NCBI GenBank assembly: GCA_002245135.1
Contig: NGBS01000009.1
Location: 1 to 64,000, forward strand
DNA from: Proteromonas lacertae
Taxonomy: Eukaryota; Sar; Bigyra; Opalinata; Proteromonadidae
Direction: 5' to 3'
Length of the DNA stretch: 64,000 nt
Part shown: positions 1-64,000 of the stretch, in pieces
Layout: every line of letters begins with the position of its first letter
Numbering within the stretch: the first letter of the stretch is position 1
Made by a program: the position numbers and the translations under genes
The notes under the pieces: model-generated
Databases searched by the model: none
The model's input: the letters and a program-made list of their open reading frames with translations, nothing else
Told to the model about the DNA's origin: nothing

Positions 1-10
1 CGTTGTGCTA

Positions 11-3000
11 TTATATTTGTAACATTTGTTGTAGTTGTTGTGGTGTTGCTGTGTCTGCATTTGTTTCATAATCAGTTCTTCCAGTTGGTTTACTTCCTGG
101 TGGAGATAATGGCCTGATTTTATTGGCTAAATGAATTGATGAATATACATCCTTTTTCATTCCTTCTTTTTCTTTATTACTACTATTATCTGAAGATGGT
201 TTCATTGATGAATATTCTCTTACTATTTTATAGAATTTTGGAGTTATTATAATCAATGTTATTCCAATATTAATCAACACTATTCCTATACTCTCTAATA
301 AGAATTTAGCTGCTGGAGATGATGTTAATGTCATTCAATAGCGAAGTATAGAACAAAACACACAAATAAACATCCAATACATGCTGTTAATGTGTTTGAA
401 TCATTATAATCATCAACACAATTTCTAGTTGTATAGGAATAGTATAAACCTAATACAAAGATAAATAATAGGAATATAAAAAACACTGCATCATATACAA
501 CTGATCTATTACATGTTGGAATATAATATGAAACTAAATAATTACCTTCATCTGTTGAAATTTTTTCTTCATATTTCGAGAATGGATATATTAATCCCCA
601 TATTAATGATAATACCACAAATATTGATAAATAAAAAACAATCTCATAAATACTTCTCATTATTTATTCTTAACCTTTTCATATCTCTATTGTTATAAAC
701 TGCATGAATTCTCCAAGTTCTTAACACAATTATACAAGAGTAATTCAATAATAATAGATAAAAGATTGCTTGAAATACCATACACGTTCCATCACTATAT
801 TGAGATATATTCATTGGAATGATTGACCATAATATTGTACCACTGAATAAGAAATATATTACAAATGTATGACTTGCTGCTCTTATTATTTTGAATCTTC
901 TGAATTTAATTATAAATCCAATTACTATATAAATTGCTATTGAAACTAGTACCATTACTACTATCACAGCTATTAAACTATCACTTGTAATTCATATCTT
1001 AATAATAATGGTCCAACATTACATTCTGCTACATCACCATAATAAACTTCTGGATGTTTCATTACAGTAAATTTCGTATCATCAACCAATACTGGTATTC
1101 CTGACATACTTAATTCGGCTAATTTATTACTTGAATAAATTGATTTGTTACTGTTCCTTGTTTTTCCTGAGGATGTATCTATTAATATTAATTGACTAGC
1201 TCTTCGAATATAATCTAAGGAAACTACATTATCATTCACATCTAAACCATCAGATTTCATCAGATTTCTACTTTGAGTATATGAATTAATGAATATTTTG
1301 TAAATACTTTCAAAATCAGATATTGACTGAGATATAACATCAATTTTACCAACATTAGTATTTACATAGTTTTGGAAATTAATTGAGTTTATATTGGTAT
1401 TATCATTCAAATATGTTCTAGTTATTATATTTCCATACAATCTTGGCATTTTATCTGTTCCTAATTCATATTCATCAACATAATAAATAATTTGAAGTGC
1501 TCTAATATAAGATATTTGATTGATGTAAATAAAATCTTCAAAAATGTTAATTCATTACCATTTAATGAGTTTAAAATTAGTATTGTATCATTCCTTATAA
1601 ATTCTTTTATAAACATTACTGTTTCATTTATTAGTTTAGTTCTTTCACTATTTTCTATACCATCAAATACAGGAATTACATATGTTTTAACAATTACACT
1701 ATCTTCAATATATTCTTTTACATTTTTAGTTATATAAGCTATCAAATCATCCATATATCCACTTACAACCATACTTCTTGTATTAATAACATTATATTCT
1801 TAAATCCTAATCTTTGACTGAATTTCAATGATGGTCAATTCTACTCTTCATTGATGCAGAAATAAAGAATATATATTTATTACATATTGGCGGATATACA
1901 AATACAGTCGAATAAATCAATTTGTATTGATTTTTCTTTCATAATTGAGTAATAAATATCTAATCACATCCATAGAATTTGATGTAAATAATATCTTATA
2001 TTCATTGTTAACTTCAAACAAATTATCAAACACTAACTTGTCCTTATTTTCATCATTATAATATGGAAATACTTTAAATTCAATATGAACATTTGTTGAA
2101 AATTGAACTTGTTATTATCTCTAATTAATGAATCTATTAATATAATAATATATGTGATAATTTCTTCTGTTTTTCTTTAGAATAATCAAGCAATAATCCT
2201 ACTTTAACATTTACCTCTCTCGTTGTACATTTCTCAATATATTTATCATAATCTCTTGGTGCTAATTGATTAGTTACATCAATAATTCTTTTTCATTTCA
2301 TACTCACAGTTAAATTCTGTATGGAAATAATACCTTTGAATGTATAAATCACCTCCTAAATACATCGTTACTCCACTGTTAGAATATTGATGATTTATCA
2401 ACTGAGTGATATAATCTCTCGAAGTATAACTAGATAATAATAAATTTTTATCATTATTACTAGTGAATCTGTTTAAAACTAACTCTAACATCTTAAATGC
2501 TGAAAATATATCTTCTGTTGAAGAAGAATAGTAATTATCATAAGGGAAATAATCTTTACAATATTTTTGAAATGTTTTTGTTCCATTTGATAAGAATGAA
2601 TATGAAGAATTCTGTAATGCTGGTGTATAGGTTACTATTGATTTTACATCACATAAATATTTTTTATAAGAACCATGATTTGGTATTTCCATTAATGAAA
2701 ACATATTGTATATAATTATATCTTTTATTTTTGTCAATAATCCTTTCATATATATACTTATATTCTTCTCCAACATCATTTTTATATATTGAAACAATTA
2801 TATAACACTTATTCTTAGATGATTTACAATAATCATAAATACTATTATATAACTTTTTTTCTCACTCTCATCTTTATATAACTCATCATATACATTGAAT
2901 TGTTGATAATAAAGGTTTGAATCATTCAAACTTTTATCAATATGATCTATTAACAATTTAGACATGGGTGAATAATTATATAATATAATCACATCATTAG

Positions 3001-6000
3001 ATTCTCTTATAAATGATCTTTCATGTAAATATGAAATAATTGCTAATGAATTAGTCATATGAATGATATTATCTCTACATACTATTTGAGTATCATATCC
3101 AACTGTTAAATATAGTGTATCATTATAAAGATTAAGTTTGGAAACATCAAAAAATCCAAAAGATGTAAATACTATATTAATCTTATTCTTATGCATTTCA
3201 TCTAAATACTTTTGTAGTTCATTTACATCTCTCTTTTTCATATTATGTGATTTTACAGCTAAATATGTATTACTACTGAATGAATTTACATCATTATAAT
3301 CATCTACTAGTTTGACTAACATATAAACCGTTGAATTCCATTATAATAATCTTCAATAGTTAATGGTAATATCAAACCAATGTAATATAAATTCAATTCT
3401 TTATTACCTGAATGACTATTCATATCATCATTCCACATACAAGCTGTAAGTTTATTATTATTTCCATTATTAACACCATCAAAGTCATAATTATCATCCA
3501 TACTAAATAATAAAGCTGCATTTGGTGAAAATGAATATTCTATCAATTCTCCATTGAATTCATAATAAGACATTGTAATTGATTTTGTCAAATAATTGTT
3601 TCTTTGCATATATATTGCATTTCTATTATCCATTCCTTCATTTTCATAAGAATAACACTTAAAATTATATACATGTTCTCTAAAATGTTTATCATTTGGG
3701 GTTAATTGCCATATTCTTTCAAATTCGTACCAGAAATATAATATGTTCAATTCTGATACAACATCTCTACTAAGTTCTTTATCCAGCAATAATGAAGTAT
3801 AATCAAAATCATACAATACTTTGGAAATATAATTTTCTAAATCATCATCATTATTAGAGTCATATTTATAGTTATTCTTCTTACTACTAAACTTTCCATT
3901 CAAATTCCAGAAATGAGGTAAATATTTATATTTCATTGGTTTATTTTCAGGATGTTGAGACATATAAAATATATTATTTACATCTATTGAATTGGTTGTT
4001 AATAGTGTATTATTTATATAATCAGAATGTAATCTAAATCTTCAATATCACTTGAATCCATCATTATTGCAACTTTATAGTCAATAGATTTTTCTAATAT
4101 TCCATTCAATTCATTCTTACTTTCTTTAATATCATCAAATGTCATTGAATATATTTCTGGAATTAATAAATACTGTCCTGTCTTCTCAAATATTGATGTA
4201 ATTTTAACATAATCATTATCATGAATCACTACTAATATGAAATATCTAAATATATTATAAAATGTTTCTAAAACAACAGGAACATTACTCTTTGGCACAA
4301 ATGAACCATGATAACATTTTCAAAACAAAATGTCTCATTTACTTCATTGATTATTGTCACTTTGAAGTTTTTTTCCTTCCACCCAAATTGATAAACTTTT
4401 TCAAACATTCACTTGGTAAGTATAAATAAACAGTTGAATCATATTTGAATTGTTTAATTATATTCTCGAAATCATCACATTCTGATTCAGTTCTTAATAA
4501 ATAGCTTCTTATATCAAAATAATCGTTTGTGTCTTTTCCTAATATATTAAATCGTTCTTTAATTGGCATGGAACATTCCATAAATTTCATAATCTTTGTC
4601 ACTTCTAATCATTATTACTGTTTCTATTACAATTACTGGAACAGTATAAATATATTCTTCTTTTGTAAAATCACACATTTTCCCTTGGTTCAATTCCCAA
4701 TTAAATGCATATGGATATTCATTGAAATAATACCTCTTTAATATTTCAACTGTATTATTTGCATATACTCTAGCCAATTGATAATAATTGAAAATGTTAT
4801 TATTTGATGCTAATTGAGTTATTCCTTCATGACTATCAAAATCAGAATAATAAATACTTGATAAATTGAATTGAGTTATTTCATTGTTTCTATTCATAAC
4901 TATATCTGAATCTTTCATTTTTTGGAATAATTTATTTAGTATTATAAATGCCATAAATATATTTGACATTTGATTGAATGGTTCAGATATCATTGAGTAT
5001 TCATATAAGTACTTTAGAAACACTTTGTTCATATCACCTTCTTCATTATTCTTATTAAAATAACCACCTATTATATCAATTCTATCTTTCAAATAGAATG
5101 GCATTGTTTTAACATTCTTTTCTGTTAGTAATAATGCTATTATTCCCCACTTATCTCTATCCAAATTTCTTATATAAAACTCATATAAAACTGATTGAGA
5201 ATCTCCTAAATCTGTTGCTAAAAATATTACTCCAGCAAATTCCTCTATTACTCTCATTGAATCATTCATTTCTGTTGCATTTGACACATCAACACTAATT
5301 GATGGAGATGGACGATCTAGTCTGTCTTTTAACAATTTCTCCAATATATTCTTTACATCAATCGTTGATTGATCATTTGAATTATAAAATATATATGATA
5401 TATTAGTAAGATATCCATTCAATGCATAGTAATACATTGAATTGAAATAATATTGACTTGGAACTCCAGATGTTATAATTACGTTCTTATAACATATTTC
5501 GCCAGTTACTGGTGTAGTAATAAAATATAATATATCTTTATGATCATCTTTTATCTTATTGATTATTATCTTCATACATTCTTTTGAATTACCACTTATA
5601 ACTATCTTAAATCCTTCTTCTATCGCTTGATCAATTAATGATTCACATGTTGTTGTTGGTGAACTTTCTATATCAAATAACTTGTAAGAGATTTGATAGT
5701 TTTCATTTTCATTCTGTACATAATTATATCCTGCAATGGCAGATAGATAATTTGAAATATCATAGTAATTATCATTATGACTAATAGAAAATACCAAAGC
5801 AATTTTTATTTTCGGTACTTTTGTAACTCCTTCAATATTATCCAATATTCTATTCTTTGTATGTTCTACAATCGGTTGTAAATCACTAACTTCACATCTT
5901 TTACCACTGTATGGAGGAAATGGTTCAGATTTAACTGGCGATGAAGATTTAAATACAGTTTTAAACTTCAATGTAACATTATCACTTTTATCAACTTCTT

Positions 6001-9000
6001 CTAATTTTATGAAATAGAAATATCCTTGAAAATAATGATTCTTTCCTATATAAATCTACTCCAGCTGGTGTTACAATAGGAATCTTATAAAATGTATAAA
6101 TCAATTCACTAACTTCATTACTGTGTATTGTATGTGTCGAATATCTTAAGAACAATGGTATAGTATATAAATTATAAGTTAATCTAGATAGAGTTATATT
6201 TTTACCATATTTGTCATAATATCTATTCAATATTTCATAAGTTATTGAATTATCTTCTCCTTCTTCTTTAGCTTCAGTTGGATTAAAGATTGTGAAGAAA
6301 TAAGTATCTATTGTTGGTTGTACTTTATCACTTGCATCAAATGTGATTAAACCTGGATCAATATTTAAACATATAATTTTGCTTGAACTTCCAACCACAT
6401 TATAAGAATATAACTCTGTTAATAATGAACTAATTTGATTTGGAGATACAATTGTAACAATACAACTATTGTGACTTAAATATTGATTTAATGAACTTAA
6501 TATATTATAATATTGACTAGTATTATCACTAATTGCCAGTTTATAACTAATTTCCATTCCATTTTCTACAAACATATTCTCATATATTTCTAACAAAGTT
6601 TTATGTTTTTGAGTAACACTATATAACATTAATATATTCTCACAATTATTGATCATATATGATAGTCCAGGTTTCATTGACTCATAGATACTTCCACCAT
6701 AGAATAATATATTATTATTATTACATTTTGCTATATATGTATTACTTGCTACAATTAACAATATTGAATTATCATTTTCAATTTCATTCGATATTATTGT
6801 TATTAATGGATCACTTAAATAACCAATAAATATTCTAACACCTAAATCCATCAACTGTCTGAATGATATGATGAAATCTGTTTCATTTGTGTTGGATGTA
6901 TATGTTAATGATTTATAACTAGCTGTAACTCCTAATATACCTCCATATTTGTTGTTTATATTATCAATTCCACTTTCAAAGGATGTTTTTACCATTTCTC
7001 TTTCAATTCCAAATGTTTCATCATGTATTAAACCTAATGTGAATAAATTGATGGGTCTTAAATCTGGTTCATTTTCTTCAGTGAAATTACAATAATTTCT
7101 CATCACATTTGAATCAACATATAATATGTTTGATGTTTTAGTTGTTGAAACATAGCTAATTACATTAAACTGACTAATCTTTACTACAACTGAAGGTAAA
7201 CGTTCATACAGATTAGATTTCATAGAATTAATTCCACTTACAGTATCAAATTGTGTAGTTAAGCATTGTTCTTTGTAGTGTATATAAATCATATGGATTA
7301 TGAGATGTGATCTGATCATGGAAATTGAAAAATGCATCAGCTGCTAATAACTCATATATATAAAATATCTTATCTTTTCTATAAATTGTATGATATATAT
7401 TATCAAACAAATTACTTCGTTCTGTAGATAAGAAGAAATCAAATATTGTGTAAAAATAAATATTGTAATTTCTAGCGGATATAGCATTATCATTAAAGAA
7501 CGATGTTAATGCATAGAATTGATAATTTCCTCCTAATTGCATAGTAGAAAAAACATTCATAATTTGATTGGTTTTTTCTGCAATATTATATGTATTAAAT
7601 ACTATAATATTACCACCTGTTGGCATAAATGAATATATTTCTTTGATTATATTATCTATTGAAGCAGTATTATTTTCAATATCAATATATATTACATTTT
7701 CAGAAAATGAAATTGATTCTTTTATATTGTTAATGATTTTCACTTTATTTGGTATATCACTATGTAGAATTACTAATTTTCGATTTGTAGTATGAACAAA
7801 GTTATACATTGTTGTAATCAACAAATCATTTGCAGAATATGTAAATACTCTTGGACTACATTTCTCCAATGAATAATAATATCCAATATACCACAATTGC
7901 ATATCATATTGATCTAATTTCTTAACAATATGATCCATCATAACTCCTCCTAATACTCCAAACACATGTTTGATATTATATTTAGTATGAAATTCTTCAA
8001 ATATTTGACTTATCTCTTCTTCTGTATTTGCATGTTTTACTATTCCTTCATATTGAAATTTTGTATCAGCAACATTATTAAAATAAGTTCCCAGTGCATA
8101 TATTATCCTAGAAACCATTCCAGATTCATATTTTAACTTTTCACATCTTACAAACAACATACCAAACCTTACTTTAATTCTATTGGTGATGAATTCGTTT
8201 GTAACATTACTGTTTGAAGCAGATGAAGTAGAAGAAGTTGTCAATATTGTATCATATTTACTACAATCACAAACTTGACTATTTTCCTCAATAAACATTA
8301 TTGCAGGTAATGGATATTTAAAACTACTTGTAGGAAAAAAGTTATTATCACCATTTAAATCTACATATATTATCATAACAGTCAAATAATGAGATAATTG
8401 GTTACTAATTGAAAATGTCAATGGAGTATCTAAACCGATATTTAATTCAGTTTTTCTCATATTTATATCACAATTCTTTTCTTCTAAACAATTTGAATTC
8501 ATATTTATCGATAAAGTCAACATTGATTGTGCATAAAATAATGGATATAATAGATAATTATAATCATAATAAATATCTTCAAATTCTGTAATACGATCTA
8601 AAACAACATTAACAAACTTTGATTCACTTTCTTTTATATGATCTGAAATAAACATAAAATTATCTAATTTTGGATTATGTATTGTTTTAAGGCTTTTAAA
8701 CTTCATTAATGATGGTGTATATGAAGGAAATGGAAGTCTTGATGATTGAAATTCTGCTCCAACTTCTAATATTTTTTTATCATCATCTAAATTCACTAAT
8801 ATTCCACAATTACCATCTGGAAATTGAGTTTTTATATCTATAAATATATCACTTATTGATTTTGTATTGATTGAAGTTCTAACTACTTTCATATCTGTTT
8901 GATCTAACTTCTTCAGTGTTTTTATTATGTATTTATACATTTCATCATCATTCTCATCGTCTATATCAGTTATTATGTAAAAACTTTTCAATTTTGAGTC

Positions 9001-10133
9001 TAAAGCATAATAGATTACAGGAAAATAGAGTTGAATCAAATTGAAGTTTGTATAGAATAGATATGGTGAACAATCATTTTTCTCATTCAAATACAAATCA
9101 AATGTTATTATTTTCTTTCTACTGGTTATTTCTATCAGTTTCTTCATCTTCATGTAATTATCACCAGCTAAGAATGCGATTGGATTATATTTCTCTATTA
9201 ATTTTTCCACTTGAGTCTTTAACTTCTCAGGATTATTACTCAATTGATATTCTATTACTCTATATCTATACTTAGTATCATAAAACGAAACAGACATTAA
9301 ATTAGTCACTGTAAATAATGAATTCATTAACAATCGAGGAATTGTTTCAAATATACTGATTATTACTATAGTTTTACCTTCTTTTGTATAATTACTATTA
9401 TATTTACTCCAATCACATACACAATTCTCATTTACTGTTGATGAAGTGTGAGGAACTGGAAACCATTCATAATTGTAAATTATCTTCTTTATTTCTTGAA
9501 TAATGGTAAAATCTTTTGGATCAACTGTCTTGCATAATTTTGTTATTAATTGTAATGTATTTTCTCTTGTATATTGTACTTTATATTCTTCGCTGTAAAT
9601 ATCTAACGATGGTAAAATAGATAGAATATTATCAGGTGTTATTGATGTTAAAGTAGTGAATATTTGATATGCAATCTGAGTAGATAAATATGCAAAATAT
9701 GCAATTTCAGTCATCAAGTTGTTTGGACTTATTATTTTGTATGTATCACATATATGATTATTATTTCCACATTTACCATCAAAATACATTATAGTGTAAA
9801 AATCTTTCCACTATTAAAATATAACATATATAATATATATAAATACAGAATTATCATCAACATAATCAATATAAGATAATCCCATTATATAAACTTTAAA
9901 TTGATTTTCACTATATCCTTTACGACTGTATTGTTTCATAAATTCAGATGAATATGGTGGAGCTGTTATTGATATAATTAATATATTATTCTTTGTCTTA
10001 TATCCATCGATTGTTGTGATAATACTTTGAACAGAATTCTGAATATTATCCAACTGAATTATTAAAGATTCTAACAGAGTATTATTCTGTTTGATTGTAT
10101 TTTCTGCATATGTTTTAAGTGTTTTTGCAGCTC

Positions 10134-10168
<35 letters not shown>

Positions 10169-11723
10169 TTTATACTCAGTTTTTGCAGTAATTAATATCA
10201 CATCTTTCCTATCATTTTCCAAATTCAACATCAAATTTAAGATTGATGGAACAGTTAAACCTGTATTAAATACTCTTGGATGACAATACAAACCTGAAAG
10301 ATATCCGATATTGAAAATGACAGGTAAATCATCATGATTTTCATGATAGATATCTAATTGAGGTATATCTTTGTTTATAATATTTCCATGTGAATAATAA
10401 ATAATAACCTTTATTTTATTCTCTACATAATAATCATATTGTTCAGCAGGAGTATGTGAGTAATTTGAATCTACCAGTAATATCAGCCTTTTATTACCAA
10501 CTTTCTCAAGATTATTTGCATTTGCAGATATATATACACTGTTGAATATGGGAATGATATATTCAGCTTTCAATGACCTATCAGTAATTAATCCTATAAA
10601 AAAAACATCTTCTACCTCTAATTCACCTATTTCATTACATCTATTCTGATCTATTACACTAAAATCGTCATATGCCTCTAAAGGAAAGTAATTTCTGAAA
10701 TTGTGTATAAATTTGATATCTCCATTTGCTTGCACCTCTCCTAAATAGGAACTTCGCATAAAATATTGATTTGTATATAAATATATAAGATCCTCTGAAA
10801 CATATGCATTTATTCTTTTAAATGTCATATTTTGAATAAAAACCGATACAGGTACTTTGTATAAACTATCTATACACTGTAAAATCATTTTCAGGAATAT
10901 TCCACTGATATACAATGAATCAGTTAAATATTCACCTGAAGCTAGATTTAATGCTGTTAAAAATGCTTGATTCTCAGGAGATGGATAATTCATCAAATAT
11001 CCTGAATATATATAAGCACCAGCGAATAGAGTAGTATCTTTGTGAGTAAGGTATTCATCAGCACTTAGAACAGCTATTTTATACCCTTTAGCAGCAACAT
11101 TGTATTGGTTAAAATATTGGACTATTTTTATCTGTTCATCATACTTTCTATAATAATCAGCAATTGTAATGGCAGTTGTTGTATGTTCTAAGTTCTTCAA
11201 ATATTTTTCAGCATCTGCAATCTCCATTCTATTGTTTAAAATCTTTATACCAAGCAGCGTGTAAGTTCTGACCAATCTATTATAATCATCTTCATTATTA
11301 GTCAATATAATTGATTTATATTCACTATTAACTATAAATGAGTTGGCTATGATAATAATAAAGAGATTAAAGCATACCTTGATAATCTAAATTTCTGATA
11401 TTGATTGAATTAATGAGATTAGGGTTACACATTGGTTCAATATATTGATTAGCGACGAATAAAATATTTGACGAGTTTGAAGTGTCTATTAGGCTTTCTT
11501 TTTGAGATAAAAGAATGTTTATCTTGTGTCGTGTAACTGGCTCATTATATACATACTCTAACTTATCACTAATATTAAGATAATCTGTTAATTTGAAGAA
11601 AACTGGCTGAAACTCTGCTTCCGTCATATAGGACTCTAATACTACATTAATAGTAAGTCTGTCACTCAAGGCGACTAAATGGCCATAAAATATAAATATT
11701 ATAATATATATCTTGTAGAACAT
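11..11723 (-). CDS. Giant class C (GABA-B-like) GPCR with about nine tandem Venus-flytrap modules
   Basis: Roughly 3,870-residue membrane receptor. It starts at 11723 with a hydrophobic signal peptide (MFYKIYIIIFIFYGHLVAL). The ectodomain is a chain of ~395-residue modules resembling periplasmic binding proteins; the module at about 7100-5950 looks most like the UrtA/AmiC (Peripla_BP_5) type, with FTLGLIHDETFGIE at its start and TPAGVDLYRKESLF near its end. The C-terminus is a family 3 seven-helix domain: TM1-3 at 970-650 ending in the VLRTWRIHAVY loop, TM4-6 at 660-331 including NDS, and TM7 at 334-200 with SSPAAKFLLESIG and PKFYKI. There is no cysteine-rich domain before TM1, as in GABA-B receptors. 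Three introns are clear: 11347-11377, 10133-10175 and 9811-9846. Frame breaks near 7250, 5985, 4590, 4365, 4320, 4030, 980, 655 and 335 are each mended by one base, mostly in A/T runs; 1780-2280 and 2800 are also disrupted. It could be a recent pseudogene, but the mendable pattern favours sequence error. Ligand unknown. Confidence 0.8.
1021..11650 (-). repeat. Array of ~9 periplasmic-binding modules, ~1.2 kb period
   Basis: Protein-level repeat inside the giant receptor. A cysteine-containing linker followed by a hydrophobic beta strand recurs at about 10630, 9410, 8270, 7100, 5890, 4670, 3440 and 2240, plus one last Cys (codon 1021-1023) just before TM1. Examples of the linker are NENCVCDWSKY, SQVCDCSKY, RNYCNFTEEN, GKMCDFTKEE and AECNVGPLLL. 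The spacing is about 1.07-1.23 kb throughout. The modules are very divergent from each other, so the array is old rather than a recent amplification. Confidence 0.65.
10133..10175 (-). repeat. Intron made almost wholly of an ATT microsatellite
   Basis: On the minus strand this reads GTATAA, then about eleven ATT/TTA units, then TTAG. Removing it joins ITAKTE to AAKTLKTYAENTIK in frame, so it is an intron of the giant receptor whose body is a trinucleotide repeat. Confidence 0.75.
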
Positions 11724-12312
11724 CCTAATAACTGAAATTTATTTTTTGTAATGTTACCGTTTCAAAATTGTTCAATCACACCAATAAAGTTAATCATAGT
11801 TTAAAAAAATATATTTAACCAGTGTAATCTTAAATATTTATTTTTCATAATTCTGCTAAACAAAGCAATTATCAGGAAGTATTTATCATACACAGACTGT
11901 TGCTTTTTATCTATAATGTTAAATATCATACTATATATAATGCCAATTCATCTCTTTTATATTATCTATTGCGATTGTTAGACACTTACAGTTGTAATAA
12001 CTCTTACTCCTATTATAAATCTTTCTAGTAATTTGTATATCATTTTTATTCAATTATTGTGTTAAGAATACAATTACTCAAGTGTTTACATGATATTGTT
12101 CTTATAAATGTAAATATTATCTCAACTATAATCTGTAAATAATTGAATATCACATTAATGTTATTCAAAATAGCGAAAATACACTAATCTTACACTTCTA
12201 CACAAAATAGATTTAAAAATCTAAAATAATGCTTGAGTAAATCAAGCATTTTAATATATTTCGATTTTTCTCATGTTATAGATAATACATAAAGAATCAT
12301 TTGGATGATGAA
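11724..12312. other. Intergenic region, divergent upstream region
   Basis: About 590 bp of A/T-rich sequence between the start of the giant receptor (minus) and the BACK/SPRY-like locus (plus). I see no open frame with coding character, no tRNA and no clear repeat. It presumably holds the receptor promoter. Confidence 0.5.
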
Positions 12313-14073
12313 ATGATATTGAAAATATTGGAATTGTATGATTTAATTAATAAAGAAGAGATTGGAGAATTAATAAAAGTGAGTGAAGAATATTTGAAAG
12401 AAAATGGATATAAATATTTGAATGATGGTATGAATTATATTGAAATTATTATTGAATAGAAAGATTGTTATATAAATTAAAGATAGAAAATTTAGAGACA
12501 ATATTAGAAAGTGAAAAACTGATAATCAAAAATGAGAATTGGTTATTAATTAGATTAATGAAATGGTATAGAAATGAAGAGAAGAAAATAAAAGAAGAAG
12601 AAGATAAGAAAGAATTGAATAAAGACTTCAAAATACTTTTATTAAAATCAATTCATTTTAAAAATCTAAACATAGGAGAAATAGAACAATCCCTATTGAA
12701 TGAATTGAAAATGATGGAAATGAATGAATATTTATTAGGAATGAAGAATAAAGTAAGTCATAAGAGTTTGAATATTGATATTAATGATGAAAGAACAGGT
12801 GATTTAGTATTGAAGTATTATAACAATGAAGAAGAAAGAATTGCAAGAAGAAGATTTGAGAGTGTTGAAGAATGAGAAAACAATCTCAATGTTATTAAAT
12901 AATGAAGATATAAAAATGAAAGAAATTGGATTATTAATAGTAATAGAAAGTGGAATTGTTTTTAAAAGTATTAATAAGTCTCTATAATTAAATTTTCATA
13001 GTATCTAGAAAATTGAAAAGAAATATATTTCTTCAATTAATAAATGAATACAATAGTATAGAAACTGGTAGAATAATAAAATGTTTATGTTTGTTTGTTG
13101 ATAATATAAAACACATATCTACAATAGAAGATATTTGTGGAAAAGAAATTCTTTTCAAATTATTAAACTATAGTTGTTATTATTCTAAACAGGTCAAAGA
13201 ACTAATAATTAGTTTTATTTATGAAATGAAATTTAACGAGGAAGAAAGAGGAGAGATGTTACAGCTAATAAACAAAGAAGAAATAAAAAAAGAAGTACTA
13301 TCAAAAAGAATAACATTTTTTGCATATTCTCAACCAGAGTATAAATTTTTATAAATGAAGAAGTATTAATATATCCAATATTTGATGGATCGAAATGTGA
13401 GTTTTCAATAACTCCTTCCTTACCTGATGGACTAAATATAGACAACAAAAAAGGAACAATTTATGGGAAAATGGATAAAGTTTTAGAAAAGAGAGAATAT
13501 GAAATAAGTTGTAAAAATATTCGAAATGAAAAGAAATTCAAAATATCAATACAAAATATTAATATAAAATTCACAGAATTATACAAAAGTAAAGGAATCT
13601 CTATATCTAGTAATGGAAATATAATTACGAATATACGACCCAAATTAGATGAATTTTGTTACTTAAATTTGAAAATGGAAAATGGAGTTTATCATATCAA
13701 ATATAAATTCTGTCTAAATCAATCATATTATGATAGGATCATTTTAGGTTTATCAACTAATAATACATATTCTGCTCATGATTTGTTAAATCAACCAACA
13801 ACATGCAATTATTTTGCATGTAAGCAAAAAAGTCAGGATATTATCTATTTTTGTTATATTGGAACAGTTGTTGCTTCAAATCCAAATTTCAATAATCATG
13901 GAGATGGTTCAATTTATGAAGTGATTGTTGATATGAATAAAAGAGAATTTTGGATTAGTCATAATAACTCACCTCCTGTTTTACTTGTAAAAGATTTACC
14001 TTCTCCATTATATCCTTATGCTTCAGTATGTACTACTGCAATTGAATTATTATCAGTTTCTCATCAATATTAA
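12313..14073 (+). pseudogene. Broken BACK/SPRY-type protein gene
   Basis: Four in-order reading-frame pieces (12313-12459, 12465-12875, 13013-13354, 13471-14073) together look like one protein. The 12465-12700 piece resembles the BACK region of BTB proteins (WLLIRLMKW, then FKILLLKSIHFKNLNIGEIE). The last piece resembles a SPRY-like beta domain, with CYIGTVVASNPNFNNHGDGS and FWISHNNSPPVLL. No recognisable BTB domain lies upstream. The breaks are not resolved by simple GT-AG introns and several lie in A runs, so this may be a decayed gene or a live one with sequence errors. A shorter, more degraded copy of the SPRY end lies at about 20741-21052, so the element has been duplicated. Domain assignments are by eye and moderate in confidence. 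Confidence 0.5.
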
Positions 14074-14406
14074 ATTAATTAAATTTTACGATTTTTATAA
14101 GTACAAACCAGTTCACCATAATTCACATCCTTATTAATTCGCTTATATCATTTTCCTACATATAAAATTAATCTAAATCATCTATAAATTGAATCAAATA
14201 TTCATTGAAAAAAGAATAAAATCAAAAAACATTAAACCATAATGAATGTTCTTTTCTTATATTTTTTAAATCAAACAGAGTAAAAATAATGCCATTTATA
14301 GATATATTTATGTTTTTTATATTTTTTAAAATACTATTTCAATCAATAAACATTTACTTAAATATAATTTAACAATAAAATAAACTATCTAAAAAATGAT
14401 GTTTAA
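14074..14406. other. Convergent intergenic region
   Basis: About 330 bp of A/T-rich DNA between the 3' ends of the SPRY locus (plus) and the INPP5E-like gene (minus). I see no gene or structured element. Confidence 0.5.
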
Positions 14407-15897
14407 CTACTGTATAATACAAACTTCGGATTGCATTTGATTTGCTTTTAGTGTAGTATTTAATTCATCTTTTTCTAAATCAACACTCACATCAAATACA
14501 CAGAAAACTGGATTATGATCAGAAGTCTTCATTGTATTCTCATCACTGTATATTAAACAATCAACTTTACCTTTCGTTTTAAACACACATCTATCAGTCC
14601 AAGAAGGTATACGATGCTTTTTAGATGTATCATAAGTATCAGTACCTTTATCATATTTATAAGTAGGTCTAAAAAACAAGGGAGCTTCTTCAAATCCTTG
14701 GAATATCAATCCTTTCTTCTTATTAATCGTTAATTGATCATTATTCATCAATACTTCATACAAATTCTCTTTTAATAAAGTATCAACCATCTTTCTACTA
14801 CCATTAATTCTATAATTAAAATCGCCAGTCCAAAAGCAATGGTCAAATCTATCTTCTACATTTGGTGCAATAGGATCACCCAATGAAAGTGAAGTAGAAA
14901 TTGTCATTTGATCCAAATTCCTCTTCTTCTCACCATTTTGACCAGCAGCAAAATGTGAGGTAATAAATATTATTGAAGTTTTTCCTAACACAAAACTCAT
15001 TCCAATTCCTCCTTTATTACCCATTGTTTTACCAATACCAGTTGCAACAGATTGACTTTGTATATCAGTGATATATGGTATTAATGATTTATGTATATAT
15101 AACAATATATTAATTGCTTGAAGAGTATGTGATTTTATTAATGTATAATGTTCACCTAATGTTTCATTGACTTTAGATATCCATACACTCTTTGATGTAT
15201 TGATCATACTAGCTGCTATTCCTCTTTCACATTCTTGACTTGCTATACAGTAAATATGATATTTATTCTTCTTGATTAAAGGTGTTATATCATCTGGTGG
15301 TGGTTTTCCATACATATTCCAGGTAGTAATGAAGATTCTGATAGATTTTAATTCTTTTATTATATTGATTATTTCTTCGTATGGTTTGTCTCCTAAATCA
15401 TACTCTTCTACTTCTGTTAATTTGTTGTATATTTTTGGCCATTCTTGTGCTGCTTTGGGTCTTGATGATTCTGGAGCTACTCTAGCGGATGATGAGGAGG
15501 ATGCACTTTTAATTGCAAATGGATCATCTGGTGGTGATAAATTATCTACTAATCTTTTTGAATTTTGTCTCATAACATCTCTATATGTCAATATTTCATA
15601 TAAATATACAATGATTTATTGCTAGTTTCTGGATTTTCATTGTCGCTATCATCATCGTCTTCATCATCTTCTCTTTCACCTTCATCATCATTTTCTTGGA
15701 ATGGACCAATTTCTGGCACTTTTTCTCTAGTCACTCCTGGAGTTGGTGTATTACCTGTAGATACAGGAGTTCTAGTTAAGTATTAGAAGAAAATATACCC
15801 ATCCATCATTGATCCTTCAATAGAAAGTCTAAAAACATTATTTGTATTATTAATACCTTGTAATGATATTTGATGAAAGTTTTGCAATACTACTCAT
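14407..15897 (-). CDS. INPP5E: INPP5E-like inositol polyphosphate 5-phosphatase with CaaX box
   Basis: Removes the 5-phosphate from phosphoinositides; the animal INPP5E ortholog acts on the ciliary membrane. The IPPc catalytic signatures are present: FITTWNMYGK, ITSHFAAGQ, FWTGDFNYR, RPTYKYDKGTDTYD, RIPSWTDRC and TSDHNPVFC. The protein ends CIIQ, a CaaX prenylation box, as in INPP5E (which ends CSVS), and the DTYD..K.R.PS.TDR stretch is closer to INPP5E than to other 5-phosphatases as I remember them. I extend the start to 15897 (MSSIAKLSSNIIT), because three short introns (about 27-29 nt, near 15856-15883, 15779-15805 and 15588-15616) join an acidic, Pro/Thr-rich N-terminus in frame. It is divergent from the PTH gene, 113 bp away. 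Assignment to the 5-phosphatase family is near certain; the INPP5E orthology is inference. Confidence 0.88.
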
Positions 15898-16010
15898 GTT
15901 TTTAAATTCAAAAAAACGATTACTGAAACGATTATATTTTTAAAATCCAAAACTTATTTTACTTTTTTTATCCCTAAAAAACATCTATCCATTGAATATT
16001 AATATATCAA
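15898..16010. promoter_or_regulatory. Shared upstream region of INPP5E-like and PTH genes
   Basis: Only 113 bp separate the two divergent start codons, so both promoters must lie here or overlap the genes. The sequence is A/T-rich with paired AAACGATTA-like words (about 15916 and 15930). No named core element is recognised. Confidence 0.5.
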
Positions 16011-16763
16011 ATGTATGCTGTAAGAAGATTGTTTGTAGCTATCGGTAATCCAGGTGAAAAATATAGACTTACAAGACATAACCTTGGTTTTCTTGCATTG
16101 GATTACTTTATTGATAATTATTTCAACCCATTAGCTCAAATAAATGGAATTCCGCCAAAATTAGAAAAGAAATATTCTGGTTTGTTTTACCAACATGAAT
16201 TGAAATTTCAACAAGAAATTAAATCTCAATTATTACATAAATATGATATGATAGATGAGATCTCAGAGAGAAGACGAAATAAAACCAAAACTAAAGGTGT
16301 ACCATACCCTATAGTGAATTTAATGTTATACAAACCAGAAACATTCATTAATCTATCAGGAACAGGAGTTAGAGAAGTATTAGACAAAGAACATTTCAAA
16401 TTAAAGAAGAATCCAGTGTCTTTAAACAAAATGGATGAAATATTAGTAATTCATGATGATGTATCATTACCATTTGGAACAGTAAAATTATCACATCAAG
16501 CAAGTTCTGCTAATCATAATGGAATAAAGAGTATTGAAAATAAATTAGAAAAAAATCAAAAATATGGTAGATTAAGAATAGGAGCTATGAAAGAAGGTCA
16601 AAAACCAATAGAATATGTATTACATAGACTTTCTGTGATTGAACAAGACAAATTACCAACTCTTTTTAATTTTGTTTGTGAAGTACTTCGTGTTTATTTA
16701 TTTAGAGGAATGGAAGATGCAGAAATGGTTTGTAATACACACAAACAGATTATAAAAGATTGA
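16011..16763 (+). CDS. PTH1: Peptidyl-tRNA hydrolase (PTH1 family), probably mitochondrial
   Basis: Cleaves peptidyl-tRNA released from stalled ribosomes. PTH1 signatures appear in order: VAIGNPGEKYRLTRHNLGF (catalytic His in RHN), YKPETFINLSGTGV, VIHDDVSLPFGTVKLSHQAS, NHNGIKSIE and YGRLRIGA. At 250 residues it is longer than bacterial PTH (~190), because of a charged insertion at residues ~45-95 between the RHNLGF motif and the substrate-binding strand. The basic N-terminus (MYAVRRLF) is short, and mitochondrial targeting is inferred from the family. It has no introns and its frame is intact. It is divergent from the INPP5E-like gene. Confidence 0.92.
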   Translation: MYAVRRLFVAIGNPGEKYRLTRHNLGFLALDYFIDNYFNPLAQINGIPPKLEKKYSGLFYQHELKFQQEIKSQLLHKYDMIDEISERRRNKTKTKGVPYPIVNLMLYKPETFINLSGTGVREVLDKEHFKLKKNPVSLNKMDEILVIHDDVSLPFGTVKLSHQASSANHNGIKSIENKLEKNQKYGRLRIGAMKEGQKPIEYVLHRLSVIEQDKLPTLFNFVCEVLRVYLFRGMEDAEMVCNTHKQIIKD

Positions 16764-16835
16764 TAAAAATAGAATTATATTAATTTATTATTTATTCATT
16801 AATATACACCATATTTTTGTGTTTAATTATGAAGA

Positions 16836-17466
16836 TTAATCATCTGGTTGTAATGGTGGGTGTACTTTCGGTTGTGTTCTTAATAATTGGAAATTTTCTA
16901 CGAGTAAAGATATCCATTGCTCAATTCCATTATCTAATTTTACTAAATGTCTTAATTTATCACCTTCTCCCTTAATATCACATATAGTTCCTTCATATTT
17001 CCTCTTTTCATTTCCCCATACTAGTGATATACGAGTGAATGGAATTGCTTCATCCATATAACAAACTCTGAAATTATTCTTATAAAGTGATTGTCTTTTT
17101 TCTCCATTTGCGTTTATTGAATAGCCTATTCCGTGAATTTTTTAAATATCAAATAAAGAAATTCAATGTCTTTAATAGGTAAATATACAAAAGGATATAT
17201 TCTTGAAAAATGTACCTTCCCATTTTTCTCCTGTACTCCACATTATTGTTCCATGTCCATGTCTTTCTCCGTTTAACCAATCACCAGAATATTGTAATCT
17301 ACCATCTTCAGTAAAATAGTCTCCTTTACCACTTGGCATTAAATAACCAATATCTTCTACAAAACCTATATATTTTGCACCTGATGGATATGCAACTATT
17401 TCAATAATAACAATTCTTTATACTAGTCATATTTTCAAGTTTATTTTCAAGTTTAATAGCTTTCAT
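16836..17466 (-). CDS. MORN-repeat protein with C-terminal Tudor-like domain
   Basis: Starts at 17466 (MKAIKLENKLENMT). A 28-nt intron near 17429 joins this to YPSGAKYIGFVEDIGYLM. MORN-type repeats follow: YSGDWLNGERHGHG, WSTGEKWEG, and after a disrupted stretch (about 17140-17215) IHGIGYSINANGEKRQSLY. The C-terminal ~70 residues (VWGNEKRKYEGTICDIKGEG through VKLDNGIEQWISL) resemble a small SH3-like/Tudor fold. The middle break may be a poorly placed intron or one missing base in a six-A run. MORN proteins often sit at membranes or axonemes; the function here is unknown. Confidence 0.6.
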
Positions 17467-17595
17467 TTGTATTAGAGTTCTGTAAAATTATAAATATATA
17501 GAAAATACGGAGTACTAGGCTGAGATATTGACATTTATAAAAAAACGAAAAACGAACAAAATTTTAATCAAAAATTCAAATTTTTAATTTCTTTT

Positions 17596-19215
17596 ATGAA
17601 TAATTCAAATGTATTTAAATTAGTGATTTATTACTATTAGTCAAATGATTCTTCATTTAGTCAGCTTCATGATGATACAGATAAAAAGCCTCAAAACACT
17701 TACAATGAAATTATCAAGACACAATTACAAGTATAACTTATATTATATATCATTAGCAGCTAAAAGAGTTAAACAAATATAGAGCAGAAATGCAGAATAA
17801 AAAGTATAAAAATACAAATTTACTCTAATAGACCTATTAAAAACCAACAAGAACAAGAGCAACTACAGCAATGGCATGAAAGTTTTACTGTCAAAGCAGA
17901 TCCATCTCTATCCTACAACAATAGTTATTATAATGATATAGACAAAATCAAAGATTTAAACCAACAAATATTAGAATATAAATACAAAAATCTAGAAACT
18001 GAAAGAGAATTGAAAGCAACACAATCAAAATTACAAACATTACAAACTCAATTAATGAAAGAAAGAACAAGAACAGATGAATTAAGAACAAAAAATAAAG
18101 AACTTCAAACAGTTGTAATAGAGAAATATGAAACACAAATAGGTGAATTAAAACATTACTATGAAACAAGATTAACAGAGAAAGATGATATATTAAACCA
18201 AAATTCATTGAAATTACTTGAAATGGAAAATAATTTGAAATCTTTACAAAAAACGATTGAAGAAATGCCTCTGAATAATAACAACAATGAAAATAATCAG
18301 AATACTACTTTTGTTGAAGAAATATCTGAATTAAAACATGTTAATGAAGATATATGTAATGAAAATAAGAAATTAGAAATGGAATTAGAAGAAATGAATG
18401 AGAAAATGAAAGATATAGAAAATGAACTAGAAAAATCTACAAAAATAGTTGAAAAAGTATTTCCTTATAATATTATCATTATATTTATAAAATAGTATAA
18501 ATCTGCATATAAAGAACAATATGATATGATCTGTTACTTTGCTGAAAGACAATTTAATATCAAACAAGCAAATAAAATGAAATTGGAATTAATATTGAAT
18601 AAAATTGATGAGAAATACAGAATAGATGTGATTGAAAGAAATTCAAATGTCAATAATAAAAATGAAAATAATATATCTTTAGAGAATGACAATAGTATTA
18701 AACATTATATTATCTATTATATAATTATATAGAAATATTAGAAAATGATTTAAAAGAATCACAAAAACAAATATCAGCATTAGCAAAGAATATATAATCA
18801 AACAATTGATGAAATGAATGAACAAAAGAAACAATATAATAAAATGTATCAGAAAATGATGGAATTAACAGAAGCAAATAATAATAATTTAAGACAAAGA
18901 AATCAACCATTATCAACTACAACACCAAATAAAAAGAGAGTCGTTATTAGAAAAGATGATGTTGAAGATAACATCTTAAGTCCATATCAAATAAAAGTTG
19001 AAACTCTCCACAGAAAAACACAAAGAACATCAACAGAAAGAAGTAAAAGTGTTCCTGTTAATAAAAAGAAGACTATTCATGTAACTATTCCTACTCAAAT
19101 TCCAGTAGAAAAAGAAAACCAGAGATTAATTAAATCAAAGAATATTGTGAAGAAGAAAAAGAAGAATACAAAACCAATTTTAGGTAGACAAGCTTGTTTT
19201 GGTATAAAGTGTTAA
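17596..19215 (+). CDS. Long coiled-coil protein with basic tail
   Basis: Starts at 17596 (MNNSN). Short introns with GTAT starts near 17613-17640, 17731-17756, 17811-17839, about 18457-18495 and about 18699-18732 give a continuous frame, except for one extra base near 18795. Residues ~70-400 are heptad-rich coiled coil (LKATQSKLQTLQTQLMKERT; ELKHVNEDICNENKKLEMEL). The last ~90 residues are basic, with TPNKKRVVIRKDD, several Ser/Thr-Arg clusters and KKKKKN near the end. It looks like a cytoskeletal or centrosomal/axonemal component, but I do not recognise a family. It is divergent from the MORN gene (129 bp between start codons). Confidence 0.65.
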
Positions 19216-19302
19216 TTTATTTCCTTTTATTATGTATAATTTCTGATTTTCTATTAATATTATAAAAAAATCAAAGAAAAAAGCTTTTAAAAACAACATA
19301 AA

Positions 19303-19626
19303 TTACTTAGTTCCTCCTAATAATTTATTTATAAACGGTAACAATTGTGGTATTTGATTTGAAGGTGGTGGAGGATTTGCTTTCTATAATAAATTATATT
19401 CATGCAATCTATACAATATTTGCTCTGCATCGATCATATTGAGCTAATAAATGAAGACATTTATTTGAATCACCTGTTGCAGTTACACATCCAATCAATA
19501 GTTGCAGCTCCTGTACGCATCTAGAGACTCTCTCATTCCTAAATCTCTTCTTCATAATAATCATTGCTCTTTCTCTAATAGGTCGAACCATTTCAATAAA
19601 GCTTGAGAAAAATCATGTCTTTTCAT
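19303..19626 (-). CDS. Twin CX9C (CHCH) mitochondrial protein, possibly mS37/CHCHD1-like
   Basis: Small protein with a perfect twin CX9C pair, CVQELQLLIGC and CLHLLAQYDRC, the hallmark of CHCH proteins imported through the MIA40 pathway into the intermembrane space or onward. A 31-nt intron at about 19382-19412 joins CRANI to KANPPPPSNQIPQLLPFINK, ending GGTK. The basic leader (RPIRERAMIIMKKRFRNER) and the tail resemble the mitoribosomal protein mS37 (CHCHD1/Mrp10), but that is tentative. The start is either 19591 or, if one A is missing in the run near 19594, MKRHDFSQALLK at 19626. It is divergent from TACO1, 61 bp away. Confidence 0.65.
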
Positions 19627-19687
19627 ATTTTAACTAAAAACATTCTAAAACTCCCTGTATGTTATTTGATTCTATCTTAATACATAG

Positions 19688-20525
19688 ATGCAAAGTCAGT
19701 TTATAAGAAATTTCTCTGGGCATAACAAGTGGAGTAAAATCAAAAGAAGTAAAGCAATTGAAGATTTAAAAAGAAGTAATTTATATACAAAAATAGCTAA
19801 TAAAATATCTGCATCTATTGTTTCTGGTGGTAGTGATGATCCAGGTATTTCTTTGTTTTTTATGATGAATAGATAAGAATCCAAGACTTCAATCTGCCTT
19901 ATCTATTGCTAGAAGCATGAATTTACCAAAGAATATAATCAATAATGCATTAAGTAAAGGTAAAAGTAAAGATGTAAAGAAAATGGAGAGTATAATGTAT
20001 GAAGGATTTGGACCAGGAGGAATTGCTTTATTAATAGATACATTAAGTGATAATAAGAATCGAACAGCTGGTTTAATAAGACATATATTAAGTGCGAATG
20101 GAGGAAAATTAGATAAAATAGGATCAGTTCAATGGATGTTTGATAAAAAATGTTTAATAAAAATGAATAATGAGAATAGTGATATAAATGAAGTATTAGA
20201 TATATCATTAGAACATAATGTAGAAGATGTGAAAGAAGATAATTTTGGAAATATAGATATTTATCCTGATAATAAGAATCTGATAATATTGACTGATTTA
20301 TTTAAGAACAAAGGATATAATATCTTATTTACTGGTATTTCTTATATTCCAACTGTATATATAATAATAATAATAATTATTATTATTATAATTGCTAGAC
20401 TGTGTGTGAAGTGAATGAAGAAAATCTTATATCTGTGGATAATTTGTTGAACTAAACTCTATGAAGAAGATGTAGTTCAAACTGTGACTCATAATGGTGT
20501 TAATATCGAACAAATGTTTTATTAA
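19688..20525 (+). CDS. TACO1: TACO1/YebC-family mitochondrial translation factor
   Basis: YebC-family protein. The N-terminal signature GHNKWSKIKRSKAIEDLKRS and the follow-on NPRLQSALSIARSMNLPKNI are diagnostic; a 28-nt intron at about 19851-19878 separates them. EGFGPGGIALLIDTLSDNKN and NGGKLDKIGSVQWMF are the central motifs. A second, AAT-repeat-rich intron near 20357-20395 leads to the last exon, which ends LYEEDVVQTVTHNG. One base is out of frame around 20455. The leader MQSQFIRNFS fits mitochondrial targeting. Known members prevent ribosome stalling or activate translation of mitochondrial mRNAs. Confidence 0.9.
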
Positions 20526-20740
20526 AATAATATCTTTCGTTTTTTGTTTCATTTTATTGAATTTTACATTATATTCATTGTACACAAACAAATACAAGAT
20601 TTAAACTAAACAATACTTTGAGCATTTTTTTAGTCTTCATTACATTCATGCTCATTTCATTCTTGATGTAACTGATTTAATTATAAAAGAATTCTTTTCA
20701 ATAATTATTCCAAAATTAATAATTAGTATGATGATATGAT
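20526..20740. other. Intergenic A/T-rich stretch
   Basis: About 215 bp downstream of TACO1 and before the degraded SPRY copy. No coding signal was seen. Confidence 0.4.
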
Positions 20741-21052
20741 TATCATCTGATAATACATATTCTAATAATTATATATATCATCAATCCACATGTAATTATT
20801 TTGCATCTGGTGATACCAACCAAAAATGTGTTTGTAACATTGGAACAATTGTTACTTCAAATCCAAAATTCAATAATCATGGAAATGGTTCAATTTATGA
20901 AAGTAATTGTTGATATGAATAAAAGAGAATGGTGGATTAAACACAATAATTCATCTCCTGTTTTACTTGTGAAAGATTTACCTTCACCATTATATCCATA
21001 TACTGTGTTAATTAATAAAAACAAGTTGTTATTTGTTTCAAATCAAAATTAA
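20741..21052 (+). pseudogene. Truncated copy of the SPRY-like domain
   Basis: Closely similar at DNA level to 13740-14070, for example the shared words ATTCAATAATCATGG and TTGATATGAATAAAAGAGAA. It covers only the C-terminal ~100 codons, with frame breaks (such as an extra base in GAAAGTAATTGTTGATATG). There is no upstream gene body, so this is a dead partial duplicate. Confidence 0.75.
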
Positions 21053-21308
21053 AAAATCTCATCTAATGTTTTTCATATTTGTTTAAAATGTATTCATATA
21101 AGTCAATGCTTTCTATTTGAAGAGATTTTTAAAAAGAAAATATTTCTCAAACCTCATTCAAATCAAACGATCATCAAGCCTAATGAATATTAAAAATCTA
21201 TTTATTTCATTATAACAAAGTAATCTTATAATAATATGATGAAAATGAAATATTTAAATGTAGAATGGATTGATTAGATATTTATTAAAATGAAAGTGGT
21301 GAATATAG

Positions 21309-21752
21309 ATAAATAGTTTTATAAAAGATATACCAACCAATATATCAGTTAAGAATGATTTTAACACTCCTCAACCATGTTCACCTGGATTCTATTGTCC
21401 AATTGGATCAATGACAGCTGAAGGAACTTCTCCTTGTTTAAGTGGTCATTACTGTCCAAATAGAACACACACAATTAAATGTGAAAAAGGTCATTATTGT
21501 CAACCTGGTTCAACTTCTGCAACAAAATGTTATCCTGGAACATACAATGATAAGAAAGGTCAAACAACATGTAAATTATGTCCAAGAGGTACATGGTGTC
21601 CATTATATGGAATGGAAGTTCCTTGGATATGTCCAGCTGGTCGAGTATGTATAGAAAATGGTGTAAGTGAAGCTGTATTAATGTGTAAAGCTGGTTATTA
21701 CTGTTTGAATGGAACTGCATTATATGATATTGCAGAAAGTAAAGAAGAATGA
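21309..21752 (+). CDS. Cysteine-rich GCC2/GCC3-type fragment
   Basis: Open frame of ~145 residues made of CxPGxYC-like repeats: CSPGFYCPIGSMTAEGTSPC, SGHYCPNRTHTIKCEKGHYC, CYPGTYNDKKGQTTCKLC and CPRGTWCPLYGMEVPWICP. It ends at a TGA after YDIAESKEE. These ephrin-receptor-like modules usually sit in long extracellular regions of multi-domain membrane proteins, often with ABC or TM segments in protists. No start codon with a signal peptide is visible and no TM segment follows, so this is probably a fragment left beside the inverted-duplication boundary, or an exon of a gene I could not extend. Confidence 0.5.
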   Translation: MNSFIKDIPTNISVKNDFNTPQPCSPGFYCPIGSMTAEGTSPCLSGHYCPNRTHTIKCEKGHYCQPGSTSATKCYPGTYNDKKGQTTCKLCPRGTWCPLYGMEVPWICPAGRVCIENGVSEAVLMCKAGYYCLNGTALYDIAESKEE

Positions 21753-23710
21753 ATTTCTATAGTATAAGAGAAATAACGAAATAATAATGTGTAAAAGAAT
21801 GTTAAAAATGAATTGAATAATAATAATAATAATAATAACAAAGGTTATTTAAATCTCAAATTTCAATTCTTTGTTTGGATGATTTTCTTTGATTATTCTT
21901 TCAATTTCTTCTTCATTTGTTATTTTGTTATAACTAATATTCAATTTCTCTAATTTTGTAATATATTGAATATTATCACAAAATACTTTTATACTTTCAT
22001 CTGTTAAATTATTATCTATTATAATATAGAATAAAATAAAATACACTCCAAACTTAAATATTCTAAATTTGGAATATCTTTCAAATGAGAAAAGAAGAGT
22101 TTAAAACCATCATCACCAATTTCACAATCTATTCATTGTAATATTAAAGTAATAATACAATAAAAACTCAACCATTTCATGTTTGGAAATAAATGTAAAC
22201 TTTTACTTAATATTTCCATTCCTTCTTTTCCTATTCTATTACCTATATTATTATAAAAAACAAATCTAAAAATACGTTCTAAATCCAATTTTTCTAATTT
22301 TGGAATGAATTGAATATTTTCTACAAAATATTTCATTCCATTTGAAGTAATATTATTAAAATCAACATTCAATTCCATCAACTCAGGAAGATATTTGAAT
22401 GATTTACATATATGATTAAAACCATCATCACCAATATAATTCACTATCATTATAAAACAAAAGTATAAATACATCTTAAGTCAATAATTGTAATAAGTGG
22501 ATATAATTTCAATTTTCTACTCAAATATAATGCACCGACTTCTTTTATTGGTATATCAAAAACTATTCAAATATATAATAATAATAATACATCTATAGTT
22601 TAAATCCAATTTTGTTGATTTTTCATTTATCTTATTTAAAGCATTATCTATTCTTTCTTCTATTTTATTCATATTAATATCATATTTATACTTATTTTTA
22701 CATCTAATCCTTCTATTTCTTCTTCTTCTTCTTTCATTTCAACTACTTCAGGTAAATGAATTGGATCATTTATTATCTTTAATTCATTCAATATTTCATC
22801 GATTGATATTCGATTATTCTTTTCTTTCAACATCATCTTATTTAATAAACCATTCAATTCTTTTTCAAATTCACATTCCAACTTCTCATATTTACATTCT
22901 TCAATATTCTTCATGGTTTTGAATGGTGTTTTATCTTTGAATATTAATTTACCACTTATCACATAATAAAATATACATCCAAAACTCCAAATATCACTTT
23001 CTTTACTCACTTCATCTCCAATTATTTCGTCATAACTAATAAAACATATATTACCTCTTTCATCTTTTCTTTTATTCTCATTTCCTTTGAATAATTCATT
23101 GTTTAAATAATCACTCAATATCACTTCATTCTCTTTATCTAAAAAGATATTAGAAGGTTTTAAATCACCATGTGACATATTCAACATATGTAATCTCTTT
23201 AAACCATTACATATTCCACATAATACAGCATATGTACCAATTTCTTCGAAATATTTCAAAGGATTTATCTTTCCTAAGTTTATTCTTATATAAGGCATTA
23301 ATAGATAGAATTTATCTTCAATCAACATCAATTTATGGTATTTCATCAGATTTTCATGTTTTTCATTATTCACTCTCTCAATCTTACTAAAAACACTCTT
23401 CACTACATCTTCATTCAACTTGGAAGTATTTATCACCTTCATAAACTCTCTAACACCATTCTCTTTATTTTTAACTACCATTAATAAACATTTCACACTA
23501 TCTTTTTCTTCTAAAACCTATTTCATTAGATTATCATCAATTTATACTTCATAGTCACTATCTAATACATTTTCACATTTTATATTAATCATTTTCACTT
23601 ATATCAATCACAATATCAATTCAAAAATAAAAGATCTCAAACAGAGAGTCGAGCCTAGATATGTTCTTTTTACATAAAAAAAACATAAACAAATAATAAC
23701 AAATAATTCT
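21750..23710 (-). repeat. Left arm of a large inverted duplication (kinase-LRR locus)
   Basis: The reverse complement of this stretch is highly similar, including non-coding flanks, to about 56350-58690. At one end the word GTAAAAAGAACATAT is shared. At the other end TAACATTCTTTTACACATTAT is nearly shared (20 of its bases match in order). The arms are ~32.6 kb apart and inverted. Confidence 0.85.
21849..23592 (-). CDS. Atypical protein kinase with C-terminal RI-type leucine-rich repeats
   Basis: Starts at 23592 (MINIKCENVLDSDYE). A 30-nt intron leads to a kinase domain: MVVKNKENGVRE (possible VAIK Lys), SHGDLKPSNIFL (HGD for HRD), LSDYLNN (DYL replacing DFG) and ESDIWSFGCIFYYVISGK. After a short linker come at least four ~28-residue leucine-rich repeats of ribonuclease-inhibitor type, such as GDDGFNHICKSFKYLPELME and TDESIKVFCDNIQYITKLEK. 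Short introns (~27-30 nt) fall at the same point of successive repeats, right after the LxL strand. A frame change near 22665 is mendable by one base. The DFG change makes catalytic activity doubtful. Target unknown. Confidence 0.7.
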
Positions 23711-23748
23711 AGATATAAAATAATATAAATTTCAATTAATAAAAACAA

Positions 23749-26700
23749 CTATGGAAAATCACTCAGAATCACTTTCTTCTTCAACTTCATTATCTTCTTC
23801 TTCTCTTTCATCCATCTTCTTTCTTCTCTTTCATCAGCATTAACTCCTTCATCTTCATTTTCATCATTTCTTAATAATCTCATAAAATGTTTTAAACTCT
23901 TATATTTTTTATCATTCATTATATCTGCATATTTACTTAGCAATTCATTATATAAGCATTCTCTATCAAAATCATTGATTTTATTAACAAATTTCTCATA
24001 ATATTCTAATATTTCAACATTATTATCTTTTATACTTTTCTCTATTCCATTCATTAATGATTTTATGAATAGTTTACTTTTATTCTTTATATAACCTACT
24101 CCCATTAAACGATGAAACTTCTTCACTATCTCATTCATTCTATTATCATTTTATTAATATTATATATATATATATACGATGATGATTTATTTTTATACAT
24201 ATATTCAATAGTTTTAAATATTATTTCATAATAATAATATATCTGTTTTTCTTTTAAAATATTCAACATTTCTTTATAATATATATCATATTGTTTTTGT
24301 TTTACCATCTTTTCTAATATCAAACATATCTCTTTGCTACTTCCATTGTTTAAACCAACATAAAAATAACTTTGCATCAATTCACCTATCTTATTTATAT
24401 CACAATTATTTGAATTATTTAATATCAATTCATTTATATATTTACTCATATAATTATCAATATCTTCATTTTTACTTTTGTAATAAAATATCTCATTTTC
24501 ACTTAATACACTTACGTTTCTACAACATATGCTTCTTAAATTACAGTATAATTGGAATAATTTTATATCATATATATCATTATTATTATCATTATATTTT
24601 TCTATATAAATCATAAAGATGCCATCAATCATTATATATAGTTCATTTATAACATTACTATCTACTGATTCATTATTCTCTACATTATTCATTATTAAAT
24701 GTAATAATGAGTTGATTATGATTGATATACAACTATAAACACATATTTTATCACTTTCATCTATCTCATCTTTTATTTCATTTATATAATTGTATAAAGT
24801 CTTTATAAACTTCATTTCTATCTTCTTTACATCATTGTATTCGATCAAATAACATAATCTTTTTAAACACATATCTCTGTTGACTTTATTATTATTATTA
24901 TTGATTAACTTTAAGGTTTCTTTACAACAGGTTAGATATATATCATTAATTATCTTTTTAACCATCTCTTTAGAATCACTAGAAGTAATTTCTAAACGGC
25001 AAAAACACTTTGAACATTCCATCAATATATCATCTTCCATTTTTATATTGTAGATATCTTTGATAATTTCCAACATTATTCTTAATTCATCTTTACTTAT
25101 ATCACATATTATATTATCTAATTCACATACACTGTACATTCTTATTAACATTTCACATATTCTATTATCATGTTCAAATGAACGAATTAATTCAGGAATT
25201 CTGTTTTTTAAACCATATTTTATTTCATTATATTCTCTTTCTATTTTGGATTTGTTTGGATTTCGTTTTAAACTATCTTCATTGTTGTTTATCTTATCTA
25301 ATAATGACCAGTAACAGCATAACATTAAACTCTATAAAAGAATTATATATATTAATGAAATGTATATATATATACGATATAATATTGATATTCATTAGAT
25401 ATAGGTTGTTTTGGTTCAATTAATAAGTTGTATAACATATTGAAATTTAATATTTCTTTGTTATTATTATAGTTTAATAAACAGTTGGTAAAATTCATTA
25501 TTTTCTCTTCCATATTAATCATATTGTTGTTGTTGTTGTTCTTTTTAAGTGTTTTATCAATTACATCTATTATTCTTATAAACATCTTTTCATAATTATT
25601 TTCTACAGTATCATTGTCTTCATTATTATCATCACATATATCATTCATTAAGAAATTGATTGCACTGTTTTGAATCTTATTATTTTCAATAAATAATAAC
25701 TCGTAGACTTTATAAACCTTTTCATCATCAATATAACTGTATTTATATAATAATTCTAATAGCACCAACACATCACATATCACATTCTCATCTTTATCAT
25801 TTAACATACTGTAAATACGATCAAGAAAATGAGATGTAAATCCACTCATTTCATTCAAAGTTGATTCATTCTTATATAATTGAATTAATACATTCACACT
25901 ACTATCTCTAACTTTAGGCTTCATATCATTCAAACACCAGCCATAATATTTCGTATAATTATCTTTGATATAAACAGTTGGTCTAATAAAGAACCATTTA
26001 CCGAAATATCTCAAACATTCTTCTCTTATTATTTCATTTATATCTTTATAACGATGAACAAAAACACTATTGAATATTGTATTTACTATCTCACATAGGT
26101 AATTCATATTGTTTTCTATATTATTTATATTCATCTCCTTCATTCGGTTATTATTATTATTTTTCTTCTTTCCAGTACCATTACCATTTATACTACTCAT
26201 CTCTAATTCATCGATATCACTCTTATAGTTTTCAATTATTGATAATAATTCTTCACCAATTATTAAACTACTTATTGTACTGATATGTCTTAATTCTTTA
26301 TAACAACAACTACTCATTGAAACTAATAGCCTTATCCATTCTGGTAATAATTCAGCTTCCATTAATATTGTATCTTTACTTTTCATTATTAAATCTCGTA
26401 AGAATCTTTCATATTTATTTCGATATTTCTTTTCGTTTGATTTTGGTTTATTCCATATTGTTTTTTCTTCTGGTTTTTGTTTTAATAAGCCAGCTAAAAT
26501 AAAATCGATATTTAAAGATTTGATATCCTCAATATCATCCATATTCGGTATTGTTTTAAAACCAACCGGATTTAAATACACAAATTAACCAATTTTTGAA
26601 AGCTTCTACTGGATTCGTTCTGAACAGGGAAATAAATTGAGTGGCCAGTTGACTGGACTTGATTGGAGTTAATAAATCTCTTGATAAGTCTAATGTGGAG

Positions 26701-27087
26701 TTCATATACTCATCAATCTAAATTAATTAGAATATAGAGTAAATATACTGTTGAATTCTTTGATTTCTTACTCACTTTGGTTCTTTTGGTTGGCTACAGT
26801 AGAATAGATTATAGATGTTTATATACTGTCGATTCTTCTGATACGTCTGAACTATCATTATCATTTCTTTGATTTGACTTTCTTTTAGTCTAAACAATAA
26901 AAACAGTGTGAATACCTGTGATGATTCATAGTCTGATTCTGATTCAGCTTCATCAAAGCTTATATCCTCGTCAAAATCAATCTCCACATCTCCTCTATCT
27001 TCAACTCTATGGAAGATAATATTAAATCAGTGAAACATACCTCTTTTTAGGAGATATTCTTTTTCTTCCTTTAGTTTTGCCTTTCAT
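23749..27087 (-). CDS. SCC3: Cohesin subunit SCC3/STAG
   Basis: HEAT-repeat cohesin subunit that binds the SMC-kleisin ring and loads it on DNA. The conserved STAG/SCD region is clear: FNSVFVHRYKDINEIIREEC, RYFGKWFFIRPTVYIKDNY and YYGWCLNDMKPKVRDSSVNV. The start at 27087 (MKGKTKGRKRISPKKR) gives a basic then acidic N-terminus (DFDEDISFDEAESESDYES) through four short introns at about 27009-27041, 26889-26914, 26808-26840 and 26721-26751. One T too many near 26570 breaks the frame. Further introns at about 25325-25370 and 24136-24175 connect the helical C-terminus, which ends in a Glu/Lys-rich tail. The length (~1,050 residues) suits the family. Confidence 0.88.
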
Positions 27088-27397
27088 TTAAAACAGTGTG
27101 GGATATTCAATGATTGGATGTAATTGAAAGTGTAAGCGAAATAAAATTAAGTCTATATAAAGCGGTAGAGCTTTTAAAATATTCTTTTTAATTTTCGCGC
27201 CTTTTACTCAAACCTATAAACAAGCTTAAGAATTTTATTTTCTGCTAATTCTTCTCGAATAATTACATTTTCAATTAAATTTATGCAACAACATGCACTA
27301 TATATGAAAATTATGGGAAAATATCAATGAATTAATCCAATCAACAAAAGAATGATTATAAAACTGTAGCAACTTAATGTTAATTCTAATATGTACA
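27088..27397. other. Intergenic region upstream of SCC3
   Basis: About 310 bp between the SCC3 start and the 3' end of the cyclin gene, both minus-strand. It contains a GCGCC-bearing word (TTTTCGCGCCTTTTAC at about 27194). A similar GGCGCGAAAATGAG word lies just upstream of the acidic gene at about 31040. E2F-type sites share the core TTTSGCGC, so these could be cell-cycle elements; this is only a suggestion. Confidence 0.35.
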
Positions 27398-27919
27398 TTA
27401 ATTAGTCTTACAATGGTAAGAAGACTTTAAATACTTTAGACATTTAGAGCAACCATCAGATCCTTCAACATGAAACACTAATTGGTTGTAATATAACACG
27501 TAATCTTCAAGACTGACATACAAATCAAAATTTAGTAAGAAAAGAAACTCCTTTTCTAGATCATTCATTTCACAACCTGATATTCCACCAATTTGTGCAA
27601 AATATGCATTATTGAAAAACTGATCATCAGTATATTTGTTGGCAAGTCTTAAACTATTTGAAAAGTATATTACTATATATAAATTATACCTAGCTAATAG
27701 TAAACGATGTACATTATAAGAATTAACAATAAACTGATGACTTTGGATAATTCGATCGATATAAATCAACGAAATGAGGAAGCACTCATTCGAGCATTTC
27801 AAGTATTCTTTCAATCTATAATGGATAAACCCAAAATCTTACCTTGATAGATAATCTGCAACTCTTATACCTGGAATCTGTTGTGAATGAAATTTTGTGA
27901 TTCTATTGTCATAATGCAT
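27398..27919 (-). CDS. PHO80/P-type cyclin
   Basis: Small cyclin-box protein of the Pho80/cyclin-U type, the regulatory partner of a Pho85/CDK5-like kinase. Visible motifs are HSQQIPGIRVADYLSRL, CFLISLIYIDRI, RLLLAS-LRLANKYTDDQFFN (across a 35-nt intron near 27665), YFAQIGGISGCEMNDLEKEF and LLNFDLYVS. The start at 27919 (MHYDNRITKFHSQQ) uses a 27-nt intron at about 27817-27843. At ~155 residues it matches compact members of the family. Confidence 0.82.
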
Positions 27920-28410
27920 CTATTGTCCATATAAAAAAAAAGAATTATACTTCATCATTTTGATTAACAAGCTTGTCAACCACGCATGATATAACCATAA
28001 TTAATGCTTTTCCAGTCTTCATTGTTGCACACAGTTTGCAGCAAATATAGTGTTACTTTCAAGATTAGGATAAAAAATACTTCTATAAACATAAATAAAA
28101 CTACTATTTTTATACCGATATGTGAATGAAATAAACCTTCAAAACGTCAGGTCTTTAACTCTTATAGATAATGAAAAATCCAACAGAAATGCTATTTTTA
28201 TTCTTCCATTAATTATACTAGAAAAGAGCTTGTTATTCAAATTTATTTCCTTCTTTAGAACGCTAGTATTAGCACAATCGAAATAAAAGTATCTTCTATA
28301 ATATTAATACTCATCAACGATGATTTCAGTGCAAAGAACCAAGCCAAATTAGAAACATCAGAAAATGAAAAATAAGTGATTATATGAACAAATGATGTGA
28401 TTATAACATT
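27920..28410. other. Intergenic region
   Basis: About 490 bp between the cyclin start and the 3' end of the acetyltransferase gene. I see no gene, tRNA or repeat. It holds the cyclin promoter and one CAAGCCAAATTA word at about 28337. Confidence 0.45.
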
Positions 28411-29014
28411 TTAATGATTATTACTTTCAATGGTTTTAGCAATTCTGTCTCTTTCTTCAATATTCTGCCTGTACATTATCCACTCCTTTAGTGCAGCACA
28501 ACCTTCCTTATGATAGAATTCTTGGGATGGAGTATTCCAGTCTAGTACTACAAATTGATATCTCACGCAGTTCATTAACTATTCCATTAGAAGTAGAAAA
28601 ATACTTTAGAAATATGAGAACAAGTTTCGAAAAGTGCTTTACCTAAACCTTGTTTTCTAAACTCTGGATAAACGATTAAATCTTCTAAATAAAAAGCTTT
28701 TCCTTCCCATGTAGAATAGATTGTGTAAAATAAGGCCATTCCAACAACTTTCTTATCACTTTCTCTCTCAGCTAAAATACATCCAAATAAGGGAAATTCA
28801 CCAAAACCATCTTTCAACAGAGTTTCTTCATTGATAAGAACAGCATCAGGAGCTTTTTCATATTCTGCAAGGCAATGAATTAATTTCATCATGTCACCTA
28901 CATCATTTTTGTAGCACTTCGAATATGGTATTCTTTGAAGTGTGTTGAGTAATCCTGTGGATATGGAGAAATCTAAAATCCAAATAAAATGCAACTATAT
29001 ACTTTGCTTGCCAT
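28411..29014 (-). CDS. GNAT acetyltransferase, spermidine/spermine (diamine) N-acetyltransferase-like
   Basis: GNAT-fold enzyme transferring acetyl from acetyl-CoA to an amine. The order LIHCLAEYEKAPD, DGFGEFPLFGCILAER, FYTIYSTWEGKAFYLEDLIV and PEFRKQGLGKALFE (the acetyl-CoA loop) matches the SAT1/SAT2 family closely. A 26-nt intron at about 28565-28590 joins the last exon (VLDWNTPSQEFYHKEGC, then EWIMYR). The start MASK at 29014 is supported by a 30-nt intron and requires one more A in the run near 28910, giving YHIRSATKNDVGDMM. Confidence 0.85.
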
Positions 29015-29127
29015 TTAAAAATGAAATGCAATAAAAAGATTCGTTTCAAAATATTTAGTCCTTTCATAGTAATTCTTTAAAATAAAATCCTAACAAAAAT
29101 AAGTATAGATAAAAGAAAGAATGAAAA

Positions 29128-31016
29128 TTATTTCTTGTTAGAACTACCAAATTTTGCTGAATTTAACAAACTACGTAAAGATTCACTTAATGAACTTTTG
29201 AACAGGCTGTTTGTGGGGTTTAATTCTCTTATTATTACCATAACTACTACGAATAGATGAACTACTTGAATCACGAGAAACACTTGAAAATATATATCCT
29301 TTTGATGATAATTGAGTAATATTTGACATATTAGAACTAGTGGAATTAGATTCAATCATCATTGAATGGGTTCTTTTAAATGCATAACATGAATTACTAT
29401 CTGACCTTGTATAAGATAAAACACTACTAACATTATGTTGATTAGTTGAATGTGTCATATTAATAGGATGAATTGTATTTTTATTATGTTTAATATTACT
29501 ACATCTAATCATATTCAATATTTCTTTAGTTTTATCATCCATAATATCAACTACTTTATTCTTATTCTCTTCGGAAGTTATGATTCCTATTTAATCTCAC
29601 TCTTTCTTCCATTTCTTTTGCTTCTCGTTCTTCTCTTGCTGCTTCATCTTCAGGTGTCTCTTCAAATATGTTTGGAGAATATTCTGGAAATTTCATATCT
29701 TCATCATTATTTTCTTGATTTTTCTTTTTCATATATTTGACCAATGATCTTACAAATACTTCATCATCATCTAAACTTTCATCATAACCCTCATCCTCTG
29801 AATCACTTTCATCACTTTCATCTTCGTCCTTTAATATTGAACGAAGAATGCCATTTCTATCCATCCCTTTACGTTTCATTCTATGATAACCATAAACTAG
29901 TTGCCTTTTGATCCTTCTAATTACTGATTCATCTTTCTCATCTTGTAGTTTGTGTGTTAGTTCTTCTAAGGCTGAGATGTTTATATCTTCATTATTGTCG
30001 TTGGAGATTAGTCCTTCTATATCGATATCTTTATCATCAATATTTTCATCTCCACTATCATCATCACCACTTAATTCTGCTTCATTTTCTACATATTCTG
30101 ATTCTTTTATTTTTGGTTTTGTATTATTGTTATTATTATTATTATTCATTAATAATGTTTGAATGGTGGTTTGATCTTCACCATCACTATCAATTGCTTC
30201 ATTTTCTATTACATTGTTGTTATTATCTTCTTCATCACTAGACAATTCTTCAAATAATTCATTTTCTTCTTTATCTCCTTCATTTCCATCATTATCTTCT
30301 TCATTATTATTATCTCTTATTGTGATATTATTATCTTCCTGTGGTTGCGTTGGTTTTATTTTATGAACTATTTCATTATCTTCATCTATCTCATCTTCAT
30401 CATCATTGATTATTGTTTCATTTATTTCTTCTTTCTCTTCATTTTCTTCCTTTGTTTCTTCTACTTTTTCTTCATTCTCTTCATTCCCATCTTCTTCTTT
30501 TGTTTCTTCCTCCTCTTCTTCTTCATCATCACCACTATATTCTATTTCATCATCACTCTCTTCTTTTTCTACTTCATTTCCATCATTATCTCTCTCTATT
30601 ACCTCTGTATCACTACTATTAATATCAATCTCTTCTCTTTCACTTATTGCCTCCTTATCTTCAACAGTATTCTCATCATTTTCTTTTTCTTCTTCTTTCT
30701 CTGCTATATTCTCTTTAGTTTCTTCATCTTCATCTATACAACATAAATAAAATATGAATATACCAATAATCAACGGAAGTAATGCTTTCTTGGCATTTTC
30801 TTTCCATTCGCCGATTATTCGTCTTCTTCCTGTTTTAGGAACATAATCATGCTGTATAAACACTGTTGTATTATTTTCTTGTCTCTTCTTTTTGAGCATT
30901 TCAAGTAATCTAAAGATTATTGAGTATATATACCTATTACGCTTTAAAGCTATTGGGTCCGGTTTTATTAACTCAATTTCAACATGTTCTGATGGATGAA
31001 CATCCACTTCTGCCAT
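29128..31016 (-). CDS. Very acidic nuclear-type protein, unidentified
   Basis: About 600 residues. The start MAEVDVHPSEHVEIELIKPD at 31016 is followed by two short introns (about 30931-30954 and 30737-30766). The next ~250 residues are almost all Glu/Asp/Asn with runs of Asn. A conserved-looking basic/acidic segment follows (RRIKRQLVYGYHRMKRKGMD, then RSILKDEDESDESDSEDEGY). The Ser/Asn-rich tail is split by two one-base frame breaks near 29565 and 29215. The DRNGILRSILKDEDE part is reminiscent of claspin/Mrc1 replication-checkpoint proteins, but I cannot confirm that. Many antisense open frames here are only shadows of the acidic repeats. Confidence 0.6.
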
Positions 31017-31593
31017 GTTTTTGTTTTAAAAGAAAAAAAGGCGCGAAAATGAGATTAAGTGAATGAGAATGTAATTTTAAATTGTGATATGAAATATGAA
31101 TTATTGAGCATGTTTTTAATACATCTGTGATAAAAGTGAATGAAATAAGTGAAATTCTTTGATTTATTAGTAAAACAGATAATACTTTAAAAAGTATTTA
31201 AAATCGTGACATTACTTGATTGAAACTATTTCTGATCAAAAACCAATTCTATTTCACGAAAATGAAAAACAAAATAGTTCAAGTTTTGGCTTGCCAACGG
31301 ATTTGTTTTAAAAGCAAGTTTTTATAGGAATAAGGTATTTTATCGGTATAATATTCTCTTTTTTCTTATTAAATCTACTGAAAGCATACTGTAATATTGG
31401 TATCGTAGGCTAAAGATTTTTAATTTAGCTAATATTCGATATTTATATCTACTATGGCTTTAATATACATTTTATATTATCTATTTATTTTATTAAACTG
31501 AATAGGAAGAATATAAGTCTATTTTCTCTCTCAAAATTCAATAAATATAGCAGTATATATTATTGTATATAGATAATACTTATAAGTGATTAA
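31017..31593. other. Intergenic region with shared upstream word
   Basis: About 575 bp between two divergent genes. It contains CTTGCCAACGGATTT at 31290-31304, which recurs exactly upstream of the next EGF-repeat gene at 32865-32879. A GGCGCGAAAATGAG word lies near 31040, next to the acidic gene. Confidence 0.5.
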
Positions 31594-32767
31594 ATGAGAA
31601 TATATTACATTACTTTTTATAATTTTATCAATATACGGAAGTCAATGTCCAAATCTTTGTAGTGGACATGGCACATGTAATTCCAATGGTATGTGTAATT
31701 GCTTATCCTCAATGGATGGAAGGTGATTGCTCACAAAGTATACCTATTAATCAATAATTATTTCTCTAGGAACTTGTCCATATGGTGTTAGGAGTAGCTG
31801 ATCCAAATGGTCATGAATCAAAACACGATTTAGAATGTAGTGGTCAAGGTATCTGTGATAGAAGTACAGGATCTTGTCAATGCTTCAATGGTTTTGGAGG
31901 TTCATCCTGTGAGAGAGTGCTATGTCCAAATGATTGTAACGGACATGGTGTTTGTACTCAAGCCAATTATTTGAGTATTGATACAGACACTTATTATTAT
32001 GATCAATATATTAATAGTGATAGAATTGCTAAAGGTAATGATTTTAGTGAAAAATGGGATGGGAATGTGATATATACATGTTTATGTGATCCAGAATATA
32101 CTGGATTTGATTGTGCACAGAAGAAATGTAAGTTGGGATATCAACAGACGAGTTATTGTGATTCTCCATCACAGTATGTTCAAGAAATACTAATTGTAGG
32201 TAAAACTGTTACAGGAGGACAAAATCTAATTAGTGGATGTTTGGCTTATGCGAAATTATACTGATTCATTTGGTAGATCTTGGATTACTAGACCATTTAA
32301 TATATTCAAAGAAACTAATAAACCAACAGGTGATAAAATTACATACGATAATAAATGTGAATGATAAATCAAAATTCCCTTCATTTAAAGAAGCATTAGA
32401 ATCATTACCTGCTGGAGTTATTGATATTGAAAGTATTGATTTTAAACCTTTTAAAACTGGAGATTCAGCATTATCATTACAAATTAAATATGGAAATCAA
32501 CAAACTGGAAAACAAAATGCAATTCAAATAATACAAAACTCAGATTTTAACAAAGGTGATGGTTTTGATGATTCAAATCTTCCTCATGGTATTGTTGAAT
32601 TAAAAGATAATTATCCACTTGATGCAACTATTTTATACCAAGAAACTACATATATCCCACCAGTTGAATGTGCGAATAATGGTTATTGTAATCGTCAATC
32701 AGGTGTGTGTGAATGTTTTGATGGATTTTGGGGGGATGCATGTACAGAGATTGTCCCAGTCATGTAA
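31594..32767 (+). CDS. EGF-repeat secreted protein, copy A (frame-broken)
   Basis: Tandem paralog of the intact gene at 33123. It has a signal-peptide start (MRIYYIT), SQCPNLCSGHGTCNSNGMC, a 30-nt intron near 31740-31770, then LECSGQGICDRSTGSCQC, CPNDCNGHGVCTQANYL, CLCDPEYTGFDCAQKKC, and at the C-terminus CANNGYCNRQSGVCECFDGF. Single-base breaks occur near 31606, 31705, 31788, 32260 and 32357. Four or more indels in 1.2 kb beside a clean paralog could mean a pseudogene, but every break is mendable by one base. The pattern of EGF modules with a central unique region resembles heterokont mastigoneme-like proteins. Confidence 0.6.
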
Positions 32768-33122
32768 TTTATTTTATTATAATTGTATTAGAATGTGTTT
32801 ATTTTTAACATTTCAAAAATAGGTTAATGAAAAAATACCCCACAAAATTTTGATCAAGCCAAAACTTGCCAACGGATTTCTTTCATTTTTTGATTTTAGC
32901 ACGAAATTGAGTATATTATAATATAAAATCCTCTCTTTACTTTTACTGCACTAAATTCTATTGATAGAGCTTATAATATCCTTGTTTATTCACTTACATT
33001 CATTAATCTCGTTGTTATAACTATTTATATCTATTAATTATTCTCAATATTATTTAAATCTATTAATATATGCTTTATAATGATCAACCATTTATTATCT
33101 ATTTTTTAGATTAATAGTAGAA
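32768..33122. promoter_or_regulatory. Upstream region of EGF-repeat copy B
   Basis: About 355 bp. It carries TCAAGCC at 32854-32860, immediately followed by CTTGCCAACGGATTT at 32865-32879; the latter is identical to a word upstream of copy A. Exact 15-bp reuse in A/T-rich DNA suggests a shared control element or recent duplication of the promoter. Confidence 0.45.
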
Positions 33123-34355
33123 ATGAAATATATACAAATATTTTTATTGATATTAGCTGCTTATGGAGCTCAATGTCCAAATCTTTGTAGTAGTCATGGT
33201 AGTTGTAATGCAAATGGTTTGTGTAATTGTTATCCAGGATGGACAGAAGGTGATTGTTCTGCAAGAACATGTCCATATGGTGAAAGAATTGCAGATCCAG
33301 ATGGACACAATGAAGAGAATTACTTAGAATGCAGTGGTCAAGGACATTGCAATAGAGTATCAGGTGAATGTGAATGTTACCCAGGTTATGCAGGTTCGGC
33401 TTGTCACAGAACAGAATGTGTAAATCAATGCAGTGGTCATGGTGTTTGTACAAAAGTTGGTTATTTAGGAATTGAATATAATACATATTTTGATCCATAT
33501 TATTCTGATGAGAATAATAGATTGAGTGATTATAATAGTTGGGATAAAGAGAGTATGTATACTTGTGTTTGTGATAAAGAATATACTGGTTATGATTGTT
33601 CACAGAGAAAATGTGCAACTGGTTATAAAGAAACTAGTGAGTGTGATGTTTCTTCTATTTATACACAAACAATTGCATTATCAAAAAGAAATACTGAATT
33701 GGATGGTTGTTTAGCTTATGCAGAATATACAGATACATTTAATAGAACTTGGTATACAAGACCATTTAATATATTTAAAGATATGACAAATGATGAATAT
33801 ACATCATTAAACAATATTGCAAATAGGAAAGTTAAGTGTGGTAGATATACTCCTCAATTTCCATCATTATTAGAAGCATTGAAAACTTTACCATCAGGAA
33901 CAATTGATGTAACTGAAGTTAGTTTTGAAGTAAGTAGTACAAATGTATTTATTCATATTACATATGGAACTCAACAAACAGGAAGACAACAACCAATTAG
34001 AATTATTACAGCAGAAGATGAACCATTAGCATCAGCTTTAGCTGGAGATGCACAATATTGTGCAAATGTTCCACAAGTCAAACCAATTCAAGAATATAAA
34101 AGTGGTAATTCTGATACTTATAAAGATTTAATTGCAAAATACAAATGTCCTGGTAAAAATGGTAATCCTGACAAATGTAAAGCTGAAGATTTTAAAGCTA
34201 ATTATCTTCATGCCTATGCACTTCCAGTGAAAACAACATATGTTCCACCATTAGAATGTGCCAATAATGGATTATGTGATAGAACATCAGGTTTATGTCA
34301 ATGTTTTGAAGGATATTATGGTTTAGCATGTACTGAAGCTACTCCAGTAGTTTAA
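33123..34355 (+). CDS. EGF-repeat secreted protein, copy B (mastigoneme-like)
   Basis: Intact, intronless 410-residue secreted protein. It has a signal peptide (MKYIQIFLLILAAYGAQ), then EGF-like modules CPNLCSSHGSCNANGLCNC, YLECSGQGHCNRVSGECEC and CVNQCSGHGVCTKVGYLG, then CVCDKEYTGYDCSQRKC. A ~190-residue region follows, with LPSGTIDVTEVSFEV, and a last EGF module (CANNGLCDRTSGLCQCFEGY) just before the stop. Such [CSGxGxC] modules are common in stramenopile extracellular and flagellar-hair proteins; the role in flagellar hairs is inference. No transmembrane segment is visible. Confidence 0.82.
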   Translation: MKYIQIFLLILAAYGAQCPNLCSSHGSCNANGLCNCYPGWTEGDCSARTCPYGERIADPDGHNEENYLECSGQGHCNRVSGECECYPGYAGSACHRTECVNQCSGHGVCTKVGYLGIEYNTYFDPYYSDENNRLSDYNSWDKESMYTCVCDKEYTGYDCSQRKCATGYKETSECDVSSIYTQTIALSKRNTELDGCLAYAEYTDTFNRTWYTRPFNIFKDMTNDEYTSLNNIANRKVKCGRYTPQFPSLLEALKTLPSGTIDVTEVSFEVSSTNVFIHITYGTQQTGRQQPIRIITAEDEPLASALAGDAQYCANVPQVKPIQEYKSGNSDTYKDLIAKYKCPGKNGNPDKCKAEDFKANYLHAYALPVKTTYVPPLECANNGLCDRTSGLCQCFEGYYGLACTEATPVV

Positions 34356-34444
34356 TTTCTATATTTCAATACTTATTATATATTATTATAAATTATTTGA
34401 ATTGTTGTTTTAGTTTTTAATCAAATAATGAAATGAATAAATAA

Positions 34445-35020
34445 TTAACGATTAATAAAATCTTTCTCTTTATCATATGTTACTTCTAATACATCTTCTG
34501 GTAATGTATCTAATGGACCAACTTTAGAAGGTCTTGGACTACTTCTTCTCAATACTTCTGGTGGTTTTGGAACAATTTTACCAGATATCTTTGATACTCT
34601 TACATTTTCCCCATCTATTTTCTCTATTTTAACTTTTGTAGGTTGACTATAAAAAATATTAAATTCATTATTATACTGTGTCTCTGGATCAAGTAATGCT
34701 ACATTTGAATAACTAATTGGCGATTCCATTTCTATTTTACTTCCTACAAGCGATTCGTCACGTTTTATATGTCTTGTATGCTATTTCAATCAGTATATAA
34801 AAAATACAATATTAACACCTTCTACAACCAACTGTTGCTTTTTTCTTAATACCTGAACCACTTTGCCTTGCTTACCTTTTTCTTTCCCACTTATAACTTG
34901 TACCTAACATACTAATCTTAAAAACTATACTGTATCACCTTTTACTATTTTCCATTGCTTTAATGGTTCTGGATATTTTATGTTCCTCATCCTTTTCATG
35001 TGATTTAAGAATCGCTGCAT
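34445..35020 (-). CDS. MRPL24: Mitochondrial ribosomal protein uL24m
   Basis: Large-subunit mitoribosomal protein. The KOW motif region is WKIVKGDTVQVISGKEKGKQ, GKVVQVLRKKQQLVVEGVN, and then YSNVALLDPET, which is characteristic of uL24. The start at 35020 (MQRFLNHMKRMRNIKYP) is supported by two 27-nt introns (about 34902-34928 and 34781-34807) that join the exons exactly. The C-terminal extension (PKPPEVLRRSSPRPSKVGPL) resembles other organellar uL24 proteins. It is divergent from OST3/6, 69 bp away. Confidence 0.9.
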
Positions 35021-35089
35021 TGCAAAAATTGAAATTTATTTTTTTATTGTCAAATCAAAATCAAGCTTTTTGTTGTTTGTTTTGTGAAT

Positions 35090-36325
35090 ATGTCTTTGAT
35101 TTTATATGTTTTTATTATTAATAACATGTGCATTAGCACAATATGATGATCTTAAAATGACTGTATGATTATTGAATTACAATTTAGGATAATGAGAAAA
35201 TAAACATAATGATAGAACAATTTAATCCAGTTTATTTAACACCTAGCAATTATACCGCATATACTACAGAAGATCCAAGATCTTATAGCATTTTTGTTCT
35301 ATATACAACATATACAAGAAGACAGGAATGTGTAGTATGCAGACAAGCTTTAAGCAATTTTTATCGTATAATTTGGACTTATCAACATTATTATCCATCC
35401 TCTCGTGAATTATTCTTTGCTTATGCTAATTATGAAGAATTAGAAGAAACTTGTGTGAAAGTATTATATTTATATATATCTATCTATTAGCTTGGTATAA
35501 CTACCTTGCCTAGAGTTGCTTATTTCCCTCCATCATCTTCATTTCCTGATTCAATAACCAATATGACAGATGTTATATTCAAAAATAATTCAATCATTAA
35601 TCCTTACACAAGTGATGCTTTACTATGGTATTTTAATAAAATGACTGGTTTAGGAGTATATATATAATATATATATTGTTATAAACAGTTGAAGTTCTTT
35701 GAAGATCCTGAGAATAATTGGGCAATAGGAATAATTTGTGCAATTGGATTTGGTATTTATACGATTTGGCTTGAAAGTTATGGTGAAACATTTTATGAGA
35801 TGTTTATTAATAAATATATGCTTAGAAATATATGTTTAATGATATATATGTTGAGTATAAGTGGATTTATTTATTGTGTTTTAAGACATAGTAAATTGTA
35901 TGAAATTATATCTTCTTTTTAATATTCAATTATAATCATTTATATTCTTTAATTTAACATTTGTTTTACAATCATAAAGATCAAGAATATCTGAATAGAA
36001 TAGAAATGTTTAGTAGATCAAAGAGTTCACAAACAGTATTAGAAGGTGTTACAATTGCTATTATCTGTATATTCTGTATGATTTTCATGGTTTCTTTGTT
36101 AAAGTATTATTGTAATGATCATTTATTTTTATTAGAAATAAGAGAAAACTGACTAAATCAAAGAAAATGATGAATGTTATGAATGTGTTTTTCTTGTGTT
36201 GTATTTATGGTTTGTTGTTAGAATTATATGATGATTATCTTTTTAAAGACACTTATTTATCAATTCGTATGAGTAATCAATTCTATTTCTTCAAGAAGTT
36301 TTTAAGGAAATATATTAATTTTTAG
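35090..36325 (+). CDS. OST3: OST3/OST6-type oligosaccharyltransferase subunit
   Basis: Oxidoreductase subunit of the ER oligosaccharyltransferase that helps glycosylate Cys-containing sequons. It has a signal peptide from 35090 (MSLILYVF, one base out of frame near 35128), then a thioredoxin-like lumenal domain with the active-site CVVC (in RRQECVVCRQALSNFY) and FFAYANYEELEETCVK. Introns at about 35164-35189, 35461-35490 and 35658-35690 are clear. About four hydrophobic helices follow (WAIGIICAIGFGIYTIW; LMIYMLSISGFIYCVL; VTIAIICIFCMIFMVSLL; VMNVFFLCCIYGLLLEL). Joins near 35925-35960 and 36110-36145 are uncertain by one base. Confidence 0.82.
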
Positions 36326-36394
36326 TTGAGAATAATTATAATTGGATTTTTTATTTGTATAAAAAACAAAAATAAATCATATATCATAAATAAT

Positions 36395-38092
36395 TTATAA
36401 TGAATAAACTTCATTTATATCTTTTCCTGATTTTGCTGCACTGTCTTTCATTATTTTATATTGTTCTTTCAAATCATTGGCTGTTCTTTGTAAATTAAAA
36501 CTATAAGTAGCTAATATTTCATTCCAATTATTCTCTCCAAACTGTTTTACACCTTCCAATAGAAATATTTTCTCTTTTATATCAAATGGTTTGCCTTTTC
36601 TTCTTCTTTTGTTTTCTTTTTCTTTTTATATTTGCTAAATGTAAATGCATCATCACTTGTATTTTCAGTTCCTTCTGATACACCTCCTAATATTTCATCT
36701 ATATCAACATTTTCAACACTATTCTTTCTTTTATTACTAGTTGATAAATTTGCTGTCGTTGAAGCGACAGTTTTATAATTCATTCCTTTCATTTCAAAAT
36801 CTTCATCATCATCTTCAATATCATTATCTTTTTTAGATGATTTCTTACTTGTTTTATTATTAGTATTGTTATTAAAATCATCAAGAGTATCTTCATCTTC
36901 AGTTTCTGGATTGGATGTTGTAGTTGATGAATCTACTTCAATATTATTATTAATTTCTTCCTCCTCTACCTCTTCTTCTTCTTCTTCCTCTTCAACTTCT
37001 ACTTTTACTTCCACTTTTGTTTTTGGTCTTCCTCTTTTTCTTTTTACTGGAGGATTTGTTACTGGTTGAACATCTGAATCAATTGGAATTTGACCAACCA
37101 TAATTGAAGTTGGCGTTGCTGATTTTCCATTAACATTTTTTCTCTAACAAATAAATAATAATGATATTACAATATACTCTTCTTCTCCTTCTTATAACTT
37201 TAACTTCTCCATTTTCATTTGTATTGGTGTTTGTATTATTATTTGATCTAAATATCTCACTCCTTCTATTATATCCATATTCATTAGATATTGCTTCATC
37301 AAATCTATCATATTGATCAAATATCTATAATAATTATAAAATATATAATTAACAATTATACAATTTCTAATGTCGTTGGTTGTGCAAATACACTCTCTCT
37401 CACTTGTAATGAGAATTCCTTCAATTTCTCTTTAAAATAATTATAATTATATATTTCTCTCAATTGGTTAAATTCCATTACATCTACAGCTGGTAAATTC
37501 TCTTCATTTAATTTTATTATTGATAATAATTGATCTTTTATCACCTGTTCTTTATATCCAATATTTCCTAAGTTACTATTACCATTAAAATAGTGATATA
37601 TTAATTGTTGATATTTCACTATTTTATCAGAAGTTGGCTCCGGCATTAAACAGTACAACTATTACATTATATATAATCATAATATTAATATATACGCATG
37701 CTTGTATTTTATATAGAAAAGTAACTGTGTTATACTCTGTCATTACAAAAGAATCATAACTTATCAACTGCGGTATTTCTGTGTCAAAAAATTGAATGTC
37801 ACTTTCAATATCTTCAAATCCTGGATTTTGCACCTATCATGTGTTGATAGACAATAAAAATAATACAATTGTTTTAAGCCAGTAATATATTAAATAGGGA
37901 GATCTAAATTGTTCTTCAGAATAATTTCGGAATATATCTGCATGCAAATAAATATTAAATACTTTCTAATATTGATGATTGTTCTTGTGACAATAAGAAT
38001 TCAACAATCCATCTCATGATTTCCAAATTCTTACCTGTTATACAAACAGGATATGAATAATTATCTCCTGAAATATCATCAATATCCGACAT
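36395..38092 (-). CDS. TRF-like telomere-binding protein (helical N-terminus, AT-hook, C-terminal Myb/SANT)
   Basis: About 480 residues. It starts at 38092 (MSDIDDISGDNYSYPVC). Helical N-terminal exons (RWIVEFLLSQEQSSILE; DSFVMTEYNTVTFLYKIQAC; VKYQQLIYHYFNGNSNLG) are linked by short introns near 37948-37972, 37839-37871, 37659-37697, 37324-37360 and 37150-37180. The centre holds an AT-hook-like VKRKRGRPKTK and long Glu runs. The C-terminus is a single Myb repeat (LLEGVKQFGENNWNEILATY, then RTANDLKEQYKIMK) very like the telobox of TRF1/TRF2. The last domain is one base out of frame after an A-rich run near 36600. Telomere binding is inferred from the Myb repeat; it could be another SANT factor. 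Confidence 0.65.
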
Positions 38093-38197
38093 AAAAGGTA
38101 AAATATATTATTAGAGATTTGAGGTAATCAAGCCTATATTGAATAAAAATCCGTTTTTCTTTTATTTATTGTTTTAAAATAAAACTAACAGAATATA

Positions 38198-39589
38198 ATG
38201 GTATGAATTAGAAATTTCATATAAAATATAGAGTAGCAAAACAGCTCAAAGTCGTATAACGGGAAGAATCGCTGAGCTAAAAAAAGAATTAGGTGTATAG
38301 TTAGTTTATTCTATGTAATAATAGCACACTCCTCTCCAATCACCTGAAGGCAAACCATACATGAGAATGTCTCCAAGAACAGCAGCATTAATACAAAATA
38401 ACGACAATCCAGAATGGAGTGAGAAAGAAAAAGAGTTTGTACAAAAAATAGAACGATTAGAAGCAGATTTACAAAGAAGACAAGAGAATTATGTTCAACA
38501 AAAAAGAATGATGCAAAACGAAATAGCAGAATTACAAGAAGAGTTAAGAGCAATACGTGAAGCTAATGTATCTCAGTTTGGAGAGCCAGAACAATTAAAA
38601 GAAATAAGAGTATTACATGGACAAGTATTAGAAAACATTGAAAAAGTTCAAGGAAGAACAGTGAAGATATTGAAAGAACAAGAAAAGGATTTATTAAGAG
38701 CATTTAGAGCTAGATTGTTTGATGTTCAAGCTGAATTGGTAAAAGAGAAGAATAAAAGTGATGAAGGTTCTTCTCAGTGGATAGAGAAGGTTAGACAGTT
38801 AGAAAAAGAATTAGAATGGACTGAGAGAAATGGCTGATAGATTAGAAAGAGTCAATCAAGGCTTAACTAAAGATAATGCAAGATTAGCTACCAGATGTAA
38901 AACACAGGAAGATGATCGTGAATTATTAGGTTAAGAGATTAGTTACAGCAAAGAAAGAGGCAGCTCGATTTGAACAGGAGTTAGAAAAAGTAAAGAATGA
39001 ATTAGACACAGAGAAAGCAAAAAGACCCTATACAGCATCTAGCTATAACGATGGTTTTAATAATTCAATGAATTCAGCAATGATGGGAACAGCTGGAGCA
39101 AACGGTGGAAACGGTGAAGCTCCCAATGATGCTACTATTAATTATATGGCAGAAGCTAAATACAAATCAGTAATAAAGAGATTAAAGAGGTTATTAGAAC
39201 AGGAAAGAAGAAATGTAAGAACATTGAAACAACAATATGCTGATGAATTGCAAACAAGAACAGAGTTAGAAATATTTTTAAGAAAATGTATTGATGATGT
39301 AAAGAATGAAATAGCAGAGAGAAGAGGTGAATTGTTGGAATCTAAAGGTATTTATAGAACTCCATTGAATACTGATGGATCTGTATTGTCTCCTGATATA
39401 AAATTGGCAGATTTTACGCCAGGTGATAGACAGAGAGTGATGGAGTTGTTATTATCGCAAGAAAGAGTTATTGGTATATTATATGATAAAGTCTTTCCCC
39501 AAGATTTTCCACAAGAAAAACCAAGTGGATATGATAGTAGAGGAAGTGTTGAATTGCCTGATATTCATTTAAGACCAGATTCACATTAA
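38198..39589 (+). CDS. Conserved coiled-coil protein, probably ciliary
   Basis: About 440 residues, almost entirely coiled coil. The start codon at 38198 is immediately followed by a 31-nt intron (38201-38231), then SSKTAQSRITGRIAELKKEL and a second intron near 38301-38332. Coiled coil runs through QNEIAELQEELRAIREANVS and WIEKVRQLEKELEWT; one-base breaks near 38827 and 38933 are mendable. A low-complexity Gly/Asn linker precedes a second conserved block (RLKRLLEQERRNVRTLKQQY; RTELEIFLRKCIDDVKNEIA), and the terminus has RVMELLLSQERVIGILYDKV. I remember similar EDDRELLVK..V..K patterns from flagellar coiled-coil proteins but cannot name the family. It is divergent from the TRF-like gene (105 bp). 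Confidence 0.68.
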
Positions 39590-39769
39590 CTTTTGTTGTT
39601 TATACTTTAATTCTAAAATTATTTATTATTTATCTTCTTTGTGTCAGTCATTTAATAAAGAAAAATGAAAGAGATGATCGAGCCAAGTTTATTGTTCGTT
39701 TTCTTTTTCTGATTTTTCATTTTTTATATCATCTATTATTAATAAATAGTTGATAAACAATATTTATAA

Positions 39770-41808
39770 ATGGATGGAGATTTACAAGACGCAATACAGG
39801 ATGCTCAATATTTTGGAGCTTTATGTGATCCAGTTCCAAGGTATATTGGATGTTTATATATATGTAGACCTACTACTAAACTAATATTACCTACAGAAGA
39901 AGAAGCCAAAGCCTTTGGCAAGACAATGGAAGATGTTACTCTGTTTTCAATAGTGAAAGAGCCTGTAGGATATTATCTTGTATATTCTTTTCGTTTTATT
40001 TATTAGTGGAAGAAATTTGTAGGTCAAGATAAAAAAGAATTAGGATTTATCGCATTTATAGAGTGGACTTATGATTTTAAAGTAAATATTTCTATTTATT
40101 TAATTTCAATTAGACATGCACTTCAAGAAGACGTAGAAATAAATATGGCAAGAAGATATATGATAAATTTATTTCAAGTGGAAGTTTTCTTGATACAAAC
40201 CTTAGAAAGGAATTATATACAAGAGTATAAATATATATATTATAATTGTTTTTAATAGTGTTTTCGAAATGAGCATGATTATCGAATATTAGACCTAGAT
40301 ATGTTACAATTCCAAATAGATTATCGAAAAGCAAAAGAAGACTGTAAAGTATCATCTGAAAACATCATTCCGTGAAAAAGGAGGAGAATGTGAAAGAATT
40401 AAGCAGAAATTACTAAGTATAGACAATGGAGATGATAAACGAAACAATCAAAATAGATCAGCAGCTAATGTAATGTCCAATTTAACGCCATCAGGCAATA
40501 CATCCAATAATGCCAATACTAATCAACAACAACAACAGCAACCAGCAACCACAACAACCTCAGCCAAGTAGTCATCATCATCACAGTGTTATTAATCCAT
40601 TACCACCTGATCTATTTGATCCATTAACCGCATTAATATTCGATAGATTGAGAGTTAATTATTTTGATGATTTTAAAAAATCTTTTAGATATACACTTTA
40701 TTTACAAATTAAATTATTAGAGAAAAGAAGTGTAGGTGAAAGAGACTTTGCAATACTTCGTGTGCTAGGTAGAGGTGGATTTGGTATGGTAAGTGCCTGT
40801 AAAAAGAAAGATACTGGAAGATTATACGCTTTAAAAACAATGAGTAAAAAACGAGTAAAAATGAATCATGCTGAAAGAGTATGTTTAATTGAAAGACGTT
40901 TATTAGCACGTATTAATAGTCCTTTTGTTACAAATTTAAGATATGCTTTTCAATCAAGAGAAGATCTATTTTTGGTAATAGATATTAAATCAGGTGGTGA
41001 TTTGAGTTATCATTTGAGAAGGAAGAAATTCACTCAAGAACAAGTTGTATTTTATGCAGCACAAATATTATTAGGATTAGAACACTTACACTCAATGGGA
41101 ATCATCTACAGAGATATGAAACCAATGAATATAATGTTGGATAAGAAAGGAAATGCGATTATCACAGATCTTGGACTAGCCGTTGAAGAATCAACTCATC
41201 CTGCTAGTTTGTGTGGTACAAGAGGATATTGGGCTCCAGAGATTATCTTATCCAGAGAAACTCACCGTCCTTATGATAGAAGATGTGATTATTGGAGTTA
41301 TGGTTGTTTGATATATGAAATGTTAACTAGTAAATGTCCGTTTAGACGAACTGAATGTTTGAATTTTGATCCTGATCGACATAGATCGATTGATATTGCT
41401 ACTTTACAGTATGATCCACCTTATAATCCCAAGTATTTTACTACATCTGAAACTAAGTCATTTTGTAGAGGTTTATTAACTAGAGACCCAAATCAGAGAT
41501 TAGGTACGAAAGGTATTGAAGAGATTAAAAATCATCCATTTTTCGCTAAAATTAATTGGCATGTAATTCAGTCACTGCAAGCTGATCCTCCTTATCACCC
41601 TGATAGAGATATTAATGCTGCTTCACAAAGTTCTATTGGTGAATTCGAATCAATTCACACAGAATTGACTGAAGAATGGCAACAACAGTTTTGTGAGTGG
41701 GAGTTTGTTAATCCAATTGCTTTACAATGTGAGATAACAGAATTGATGAAACATGAAGAAACTCTTGGCGCAATAGCACAACCTGCATCATGTTGTAACA
41801 TCATGTAA
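39770..41808 (+). CDS. G-protein-coupled-receptor-kinase-like AGC kinase with RGS domain and CaaX box
   Basis: The N-terminal RGS-type region (ALCDPVPRYIGCLYICRPTT, then KYGKKIYDKFISSGSFLDTN) is assembled over three 27-34-nt introns (about 39980-40006, 40083-40114, 40226-40259). A Gln/Thr/Asn-rich linker follows, with one-base breaks near 40365 and 40530. The kinase has VLGRGGFGMVSAC, YALKTMSKK, YRDMKPMNIML, ITDLGLAVE and CGTRGYWAPEII. DLGLA and the activation-loop GTRGYWAPE are GRK signatures. The C-terminus PASCCNIM ends in a CaaX motif (CNIM), as in prenylated GRK1/GRK7. GRKs phosphorylate active GPCRs, and the giant GPCR 28 kb away is a possible but unproven substrate. Confidence 0.85.
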
Positions 41809-42198
41809 CCCTCAAAGAGAATAATTTCAGAATTTTGCATGTATTTTAATTTCATAGTTATGTTTATTAATTTTTATGTTTGTTGTGTATATATTCAATA
41901 ACAAGAGAGATTTAAAAAAAACAGAATAGTGGGATTATCTTTCAATACACTCTCATTTCAGTATAATTATGTTGACATATGTATTTCCCAACAAAATAAA
42001 GGTATTCTAAAATTATTGTTGAGTTTCTATTTTTTGGAATGTCGTTATTTGAATGAAACATTCATTTTAGGGGGTAAGGAAATAACTGATTTTTTGAACG
42101 GTATTTTCGTAATAATTTGGGGTTGCTTTGTTTAAGGGGCTTAGAATTTTTTGATTCATTTTGGTGGCGCTCTTTTTCATAAAAAATAAGCTTTTACA
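41809..42198. other. Intergenic region
   Basis: About 390 bp between GRK and the zinc-finger gene, both plus-strand. An open frame at 41929-42135 has no supporting features, so I see only A/T-rich promoter-type DNA. Confidence 0.45.
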
Positions 42199-44639
42199 AT
42201 GTCTGTAATTCAAAATCCAGAGAAGAGGAAGTTAAATGACCTTAATAATGGTATATTGAACCGTTCTATAAACTTTTCTTAGAATCGATGAAAAAACTTA
42301 AGGCACAGGTATCTAACACCTATATTATCATTCAATTTTTTATCTTATTCCTAGGAACAAGCTCATCTTGATGAAGATAGAGGTAATAATTTATTGTATA
42401 CTGAATAATCACTATATATCCTAGAAATCACATGGAACCAGCTTTATCAAAGCCAGAAGATACTATTAATACAAGTCATCCCAGCGGTCATGAAAATCAT
42501 TCATTACCACCTGCATTACATCCAGGCAACAGCTCTTTACCAGTTCCTGGTCAATTATCCGAACCACCCATGCTGAACGGCGCTTTACATAGCAATGATT
42601 CCATCAAAGAACCACTTCATTGTCCATATCAGCAGTGCACTTATGTAGCACCAGATGGAAGAGTATTAATAGAACATTTAACCCAACATCTAACTATCCC
42701 ATCACAAGAGAACTCCGGTAATGTTCAATACGAGAATAATGGTGAAGATTACAAACAAAACTCAATGTCCAACAATTCAATACTTCCATCTCGCTCATTC
42801 ACAACACCTAAACTAAATCCAGAATATAAATGTTCATTACCTTCCTGCAAATACATTGCTCATAGTAGAAAGTTATTAGAACAACATATCTTAATACATT
42901 CAGGTAAAAAACCATATCAATGTACACAAGAAGGCTGTACTTATGCATCTTACCGTAAATATGATATAATCAGTCATATTAAGAACAAACATCAAGGAAT
43001 AACTCTACCAGATATTGATAGTATTGTTCCACACACTGATGGACCAACAGAAACAAAGGCATATCGATGTAGTTATGATGGTTGTTATTACTCCACCAAC
43101 CGTTCATCTGATTTGAATTCTCATCTATTAATGCATACAGGAGAAAGACCATTTCCATGTACTGTAGGTGGTTGTAGTTATTATGCACCACGTCAGAGTG
43201 ATTTGAGTAATCATATTAGAGTATGGCATCCTGATGAATATTTAGCAAAACAACCATTTGAAGCACAATTCAAGAAGATTGTTACACCCTCCAAGTTAAA
43301 GACTCAATTAGTATGTGAACAAGAAGGTTGTTCATTCACTACAACATCAACAAAGACATTATTTATACATATGTGCGAACATAGAGGAATTAAACCATAT
43401 CCATGTCCATTCAATAATTGTCCACTTGGATTTAATACAAAATATCATTTGAAGAGACATTTGTATGTTCATACTGGTGAAAAACCATTTCATTGTCCAA
43501 TAGAGAATTGTACTTATGCAAGTAGTCGTGAAAGTGGCGTAAGAGGTCATTTAAAGTCAAAACATCCACAATATACTCAACCGTATACTAAAGAAGATTT
43601 CCTTAATAAAAGTAAAATAAATACTGAAACTACAGCTGCTTCTCAACTATCCAATATATCACCACAATTAACTACTACTACTAATAATAATAATCAAACA
43701 GTAGTAACATCCAATAATAATGGTAATAATAATAATAATAATGCATCTAATGTTAATGGAACTGCTAATAATCTATTCTTAGATAATAAATCAGTCTCTT
43801 TATTTGAATGTAATCACAGTGGATGTAATTATGGTACTACTCAGAAAGATTGTTTAGAAAAACACTTGGAGAAACACAACTCATTACAGAATACAGATGG
43901 AAGTAATGGTGGTAATAGTTCAATCAATGGATCAACAGATAAACCATATAAATGTGATAAAGAATATTGTGATTTCTCCACTAGTAATCCATATTATATA
44001 GCTCAACATATTAAGAATCATGATAAACTAACAGTGAGTTGTCCATATGTATGTGAAAATAACCATGAAATACCATTAGATAACTTAAAACCACATTTAT
44101 TAAAGTGTCATACATATACTGATCAAATTCCATGCAATTACTGTGGTTGTCAGACTGTGTTAACATCTCATGAAGATTATTGTAATCATTTCCAAACACA
44201 TTTCCATAATAAAACATATAAGTGTCCATTTAAAGAATGTCCATTCACTACAGTGAAAGAAACATCATTAAGGAAACATATCGTTCAACATAATAATGGT
44301 CAATATTTGAGATGTCCTGAGATGAATTGTAGTTATGTTGCATTGAAACAAGAGTTATTAACTATGCATTTAATGAACCATTATCAGAATAGTAATAGAT
44401 GCACTCAACCTGACTGTGATTTCCAATGTGATGATAAGATGGTACTTATTGATCATAGATTAGGTCATCCATTACCAGCTAGTTCAATGAAATCATTACC
44501 TGTTATTCCTGTACCACCTTCACTTCAATCTGGTGAAGATGAACTTCAATCTACACAACAACAACAACAACAGCAACAACAACAACAATCAGGGTCAATG
44601 ATGCAGAATATACCTATTCATAAATCTCAGAAAGTGTAA
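42199..44639 (+). CDS. C2H2 zinc-finger protein with about 15 fingers
   Basis: An intact main frame from 42432 encodes 735 residues. Upstream exons starting at 42199 (MSVIQNPEKRKLNDLNN) appear joined by three short introns near 42250-42281, 42310-42354 and 42382-42422, although the last junction is one base off. Fingers are of the long CX4C TFIIIA-like kind: YKCSLPSCKYIAHSRKLLEQ, YQCTQEGCTYASYRKYDIIS, FPCTVGGCSYYAPRQSDLSN, FHCPIENCTYASSRESGVRG and others down to RCTQPDCDFQC. Some linkers are TGERPF/TGEKPF. A central Asn/Thr-rich spacer (43650-43770) and a C-terminal Gln run (about ten Q) follow. It is probably a DNA-binding regulator; target unknown. Confidence 0.85.
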
Positions 44640-44768
44640 AAATCCAATCTAATATATATATCTTAATTCAACTTTATTTTTAAGCTCCGTTTATTTTTTA
44701 TTTTATCTTGTATTTTTAAATACATTTAATATACACACAAAAACATAATGAAAATAAATAGATTTTGT

Positions 44769-45340
44769 TTAATTATTAGTTACATTACATTTAAATGTAC
44801 ATTTAGGTAATTTTCCAACTTCAATATTTATTTCACATTTCATTCCTAAATTATGTAATGCTCCACGAATAACACCAGCTGGGAATATTGCATATTTCAT
44901 TACAATATCTTTTGAAAAATCTTTGGATGACATTGCTTGGAATGGTGGGAACTTTGAATCTTCAAATACGTATAGATCCTATTTACCAATAACTTTCATT
45001 GTATACTTTTGAATTAGTTTGTATAGTTTCTGGTTCTTTACAATATAAACCCAACCAAAAATATTTTATGACAAATTTGAATTTCTCTAAATCTGTTGTA
45101 GGATATTTAACTCCTTTCAAATATCTATTTTTGTTAATCTATCAAATATACAATTCAACAAGTCTATATCCAACGAAATATCCAATTTCTTCTAATTTTT
45201 TACAACTTTGGGAATAGTTCCACTCATCATCACCAGAAGATTTGAACTATAGCAAAGATTATCATCATTTTCATAAAATATACCATCTCATTAACCATTT
45301 CATTGGTAAAATATTCAAAAGCACACAAAGACACACTCAT
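44769..45340 (-). CDS. TRAPPC6: TRAPP complex subunit TRAPPC6 (Trs33/Bet3 family)
   Basis: Small subunit of the TRAPP vesicle-tethering and Rab-GEF complex. Exons joined by introns at about 45254-45290, 45142-45168 and 44976-45003 give MSVSLCAFEYFTNEMVNEMF, CKKLEEIGYFVGYRLVELYL, EKFKFVIKYFWLGLYCKEPE, YVFEDSKFPPFQAMSSKDFS and FPAGVIRGALHNLGMKC, ending CTFKCNVTNN. The G.FVGYRL, KF..K.FW and FP.GVIRGAL.NLG motifs match TRAPPC6A/B in order. The length (~160 residues) is right for the family. It is entirely on the minus strand, so long plus-strand open frames here are shadows. Confidence 0.87.
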
Positions 45341-45569
45341 AAATCAATAAAATATAAAATTAAGGGGTAAAAATATAAGTGGATTATCAATACTATATTT
45401 TCTATTTAAATTATCAAATAGTATCTTCATCATTTTCTAGCTATTAATTATAGTTAATAACGATTCAACATTTATATAATGATAGTTATGATATGTATAA
45501 GATATAAATGGATTTATAAAGAAAAACAAAAGAAAAAGAATGAAATAATATAAGTTATAATAACAACAT
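45341..45569. other. Intergenic region between TRAPPC6 and Meckelin
   Basis: About 230 bp of A/T-rich DNA upstream of TRAPPC6 and downstream of Meckelin. Nothing recognised. Confidence 0.4.
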
Positions 45570-47191
45570 TTATATTAAGAATTTTCCATCGACATTAGTC
45601 TTCATTGTAATATTACCTTCTCCGAATTGATTTCTGAAGAAGTAGAGTAATCTAGCAGCTAAGTAAGTCAATGTAGCAGATAATGCTTCATTTCCCCACC
45701 AATAATAAGTAATTGACCATAATAAAGCATGGAACAACATTAAATCATATTCAATTCCCCAAAATAATAATCCTATTTAATTAATATAAATGAGTATTAT
45801 ATACTTGAATGTCTTGAAGAAAACAACATTGAATTAGAATCAGGTACCCACCAACATTGTTCTTCTCTTGACATATCAGGTGGAAAATGAATCATTCTTT
45901 TCCACATTGGAAATGGTTCAAATATTGTTCTTTTCACTGGACAGTTATTCTGTTCAACGTATTCTTTAAGAAACGCCTCTATTTTTGCAACTAATTTGGG
46001 ATCTAAAGGTACTCTACCATTTCCACACAATGGAAAAGCTCTAAAGAAACCACCCATTGGACCAGCTTGTTGCATTTTACTTCTCAAATCATCATCAAAC
46101 TTATGAAAATAACTTTCTTTAAAATTCTTTGATAAAAATATTTCATACACTTGAGAATCTTTTCCACCTGGTAGATTTTCTCCAGGCATCTTCAAATGCT
46201 GTAGCAATGTCTCCATATCTGTATCAGCATGTTGACCTGGTAAATGACAGTGGAAATAATAACCATGATATTTCTCATCCATTATAAACAATGAGATTTT
46301 TGCAACTGTACATAAATCTATGAATAGTGATTCTTCTGGTTCCTCAATGAATCTTTGCTATATAAATAAATAAATGAAATAAATAAATAAAATATATTAA
46401 ATATACATAAACAGCATAATTCCATATCAATTGTAATGAAGTAACTAAAAACCATAAGAATAATATCATATAACAATGTAAAAACATATTCACAGGAATT
46501 GTAGGATCATCTCTGAATGCTGGTTCTTGTGTAGCCATCTTCTTAAAACCAGCTATTTCAATTAAAAACCATATAAAGAACAATGAAAACTCAAAGGAAG
46601 TTCTTCGCTTTGTTTGTAATTCATTGAATTCATTGGCTACAAATAGTTTCCTCCAAACACTTACTGGGATTTGTGGAGCATCATCATCTTCTATAATAAT
46701 AATAATAATAATAATATACTTGATTCTGCTATATGATATGTATCATATGGTGTTTCCCAATCAATTAGAAATATATCACAAGTGCATTGTTGATATACTA
46801 AATAGATGACTCTAATAACTTGACAAACTGTAGCTACATATAATATACATTCAAATGGATAATACTATAATATATAATAAATATATATAATAATAATATT
46901 TATACATTACTAAATCTTTCAACATCATCAATATACGGTGGTAAAAACACATATGGAACATCTTGAAATTTAAAGAAGCAAAACCAATAAGTACCAAATA
47001 CAGCTAAATAACAACCAGCGCAGAATGGACCAGCTAGCGATATCAATAGTACAGCTGCTCTAATAATAGATTCAAATGATAGAGTCTCTTCTTCAGTAGA
47101 TCTTGCATTGTTTCGCTGTTTTCTAATATAACTATATACCCAATAGAAAAACATTACCACCATAAATATCCAAAACCACTATATATTGTTT

Positions 47192-47241
<50 letters not shown>

Positions 47242-48781
47242 CAGCTGTTTGAAAGTTATTCCATGTTGATAAATCATGTTCATATTCTACTTTAATAGAG
47301 AATTCTTCTGTACCTGCATTACCACTAGCTACTTCACCATATTCAATTCTTACAACTGGTAAGTATATTCTTTCTATAATTAACAACAATAATAATCAAT
47401 AACTATACGTTTATCATCTTTTCTTGCTCTAACTCTAATAGTTATATCTTTAGCATATCTTATTGCTTGAACACCCATAGCAGTATTGGCTCCTAAATTA
47501 TCAAATAAAGTAAATCGATAAACATAAGTGGGTGATTCACTCCCTTTTACATTTATTCTATTACCATCTGAACCTCTTAATTCTTTATTATATATTGGTA
47601 CTTTAGTCCATCCATTTACATTTCCACCTCTCACATTCAATATATATAAATCATAAAATAAATTATCTCCTCTATTGAATAATCTACTAACATCACATTT
47701 ATATCGATAATCAAAACCTGAACCATATCTTAACCAAACCGAACCTAAATCTTCATCAACACTTCCTTCACTAGAACAGTAGAAAAATTGATTCTTTAAT
47801 TCTTCAAAACTAACTAAAGTACCATTCAATGTATAACTTGCTAAACCAAACCTTAAATGAGTACTACCAGCTGCATTATTTCCTCTTTTAAATGTATAAC
47901 TTGTTTCTACTTTATTACTAATATCTAAATCAGTAGCTACAGCTCTAATTGTGTTGACTAATGATGATTTTAATACAGCAGCACCACATATTGTATTCCC
48001 TTGGAAATTGCCATAATAATTGGTTAATGTACATAAATTTGATAATGTATTACACCATTCAGGTTTTGAAGGTAATTCTATATTTGGACACATTGAATAC
48101 GAAACATCTAATAAATCACTAATAGCTTTAGATTGATATGTACCACCTATGATTGCATAATTGGTATCTCTTACTGTAATTTGACTTTGAAGTGGTGTAT
48201 AACAGAATTTCTTTGTATAATAACCATATGAATTTGAATAAAGTGTTAGACCATTGTCACAGACACAGTTACCTACTGTTGTATCATATCTCATATTATC
48301 TCCATCACATATTATTAATTCTGATGTATTTCTTACTTTGTGGACTTTTGTTGGATCGAATGTGAAACATTCTACTGTATCTAGTCTTATTCCTCCTTTT
48401 TCATATAATGGGAGTTGATTATCGGCAGTACATGGAGATTGAGATGGATTTATGCAGAATGACTGATCTGGTGTTGGATTTCCTGTTGGACATACTGAGC
48501 ATTTTGGATTCGTTGTGTAATCCCAATATGTTTCATTCGCACATGAATAAGATATGGAATAACTATTACCAAACATATCAACTTTATCTTGTGATGGTTC
48601 CTAGAATAAGTTACATATTATTAATTAGCAATACTGCATTATCAGGTTTTTGGACTGTATATAGACAAGAACCTAAATCTATTGGATTTAGAACATCGCA
48701 TAAAGGAGGAAGTGTTTGACTGTATGATTTGCTTATACAGCACATCAACAATACTATTATACATAATTTATTATATGACAT
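45570..48781 (-). CDS. TMEM67: Meckelin (TMEM67/MKS3), ciliary transition-zone membrane protein
   Basis: Transition-zone receptor-like protein of the MKS complex that gates proteins entering the cilium. The start at 48781 has a signal peptide (MSYNKLCIIVLLMCCISKSY), then a Cys-rich region (CSVCPTGNPTPDQSFC; VGNCVCDNGLTLYSNSYGYY). A large lumenal domain follows (NTIRAVATDLDISNKVETSY; HLRFGLASYTLNGTLVSFEE), then multiple TM helices (about 47160-46340), and the conserved cytosolic end IMDEKYHGYYFHCHLPGQHA, DTDMETLL, YDLMLFHALLWSITYYWWGN and KTNVDGKFLI, paralleling human Meckelin's ending in DQRFLI. Introns include about 48602-48634, one near 47180-47240 made largely of a TA repeat, and 45778-45809. 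It is divergent from tectonic, 70 bp away. Confidence 0.9.
47195..47240 (-). repeat. TA-dinucleotide repeat within a Meckelin intron
   Basis: About 20 TA units (47195-47236), lying in the intron bounded by the exon encoding the 47163 region and the next upstream exon ending near 47243. It is a microsatellite expansion of an otherwise short intron. Confidence 0.7.
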
Positions 48782-48851
48782 ATTCTTTATCTATCTATTG
48801 AGTTTTTGAATTTTTCTTTTGGAGGTAAAGCTTGATTCTCTGTCAAGCCAA
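48782..48851. promoter_or_regulatory. 70-bp bidirectional promoter of Meckelin and tectonic
   Basis: Only 70 bp separate the start codons of two genes of the same ciliary complex. The stretch is A/T-rich and has TCAAGCC at 48843-48849, a word that recurs in other 5' regions of the window. I see no recognisable RFX X-box (two half-sites of the GTTNCC type) in it. Confidence 0.6.
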
Positions 48852-49982
48852 ATGAAGTTTTTCTTATTTATTTTATTAATCGTATGCCTAATTTTAAAAA
48901 TGTAATATATTCTAGATATATTCATACCAATATTTACCTAAAGGATGTACTTGTTTGAATGGCAACCAAAATATAGAGTATCTCGCTTAATACTATTGTA
49001 GAGAATGTACTGATTATGATTGCAGGTGTGCATGCGATTTAACAAATGTTTGTGATAGTAATTGCTGTTGTGATGAAGATGTATCTTTTTTTTGAATTTT
49101 TTTTATCTTACTAGTGTTCTGAAGATGAAAGGTCATTATCTTATGAATTAGGACAATGTGTATTCAGTGGTGCAGAAACATCCAGAGTAAGAATGTGTAG
49201 AAATAATGATTATTTTCAAAAAGTCAATTCATATACTAATATGAGAGTTACAAACATCGTATACATACTCATTTCATCCATTATTATTTAATAGTTTGAT
49301 AATCTGATGTGTGTAGAAGTAGATAACAATCCTTCAAAAGGTAACTTTTATGTTGAACCAGATTCATCAATCTCATTTCCTCCTATCACTCCAGAACCAT
49401 CTTCAGTTCCAAGTAATTTAATAAACGAATTCTATGTGACAAATTCTGATATATATGTAAGTGTAAATGAAACAGAAAATGAAGCAAATGAAATGAATGA
49501 AAGAGAGTTACAAACAATAACAGTAAATAATAAAGAACCATTAATATTTCTAACACCAGTATATATATAATATAATATAATTTATATATATATTTAATAG
49601 GGTTTCTCAAACCTTTGCTTGAAATCAAACAGAGCCAAATTTATGAATAGTCCAATCAAAACCACCAATTGTTTATATGAAATCAAACAAAATGAAGTGT
49701 TAGAAGATGGAATATTAGATCCAGCTTATTATACAAATATGATGTATTATACTACTCCCAATGGAACAGCAAAGAATCCAATAATCAGTTATAATGGAGG
49801 TGATTTAACAAAGAATGGAAATAACATCAATGATGTAGTGAATAGTGTAAATTATATTATCAAATATACATATGATACCACCAGTAATAATCAATCGAAG
49901 AAAATTATTGATGAATTTGATATAGCTATAACTACTACGAATATAGCGAATATACAATATCCTTATTATCATCCTATTACAG

Positions 49983-50017
<35 letters not shown>

Positions 50018-50704
50018 ATAGTCAACAATTCAATTTGTAGATATAAGTAGTAATACAAACAATATAGTAATGCAAAGATCAGGGAATCCTGGCTATTTAA
50101 AAGGTCGACCAATATTATGTGCTAATTCAACAAGTGATTCTTGTATTAATAATCATTTATCAATTCCAATACCAACTTCAAATGGAAGGTGTAATTTTGC
50201 AAATGGATTTAGTGCTTTGAATTTTGGTAGTGGTTATGTTAGTTATTGCTATATTACTGGTAATGATATTGCCATTGTGAATAATGGAATTGCAAAGTTT
50301 AATGGTATATCAATAGGTAAATATGGTAATTCTGATTATAATAATACTATTGTATTTATATATTTATTTATAATTATGAATAGCCTGAAGAATGGATTAG
50401 AATGGAAGTAAGTTCAAATTGTCCAGCTGCTAGTTCAACATCTGCTGTTTCTGTTATTACTTTTCATTTCGTTACTTCTTATGTTGGTGCTTTCCCTAAT
50501 GCACAAGAGATAATTATAAAATCACAAGTTAGCTGTGAGAATTCCAACTATAACGCTAATGGATTTTATTTGAAAGTTGCAGCTGTATTTGATAGAGCTG
50601 ATATTAAGAAGTTTAAAGATTATACACCACCTAAACCAAAATTGAGATTGAAACTTCCTGCTGATATATTTAGACCATTTTTAATGAAGGATGTTGAAGA
50701 TTAG
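48852..50704 (+). CDS. TCTN: Tectonic (TCTN family) transition-zone protein
   Basis: Secreted or membrane-linked MKS-complex protein. It has a signal peptide from 48852 (MKFFLFILLI), a 34-nt intron, then the diagnostic cysteine block CRCACDLTNVCDSNCCCDED (49025-49083), comparable to CDLxxxxCDxNCCCDxDC of TCTN1-3. Later come QRSGNPGYLKGRPILCAN (the tectonic SGNPGY motif) and the C-terminus PKPKLRLKLPADIFRPFLMK, matching the Pro-rich LPFNFFFPF ending of animal tectonics. Introns near 49080-49110, 49257-49291, about 49561-49601 and 49984-50028 (a TA repeat) are placed by frame; one base is off near 48989. It is head to head with Meckelin. Whether it is TCTN1-, 2- or 3-like cannot be told from this. 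Confidence 0.85.
49981..50028 (+). repeat. TA-repeat intron in tectonic
   Basis: An intron starting GTATATAT and consisting of about 13 TA units, then TTATATAATAG. Removing it joins HPIT to STIQFVDISSNTN in frame. Confidence 0.75.
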
Positions 50705-50877
50705 TAATATTTGTTTATTTTTATATATAGATTGTTTTGCTATAAAATAAAATCATAAATAAAGTGATAAAATTTCATCTCTGTCAATAGATAAATGAAA
50801 TTTAAAAAATATCAAGCCAAGTTTTTTCTTTAACGTATTTGAGATTTTTTCTAATTTTATAGGTGATTTTGAAAGCT
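50705..50877. promoter_or_regulatory. Upstream region of the large FN3/Kelch gene
   Basis: About 170 bp between tectonic and the next plus-strand gene. It carries TCAAGCCAAGTTTT from 50812, about 66 bp before the start codon. The same arrangement, TCGAGCCAAGTTT, lies 92 bp before the GRK start codon at 39770. Confidence 0.4.
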
Positions 50878-53800
50878 ATGAATATTGTAACAATAATTCT
50901 TGTTACATTATGCATCAATATAGCTTATTCAAATGGTTGTATATTTTAATCAACTTTATTGTTCTTAGCTGTTCCAAAATTAAATACTCCTAATGTGGTT
51001 CTATCAAGTATTACTAATAGTTCTATGGTTTTACATTGGTACGCTCCTTTTAATTTAGAAAATACTCCTACTGAATATGAAATACAATACAGTAAATTGG
51101 GAGATGATTGGGAAAATGTATATGGAACAATAGGGAGTATATCAGAACCTCAACATGAAATCCTTTGGATTGAAGTAAAAGGTTCAGATTCTGCTCCAAT
51201 AAATGGTTCTTTCCGTCTATATCTCAATTATTATACCAGATATCAACAGCCTGTTCATTTCGTTACAAATGAAATACCATTTGACGCAAAAGCAGATGAT
51301 ATAAAAACTGAATTAGAGCATCTAACAGGAATAACTAATGTTCATGTAATAGAAGGAGTTCCAAAACATAATTCCATAGTAGAAGGTAAATCATCTTGGA
51401 TAGTGATATATGACTATAGACATGATATTATCGGTGGAAATATTGTACCGCAATTACAAGTATATGATGAATCGATGAATACTAATGATGACAGAGAAGA
51501 TATACCACCAACATTAAAAGGAGATATTCAATGTATAGAACTATATACAGGAAATGGTAAAGAATTATCAGGAGAGTTTTCATTACATATCAACGGACAT
51601 GAAATATCAGAAATATTAGTAAATATAACAGCAGAAGAATTAGAAAACAAATTAAAAGGAATATTTCCAAATGTTAAAGTAGAAAGACCAAATGATTATT
51701 ATTCCGTATTAGAGTATTATGGATATGACACTGATTTTCAATCTTGGTGTATAACATTTTCCACTGAAAAATCTATTCTTCCAATCTTAATCCATCCACC
51801 ATCTGGTAATAATGGAATAGTAAGAATAGTTCAAAAATATGGTGAATATAAAGTAACGAATGTTCAAATCCATGAGTTAAGAAGACAAGGAAGTAATAAT
51901 ACTTTATGCTTTGGAGATTGTTATCAATTAATTGATAATTTATATCCTAATTCAGGTTATATTTATAGATTAAAATATAAAGTTGAAGTATATTATATTA
52001 TATTCATTTTATTATTATTATTATTTTAGACTGATGATTGGTCTGAATATACATCTTCCTCTCAGATATATTATACTCTTCAATATGATGTACCATCCCA
52101 TCCAGTACCTCCATTATTTATTAGTTCAACTAAAACATCAATTAATGTTGAATGTATTTTGTCTAATGACAATGGAGCTAAAATAACAGATATTACATTT
52201 GAGATATCTGATGAAAATGATAGTATTTTATAAATATATTATTTATTTATTTATAATAGAATCATTCATGTGGAGAAAAGCAGAAATTGTTAAGACTAAA
52301 AGAGATTTCTTACATTATACAATTATAAGTATATATTTTTTTAAGTAATTATTTATTTATTGTAATAGAGTTAAATCCTGATAGTAGTTACTATGTAAGA
52401 GTGCAAATGCATAATTCAGCTGGTGCTAGTGATTATAGTAATCCAAGTAACTTAATGAAAACTCAGCCAGATTTACCATTAAATCCACCTAAGATATATA
52501 TTGAATCTGAAAAGACAACTACTTATAGTATTACACTGTTTTGGCTTCCTGTTAAAGATAATGGTATTCCAGTTGATTCATATTCTATTCAATATAAAAC
52601 ACAACCATTTGGTTTTTGGAACAATATTCGTTATGCTGTATCAGCTGTTAATTCAAACATCAAAAGAGAAGTATATATATTCATATAAATATTTTATTTT
52701 TGTACAATAGATACAAACAATTCAATGTAATGTTCCGATCAAAGAAATAGAAAGTACAGACACATTTACATTAGAATTTGGTTATAAATATTCAGTAGAT
52801 AGTATTAAACCAAATAGATATAAAACTAAACCATTATCATTCAAATGTACAGCAGAAGAAATGAAAAATGCATTGAATGCTATTCGTCCTCATTCTATTT
52901 ACCATATTGATAGAATAGTTGAAAACTCGAGATATGTATGGAGAATATACTTCAATTATTATCAACAATCCTTCACACTTCCTTATCCATTACTCAGATT
53001 AAGTGATGCTTCATTTTATGCTTCTGATGAGTATAGTGAATCATTTACATTTATGAAAATTCAAGAAGCAACACCAGCAGTGTTTAAAGATGTTTTATCC
53101 TTAAAAGTGGATGGTTTAACAAATTATACAACTTATATATTCCGATGTAAAGCCAATACAATAGAAGGATCAACAGAGTGGAGTGAAGCAACTTCACCAG
53201 AAACAACGAAAGCAATAACAACACTTCTACCACCATCCAGAATACCTTCCATAGTAATACCAACAATAGCTGCAACTGGAAGATATGCAGCTAATAGAGA
53301 AGATCCTGATTATGTAGGAGGAATTGGAAATGGTGGATCTAAATACAGTAAAGGTGAGAATGGAATGATTGTAATATCAACTTGTAATACTCATGGTCAT
53401 TTAATACCTAAATCATATTATTATTATAAAGAAGTAAATAATGAACCTGTAGTTCAGAAATATAGAGTAAAAGCACCTCCAGGTGTTACTATTGATTGTT
53501 TAGAGATAAAAGCATGGGGAGCTGGAGGTGGTGGAAGTAAAAACAGTACAGGAGGTGGTGGAGGATTTGCATTTATCCAAATGAAGACAAAGAATAATGA
53601 AGAATATGATATATTAGTAGGTGAAGGTGGTTATGCTGGATTGAAAGAAACAGGTGGATTAGGAGGTTGGCCAAATGGTGGTAAAGGAGGAAATGGAAGA
53701 GAAGCAGGTGGAGGTGGTGGTGGTTATTCTGGTGTATTTTACAAAGGTTCTTTAGTAGTAATAGCTGGTTCAGGTGGTGGTGGAGGAAGTACTGATCATT

Positions 53801-56319
53801 TGAGTAGTAATGGAGGCCATGGAGGTGGTTCAGATGGTGGTGATGGTGATACTCCAATTATTCCAATTGATAAAGCTAGTGGATATGCTGGTTATCCTCC
53901 TGATTATGTTCACACTGATTTAGAGATATATAGTACTAATAATTATGATGTATTGCCAAGTGGTGGTAAAGCTGGTACAATTTCGAAAGGTGGAGATAGT
54001 GGAAGACAATCATCATTCCAGTATGGAGAAAATATTCATTATATTGATGGAGTATATTTATATTTATATATTATAATTATTATAGAAACCATTATTAGAA
54101 GGTGAAACAGGTTCATTCCATCCTCCAACAGCTGGTTATAGTTTAACAGGAGGTATAGGTGGTAGTAGTTTAGAAGGAGGAGGTGGTGGTGGTGCTGGTT
54201 ATTATGGTGGTGGTGGTGGAGGTGCTGGTATTGATGGAGCTGGAGGTGGTGGTGGTGGTTCATATGTTAATATTACTCATATGTATAAAGATCCTGAAGA
54301 TACAACTCCAAGTCAAGATCCTCAAGATATAAAACCATCATTTTATGTAATAAGAATAATGTGTAATAATATAACAATAGGTTGGAATGGTGCATTTATT
54401 GCTCGAAATTATCCTGATGTAATATCAGTTGGAATAGAATTTGCAGTTGGTTTATCTACTTTGAATTTCACTTATGTTGATGTAGTTCCATTATTACAAT
54501 CTCAATTCACAGTAAATGATTTAATTCCAATGGATATATATCGTATTAGAATATTCTATGTTTATCGTACCTTACCAATATCATTATATTCCGATCCATT
54601 AACATTTCCAAACACCATTATGTCGAACAAATGATTGGAATGAATTAGATCCAAGACCAAATATAAATATAAAGAATGAAAGTTATCGATCTCCTGATTA
54701 TCCAATCAAAGCCATTCCATCTCCAAGAAGAGGTCATACACTTGCAGTAGTTGATAATTATGTTTATATGTTTGGTGGTTTTACTGAAGGTTATAATTGT
54801 GAAATATTACATGGTTATGAATGTTATGTAGGTAGTGACAGTAAATCATATTGGATTGATTCAGAAGGTAAAATAAGTGCATTAGATACAACGAATGAAT
54901 TATGGAAATTAAACCCAATGTCAATGATATTTGAAGAATTAATTCCAGATAATGGAACAGATCATTCCTGAACCAAGAGAATTACATTCAGCTTCAGTAG
55001 TTAATAATACAATGTATATATATCATATTTATATTTATTATAGTTATATATTTGGTGGAAGAAATGGTGAAGATGATAATGAAGGAAGAGATGATTTTTG
55101 GACATTAGATATTGATAGTGATGAATATAGATCATTTGATTATAATAATTCTACAACATTGAATGAAGGAAAGAATGTTTATACATATATTGAATCTTCA
55201 TCAAATTATAGTGATAGTTACTGTTTATCATCTATAAATGTGACAATTACAATAAATCATCGATGTGTAGAAGAATTGGATATATTCTTAATAAAAATTG
55301 CGAATTATGAATTAGATGGAGCTGGTTTAAAAAGATTGAGATTATGGAGATCAAATAATAATGGAATTTGTCATAATTTCACAGTATATTATATAATTAT
55401 TTGATTATTTGTTTATTTATTTATATAGAAAGTGACATTTAGTGATAATGGAATAGATGTAAGTCTATTAAGAAAATATGAAAATTCCATAATCAAACCA
55501 ATCGATTTATTCTCTAATTTTATGAATACTCATTCTTCCGCTAATTTTTCATTACAAATCATTGATCGAGTAAGTAATGGTAATGCTGGTGAATTAGTAG
55601 ATTGGAGTATATCAATTGCATCTCATCATTGTCCATTTGTATTTAATTGGAGAAAAATCGAAAGTGTTAGTGAAAATAAACCTCCTAGACGATATGGTCA
55701 TGCTTCAATCGTATTGGATAATTCAATTTACATATATGGTGGTTATAGTAAAGGTGTATTACATGATTTATGGCGATATGATATATATGATAATAAATGG
55801 ACTGAATTAATATCTCCTTCTGATATTCATATTCCTTATTCATTTCGTTCAATGTTAGTAACTCCTTACAATTTAATGTGTTATGGTGGTTATTCTTCTA
55901 GTGGATATAGAGAAGTAGATCAAATCGATGTATTGAAAAGATTTACTGAAGAAATCGAAGTAAGTGGAAATTCAACAATGAATAGTAAATCACATCCTGT
56001 ATCTCGTTATATGACTTCAATGGTTCTTACTAAATCTAGATATAATGAAGATCAATATATAATGTATGGTGGATATGATGGTATTCGAATATATGGTGAT
56101 TTATGGAGTTTGACATTGAGTGAATGGGGAAATAAAAGAGCTGAATTAGCAAAAAGCTATTTGGATGATCATTGTCGATTATTGGATAGTTCATTAGAAG
56201 TAGTAGAACATTGGGTTAATAGTTGTGGTGCAGAAAAGCCAAGTGAGGTTTGCAATCCTTATGAACTTCTTGATTATGCTTTTTGTAAGAATACTTATCA
56301 AACAATTGGATTTTTGTAA
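50878..56319 (+). CDS. Large secreted FN3 / Gly-rich / Kelch / P-domain protein
   Basis: About 1,700 residues. The signal peptide (MNIVTIILVTLCINIAYS) is followed by a short intron. Domains in order: fibronectin type III (SSMVLHWYAPFNLENTPTEY); two modules of the G.F.L...T..I...A..L...L type (PINGSFRLYLNYYTR; LSGEFSLHINGHEIS); further FN3 units (SSYYVRVQMHNSAGASDYSN; YTTYIFRCKANTIEGSTEWS); a glycine-rich block (GGGGGSTDHLSSNGGHGGGS); Kelch repeats (RRGHTLAVVDNYVYMFGG); a proprotein-convertase P-domain-like segment (NVTITINHRCVEELDIFLIK; GELVDWSISI); more Kelch (RRYGHASIVLDNSIYIYGG); and a Cys-containing tail. There are many ~30-nt introns (for example about 51989-52029, 52231-52260, 54050-54085, 55381-55427) and a few one-base breaks. 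It is likely an adhesion, matrix or cell-surface protein. No C-terminal TM is evident. Confidence 0.75.
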
Positions 56320-56466
56320 TTAATATAATTTATCTAAAGGTTATTATTATTTTTATTATTATTTCTTTATGTTTTTATTTTTTATGTAAAAAGAACATAT
56401 GTAGGCTTGACTCTCTGTTTGAGATCTTTTATTTTTGAATTGATATTGTGATTGTTATAAGTGAAA

Positions 56467-58574
56467 ATGATTAATATAAAATGTGAAAATGTATTAGATA
56501 GTGACTATGAAGTATAAATAGATAATAATTTAATGAAAATAGGTAGTAGAAGAAAAAGAGAGTGTGAAGATAATAAAGAACAAAATGAGTGGTATTTATG
56601 AATGTTTGAAGGTGATCAACACTTCCAAATTGAATGAAGATGTAGTGAAGAGAGTTTTTAGTAAGATTGAGAGAGTGAATAATGAAAAGCAGTGAAAATC
56701 TGATGAAATACCATAAATTGAATGTTGATTGAAGATAAATTCTATCGATTAATGCCTTATATAAGAATAAACTTAGGAGAGATAAATCCTTTGAAATATT
56801 GTCGAAGAAATTGGTACATATGCTGTATTATGTGGAATATGTAATGGATTAAAGAGTTTACATATGTTGAATATATCACATGGTGATTTAAAACCATCTA
56901 ATATCTTTTTAGATAAAGAGAATGAAGTGATATTGAGTGATTATTTAAACAATGAATTATTCAAAGGAAATGAAGGTGAAAAAGATATATGGAAATGAAT
57001 GATAATATATGTTTATCAGTTATGACGAAATAATTGGAGATGAAGTGAGTAAAGAAAGTGATATTTGGAGTTTTGGATGTATATTTTATTATGTGATAAG
57101 TGGTAAATTAATATTCAAAGACAAAACTCCATTCAAAACAATGAAGAATATAATAGAATGTAAATATGAGAAGTTTGAATGTGAATTTGAAAAAGAATTG
57201 AATGGTTTATTAAATAAGATGATGTTGAAAGAAAAGAATAATCGAATATCAATTGATGAAATATTGAATGAATTAAAGATAATACATGAAGTAAAATATT
57301 TACCTGAAGTAGTTGAAATGGAAGAAGAAGAAGAAGAAGAAGAAATAGAAGGATTAGATGTAAAAATTAGTATAAATATGATATTAATATGAATAAAATA
57401 GAAGAAAGAATAGATAATGCTTTAAATGAGATGATAAATGAAAATCAACAACAGTGGATTTTAAACGGTGAATGTATTATTGTTATTATTTATTTAAATA
57501 GATTTTGATATAGAAATAAGAGAAGTCGGTGCATTATATTTGAGTAGAAAATTGAAATTATATCCATTCATTACAGTTATTGACTTAAATAGTATTTATA
57601 TTATTGTTATTTATAATGATAGGTAATAAAATGGGTGATGAATGGTTTTAATCATATTTGTAAATCATTCAAACATCTTCCTGAATTGAAAGAATTGGAT
57701 GTTGGTTATAATGATATTACTTCAATTGGAATGAAATATTTTGTAGAAAATATTCAATTCATTCTCAAATTAGAAGAATTAGATTTAGAAGGTATTTTTG
57801 TTTTGTTTTTTATAATAATATAGATAATCAAATAGGAAAAGAAGGAATGGAAATATTAAGTGAGAATTTACATTTACTTCCAAACATAAAATGGTTGAGT
57901 TTTTATGGTATTATTACTTTAATATTACAATGAATAGATTGTCATATTGGTGATGATGGTTTTAAAATCTTCTTTTCTCATTTGAAAGATATTCCAAATT
58001 TAGAATATTTGAATTTGGTTGTATTTTATTTTATTCTATTCTATATTTTAATAGTAAATGTTTTAACAGATGAAAGTGTAAAAGTATTTTGTGATAATAT
58101 TCAATATATCACAAAATTAGAAGAATTAGATTTAGAAGGTATTTTTGTTTTGTTTTTTATAATAATATAGATAATCAAATAGGAAAAGAAGGAATGGAAA
58201 TATTAAGTGAGAATTTACATTTACTTCCAAGCATGAAATGGTTGAGTTTTTATGGTATTATTACTTTAATATTACAATGAATAGATTGTCATATTGGTGA
58301 TGATGGTTTTAAAATCTTCTTTTCTCATTTGAAAGATATTCCCAATTTAGAATATTTGAATGTTGATTGTATATTATTGTATTCTATTCTATATTTAATA
58401 GATAAATGTTTAACAGATGAAAGTGTAAAAGTATTATGTGATAATATTCAATATATCACAAAATTAGAGAAATTGAATATTATGGTATAACAACATCACA
58501 AATAAAGAAGAAATCAAAAGAATGAATCAAAGAAAATCATCCAAACAAAGAATTGTAATGTTGAGATTTAAATA
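56467..58574 (+). pseudogene. Decayed copy of the kinase-LRR gene
   Basis: Starts like the left copy (MINIKCENVLDSDYE, then intron) but has lost ~50 bp after the intron, and carries frame breaks (about 56690, 56800, 56975-57000) before an intact C-lobe (YDEIIGDEVSKESDIWSFGC). In place of a single LRR run it has a 347-bp direct duplication covering two repeats. Several intron boundaries are altered and in-frame stops occur. Multiple independent lesions, unlike the single-base breaks elsewhere, support a pseudogene. Confidence 0.75.
57769..58463 (+). repeat. 347-bp direct tandem duplication of an LRR unit pair
   Basis: The stretch beginning TTAGAAGAATTAGATTTAG at about 57770 restarts at about 58117 and is nearly identical to 58463, apart from a few substitutions and indels. 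Each unit encodes two leucine-rich repeats with their introns. Confidence 0.85.
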
Positions 58575-58779
58575 ATCGTTTATTATTATTATTATTATTC
58601 ATATTCATTTTAACATTCTTTTACACATTATACTATTCATTTCGTAAATCATTCTCATCTTTTACTATAGAATTCATTCAAACCCTTTCATTCTCATTTC
58701 ATTTAGATTTTATAAATATTTGACTTTCTAATCAATTAAAATACAAAAAACAAACAAATAAAATCATATAGAATTTATA

Positions 58780-60725
58780 TTATTCTACATCTTCATTTCG
58801 AATTAATGTGAAATGAATTACTGCTTCTTCTTTTTCACTTCGGTTTGACAAAGAATAACGAACATTTTTAGGAACATACAATGTATTACCTTCTCTCAAT
58901 AAATATTTCTTATCTTCGATACTTATTATCAACGAATTCTCTTGACACGATACTACATACATCACTATTACACTCATTTTGGATTTTTCTTCCTTTTTAT
59001 CATGTTTTGGATCAATTCGAAATACTCCACAAGTAAAACATTTCTTCAATGTTAAACCACTATTCACTCTTACGCCTTCACTAACACTCATTATATTATC
59101 ACTATCACCAATAAATCGAAATCTACCACTTTTGATTTTATTTTTGTTTTTATCTATTCCTATTGTTACTTCACAATGTTCAGGATCATCTTCTTCTACA
59201 TCACTTGGATATTCTAAAGCTTCATTTTTCACCTTTTCTTTCTTCACTACTTTTCTTTCTGTTTTTCTCTTTCTATTTATATAATAATATTAATAATATA
59301 TTAATTTATATATATATATATATATACTTTCTTTCAGGTTCTTTTACTCCATAATCTACTACTTTCACTTTGGATTTCGAAATGAATAAATGTTCTCCTT
59401 TCCAATATTGTAATGGCTTAAATCTCTTTCGAGGAGTTTTTGTCTTTGCTATATTATCTTTACTAGTATCTCTTATTGACACATCTGTTCCACTTACTAT
59501 CAATTCATCATCTTCTTCATCATCATCTTCATCTATTTGAGATTATATTATGAGATTCATTTCTATAATCATTATCTTCATCATCATCATCAATTATTGT
59601 ACTTGTACTATCATCTAATATAAATGAACTGTAATTCAGATAAGATCTATTCGTTTTATTATTATTATTCTTATTATTCTTTTTAGATGAATCTTTTGAT
59701 GGAGTTATTATAGTTTTTGCTTTGGAAGAGGATGTTGGTGTTTTATTATTATTTTTGGATTTTAATATTTTCTTTTTACCATTTGAATTTCTAGATGTAA
59801 ATGAAAGATTATCTAAACCATTATTATTATTATCACTTTCATTACTTATATCATTATCATTCGCTACACTATCAAAATTACTTGATAAATTCGTCTTTAT
59901 ACTCTTTCTTTTTTTCAAATTACTACTTTTTCGTTTTTCTTCAATTATTGATGGTGGAGATGGTAAACTATTATTACCTATATCATTATCATCATCATAT
60001 TCTATTGCTCCTTGATGGAGTCGATTTTCTTCTTCTTCTATCACTACTATTCAATATTGAACTATTTCTTGAATTGGAATTGGAATTGGAATTTGGTCGT
60101 TTATCTTTATTTTCACTTTTTCTTGGAGTTGGAGTATTTGATTTGGGTATTGGAGAGACATCTGGAGTTGGTATATCAGCAGGTTCATCGTCTTGTATTT
60201 CTTTTAATCCTTCTGCTTTCTTCTTCAGAAAATGAATTATTTTCTTCAATTATTGGATTAAATGAAGGAGATTTCGTTGTTTTCGGAGTATTTTCAACAC
60301 TTACACTTTTTCTTGACGATTGGCGTTTTGAATGTTCAGATACTATCATAGAATTACTTTCATCGGATATTGAATTATTTCTTTTACGAATATGATCAAA
60401 GATTTCGGTATTTCGTGGCTCTGGTAATTCCAGGATCTATACTGCTTCTTGTAGATTGATTATTCATGATAATTTCATCAACTATTCAAACATTATTCTA
60501 TTTTTGCAATATACTTTTGTTTAAGTCAGCAACAAATACAGCAGGCTTATATTCATATCTATCTGATGATAGTATAGTTGTAGGTTTTCTATTGGATGCC
60601 TATTGAATATAAACACAAAAAATACTTCAATATTCAGCATAGACGATAGTTTTTTTCTTCTTGGCTCATCATATGTCTATTAAAAATAATATAAATGGCT
60701 TCAATACTGTTTTTAATGATTCCAT
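58780..60725 (-). CDS. CENPC: Kinetochore protein CENP-C (Mif2)
   Basis: Inner-kinetochore protein binding CENP-A nucleosomes. The CENP-C signature is visible as TPRKRFKPLQYWKGEHLFI (59430-59380), followed by the C-terminal cupin dimerisation domain at 59247-58780 (VIVMYVVSCQENSLIISIED; LREGNTLYVPKNVRYSLSNR; EEAVIHFTLIRNEDVE). The start at 60725 (MESLKT) joins TYDEPRRKKLSSMLNIE, then ASNRKPTTILSSDRYEY and PAVFVADLNKIDEIIMNN, through introns near 60677-60705, 60601-60627 and 60484-60516. The middle is a long Ser/Asn/Lys-rich region with AT-rich codons and one-base breaks near 60430, 60245, 60050, 59530 and 59300. The motif and the cupin in the right order make the call strong. Confidence 0.85.
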
Positions 60726-61208
60726 TATTCTTTAAATTCAAATTTAAAAAACAAAAGATCAAATCATAATCAAATAGTTATCAAAACGACTTAATATTTA
60801 GAAACAAAAATATTTGCTTAACCTTGATAGTTAATTAGACTTATGACATAATATACACCATCACATATATCAATACTAGTATTTTAATATGTTACTTATT
60901 TAATTTTTGTTTTAGAAAAAAGAAAAAAAAGAGAAAAGAAGAGTAGGAATGAGGAGTAACATATTCTCTTTGCCTAATGCGTATAGGCATTGTTTATGTC
61001 TCTTTACGATATATATAACATTTATTTATAGAATTCAAATCAGAATCAAACATTTCAGTTTTTATTTTCTTGATTTTATCCTAAGTGATTGATATAAATC
61101 ATCTATATAAGTTATGATGGTGGTTTGAGTAATTTGGAGTTTAAACTTCATTTGTTATCCACAACAAACATAGAATAATATTAATATCAATAATAACTAT
61201 AATAGTAT
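60726..61208. other. Intergenic region
   Basis: About 480 bp between CENP-C and the ABC transporter, both on the minus strand. It includes a small perfect hairpin, TGCCTA/TAGGCA (60971-60976 with 60984-60989), of no clear meaning. No gene seen. Confidence 0.4.
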
Positions 61209-64000
61209 TTATTCTTCTTGACACAATTTAATAAACACTTCTTCCAAAGAAGATTGATTCATACTCCATTCTCTTATTGCATCATCTTTCACTTCATGCA
61301 ATTTTTCAAATACACTAGTTATATCATTATTCTCACAATTCAATTGATAAGTTCTTGTTTTACCTGAAGTTCTAACAACTGTTGCTGTTGGACATACATT
61401 CTTCATGATAATATTATCAACTTTATCCCATTCTTCATTAGGAGATAATACTTTCAGTTTATATCCACTTCCATATTTGTTTTTCAAATGTTGATGAGTT
61501 CCAATACATTGTAAACTTCCATTTACCATTATTCCTATTTCACTGCATAATGCATCAGCTTCTTCCATTGAATGAGTTGTTAATACAATTGATAATCCAC
61601 TCTCTTTTACATCTTTTATAACATCCCATATAAATCGACGATTCTCTGGATCTAATCCTGTTGTTGGTTCATCTAACAATATCAATTTCGGATTTCCTAA
61701 TAGTGATATTGCTAAAGACAATCTTCTTTTATTTCCACCACTTAAAGCACCAGGACATAAATAAAAAACATCACCATCAAGATTTAATGATTCAGCTGCA
61801 CTTGTTATTACAGATTTTATCATTTTCAATGATACTCCTTTTAATAAACTGTAAAACTCTAAATGTTCTTTTATTGTTAAATCATTCCATAATACATCAA
61901 ATTGAGTACAAACACCAACTAATTCTCTTACATCACTAATTCCATTTACTAAATGATTATCTATCATTATTTCACCTGAAGTTCTTTGCTGTAAACCACT
62001 ATAAAGATATAAAAACAACAAATATACCATAATATTTCTAATGATGTTGTTTTACCAGCTCCATTTGGTCCTAACAAGCCAAATATTTCATTTTCTTTTA
62101 CTTTTAAACATAAATCTTTAACTGCAGTTTTTGTACTTCCTCTTGATTTAAATATTTTCTTTAAATTCTTTATATAGATCAAATCATCCTTTTCTACTCC
62201 TTTCATCACAGAATCATTCAATTGTTTTATATCTTCATCCATATCATCATCTATATCTACTGTTGTAATTCCTTCTTTATCAACTAATTCAGAATATACT
62301 TTTTCTTTAGAACAGGTAGGTAACTGTGGAAAATGTATATTATTGATATGAAAATATACTGTAGAATAATCATGAATCATTATAATCATCAATCCAATTA
62401 TCAAAAGAATAGTGGAAATAATAAACATCCAATAGAAACATTGGTTAATCTGAAAATCACCATTAATTACATCACTTCCATACTAAAATGAAATATAAAA
62501 ATAGAATTATACTGCAAGAAATCCAGTAACAATATGAGCAAAAGCAAATGGTGGTAATAACTGTAAAATAAGTGGATATTCTGTTTCACTAAAAAGAATA
62601 TATATACTACAAATATATATACAATTCCATCACATTTGTAACAACAGCTGGAGCAATAAATATAATCAAAGCAAATGATCTTTGAAACTGCTTTACTTCT
62701 TATTATTGAGGCAATGAAGAAAATAATACAAACTTGACAGTAAGACCATAAGAAATATGTCAAAAACATCCACAAATAATTCGCTGAATCATAAGCAATT
62801 GAACCAACAATTTTACTATGTTTATATATATATATATAATTATTATACTTCAATATTAACAACAATATGCAACTTATAAATGGATAAATGAAACAATATA
62901 TGGCATTACCAATAACATATGTTGAAAAATTCAAACCATGTAACTTCATTTGAGGCAATAATCTTCCATTCAATTCTTCAACTATAATTGATAAGCCTGG
63001 AGACATTAACATTAACATTGTTAAAATGGAGAAAACTGATTGTAATTTACCTCCTTCAGGATCATATAAAGGAATATGCTCAAAATCTGGAAATGTGTAA
63101 TATGAAACATCAATAAAACTATCATTTTCTTTATTTAACAGCTATAGAGATTATATTAACAACAAAAAATACTTTATATTGAGAAGCTAAGCCATTATCC
63201 ATCATATTTGCATATATGAATGAATCACATATTGAATATAATTTCAATGAATCAGAAGAGTAAGCATAATAACATTTTGAATCATAATCATTGGATGAAA
63301 TCTGTGTTGGATTCTTACGACTATTTAGATTATATTATAAACACTTATATATATACTAAATTGAATAATCAAAATCGATTCTATTGGATGATTGTTGTAT
63401 TCTGTCAAATTTTAATCCTCCAACTGGATAATTTTCATCCACAATTGAACAAAAATCATTAATTGAATCACAATTGACTTTATTATTTATTGTATTAATA
63501 CCAACTATATTATCTCCTAAAATATCATTGGAATATTTAAAATCAACTTTGAATTTTGTATCAGTATATTCTCCATCTAAATTATCATCAACAATACCAC
63601 TGAAATTCCATGAATCAATACTATCTTTTACAGCAGATGTATCTATTAATATCCTAACTGCATTATTGTCATGACAATTAGTAGATGAATATGCACTAAA
63701 TACAAAAAATATATTAATAAATATACGCTAAAGTACTCTTTATATTGACCCATTTAAATTCATTACGATCATTGTAATGACTATCACATTCGCTATACAT
63801 ATTATCAAACTCTCTTATAAAGTCATCAACATTACAATAATTATTGTGACCCTAATGAATATATACATATGATATGAAAATATATACTCTTCCTTTGCAT
63901 AATGGTGCATCATTGACTTTTGCTCCAACTAAAGCAGATACTAATACAAGAATAACAAAAAAAATAAAGGCACAACAATTACTTTTCTTTGATTTAAGTT
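61209..64000 (-). CDS. ABCA-subfamily transporter, 5' end outside window
   Basis: C-terminal part of an ABC lipid-type transporter. The nucleotide-binding domain shows [30 protein letters not shown] (Walker A), [15 protein letters not shown] (Q-loop), [17 protein letters not shown] (signature; LSGGN replaces LSGGQ, as is common in ABCA), [16 protein letters not shown] (Walker B) and [13 protein letters not shown] (H-loop). A typical ABCA regulatory tail follows, with SLEEVFIKL. Membrane helices lie at about 63000-62350, and a lumenal loop and first TM near 63995-63900 ([19 protein letters not shown]). Introns are near 63855-63890, 63690-63735, 62830 and 62010-62035. Only one NBD is visible, so it is either a half transporter or the last half of a full one cut by the window edge. 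Confidence 0.85.

Follow-up and report, generated by a model that had tools for sequence, protein, structure and literature searches.

A gene on the minus strand of the window (the whole stretch of 64,000 nucleotides of Proteromonas lacertae DNA analysed here) is, judged from its sequence, a member of an old and large family of giant receptors. Its predicted product almost certainly consists of a signal peptide, nine Venus-flytrap (VFT) modules of the UrtA type (M1 to M9), a GABA-B-like seven-helix domain (7TM) and a short tail (Table 1). To our knowledge, characterised class C receptors carry at most one flytrap per seven-helix core; the binding domains of animal class C receptors are of the ANF type. 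With nine flytraps before one core, a single receptor could read many chemical inputs. A chain of nine, conserved by position in ten paralogs and a metagenomic relative, indicates that class C receptors can be built on quite a different scale. With this family one can test how a module closing at a distance from the membrane affects the 7TM, whether one GPCR integrates many ligands, and how fusions to bacterial binding proteins, in this case of the UrtA type, gave rise to class C receptors.

Table 1. Parts of the receptor gene in the window; C158 and C159 are contigs carrying near-identical copies, and values are E-values
Feature	Position	Strand	Basis
Whole receptor gene	11..11723	minus	ATG 11723-11721, stop 13-11; paralog models
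Signal-peptide-like N-terminal segment, MFYKIYIIIFIFYGHLVALS	11664..11723	minus	read from sequence
M1, outermost VFT module	10649..11663	minus	Pfam Peripla_BP_5 2.1e-4, below cut-off
Intron 1, 31 nt, GTATG..ATAG, within M1	11347..11377	minus	by eye; paralog introns of the same kind
M2, VFT module, linker cysteine NRCNEIG at start	9433..10648	minus	window-free HMM 3.4e-7
Intron 2, 43 nt, ATT microsatellite, within M2	10133..10175	minus	by eye
Intron 3, 36 nt, within M2	9811..9846	minus	by eye
M3, VFT module, after linker NENCVCDWSKY	8284..9432	minus	window-free HMM 5.1e-16
M4, VFT module, after linker NSQVCDCSKYD	7101..8283	minus	window-free HMM 4.7e-13
M5, VFT module, after linker RNYCNFTEEN	5903..7100	minus	window-free HMM 1.9e-21
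M6, VFT module, after linker KRCEVSDLQP	4685..5902	minus	window-free HMM 2.3e-33
M7, VFT module, after linker GKMCDFTKEE	3445..4684	minus	weak: 0.41 in C159, 0.0018 in C158
M8, VFT module, after linker ACMWNDDM	2236..3444	minus	copies only: C159 6.4e-9, C158 1.2e-8
M9, membrane-proximal VFT module, after EKCTTREV	1030..2235	minus	copy only: C158 2.5e-5
Last linker AECNVGP and class C seven-helix domain	212..1029	minus	Pfam 7tm_3 3.8e-12, 6.4e-9
Cytoplasmic tail, C-terminal TPQQLQQMLQI	14..211	minus	read from sequence

The first-pass annotation had described a giant class C GPCR with about nine chained modules, a cysteine-containing linker recurring every ~1.2 kb, and a family 3 seven-helix domain directly after AECNVGP. 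Its gene limits agree with ours, and both the recurrence and the terminal domain were found as described. The nine linker motifs start at 10648, 9432, 8283, 7100, 5902, 4684, 3444, 2235 and 1029 on the minus strand, in eight steps of 1149-1240 bases each; since the first linker is itself preceded by a module, which follows the signal-like start, the window gene has nine modules. An HMM built from the ten paralogs only, with no window sequence included, matched M2-M6 in the window frames; the best match was M6, and 1580 shuffled frames yielded no match. M7-M9 gave no match to this window-free HMM in the window frames themselves and were recognised only through the near-identical copies. In the window M1 has only the Pfam match listed in Table 1, and the C158 copy of it reaches 3.8e-7. 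All nine modules of C158 were matched, the weakest being M7, in a very small search space. Pfam Peripla_BP_6 matched the window frame carrying M3 and M4 (8.3e-12), with no convincing Pfam match for the M5 frame and none for the M6 frame. Two window frames match 7tm_3, with RTWRIH past TM3 and PKFYK within TM7, and the 7TM of the C158 copy matches the paralog 7TM model at 3.3e-37.

The paralogs support the architecture more firmly than the window copy does. The genome holds 132 matches to 7tm_3, allelic copies and fragments counted, and 36 of these belong to open frames of 2,000 to 3,672 aa (four with stops inside the match, some allelic). Ten paralogs were chosen for their long open frames, and all ten spliced models contain nine VFT modules followed by one 7TM. 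The module HMM used for these counts is not independent evidence, as both pieces of the window and the modules of these paralogs had gone into its training set. Independent checks were the window-free HMM and leave-position-out HMMs, omitting each of M1-M3 in turn. The latter matched M1 in all nine paralogs tested and were the only models to recognise M1 of C1163 and C1001; hhalign also joined M1 to the other modules (7TM control 0.05%). By eye, eight of the ten models begin with a hydrophobic N-terminal segment, and the model starts of the exceptions, C713 and C356, are probably wrong. The locus of the latter (C356:122638-132180) has a long open frame.

In a tree of 94 modules, the metagenomic relative included, all nine positions are monophyletic (supports 0.90-0.997). 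As this monophyly extends to the relative, a frame of 2,250 aa with M3 to M9 in order and both end modules partial, the chain is old. The relative was the one match returned in a protein search with a 3,181-aa frame. A single M9-7TM sequence returned no match, and an M9-7TM alignment returned seven proteins, all UrtA-sized and none with a 7TM; the databases seem poor in eukaryotes, as paralogs from the same genome were not returned, so that an empty result says nothing about absence elsewhere. Conservation rises from 22% in M1 via 40% to 50% in the 7TM, a gradient that is positive in 35 of 36 pairs.

One module had been likened to UrtA or AmiC at first, which was right but too modest. Each of M2-M9 of the paralogs, as profile or as sequence, matches a solved structure of at least one of UrtA and AmiC, for example M7 and M9 against UrtA at 4.6e-20 and 2.4e-34. 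One M8 matches UrtA (8hic_A, 2.6e-19) over nearly the full length, inclusive of its C-terminal GYxCDW tail, and there the recurring cysteine linker aligns with the C-terminus of UrtA itself. M1 is tied to the remaining modules by profile comparison only, which makes its assignment to the UrtA/AmiC type indirect, and a Pfam scan of M1 in the one paralog tried gave no match. Three of the seven proteins matched by the M9-7TM profile are named, all three as urea-transporter binding proteins. The receptor modules differ from UrtA and AmiC in being chained, eukaryotic and anchored in the membrane by a GPCR.

Membership in class C is indicated by the seven-helix 7tm_3 domain (paralog P0001, 1e-37, positions 2-251 of 251) and from the extracellular VFT region ahead of it; a single VFT per chain is usual in class C but not strictly defining, and here there are nine in all paralog models. 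Class C receptors also dimerise and couple to a heterotrimeric G protein, and G-alpha genes are present in the genome. Among the best 60 of 88 profile matches, GABA-B2 (6uo8_B, 4.5e-30) is the top GPCR chain, and P0001 gave no match to the cysteine-rich domain NCD3G. A 7TM nearest to GABA-B and the lack of the nine-cysteine domain are features of the GABA-B subfamily, whose subunits likewise join VFT to 7TM but have one VFT of another type; GABA-B receptors themselves bind GABA and are obligate heterodimers.

We hypothesize that each VFT module would close on a small putative ligand. In the Venus-flytrap fold, the chain enters one lobe and exits from the other. Of 79 modules, 68 have both the linker cysteine and the cysteine of a GxEC motif, eight have neither, three have only the linker cysteine and none has only the GxEC cysteine; through this pair, each linker is probably clasped to its own module. 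With entry and exit in different lobes and such a clasp, closure of any module would move the chain. M9 and the 7TM, the most conserved part, may form a common transducer, which, in the manner of a GABA-B subunit, would act on one of the G-alpha proteins of the organism (12 matches in the genome, at about five places after merging of pieces). The outer, faster-evolving modules may supply different inputs, tuning the receptor to different mixtures of small solutes that are probably nitrogen-containing. For the nine-module architecture together with this mechanism as a whole, we consider the chances to be even. The ABC importer GlnPQ also has serial binding domains before one membrane part, but only two, and these tandem domains have different specificities and work largely independently (PMC8025302); coupling along the receptor chain is thus not a given.

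It is quite possible, though short of probable, that ligand binding is confined to one or a few of the modules (M9, and perhaps also M5 or M7), and that the others are dead binding domains making up a rigid stalk, which lifts the sensor beyond the cell coat or serves adhesion. The residues of UrtA that form hydrogen bonds with urea are Ser122, Gln144, Tyr190 and Asn246 (PMC10392092). None of the 94 modules keeps all four (3 keep two of them, 21 keep one and 70 lack them all), and urea, as which we took the small nitrogenous ligand suggested by the first-pass annotation, is rejected as it stands. Besides this loss, a stalk would fit the low conservation of the outer modules, the cysteines at two pocket positions of M1 (9 of 9) and the probable disulfide clasp, which would make the chain stiffer. 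However, nine modules are present in all ten paralogs examined, the metagenomic relative has modules at orthologous positions, and some pockets carry position-specific charged residues, such as Arg and Asp in M9 (each in 9 of 10). Pocket columns are not clearly more conserved than other columns (nominal P 0.02-0.05 in M1, M2 and M5 only, uncorrected, nine tests), and in M7 they are more variable than the rest of the module, so that ligand binding by every module is conjectural.

A more tentative proposal is that of a nine-input chemical sensor, in which one GABA-B-like transducer receives the inputs of nine flytraps that differ in their pockets. The family, with possibly a hundred such genes and some reshuffling through recombination among them, might give a single cell a combinatorial chemosensory repertoire, which would descend from a urea/amide-binding protein captured from bacteria. 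Between C713 and C140, M8 and M9 do not differ, and identity is below 50% in M2-M5.

As assembled, the window copy is not intact, with at least a dozen frame breaks in addition to the three introns. All introns lie in the 5' third; the other breaks lie below ~7.3 kb and are crowded at the contig end. Relative to C159, which is 98.8% identical, 45 gap openings fall in the first 7 kb of the window and 2 in the next kilobase; beyond 8 kb the alignment, which ends at 9.6 kb, has no gap opening. The breaks, some of which may be common to both copies, and the strong divergence from the ten paralogs may point to a decayed pseudogene, in which case the finding would describe a dead gene. We regard this as unlikely, as C158 (also 98.8% identical) has a single open frame of 2,623 aa spanning the broken stretch, so that most window breaks are not gene structure. 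In addition, C899 (95% identical over 870 aa) is open, and the breaks in C159 are mostly elsewhere.

The first reading had also considered that the same ligand might be bound many times, which would amount to nine-fold avidity or a dose counter. A UrtA/AmiC-type fold common to all modules would be in line with this, but modules within one gene share a mean identity of 14%, and each module position has different pocket residues, which makes one ligand for all modules highly improbable. That a tandem assembly error or adjoining genes were misread as one chain, as the frame breaks crossed in the first reading and the location at the contig end might suggest, is refuted by the long open frames at other loci, the same nine modules in ten spliced models and the metagenomic frame, and can practically be dismissed.

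Among the titles and abstract openings of the matches listed in open-licence PMC, no multi-flytrap GPCR is described, which is no proof that there is none in print. The phrase 'tandem Venus flytrap' has one match there, in a paper on EvgS-type sensor kinases (PMC8174306), which are bacterial histidine kinases. Diatom class C candidates, which are microalgal receptors, are basal to GABA-B, and seven have a periplasmic-binding-like domain; they differ in their length of 300 to over 1000 aa, and the excerpt of that source mentions no chain (PMC3727952). Three gut fungi together have some 100 class C GPCRs whose binding domains are of bacterial type, as in the receptor family (PMC5168858). They differ in having type II binding domains or else pectin-lyase folds, in N-terminal parts of 200-1600 aa.

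The receptor gene lies at the beginning of contig C160, in an AT-rich window of a genome assembly of 50.2 Mb in 1,181 contigs. The first-pass annotation had described its cysteine linkers as recurring at even steps of about 1.2 kb, and the eight steps between the nine motifs indeed measure 1149–1240 bases each. The ninth motif passes directly into the seven-helix domain (7TM), whose claimed membership in family 3 agrees with Pfam 7tm_3 matches in the two best window frames (3.8e-12 and 6.4e-9).

Coordinates of the receptor gene and its linker motifs in the window
Feature	Position	Strand	Remark
Receptor gene	ATG 11723 to stop 11	minus	one gene
Nine cysteine-linker motifs	starts 10648, 9432, 8283, 7100, 5902, 4684, 3444, 2235, 1029	minus	

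The Venus-flytrap modules are numbered M1 (outermost) to M9 (next to the membrane). An HMM built from paralogs only matched M2 (3.4e-7), M3 (5.1e-16), M4 (4.7e-13), M5 (1.9e-21) and M6 (2.3e-33) in the window, and 0 of 1580 shuffled frames. This HMM gave no match to M7–M9 in window frames; in a near-identical copy on contig C158 the values are 0.0018 (M7), 1.2e-8 (M8) and 2.5e-5 (M9), as E-values for a very small search space. Pfam returned 2.1e-4 for M1 (below cut-off), 8.3e-12 for the frame with M3 and M4, and no convincing match on the window frames with M5–M9.

In its assembled form the window copy is not open, and open-frame copies of the gene are present in the genome. In the 5′ third, three of the breaks are short introns that begin with GTA and end with TAG, like those of the paralogs (read by eye); the remaining breaks, at least a dozen, all lie below about 7.3 kb. 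The C158 copy aligns at 98.8% identity for 11.5 kb; across the broken half of the window gene it keeps an open frame of 2,623 aa, and it has its own breaks close to its own contig end. The copy on contig C899 is open at 95% identity along an 870-aa stretch. Alignment with the copy on contig C159 (98.8% identity over 9.67 kb) displays 47 gap openings: 45 in window 0–7 kb, 2 in 7–8 kb and none further on. Breaks of window and C159 are mostly different; a few may be common, e.g. near window 1.8 kb. Since the breaks cluster towards the ends of contigs and vary from copy to copy, we infer local sequence errors rather than decay. By alignment, contigs C158, C159 and C160 are seemingly allelic or duplicate copies, as are C134 and C1000, C18 and C957, and C842 and C1106, these three pairs judged by equal scores alone. 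With several seemingly duplicate contigs, gene counts from this assembly are therefore inflated.

The genome search with 7tm_3 yielded 132 matches, fragments and allelic copies among them. By our own count, 36 of these 132 lie in open frames of at least 2,000 aa (maximum 3,672), four having stops within the match and some being copies of one another; frames of this length exceed what a one-flytrap receptor needs. Ten paralogs were chosen for long frames, neighbouring stretches were joined and spliced models built. Among these ten, module matches recur nine times in every model, evenly spaced by about 390 residues, which together with the nine linker motifs of the window bears out the initial estimate of about nine chained modules. 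The first module of C1163 and C1001 was near noise with the initial HMM and was found by a leave-position-out model (9.2e-4 and 7.6e-5). Eight models comprise 3,778 to 3,931 aa. The C116 and C1001 models continue beyond the stop, and those of C713 and C356 probably lack the true start; a hydrophobic stretch begins 8 of the ten (by eye). Predicted introns are mostly 27–60 nt long and mostly placed in the first half of the gene, with a few near the 7TM. Most of these introns begin with GTA and end with TAG, and AT microsatellites are frequent. Peripla_BP_5 and Peripla_BP_6 have at least 112 genome matches each (112 of 683 first-look candidates and 97 of 513 candidates scored, respectively).

According to the available parts of the respective papers, diatom class C candidates span 300 to over 1000 aa, seven with a PBP-like domain (PMC3727952), and some 100 class C GPCRs are described in gut fungi, around half of them carrying a binding domain of type II, with an N-terminal part of 200–1600 aa (PMC5168858). 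The corresponding excerpts describe ANF, BMP or no recognised domain in amoebozoan family 3 receptors (PMC10445921), 5′-nucleotidase and ephrin-receptor-like domains in choanoflagellates with ANF in other opisthokonts (PMC12716839), and the authors' statement that families C and D were not identified “in all ciliates” (PMC9960496). No multi-flytrap GPCR was among the matches listed in the open-licence PMC literature.

One module had been thought to resemble the urea-binding protein UrtA or AmiC; the resemblance extends to M2–M9 of the paralogs, each of which matches UrtA/AmiC-type solved structures, M8 by single sequence and the others by profile. These are M2 (3.4e-17), M3 (8tg1 9.4e-24, AmiC 1.8e-15), M4 (3.4e-14), M5 (8tg1, labelled merely extracellular ligand-binding receptor, 1.1e-51; urea-binding 8hic 1.5e-50), M6 (AmiC 8.7e-21), M7 (8tg1 3.9e-24, 7s6f 4.6e-20) and M9 (7s6e 2.4e-34). 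Protein search with the M9-7TM profile, in databases seemingly poor in eukaryotes, gave seven matches, three of them named and all three urea-transporter binding proteins. Paralog M1 has no direct match to solved structures, nor to Pfam in the one paralog searched; it is recognised in 9 of 9 cases by a model built from other positions (E ≤ 9.2e-4), and hhalign pairs it with M2–M9 at 87–98% probability (7TM control 0.05%).

One M8 with its linker aligns to UrtA residues 26–399 of 414 (2.6e-19). Since this alignment runs through the GYxCDW tail, the M8 linker, i.e. the cysteine motif seen at first pass, is the UrtA C-terminus, and the other linkers may likewise be UrtA-type C-termini. A cysteine occurs in the last 45 residues of M1 (9/9), M2 and M4–M8 (10/10 each) and M3 (2/10); the motif C[DNST][FWLY] is found in 7 of 9 M1 and, out of ten each, in 8 M2, 1 M3, 10 M4, 5 M5, 10 M6, 9 M7 and 9 M8. 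Throughout M1–M8 (M9 left out), linker and GxEC cysteines are both present in 68 of 79 modules and both absent in 8, with the linker cysteine alone in 3 and the GxEC cysteine alone in none, a co-occurrence whose significance is inflated by relatedness. In one of the three exceptions the cysteine sits at the beginning of the next module, and the one M3 in which the GxEC cysteine occurs carries a linker cysteine too. This co-occurrence suggests a putative disulfide clasp pinning each linker to its own module.

When 94 modules are placed in a tree, 89 of them drawn from the ten paralogs and five from the metagenomic relative P0002, each of the nine positions comes out as one clade (supports 0.90 to 0.997), with the order of branching among positions poorly supported. 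P0002, a 2,250-aa frame on a metagenome contig, carries M3 to M9 in order, both end modules partial, and shares 47% identity with the paralog P0001 across 71% of the latter. Mean module identity is 22–40% at the same position and 14% within one gene. The clades and the order in P0002 therefore imply that all nine modules of the chain were in place before these paralogs split, and at least M3–M9 before the metagenomic lineage split.

Mean paralog identity rises from 0.22 (M1) to 0.40 (M9) and 0.50 (7TM). Of the 36 pairs having all nine modules, 35 show a positive rank correlation of identity with position along the chain. Between C713 and C140, identity is 47%, 46%, 46% and 42% in M2–M5, then 70% (M6), 91% (M7), 100% (M8 and M9) and 95% (7TM). 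Recombination or gene conversion may have attached different outer halves to the same inner half, or this pair may lie at the extreme of the gradient seen throughout the paralogs.

The available part of the source on UrtA names Ser122, Gln144, Tyr190 and Asn246 as urea contacts (PMC10392092). In a single alignment of very distant sequences, this quartet is complete in none of the 94 modules; two residues are kept in 3, one in 21 and none in 70. M5 is nearest to UrtA (W120 in 7/11, E146 in 8/11). M9 has Arg at the Gln144 position and Asp at the Glu146 position in 9/10 each, a pocket that would suit a zwitterionic ligand. The module pockets are thus altered relative to UrtA. Compared with random columns, pocket columns are more conserved in M1, M2 and M5 (nominal P 0.02–0.05), with no excess in M3, M4, M6, M8 and M9. 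In M7 they are less conserved than the rest of the module, a possible specificity site or alignment effect.

Among the matches listed for the 7TM profile (best 60 of 88), the first GPCR chain is GABA-B2 (4.5e-30), and the genome has 12 G-alpha matches at about five places. Starting from the established architecture, UrtA-type modules, GABA-B-like 7TM, position-fixed chain, identity gradient and genomic G-alpha, we hypothesize that M9-7TM may act as a common transducer and the outer modules as variable inputs, whose closure would be transmitted along the clasped chain. A serious rival is that the outer modules form a stalk rather than inputs. For the input model, caution on coupling along the chain follows by analogy from GlnPQ, whose two tandem binding domains function largely independently, as the accessible part of the source puts it (PMC8025302).

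Elsewhere in the genome, strong ANF_receptor matches at C992:123771-124619 (6.4e-38) and C244:37744-38714 (8.6e-18 and 2.7e-15) perhaps represent a different flytrap type from the UrtA-like chains. The UrtA-like match at C158:28828-29871, within a 383-aa open frame, is perhaps a stand-alone binding protein. In the window, GC skew is extreme at 22001-26000 (-0.545 and -0.399) and 56001-58000 (+0.506), with GC steady at 21–25%. Teneurin-type EGF repeats lie in an open frame at 33084-34355 (Pfam 8.8e-17), and large open frames in succession at 50950-56319 (plus strand), one with an ALK/LTK-type glycine-rich match, perhaps form one large surface protein.
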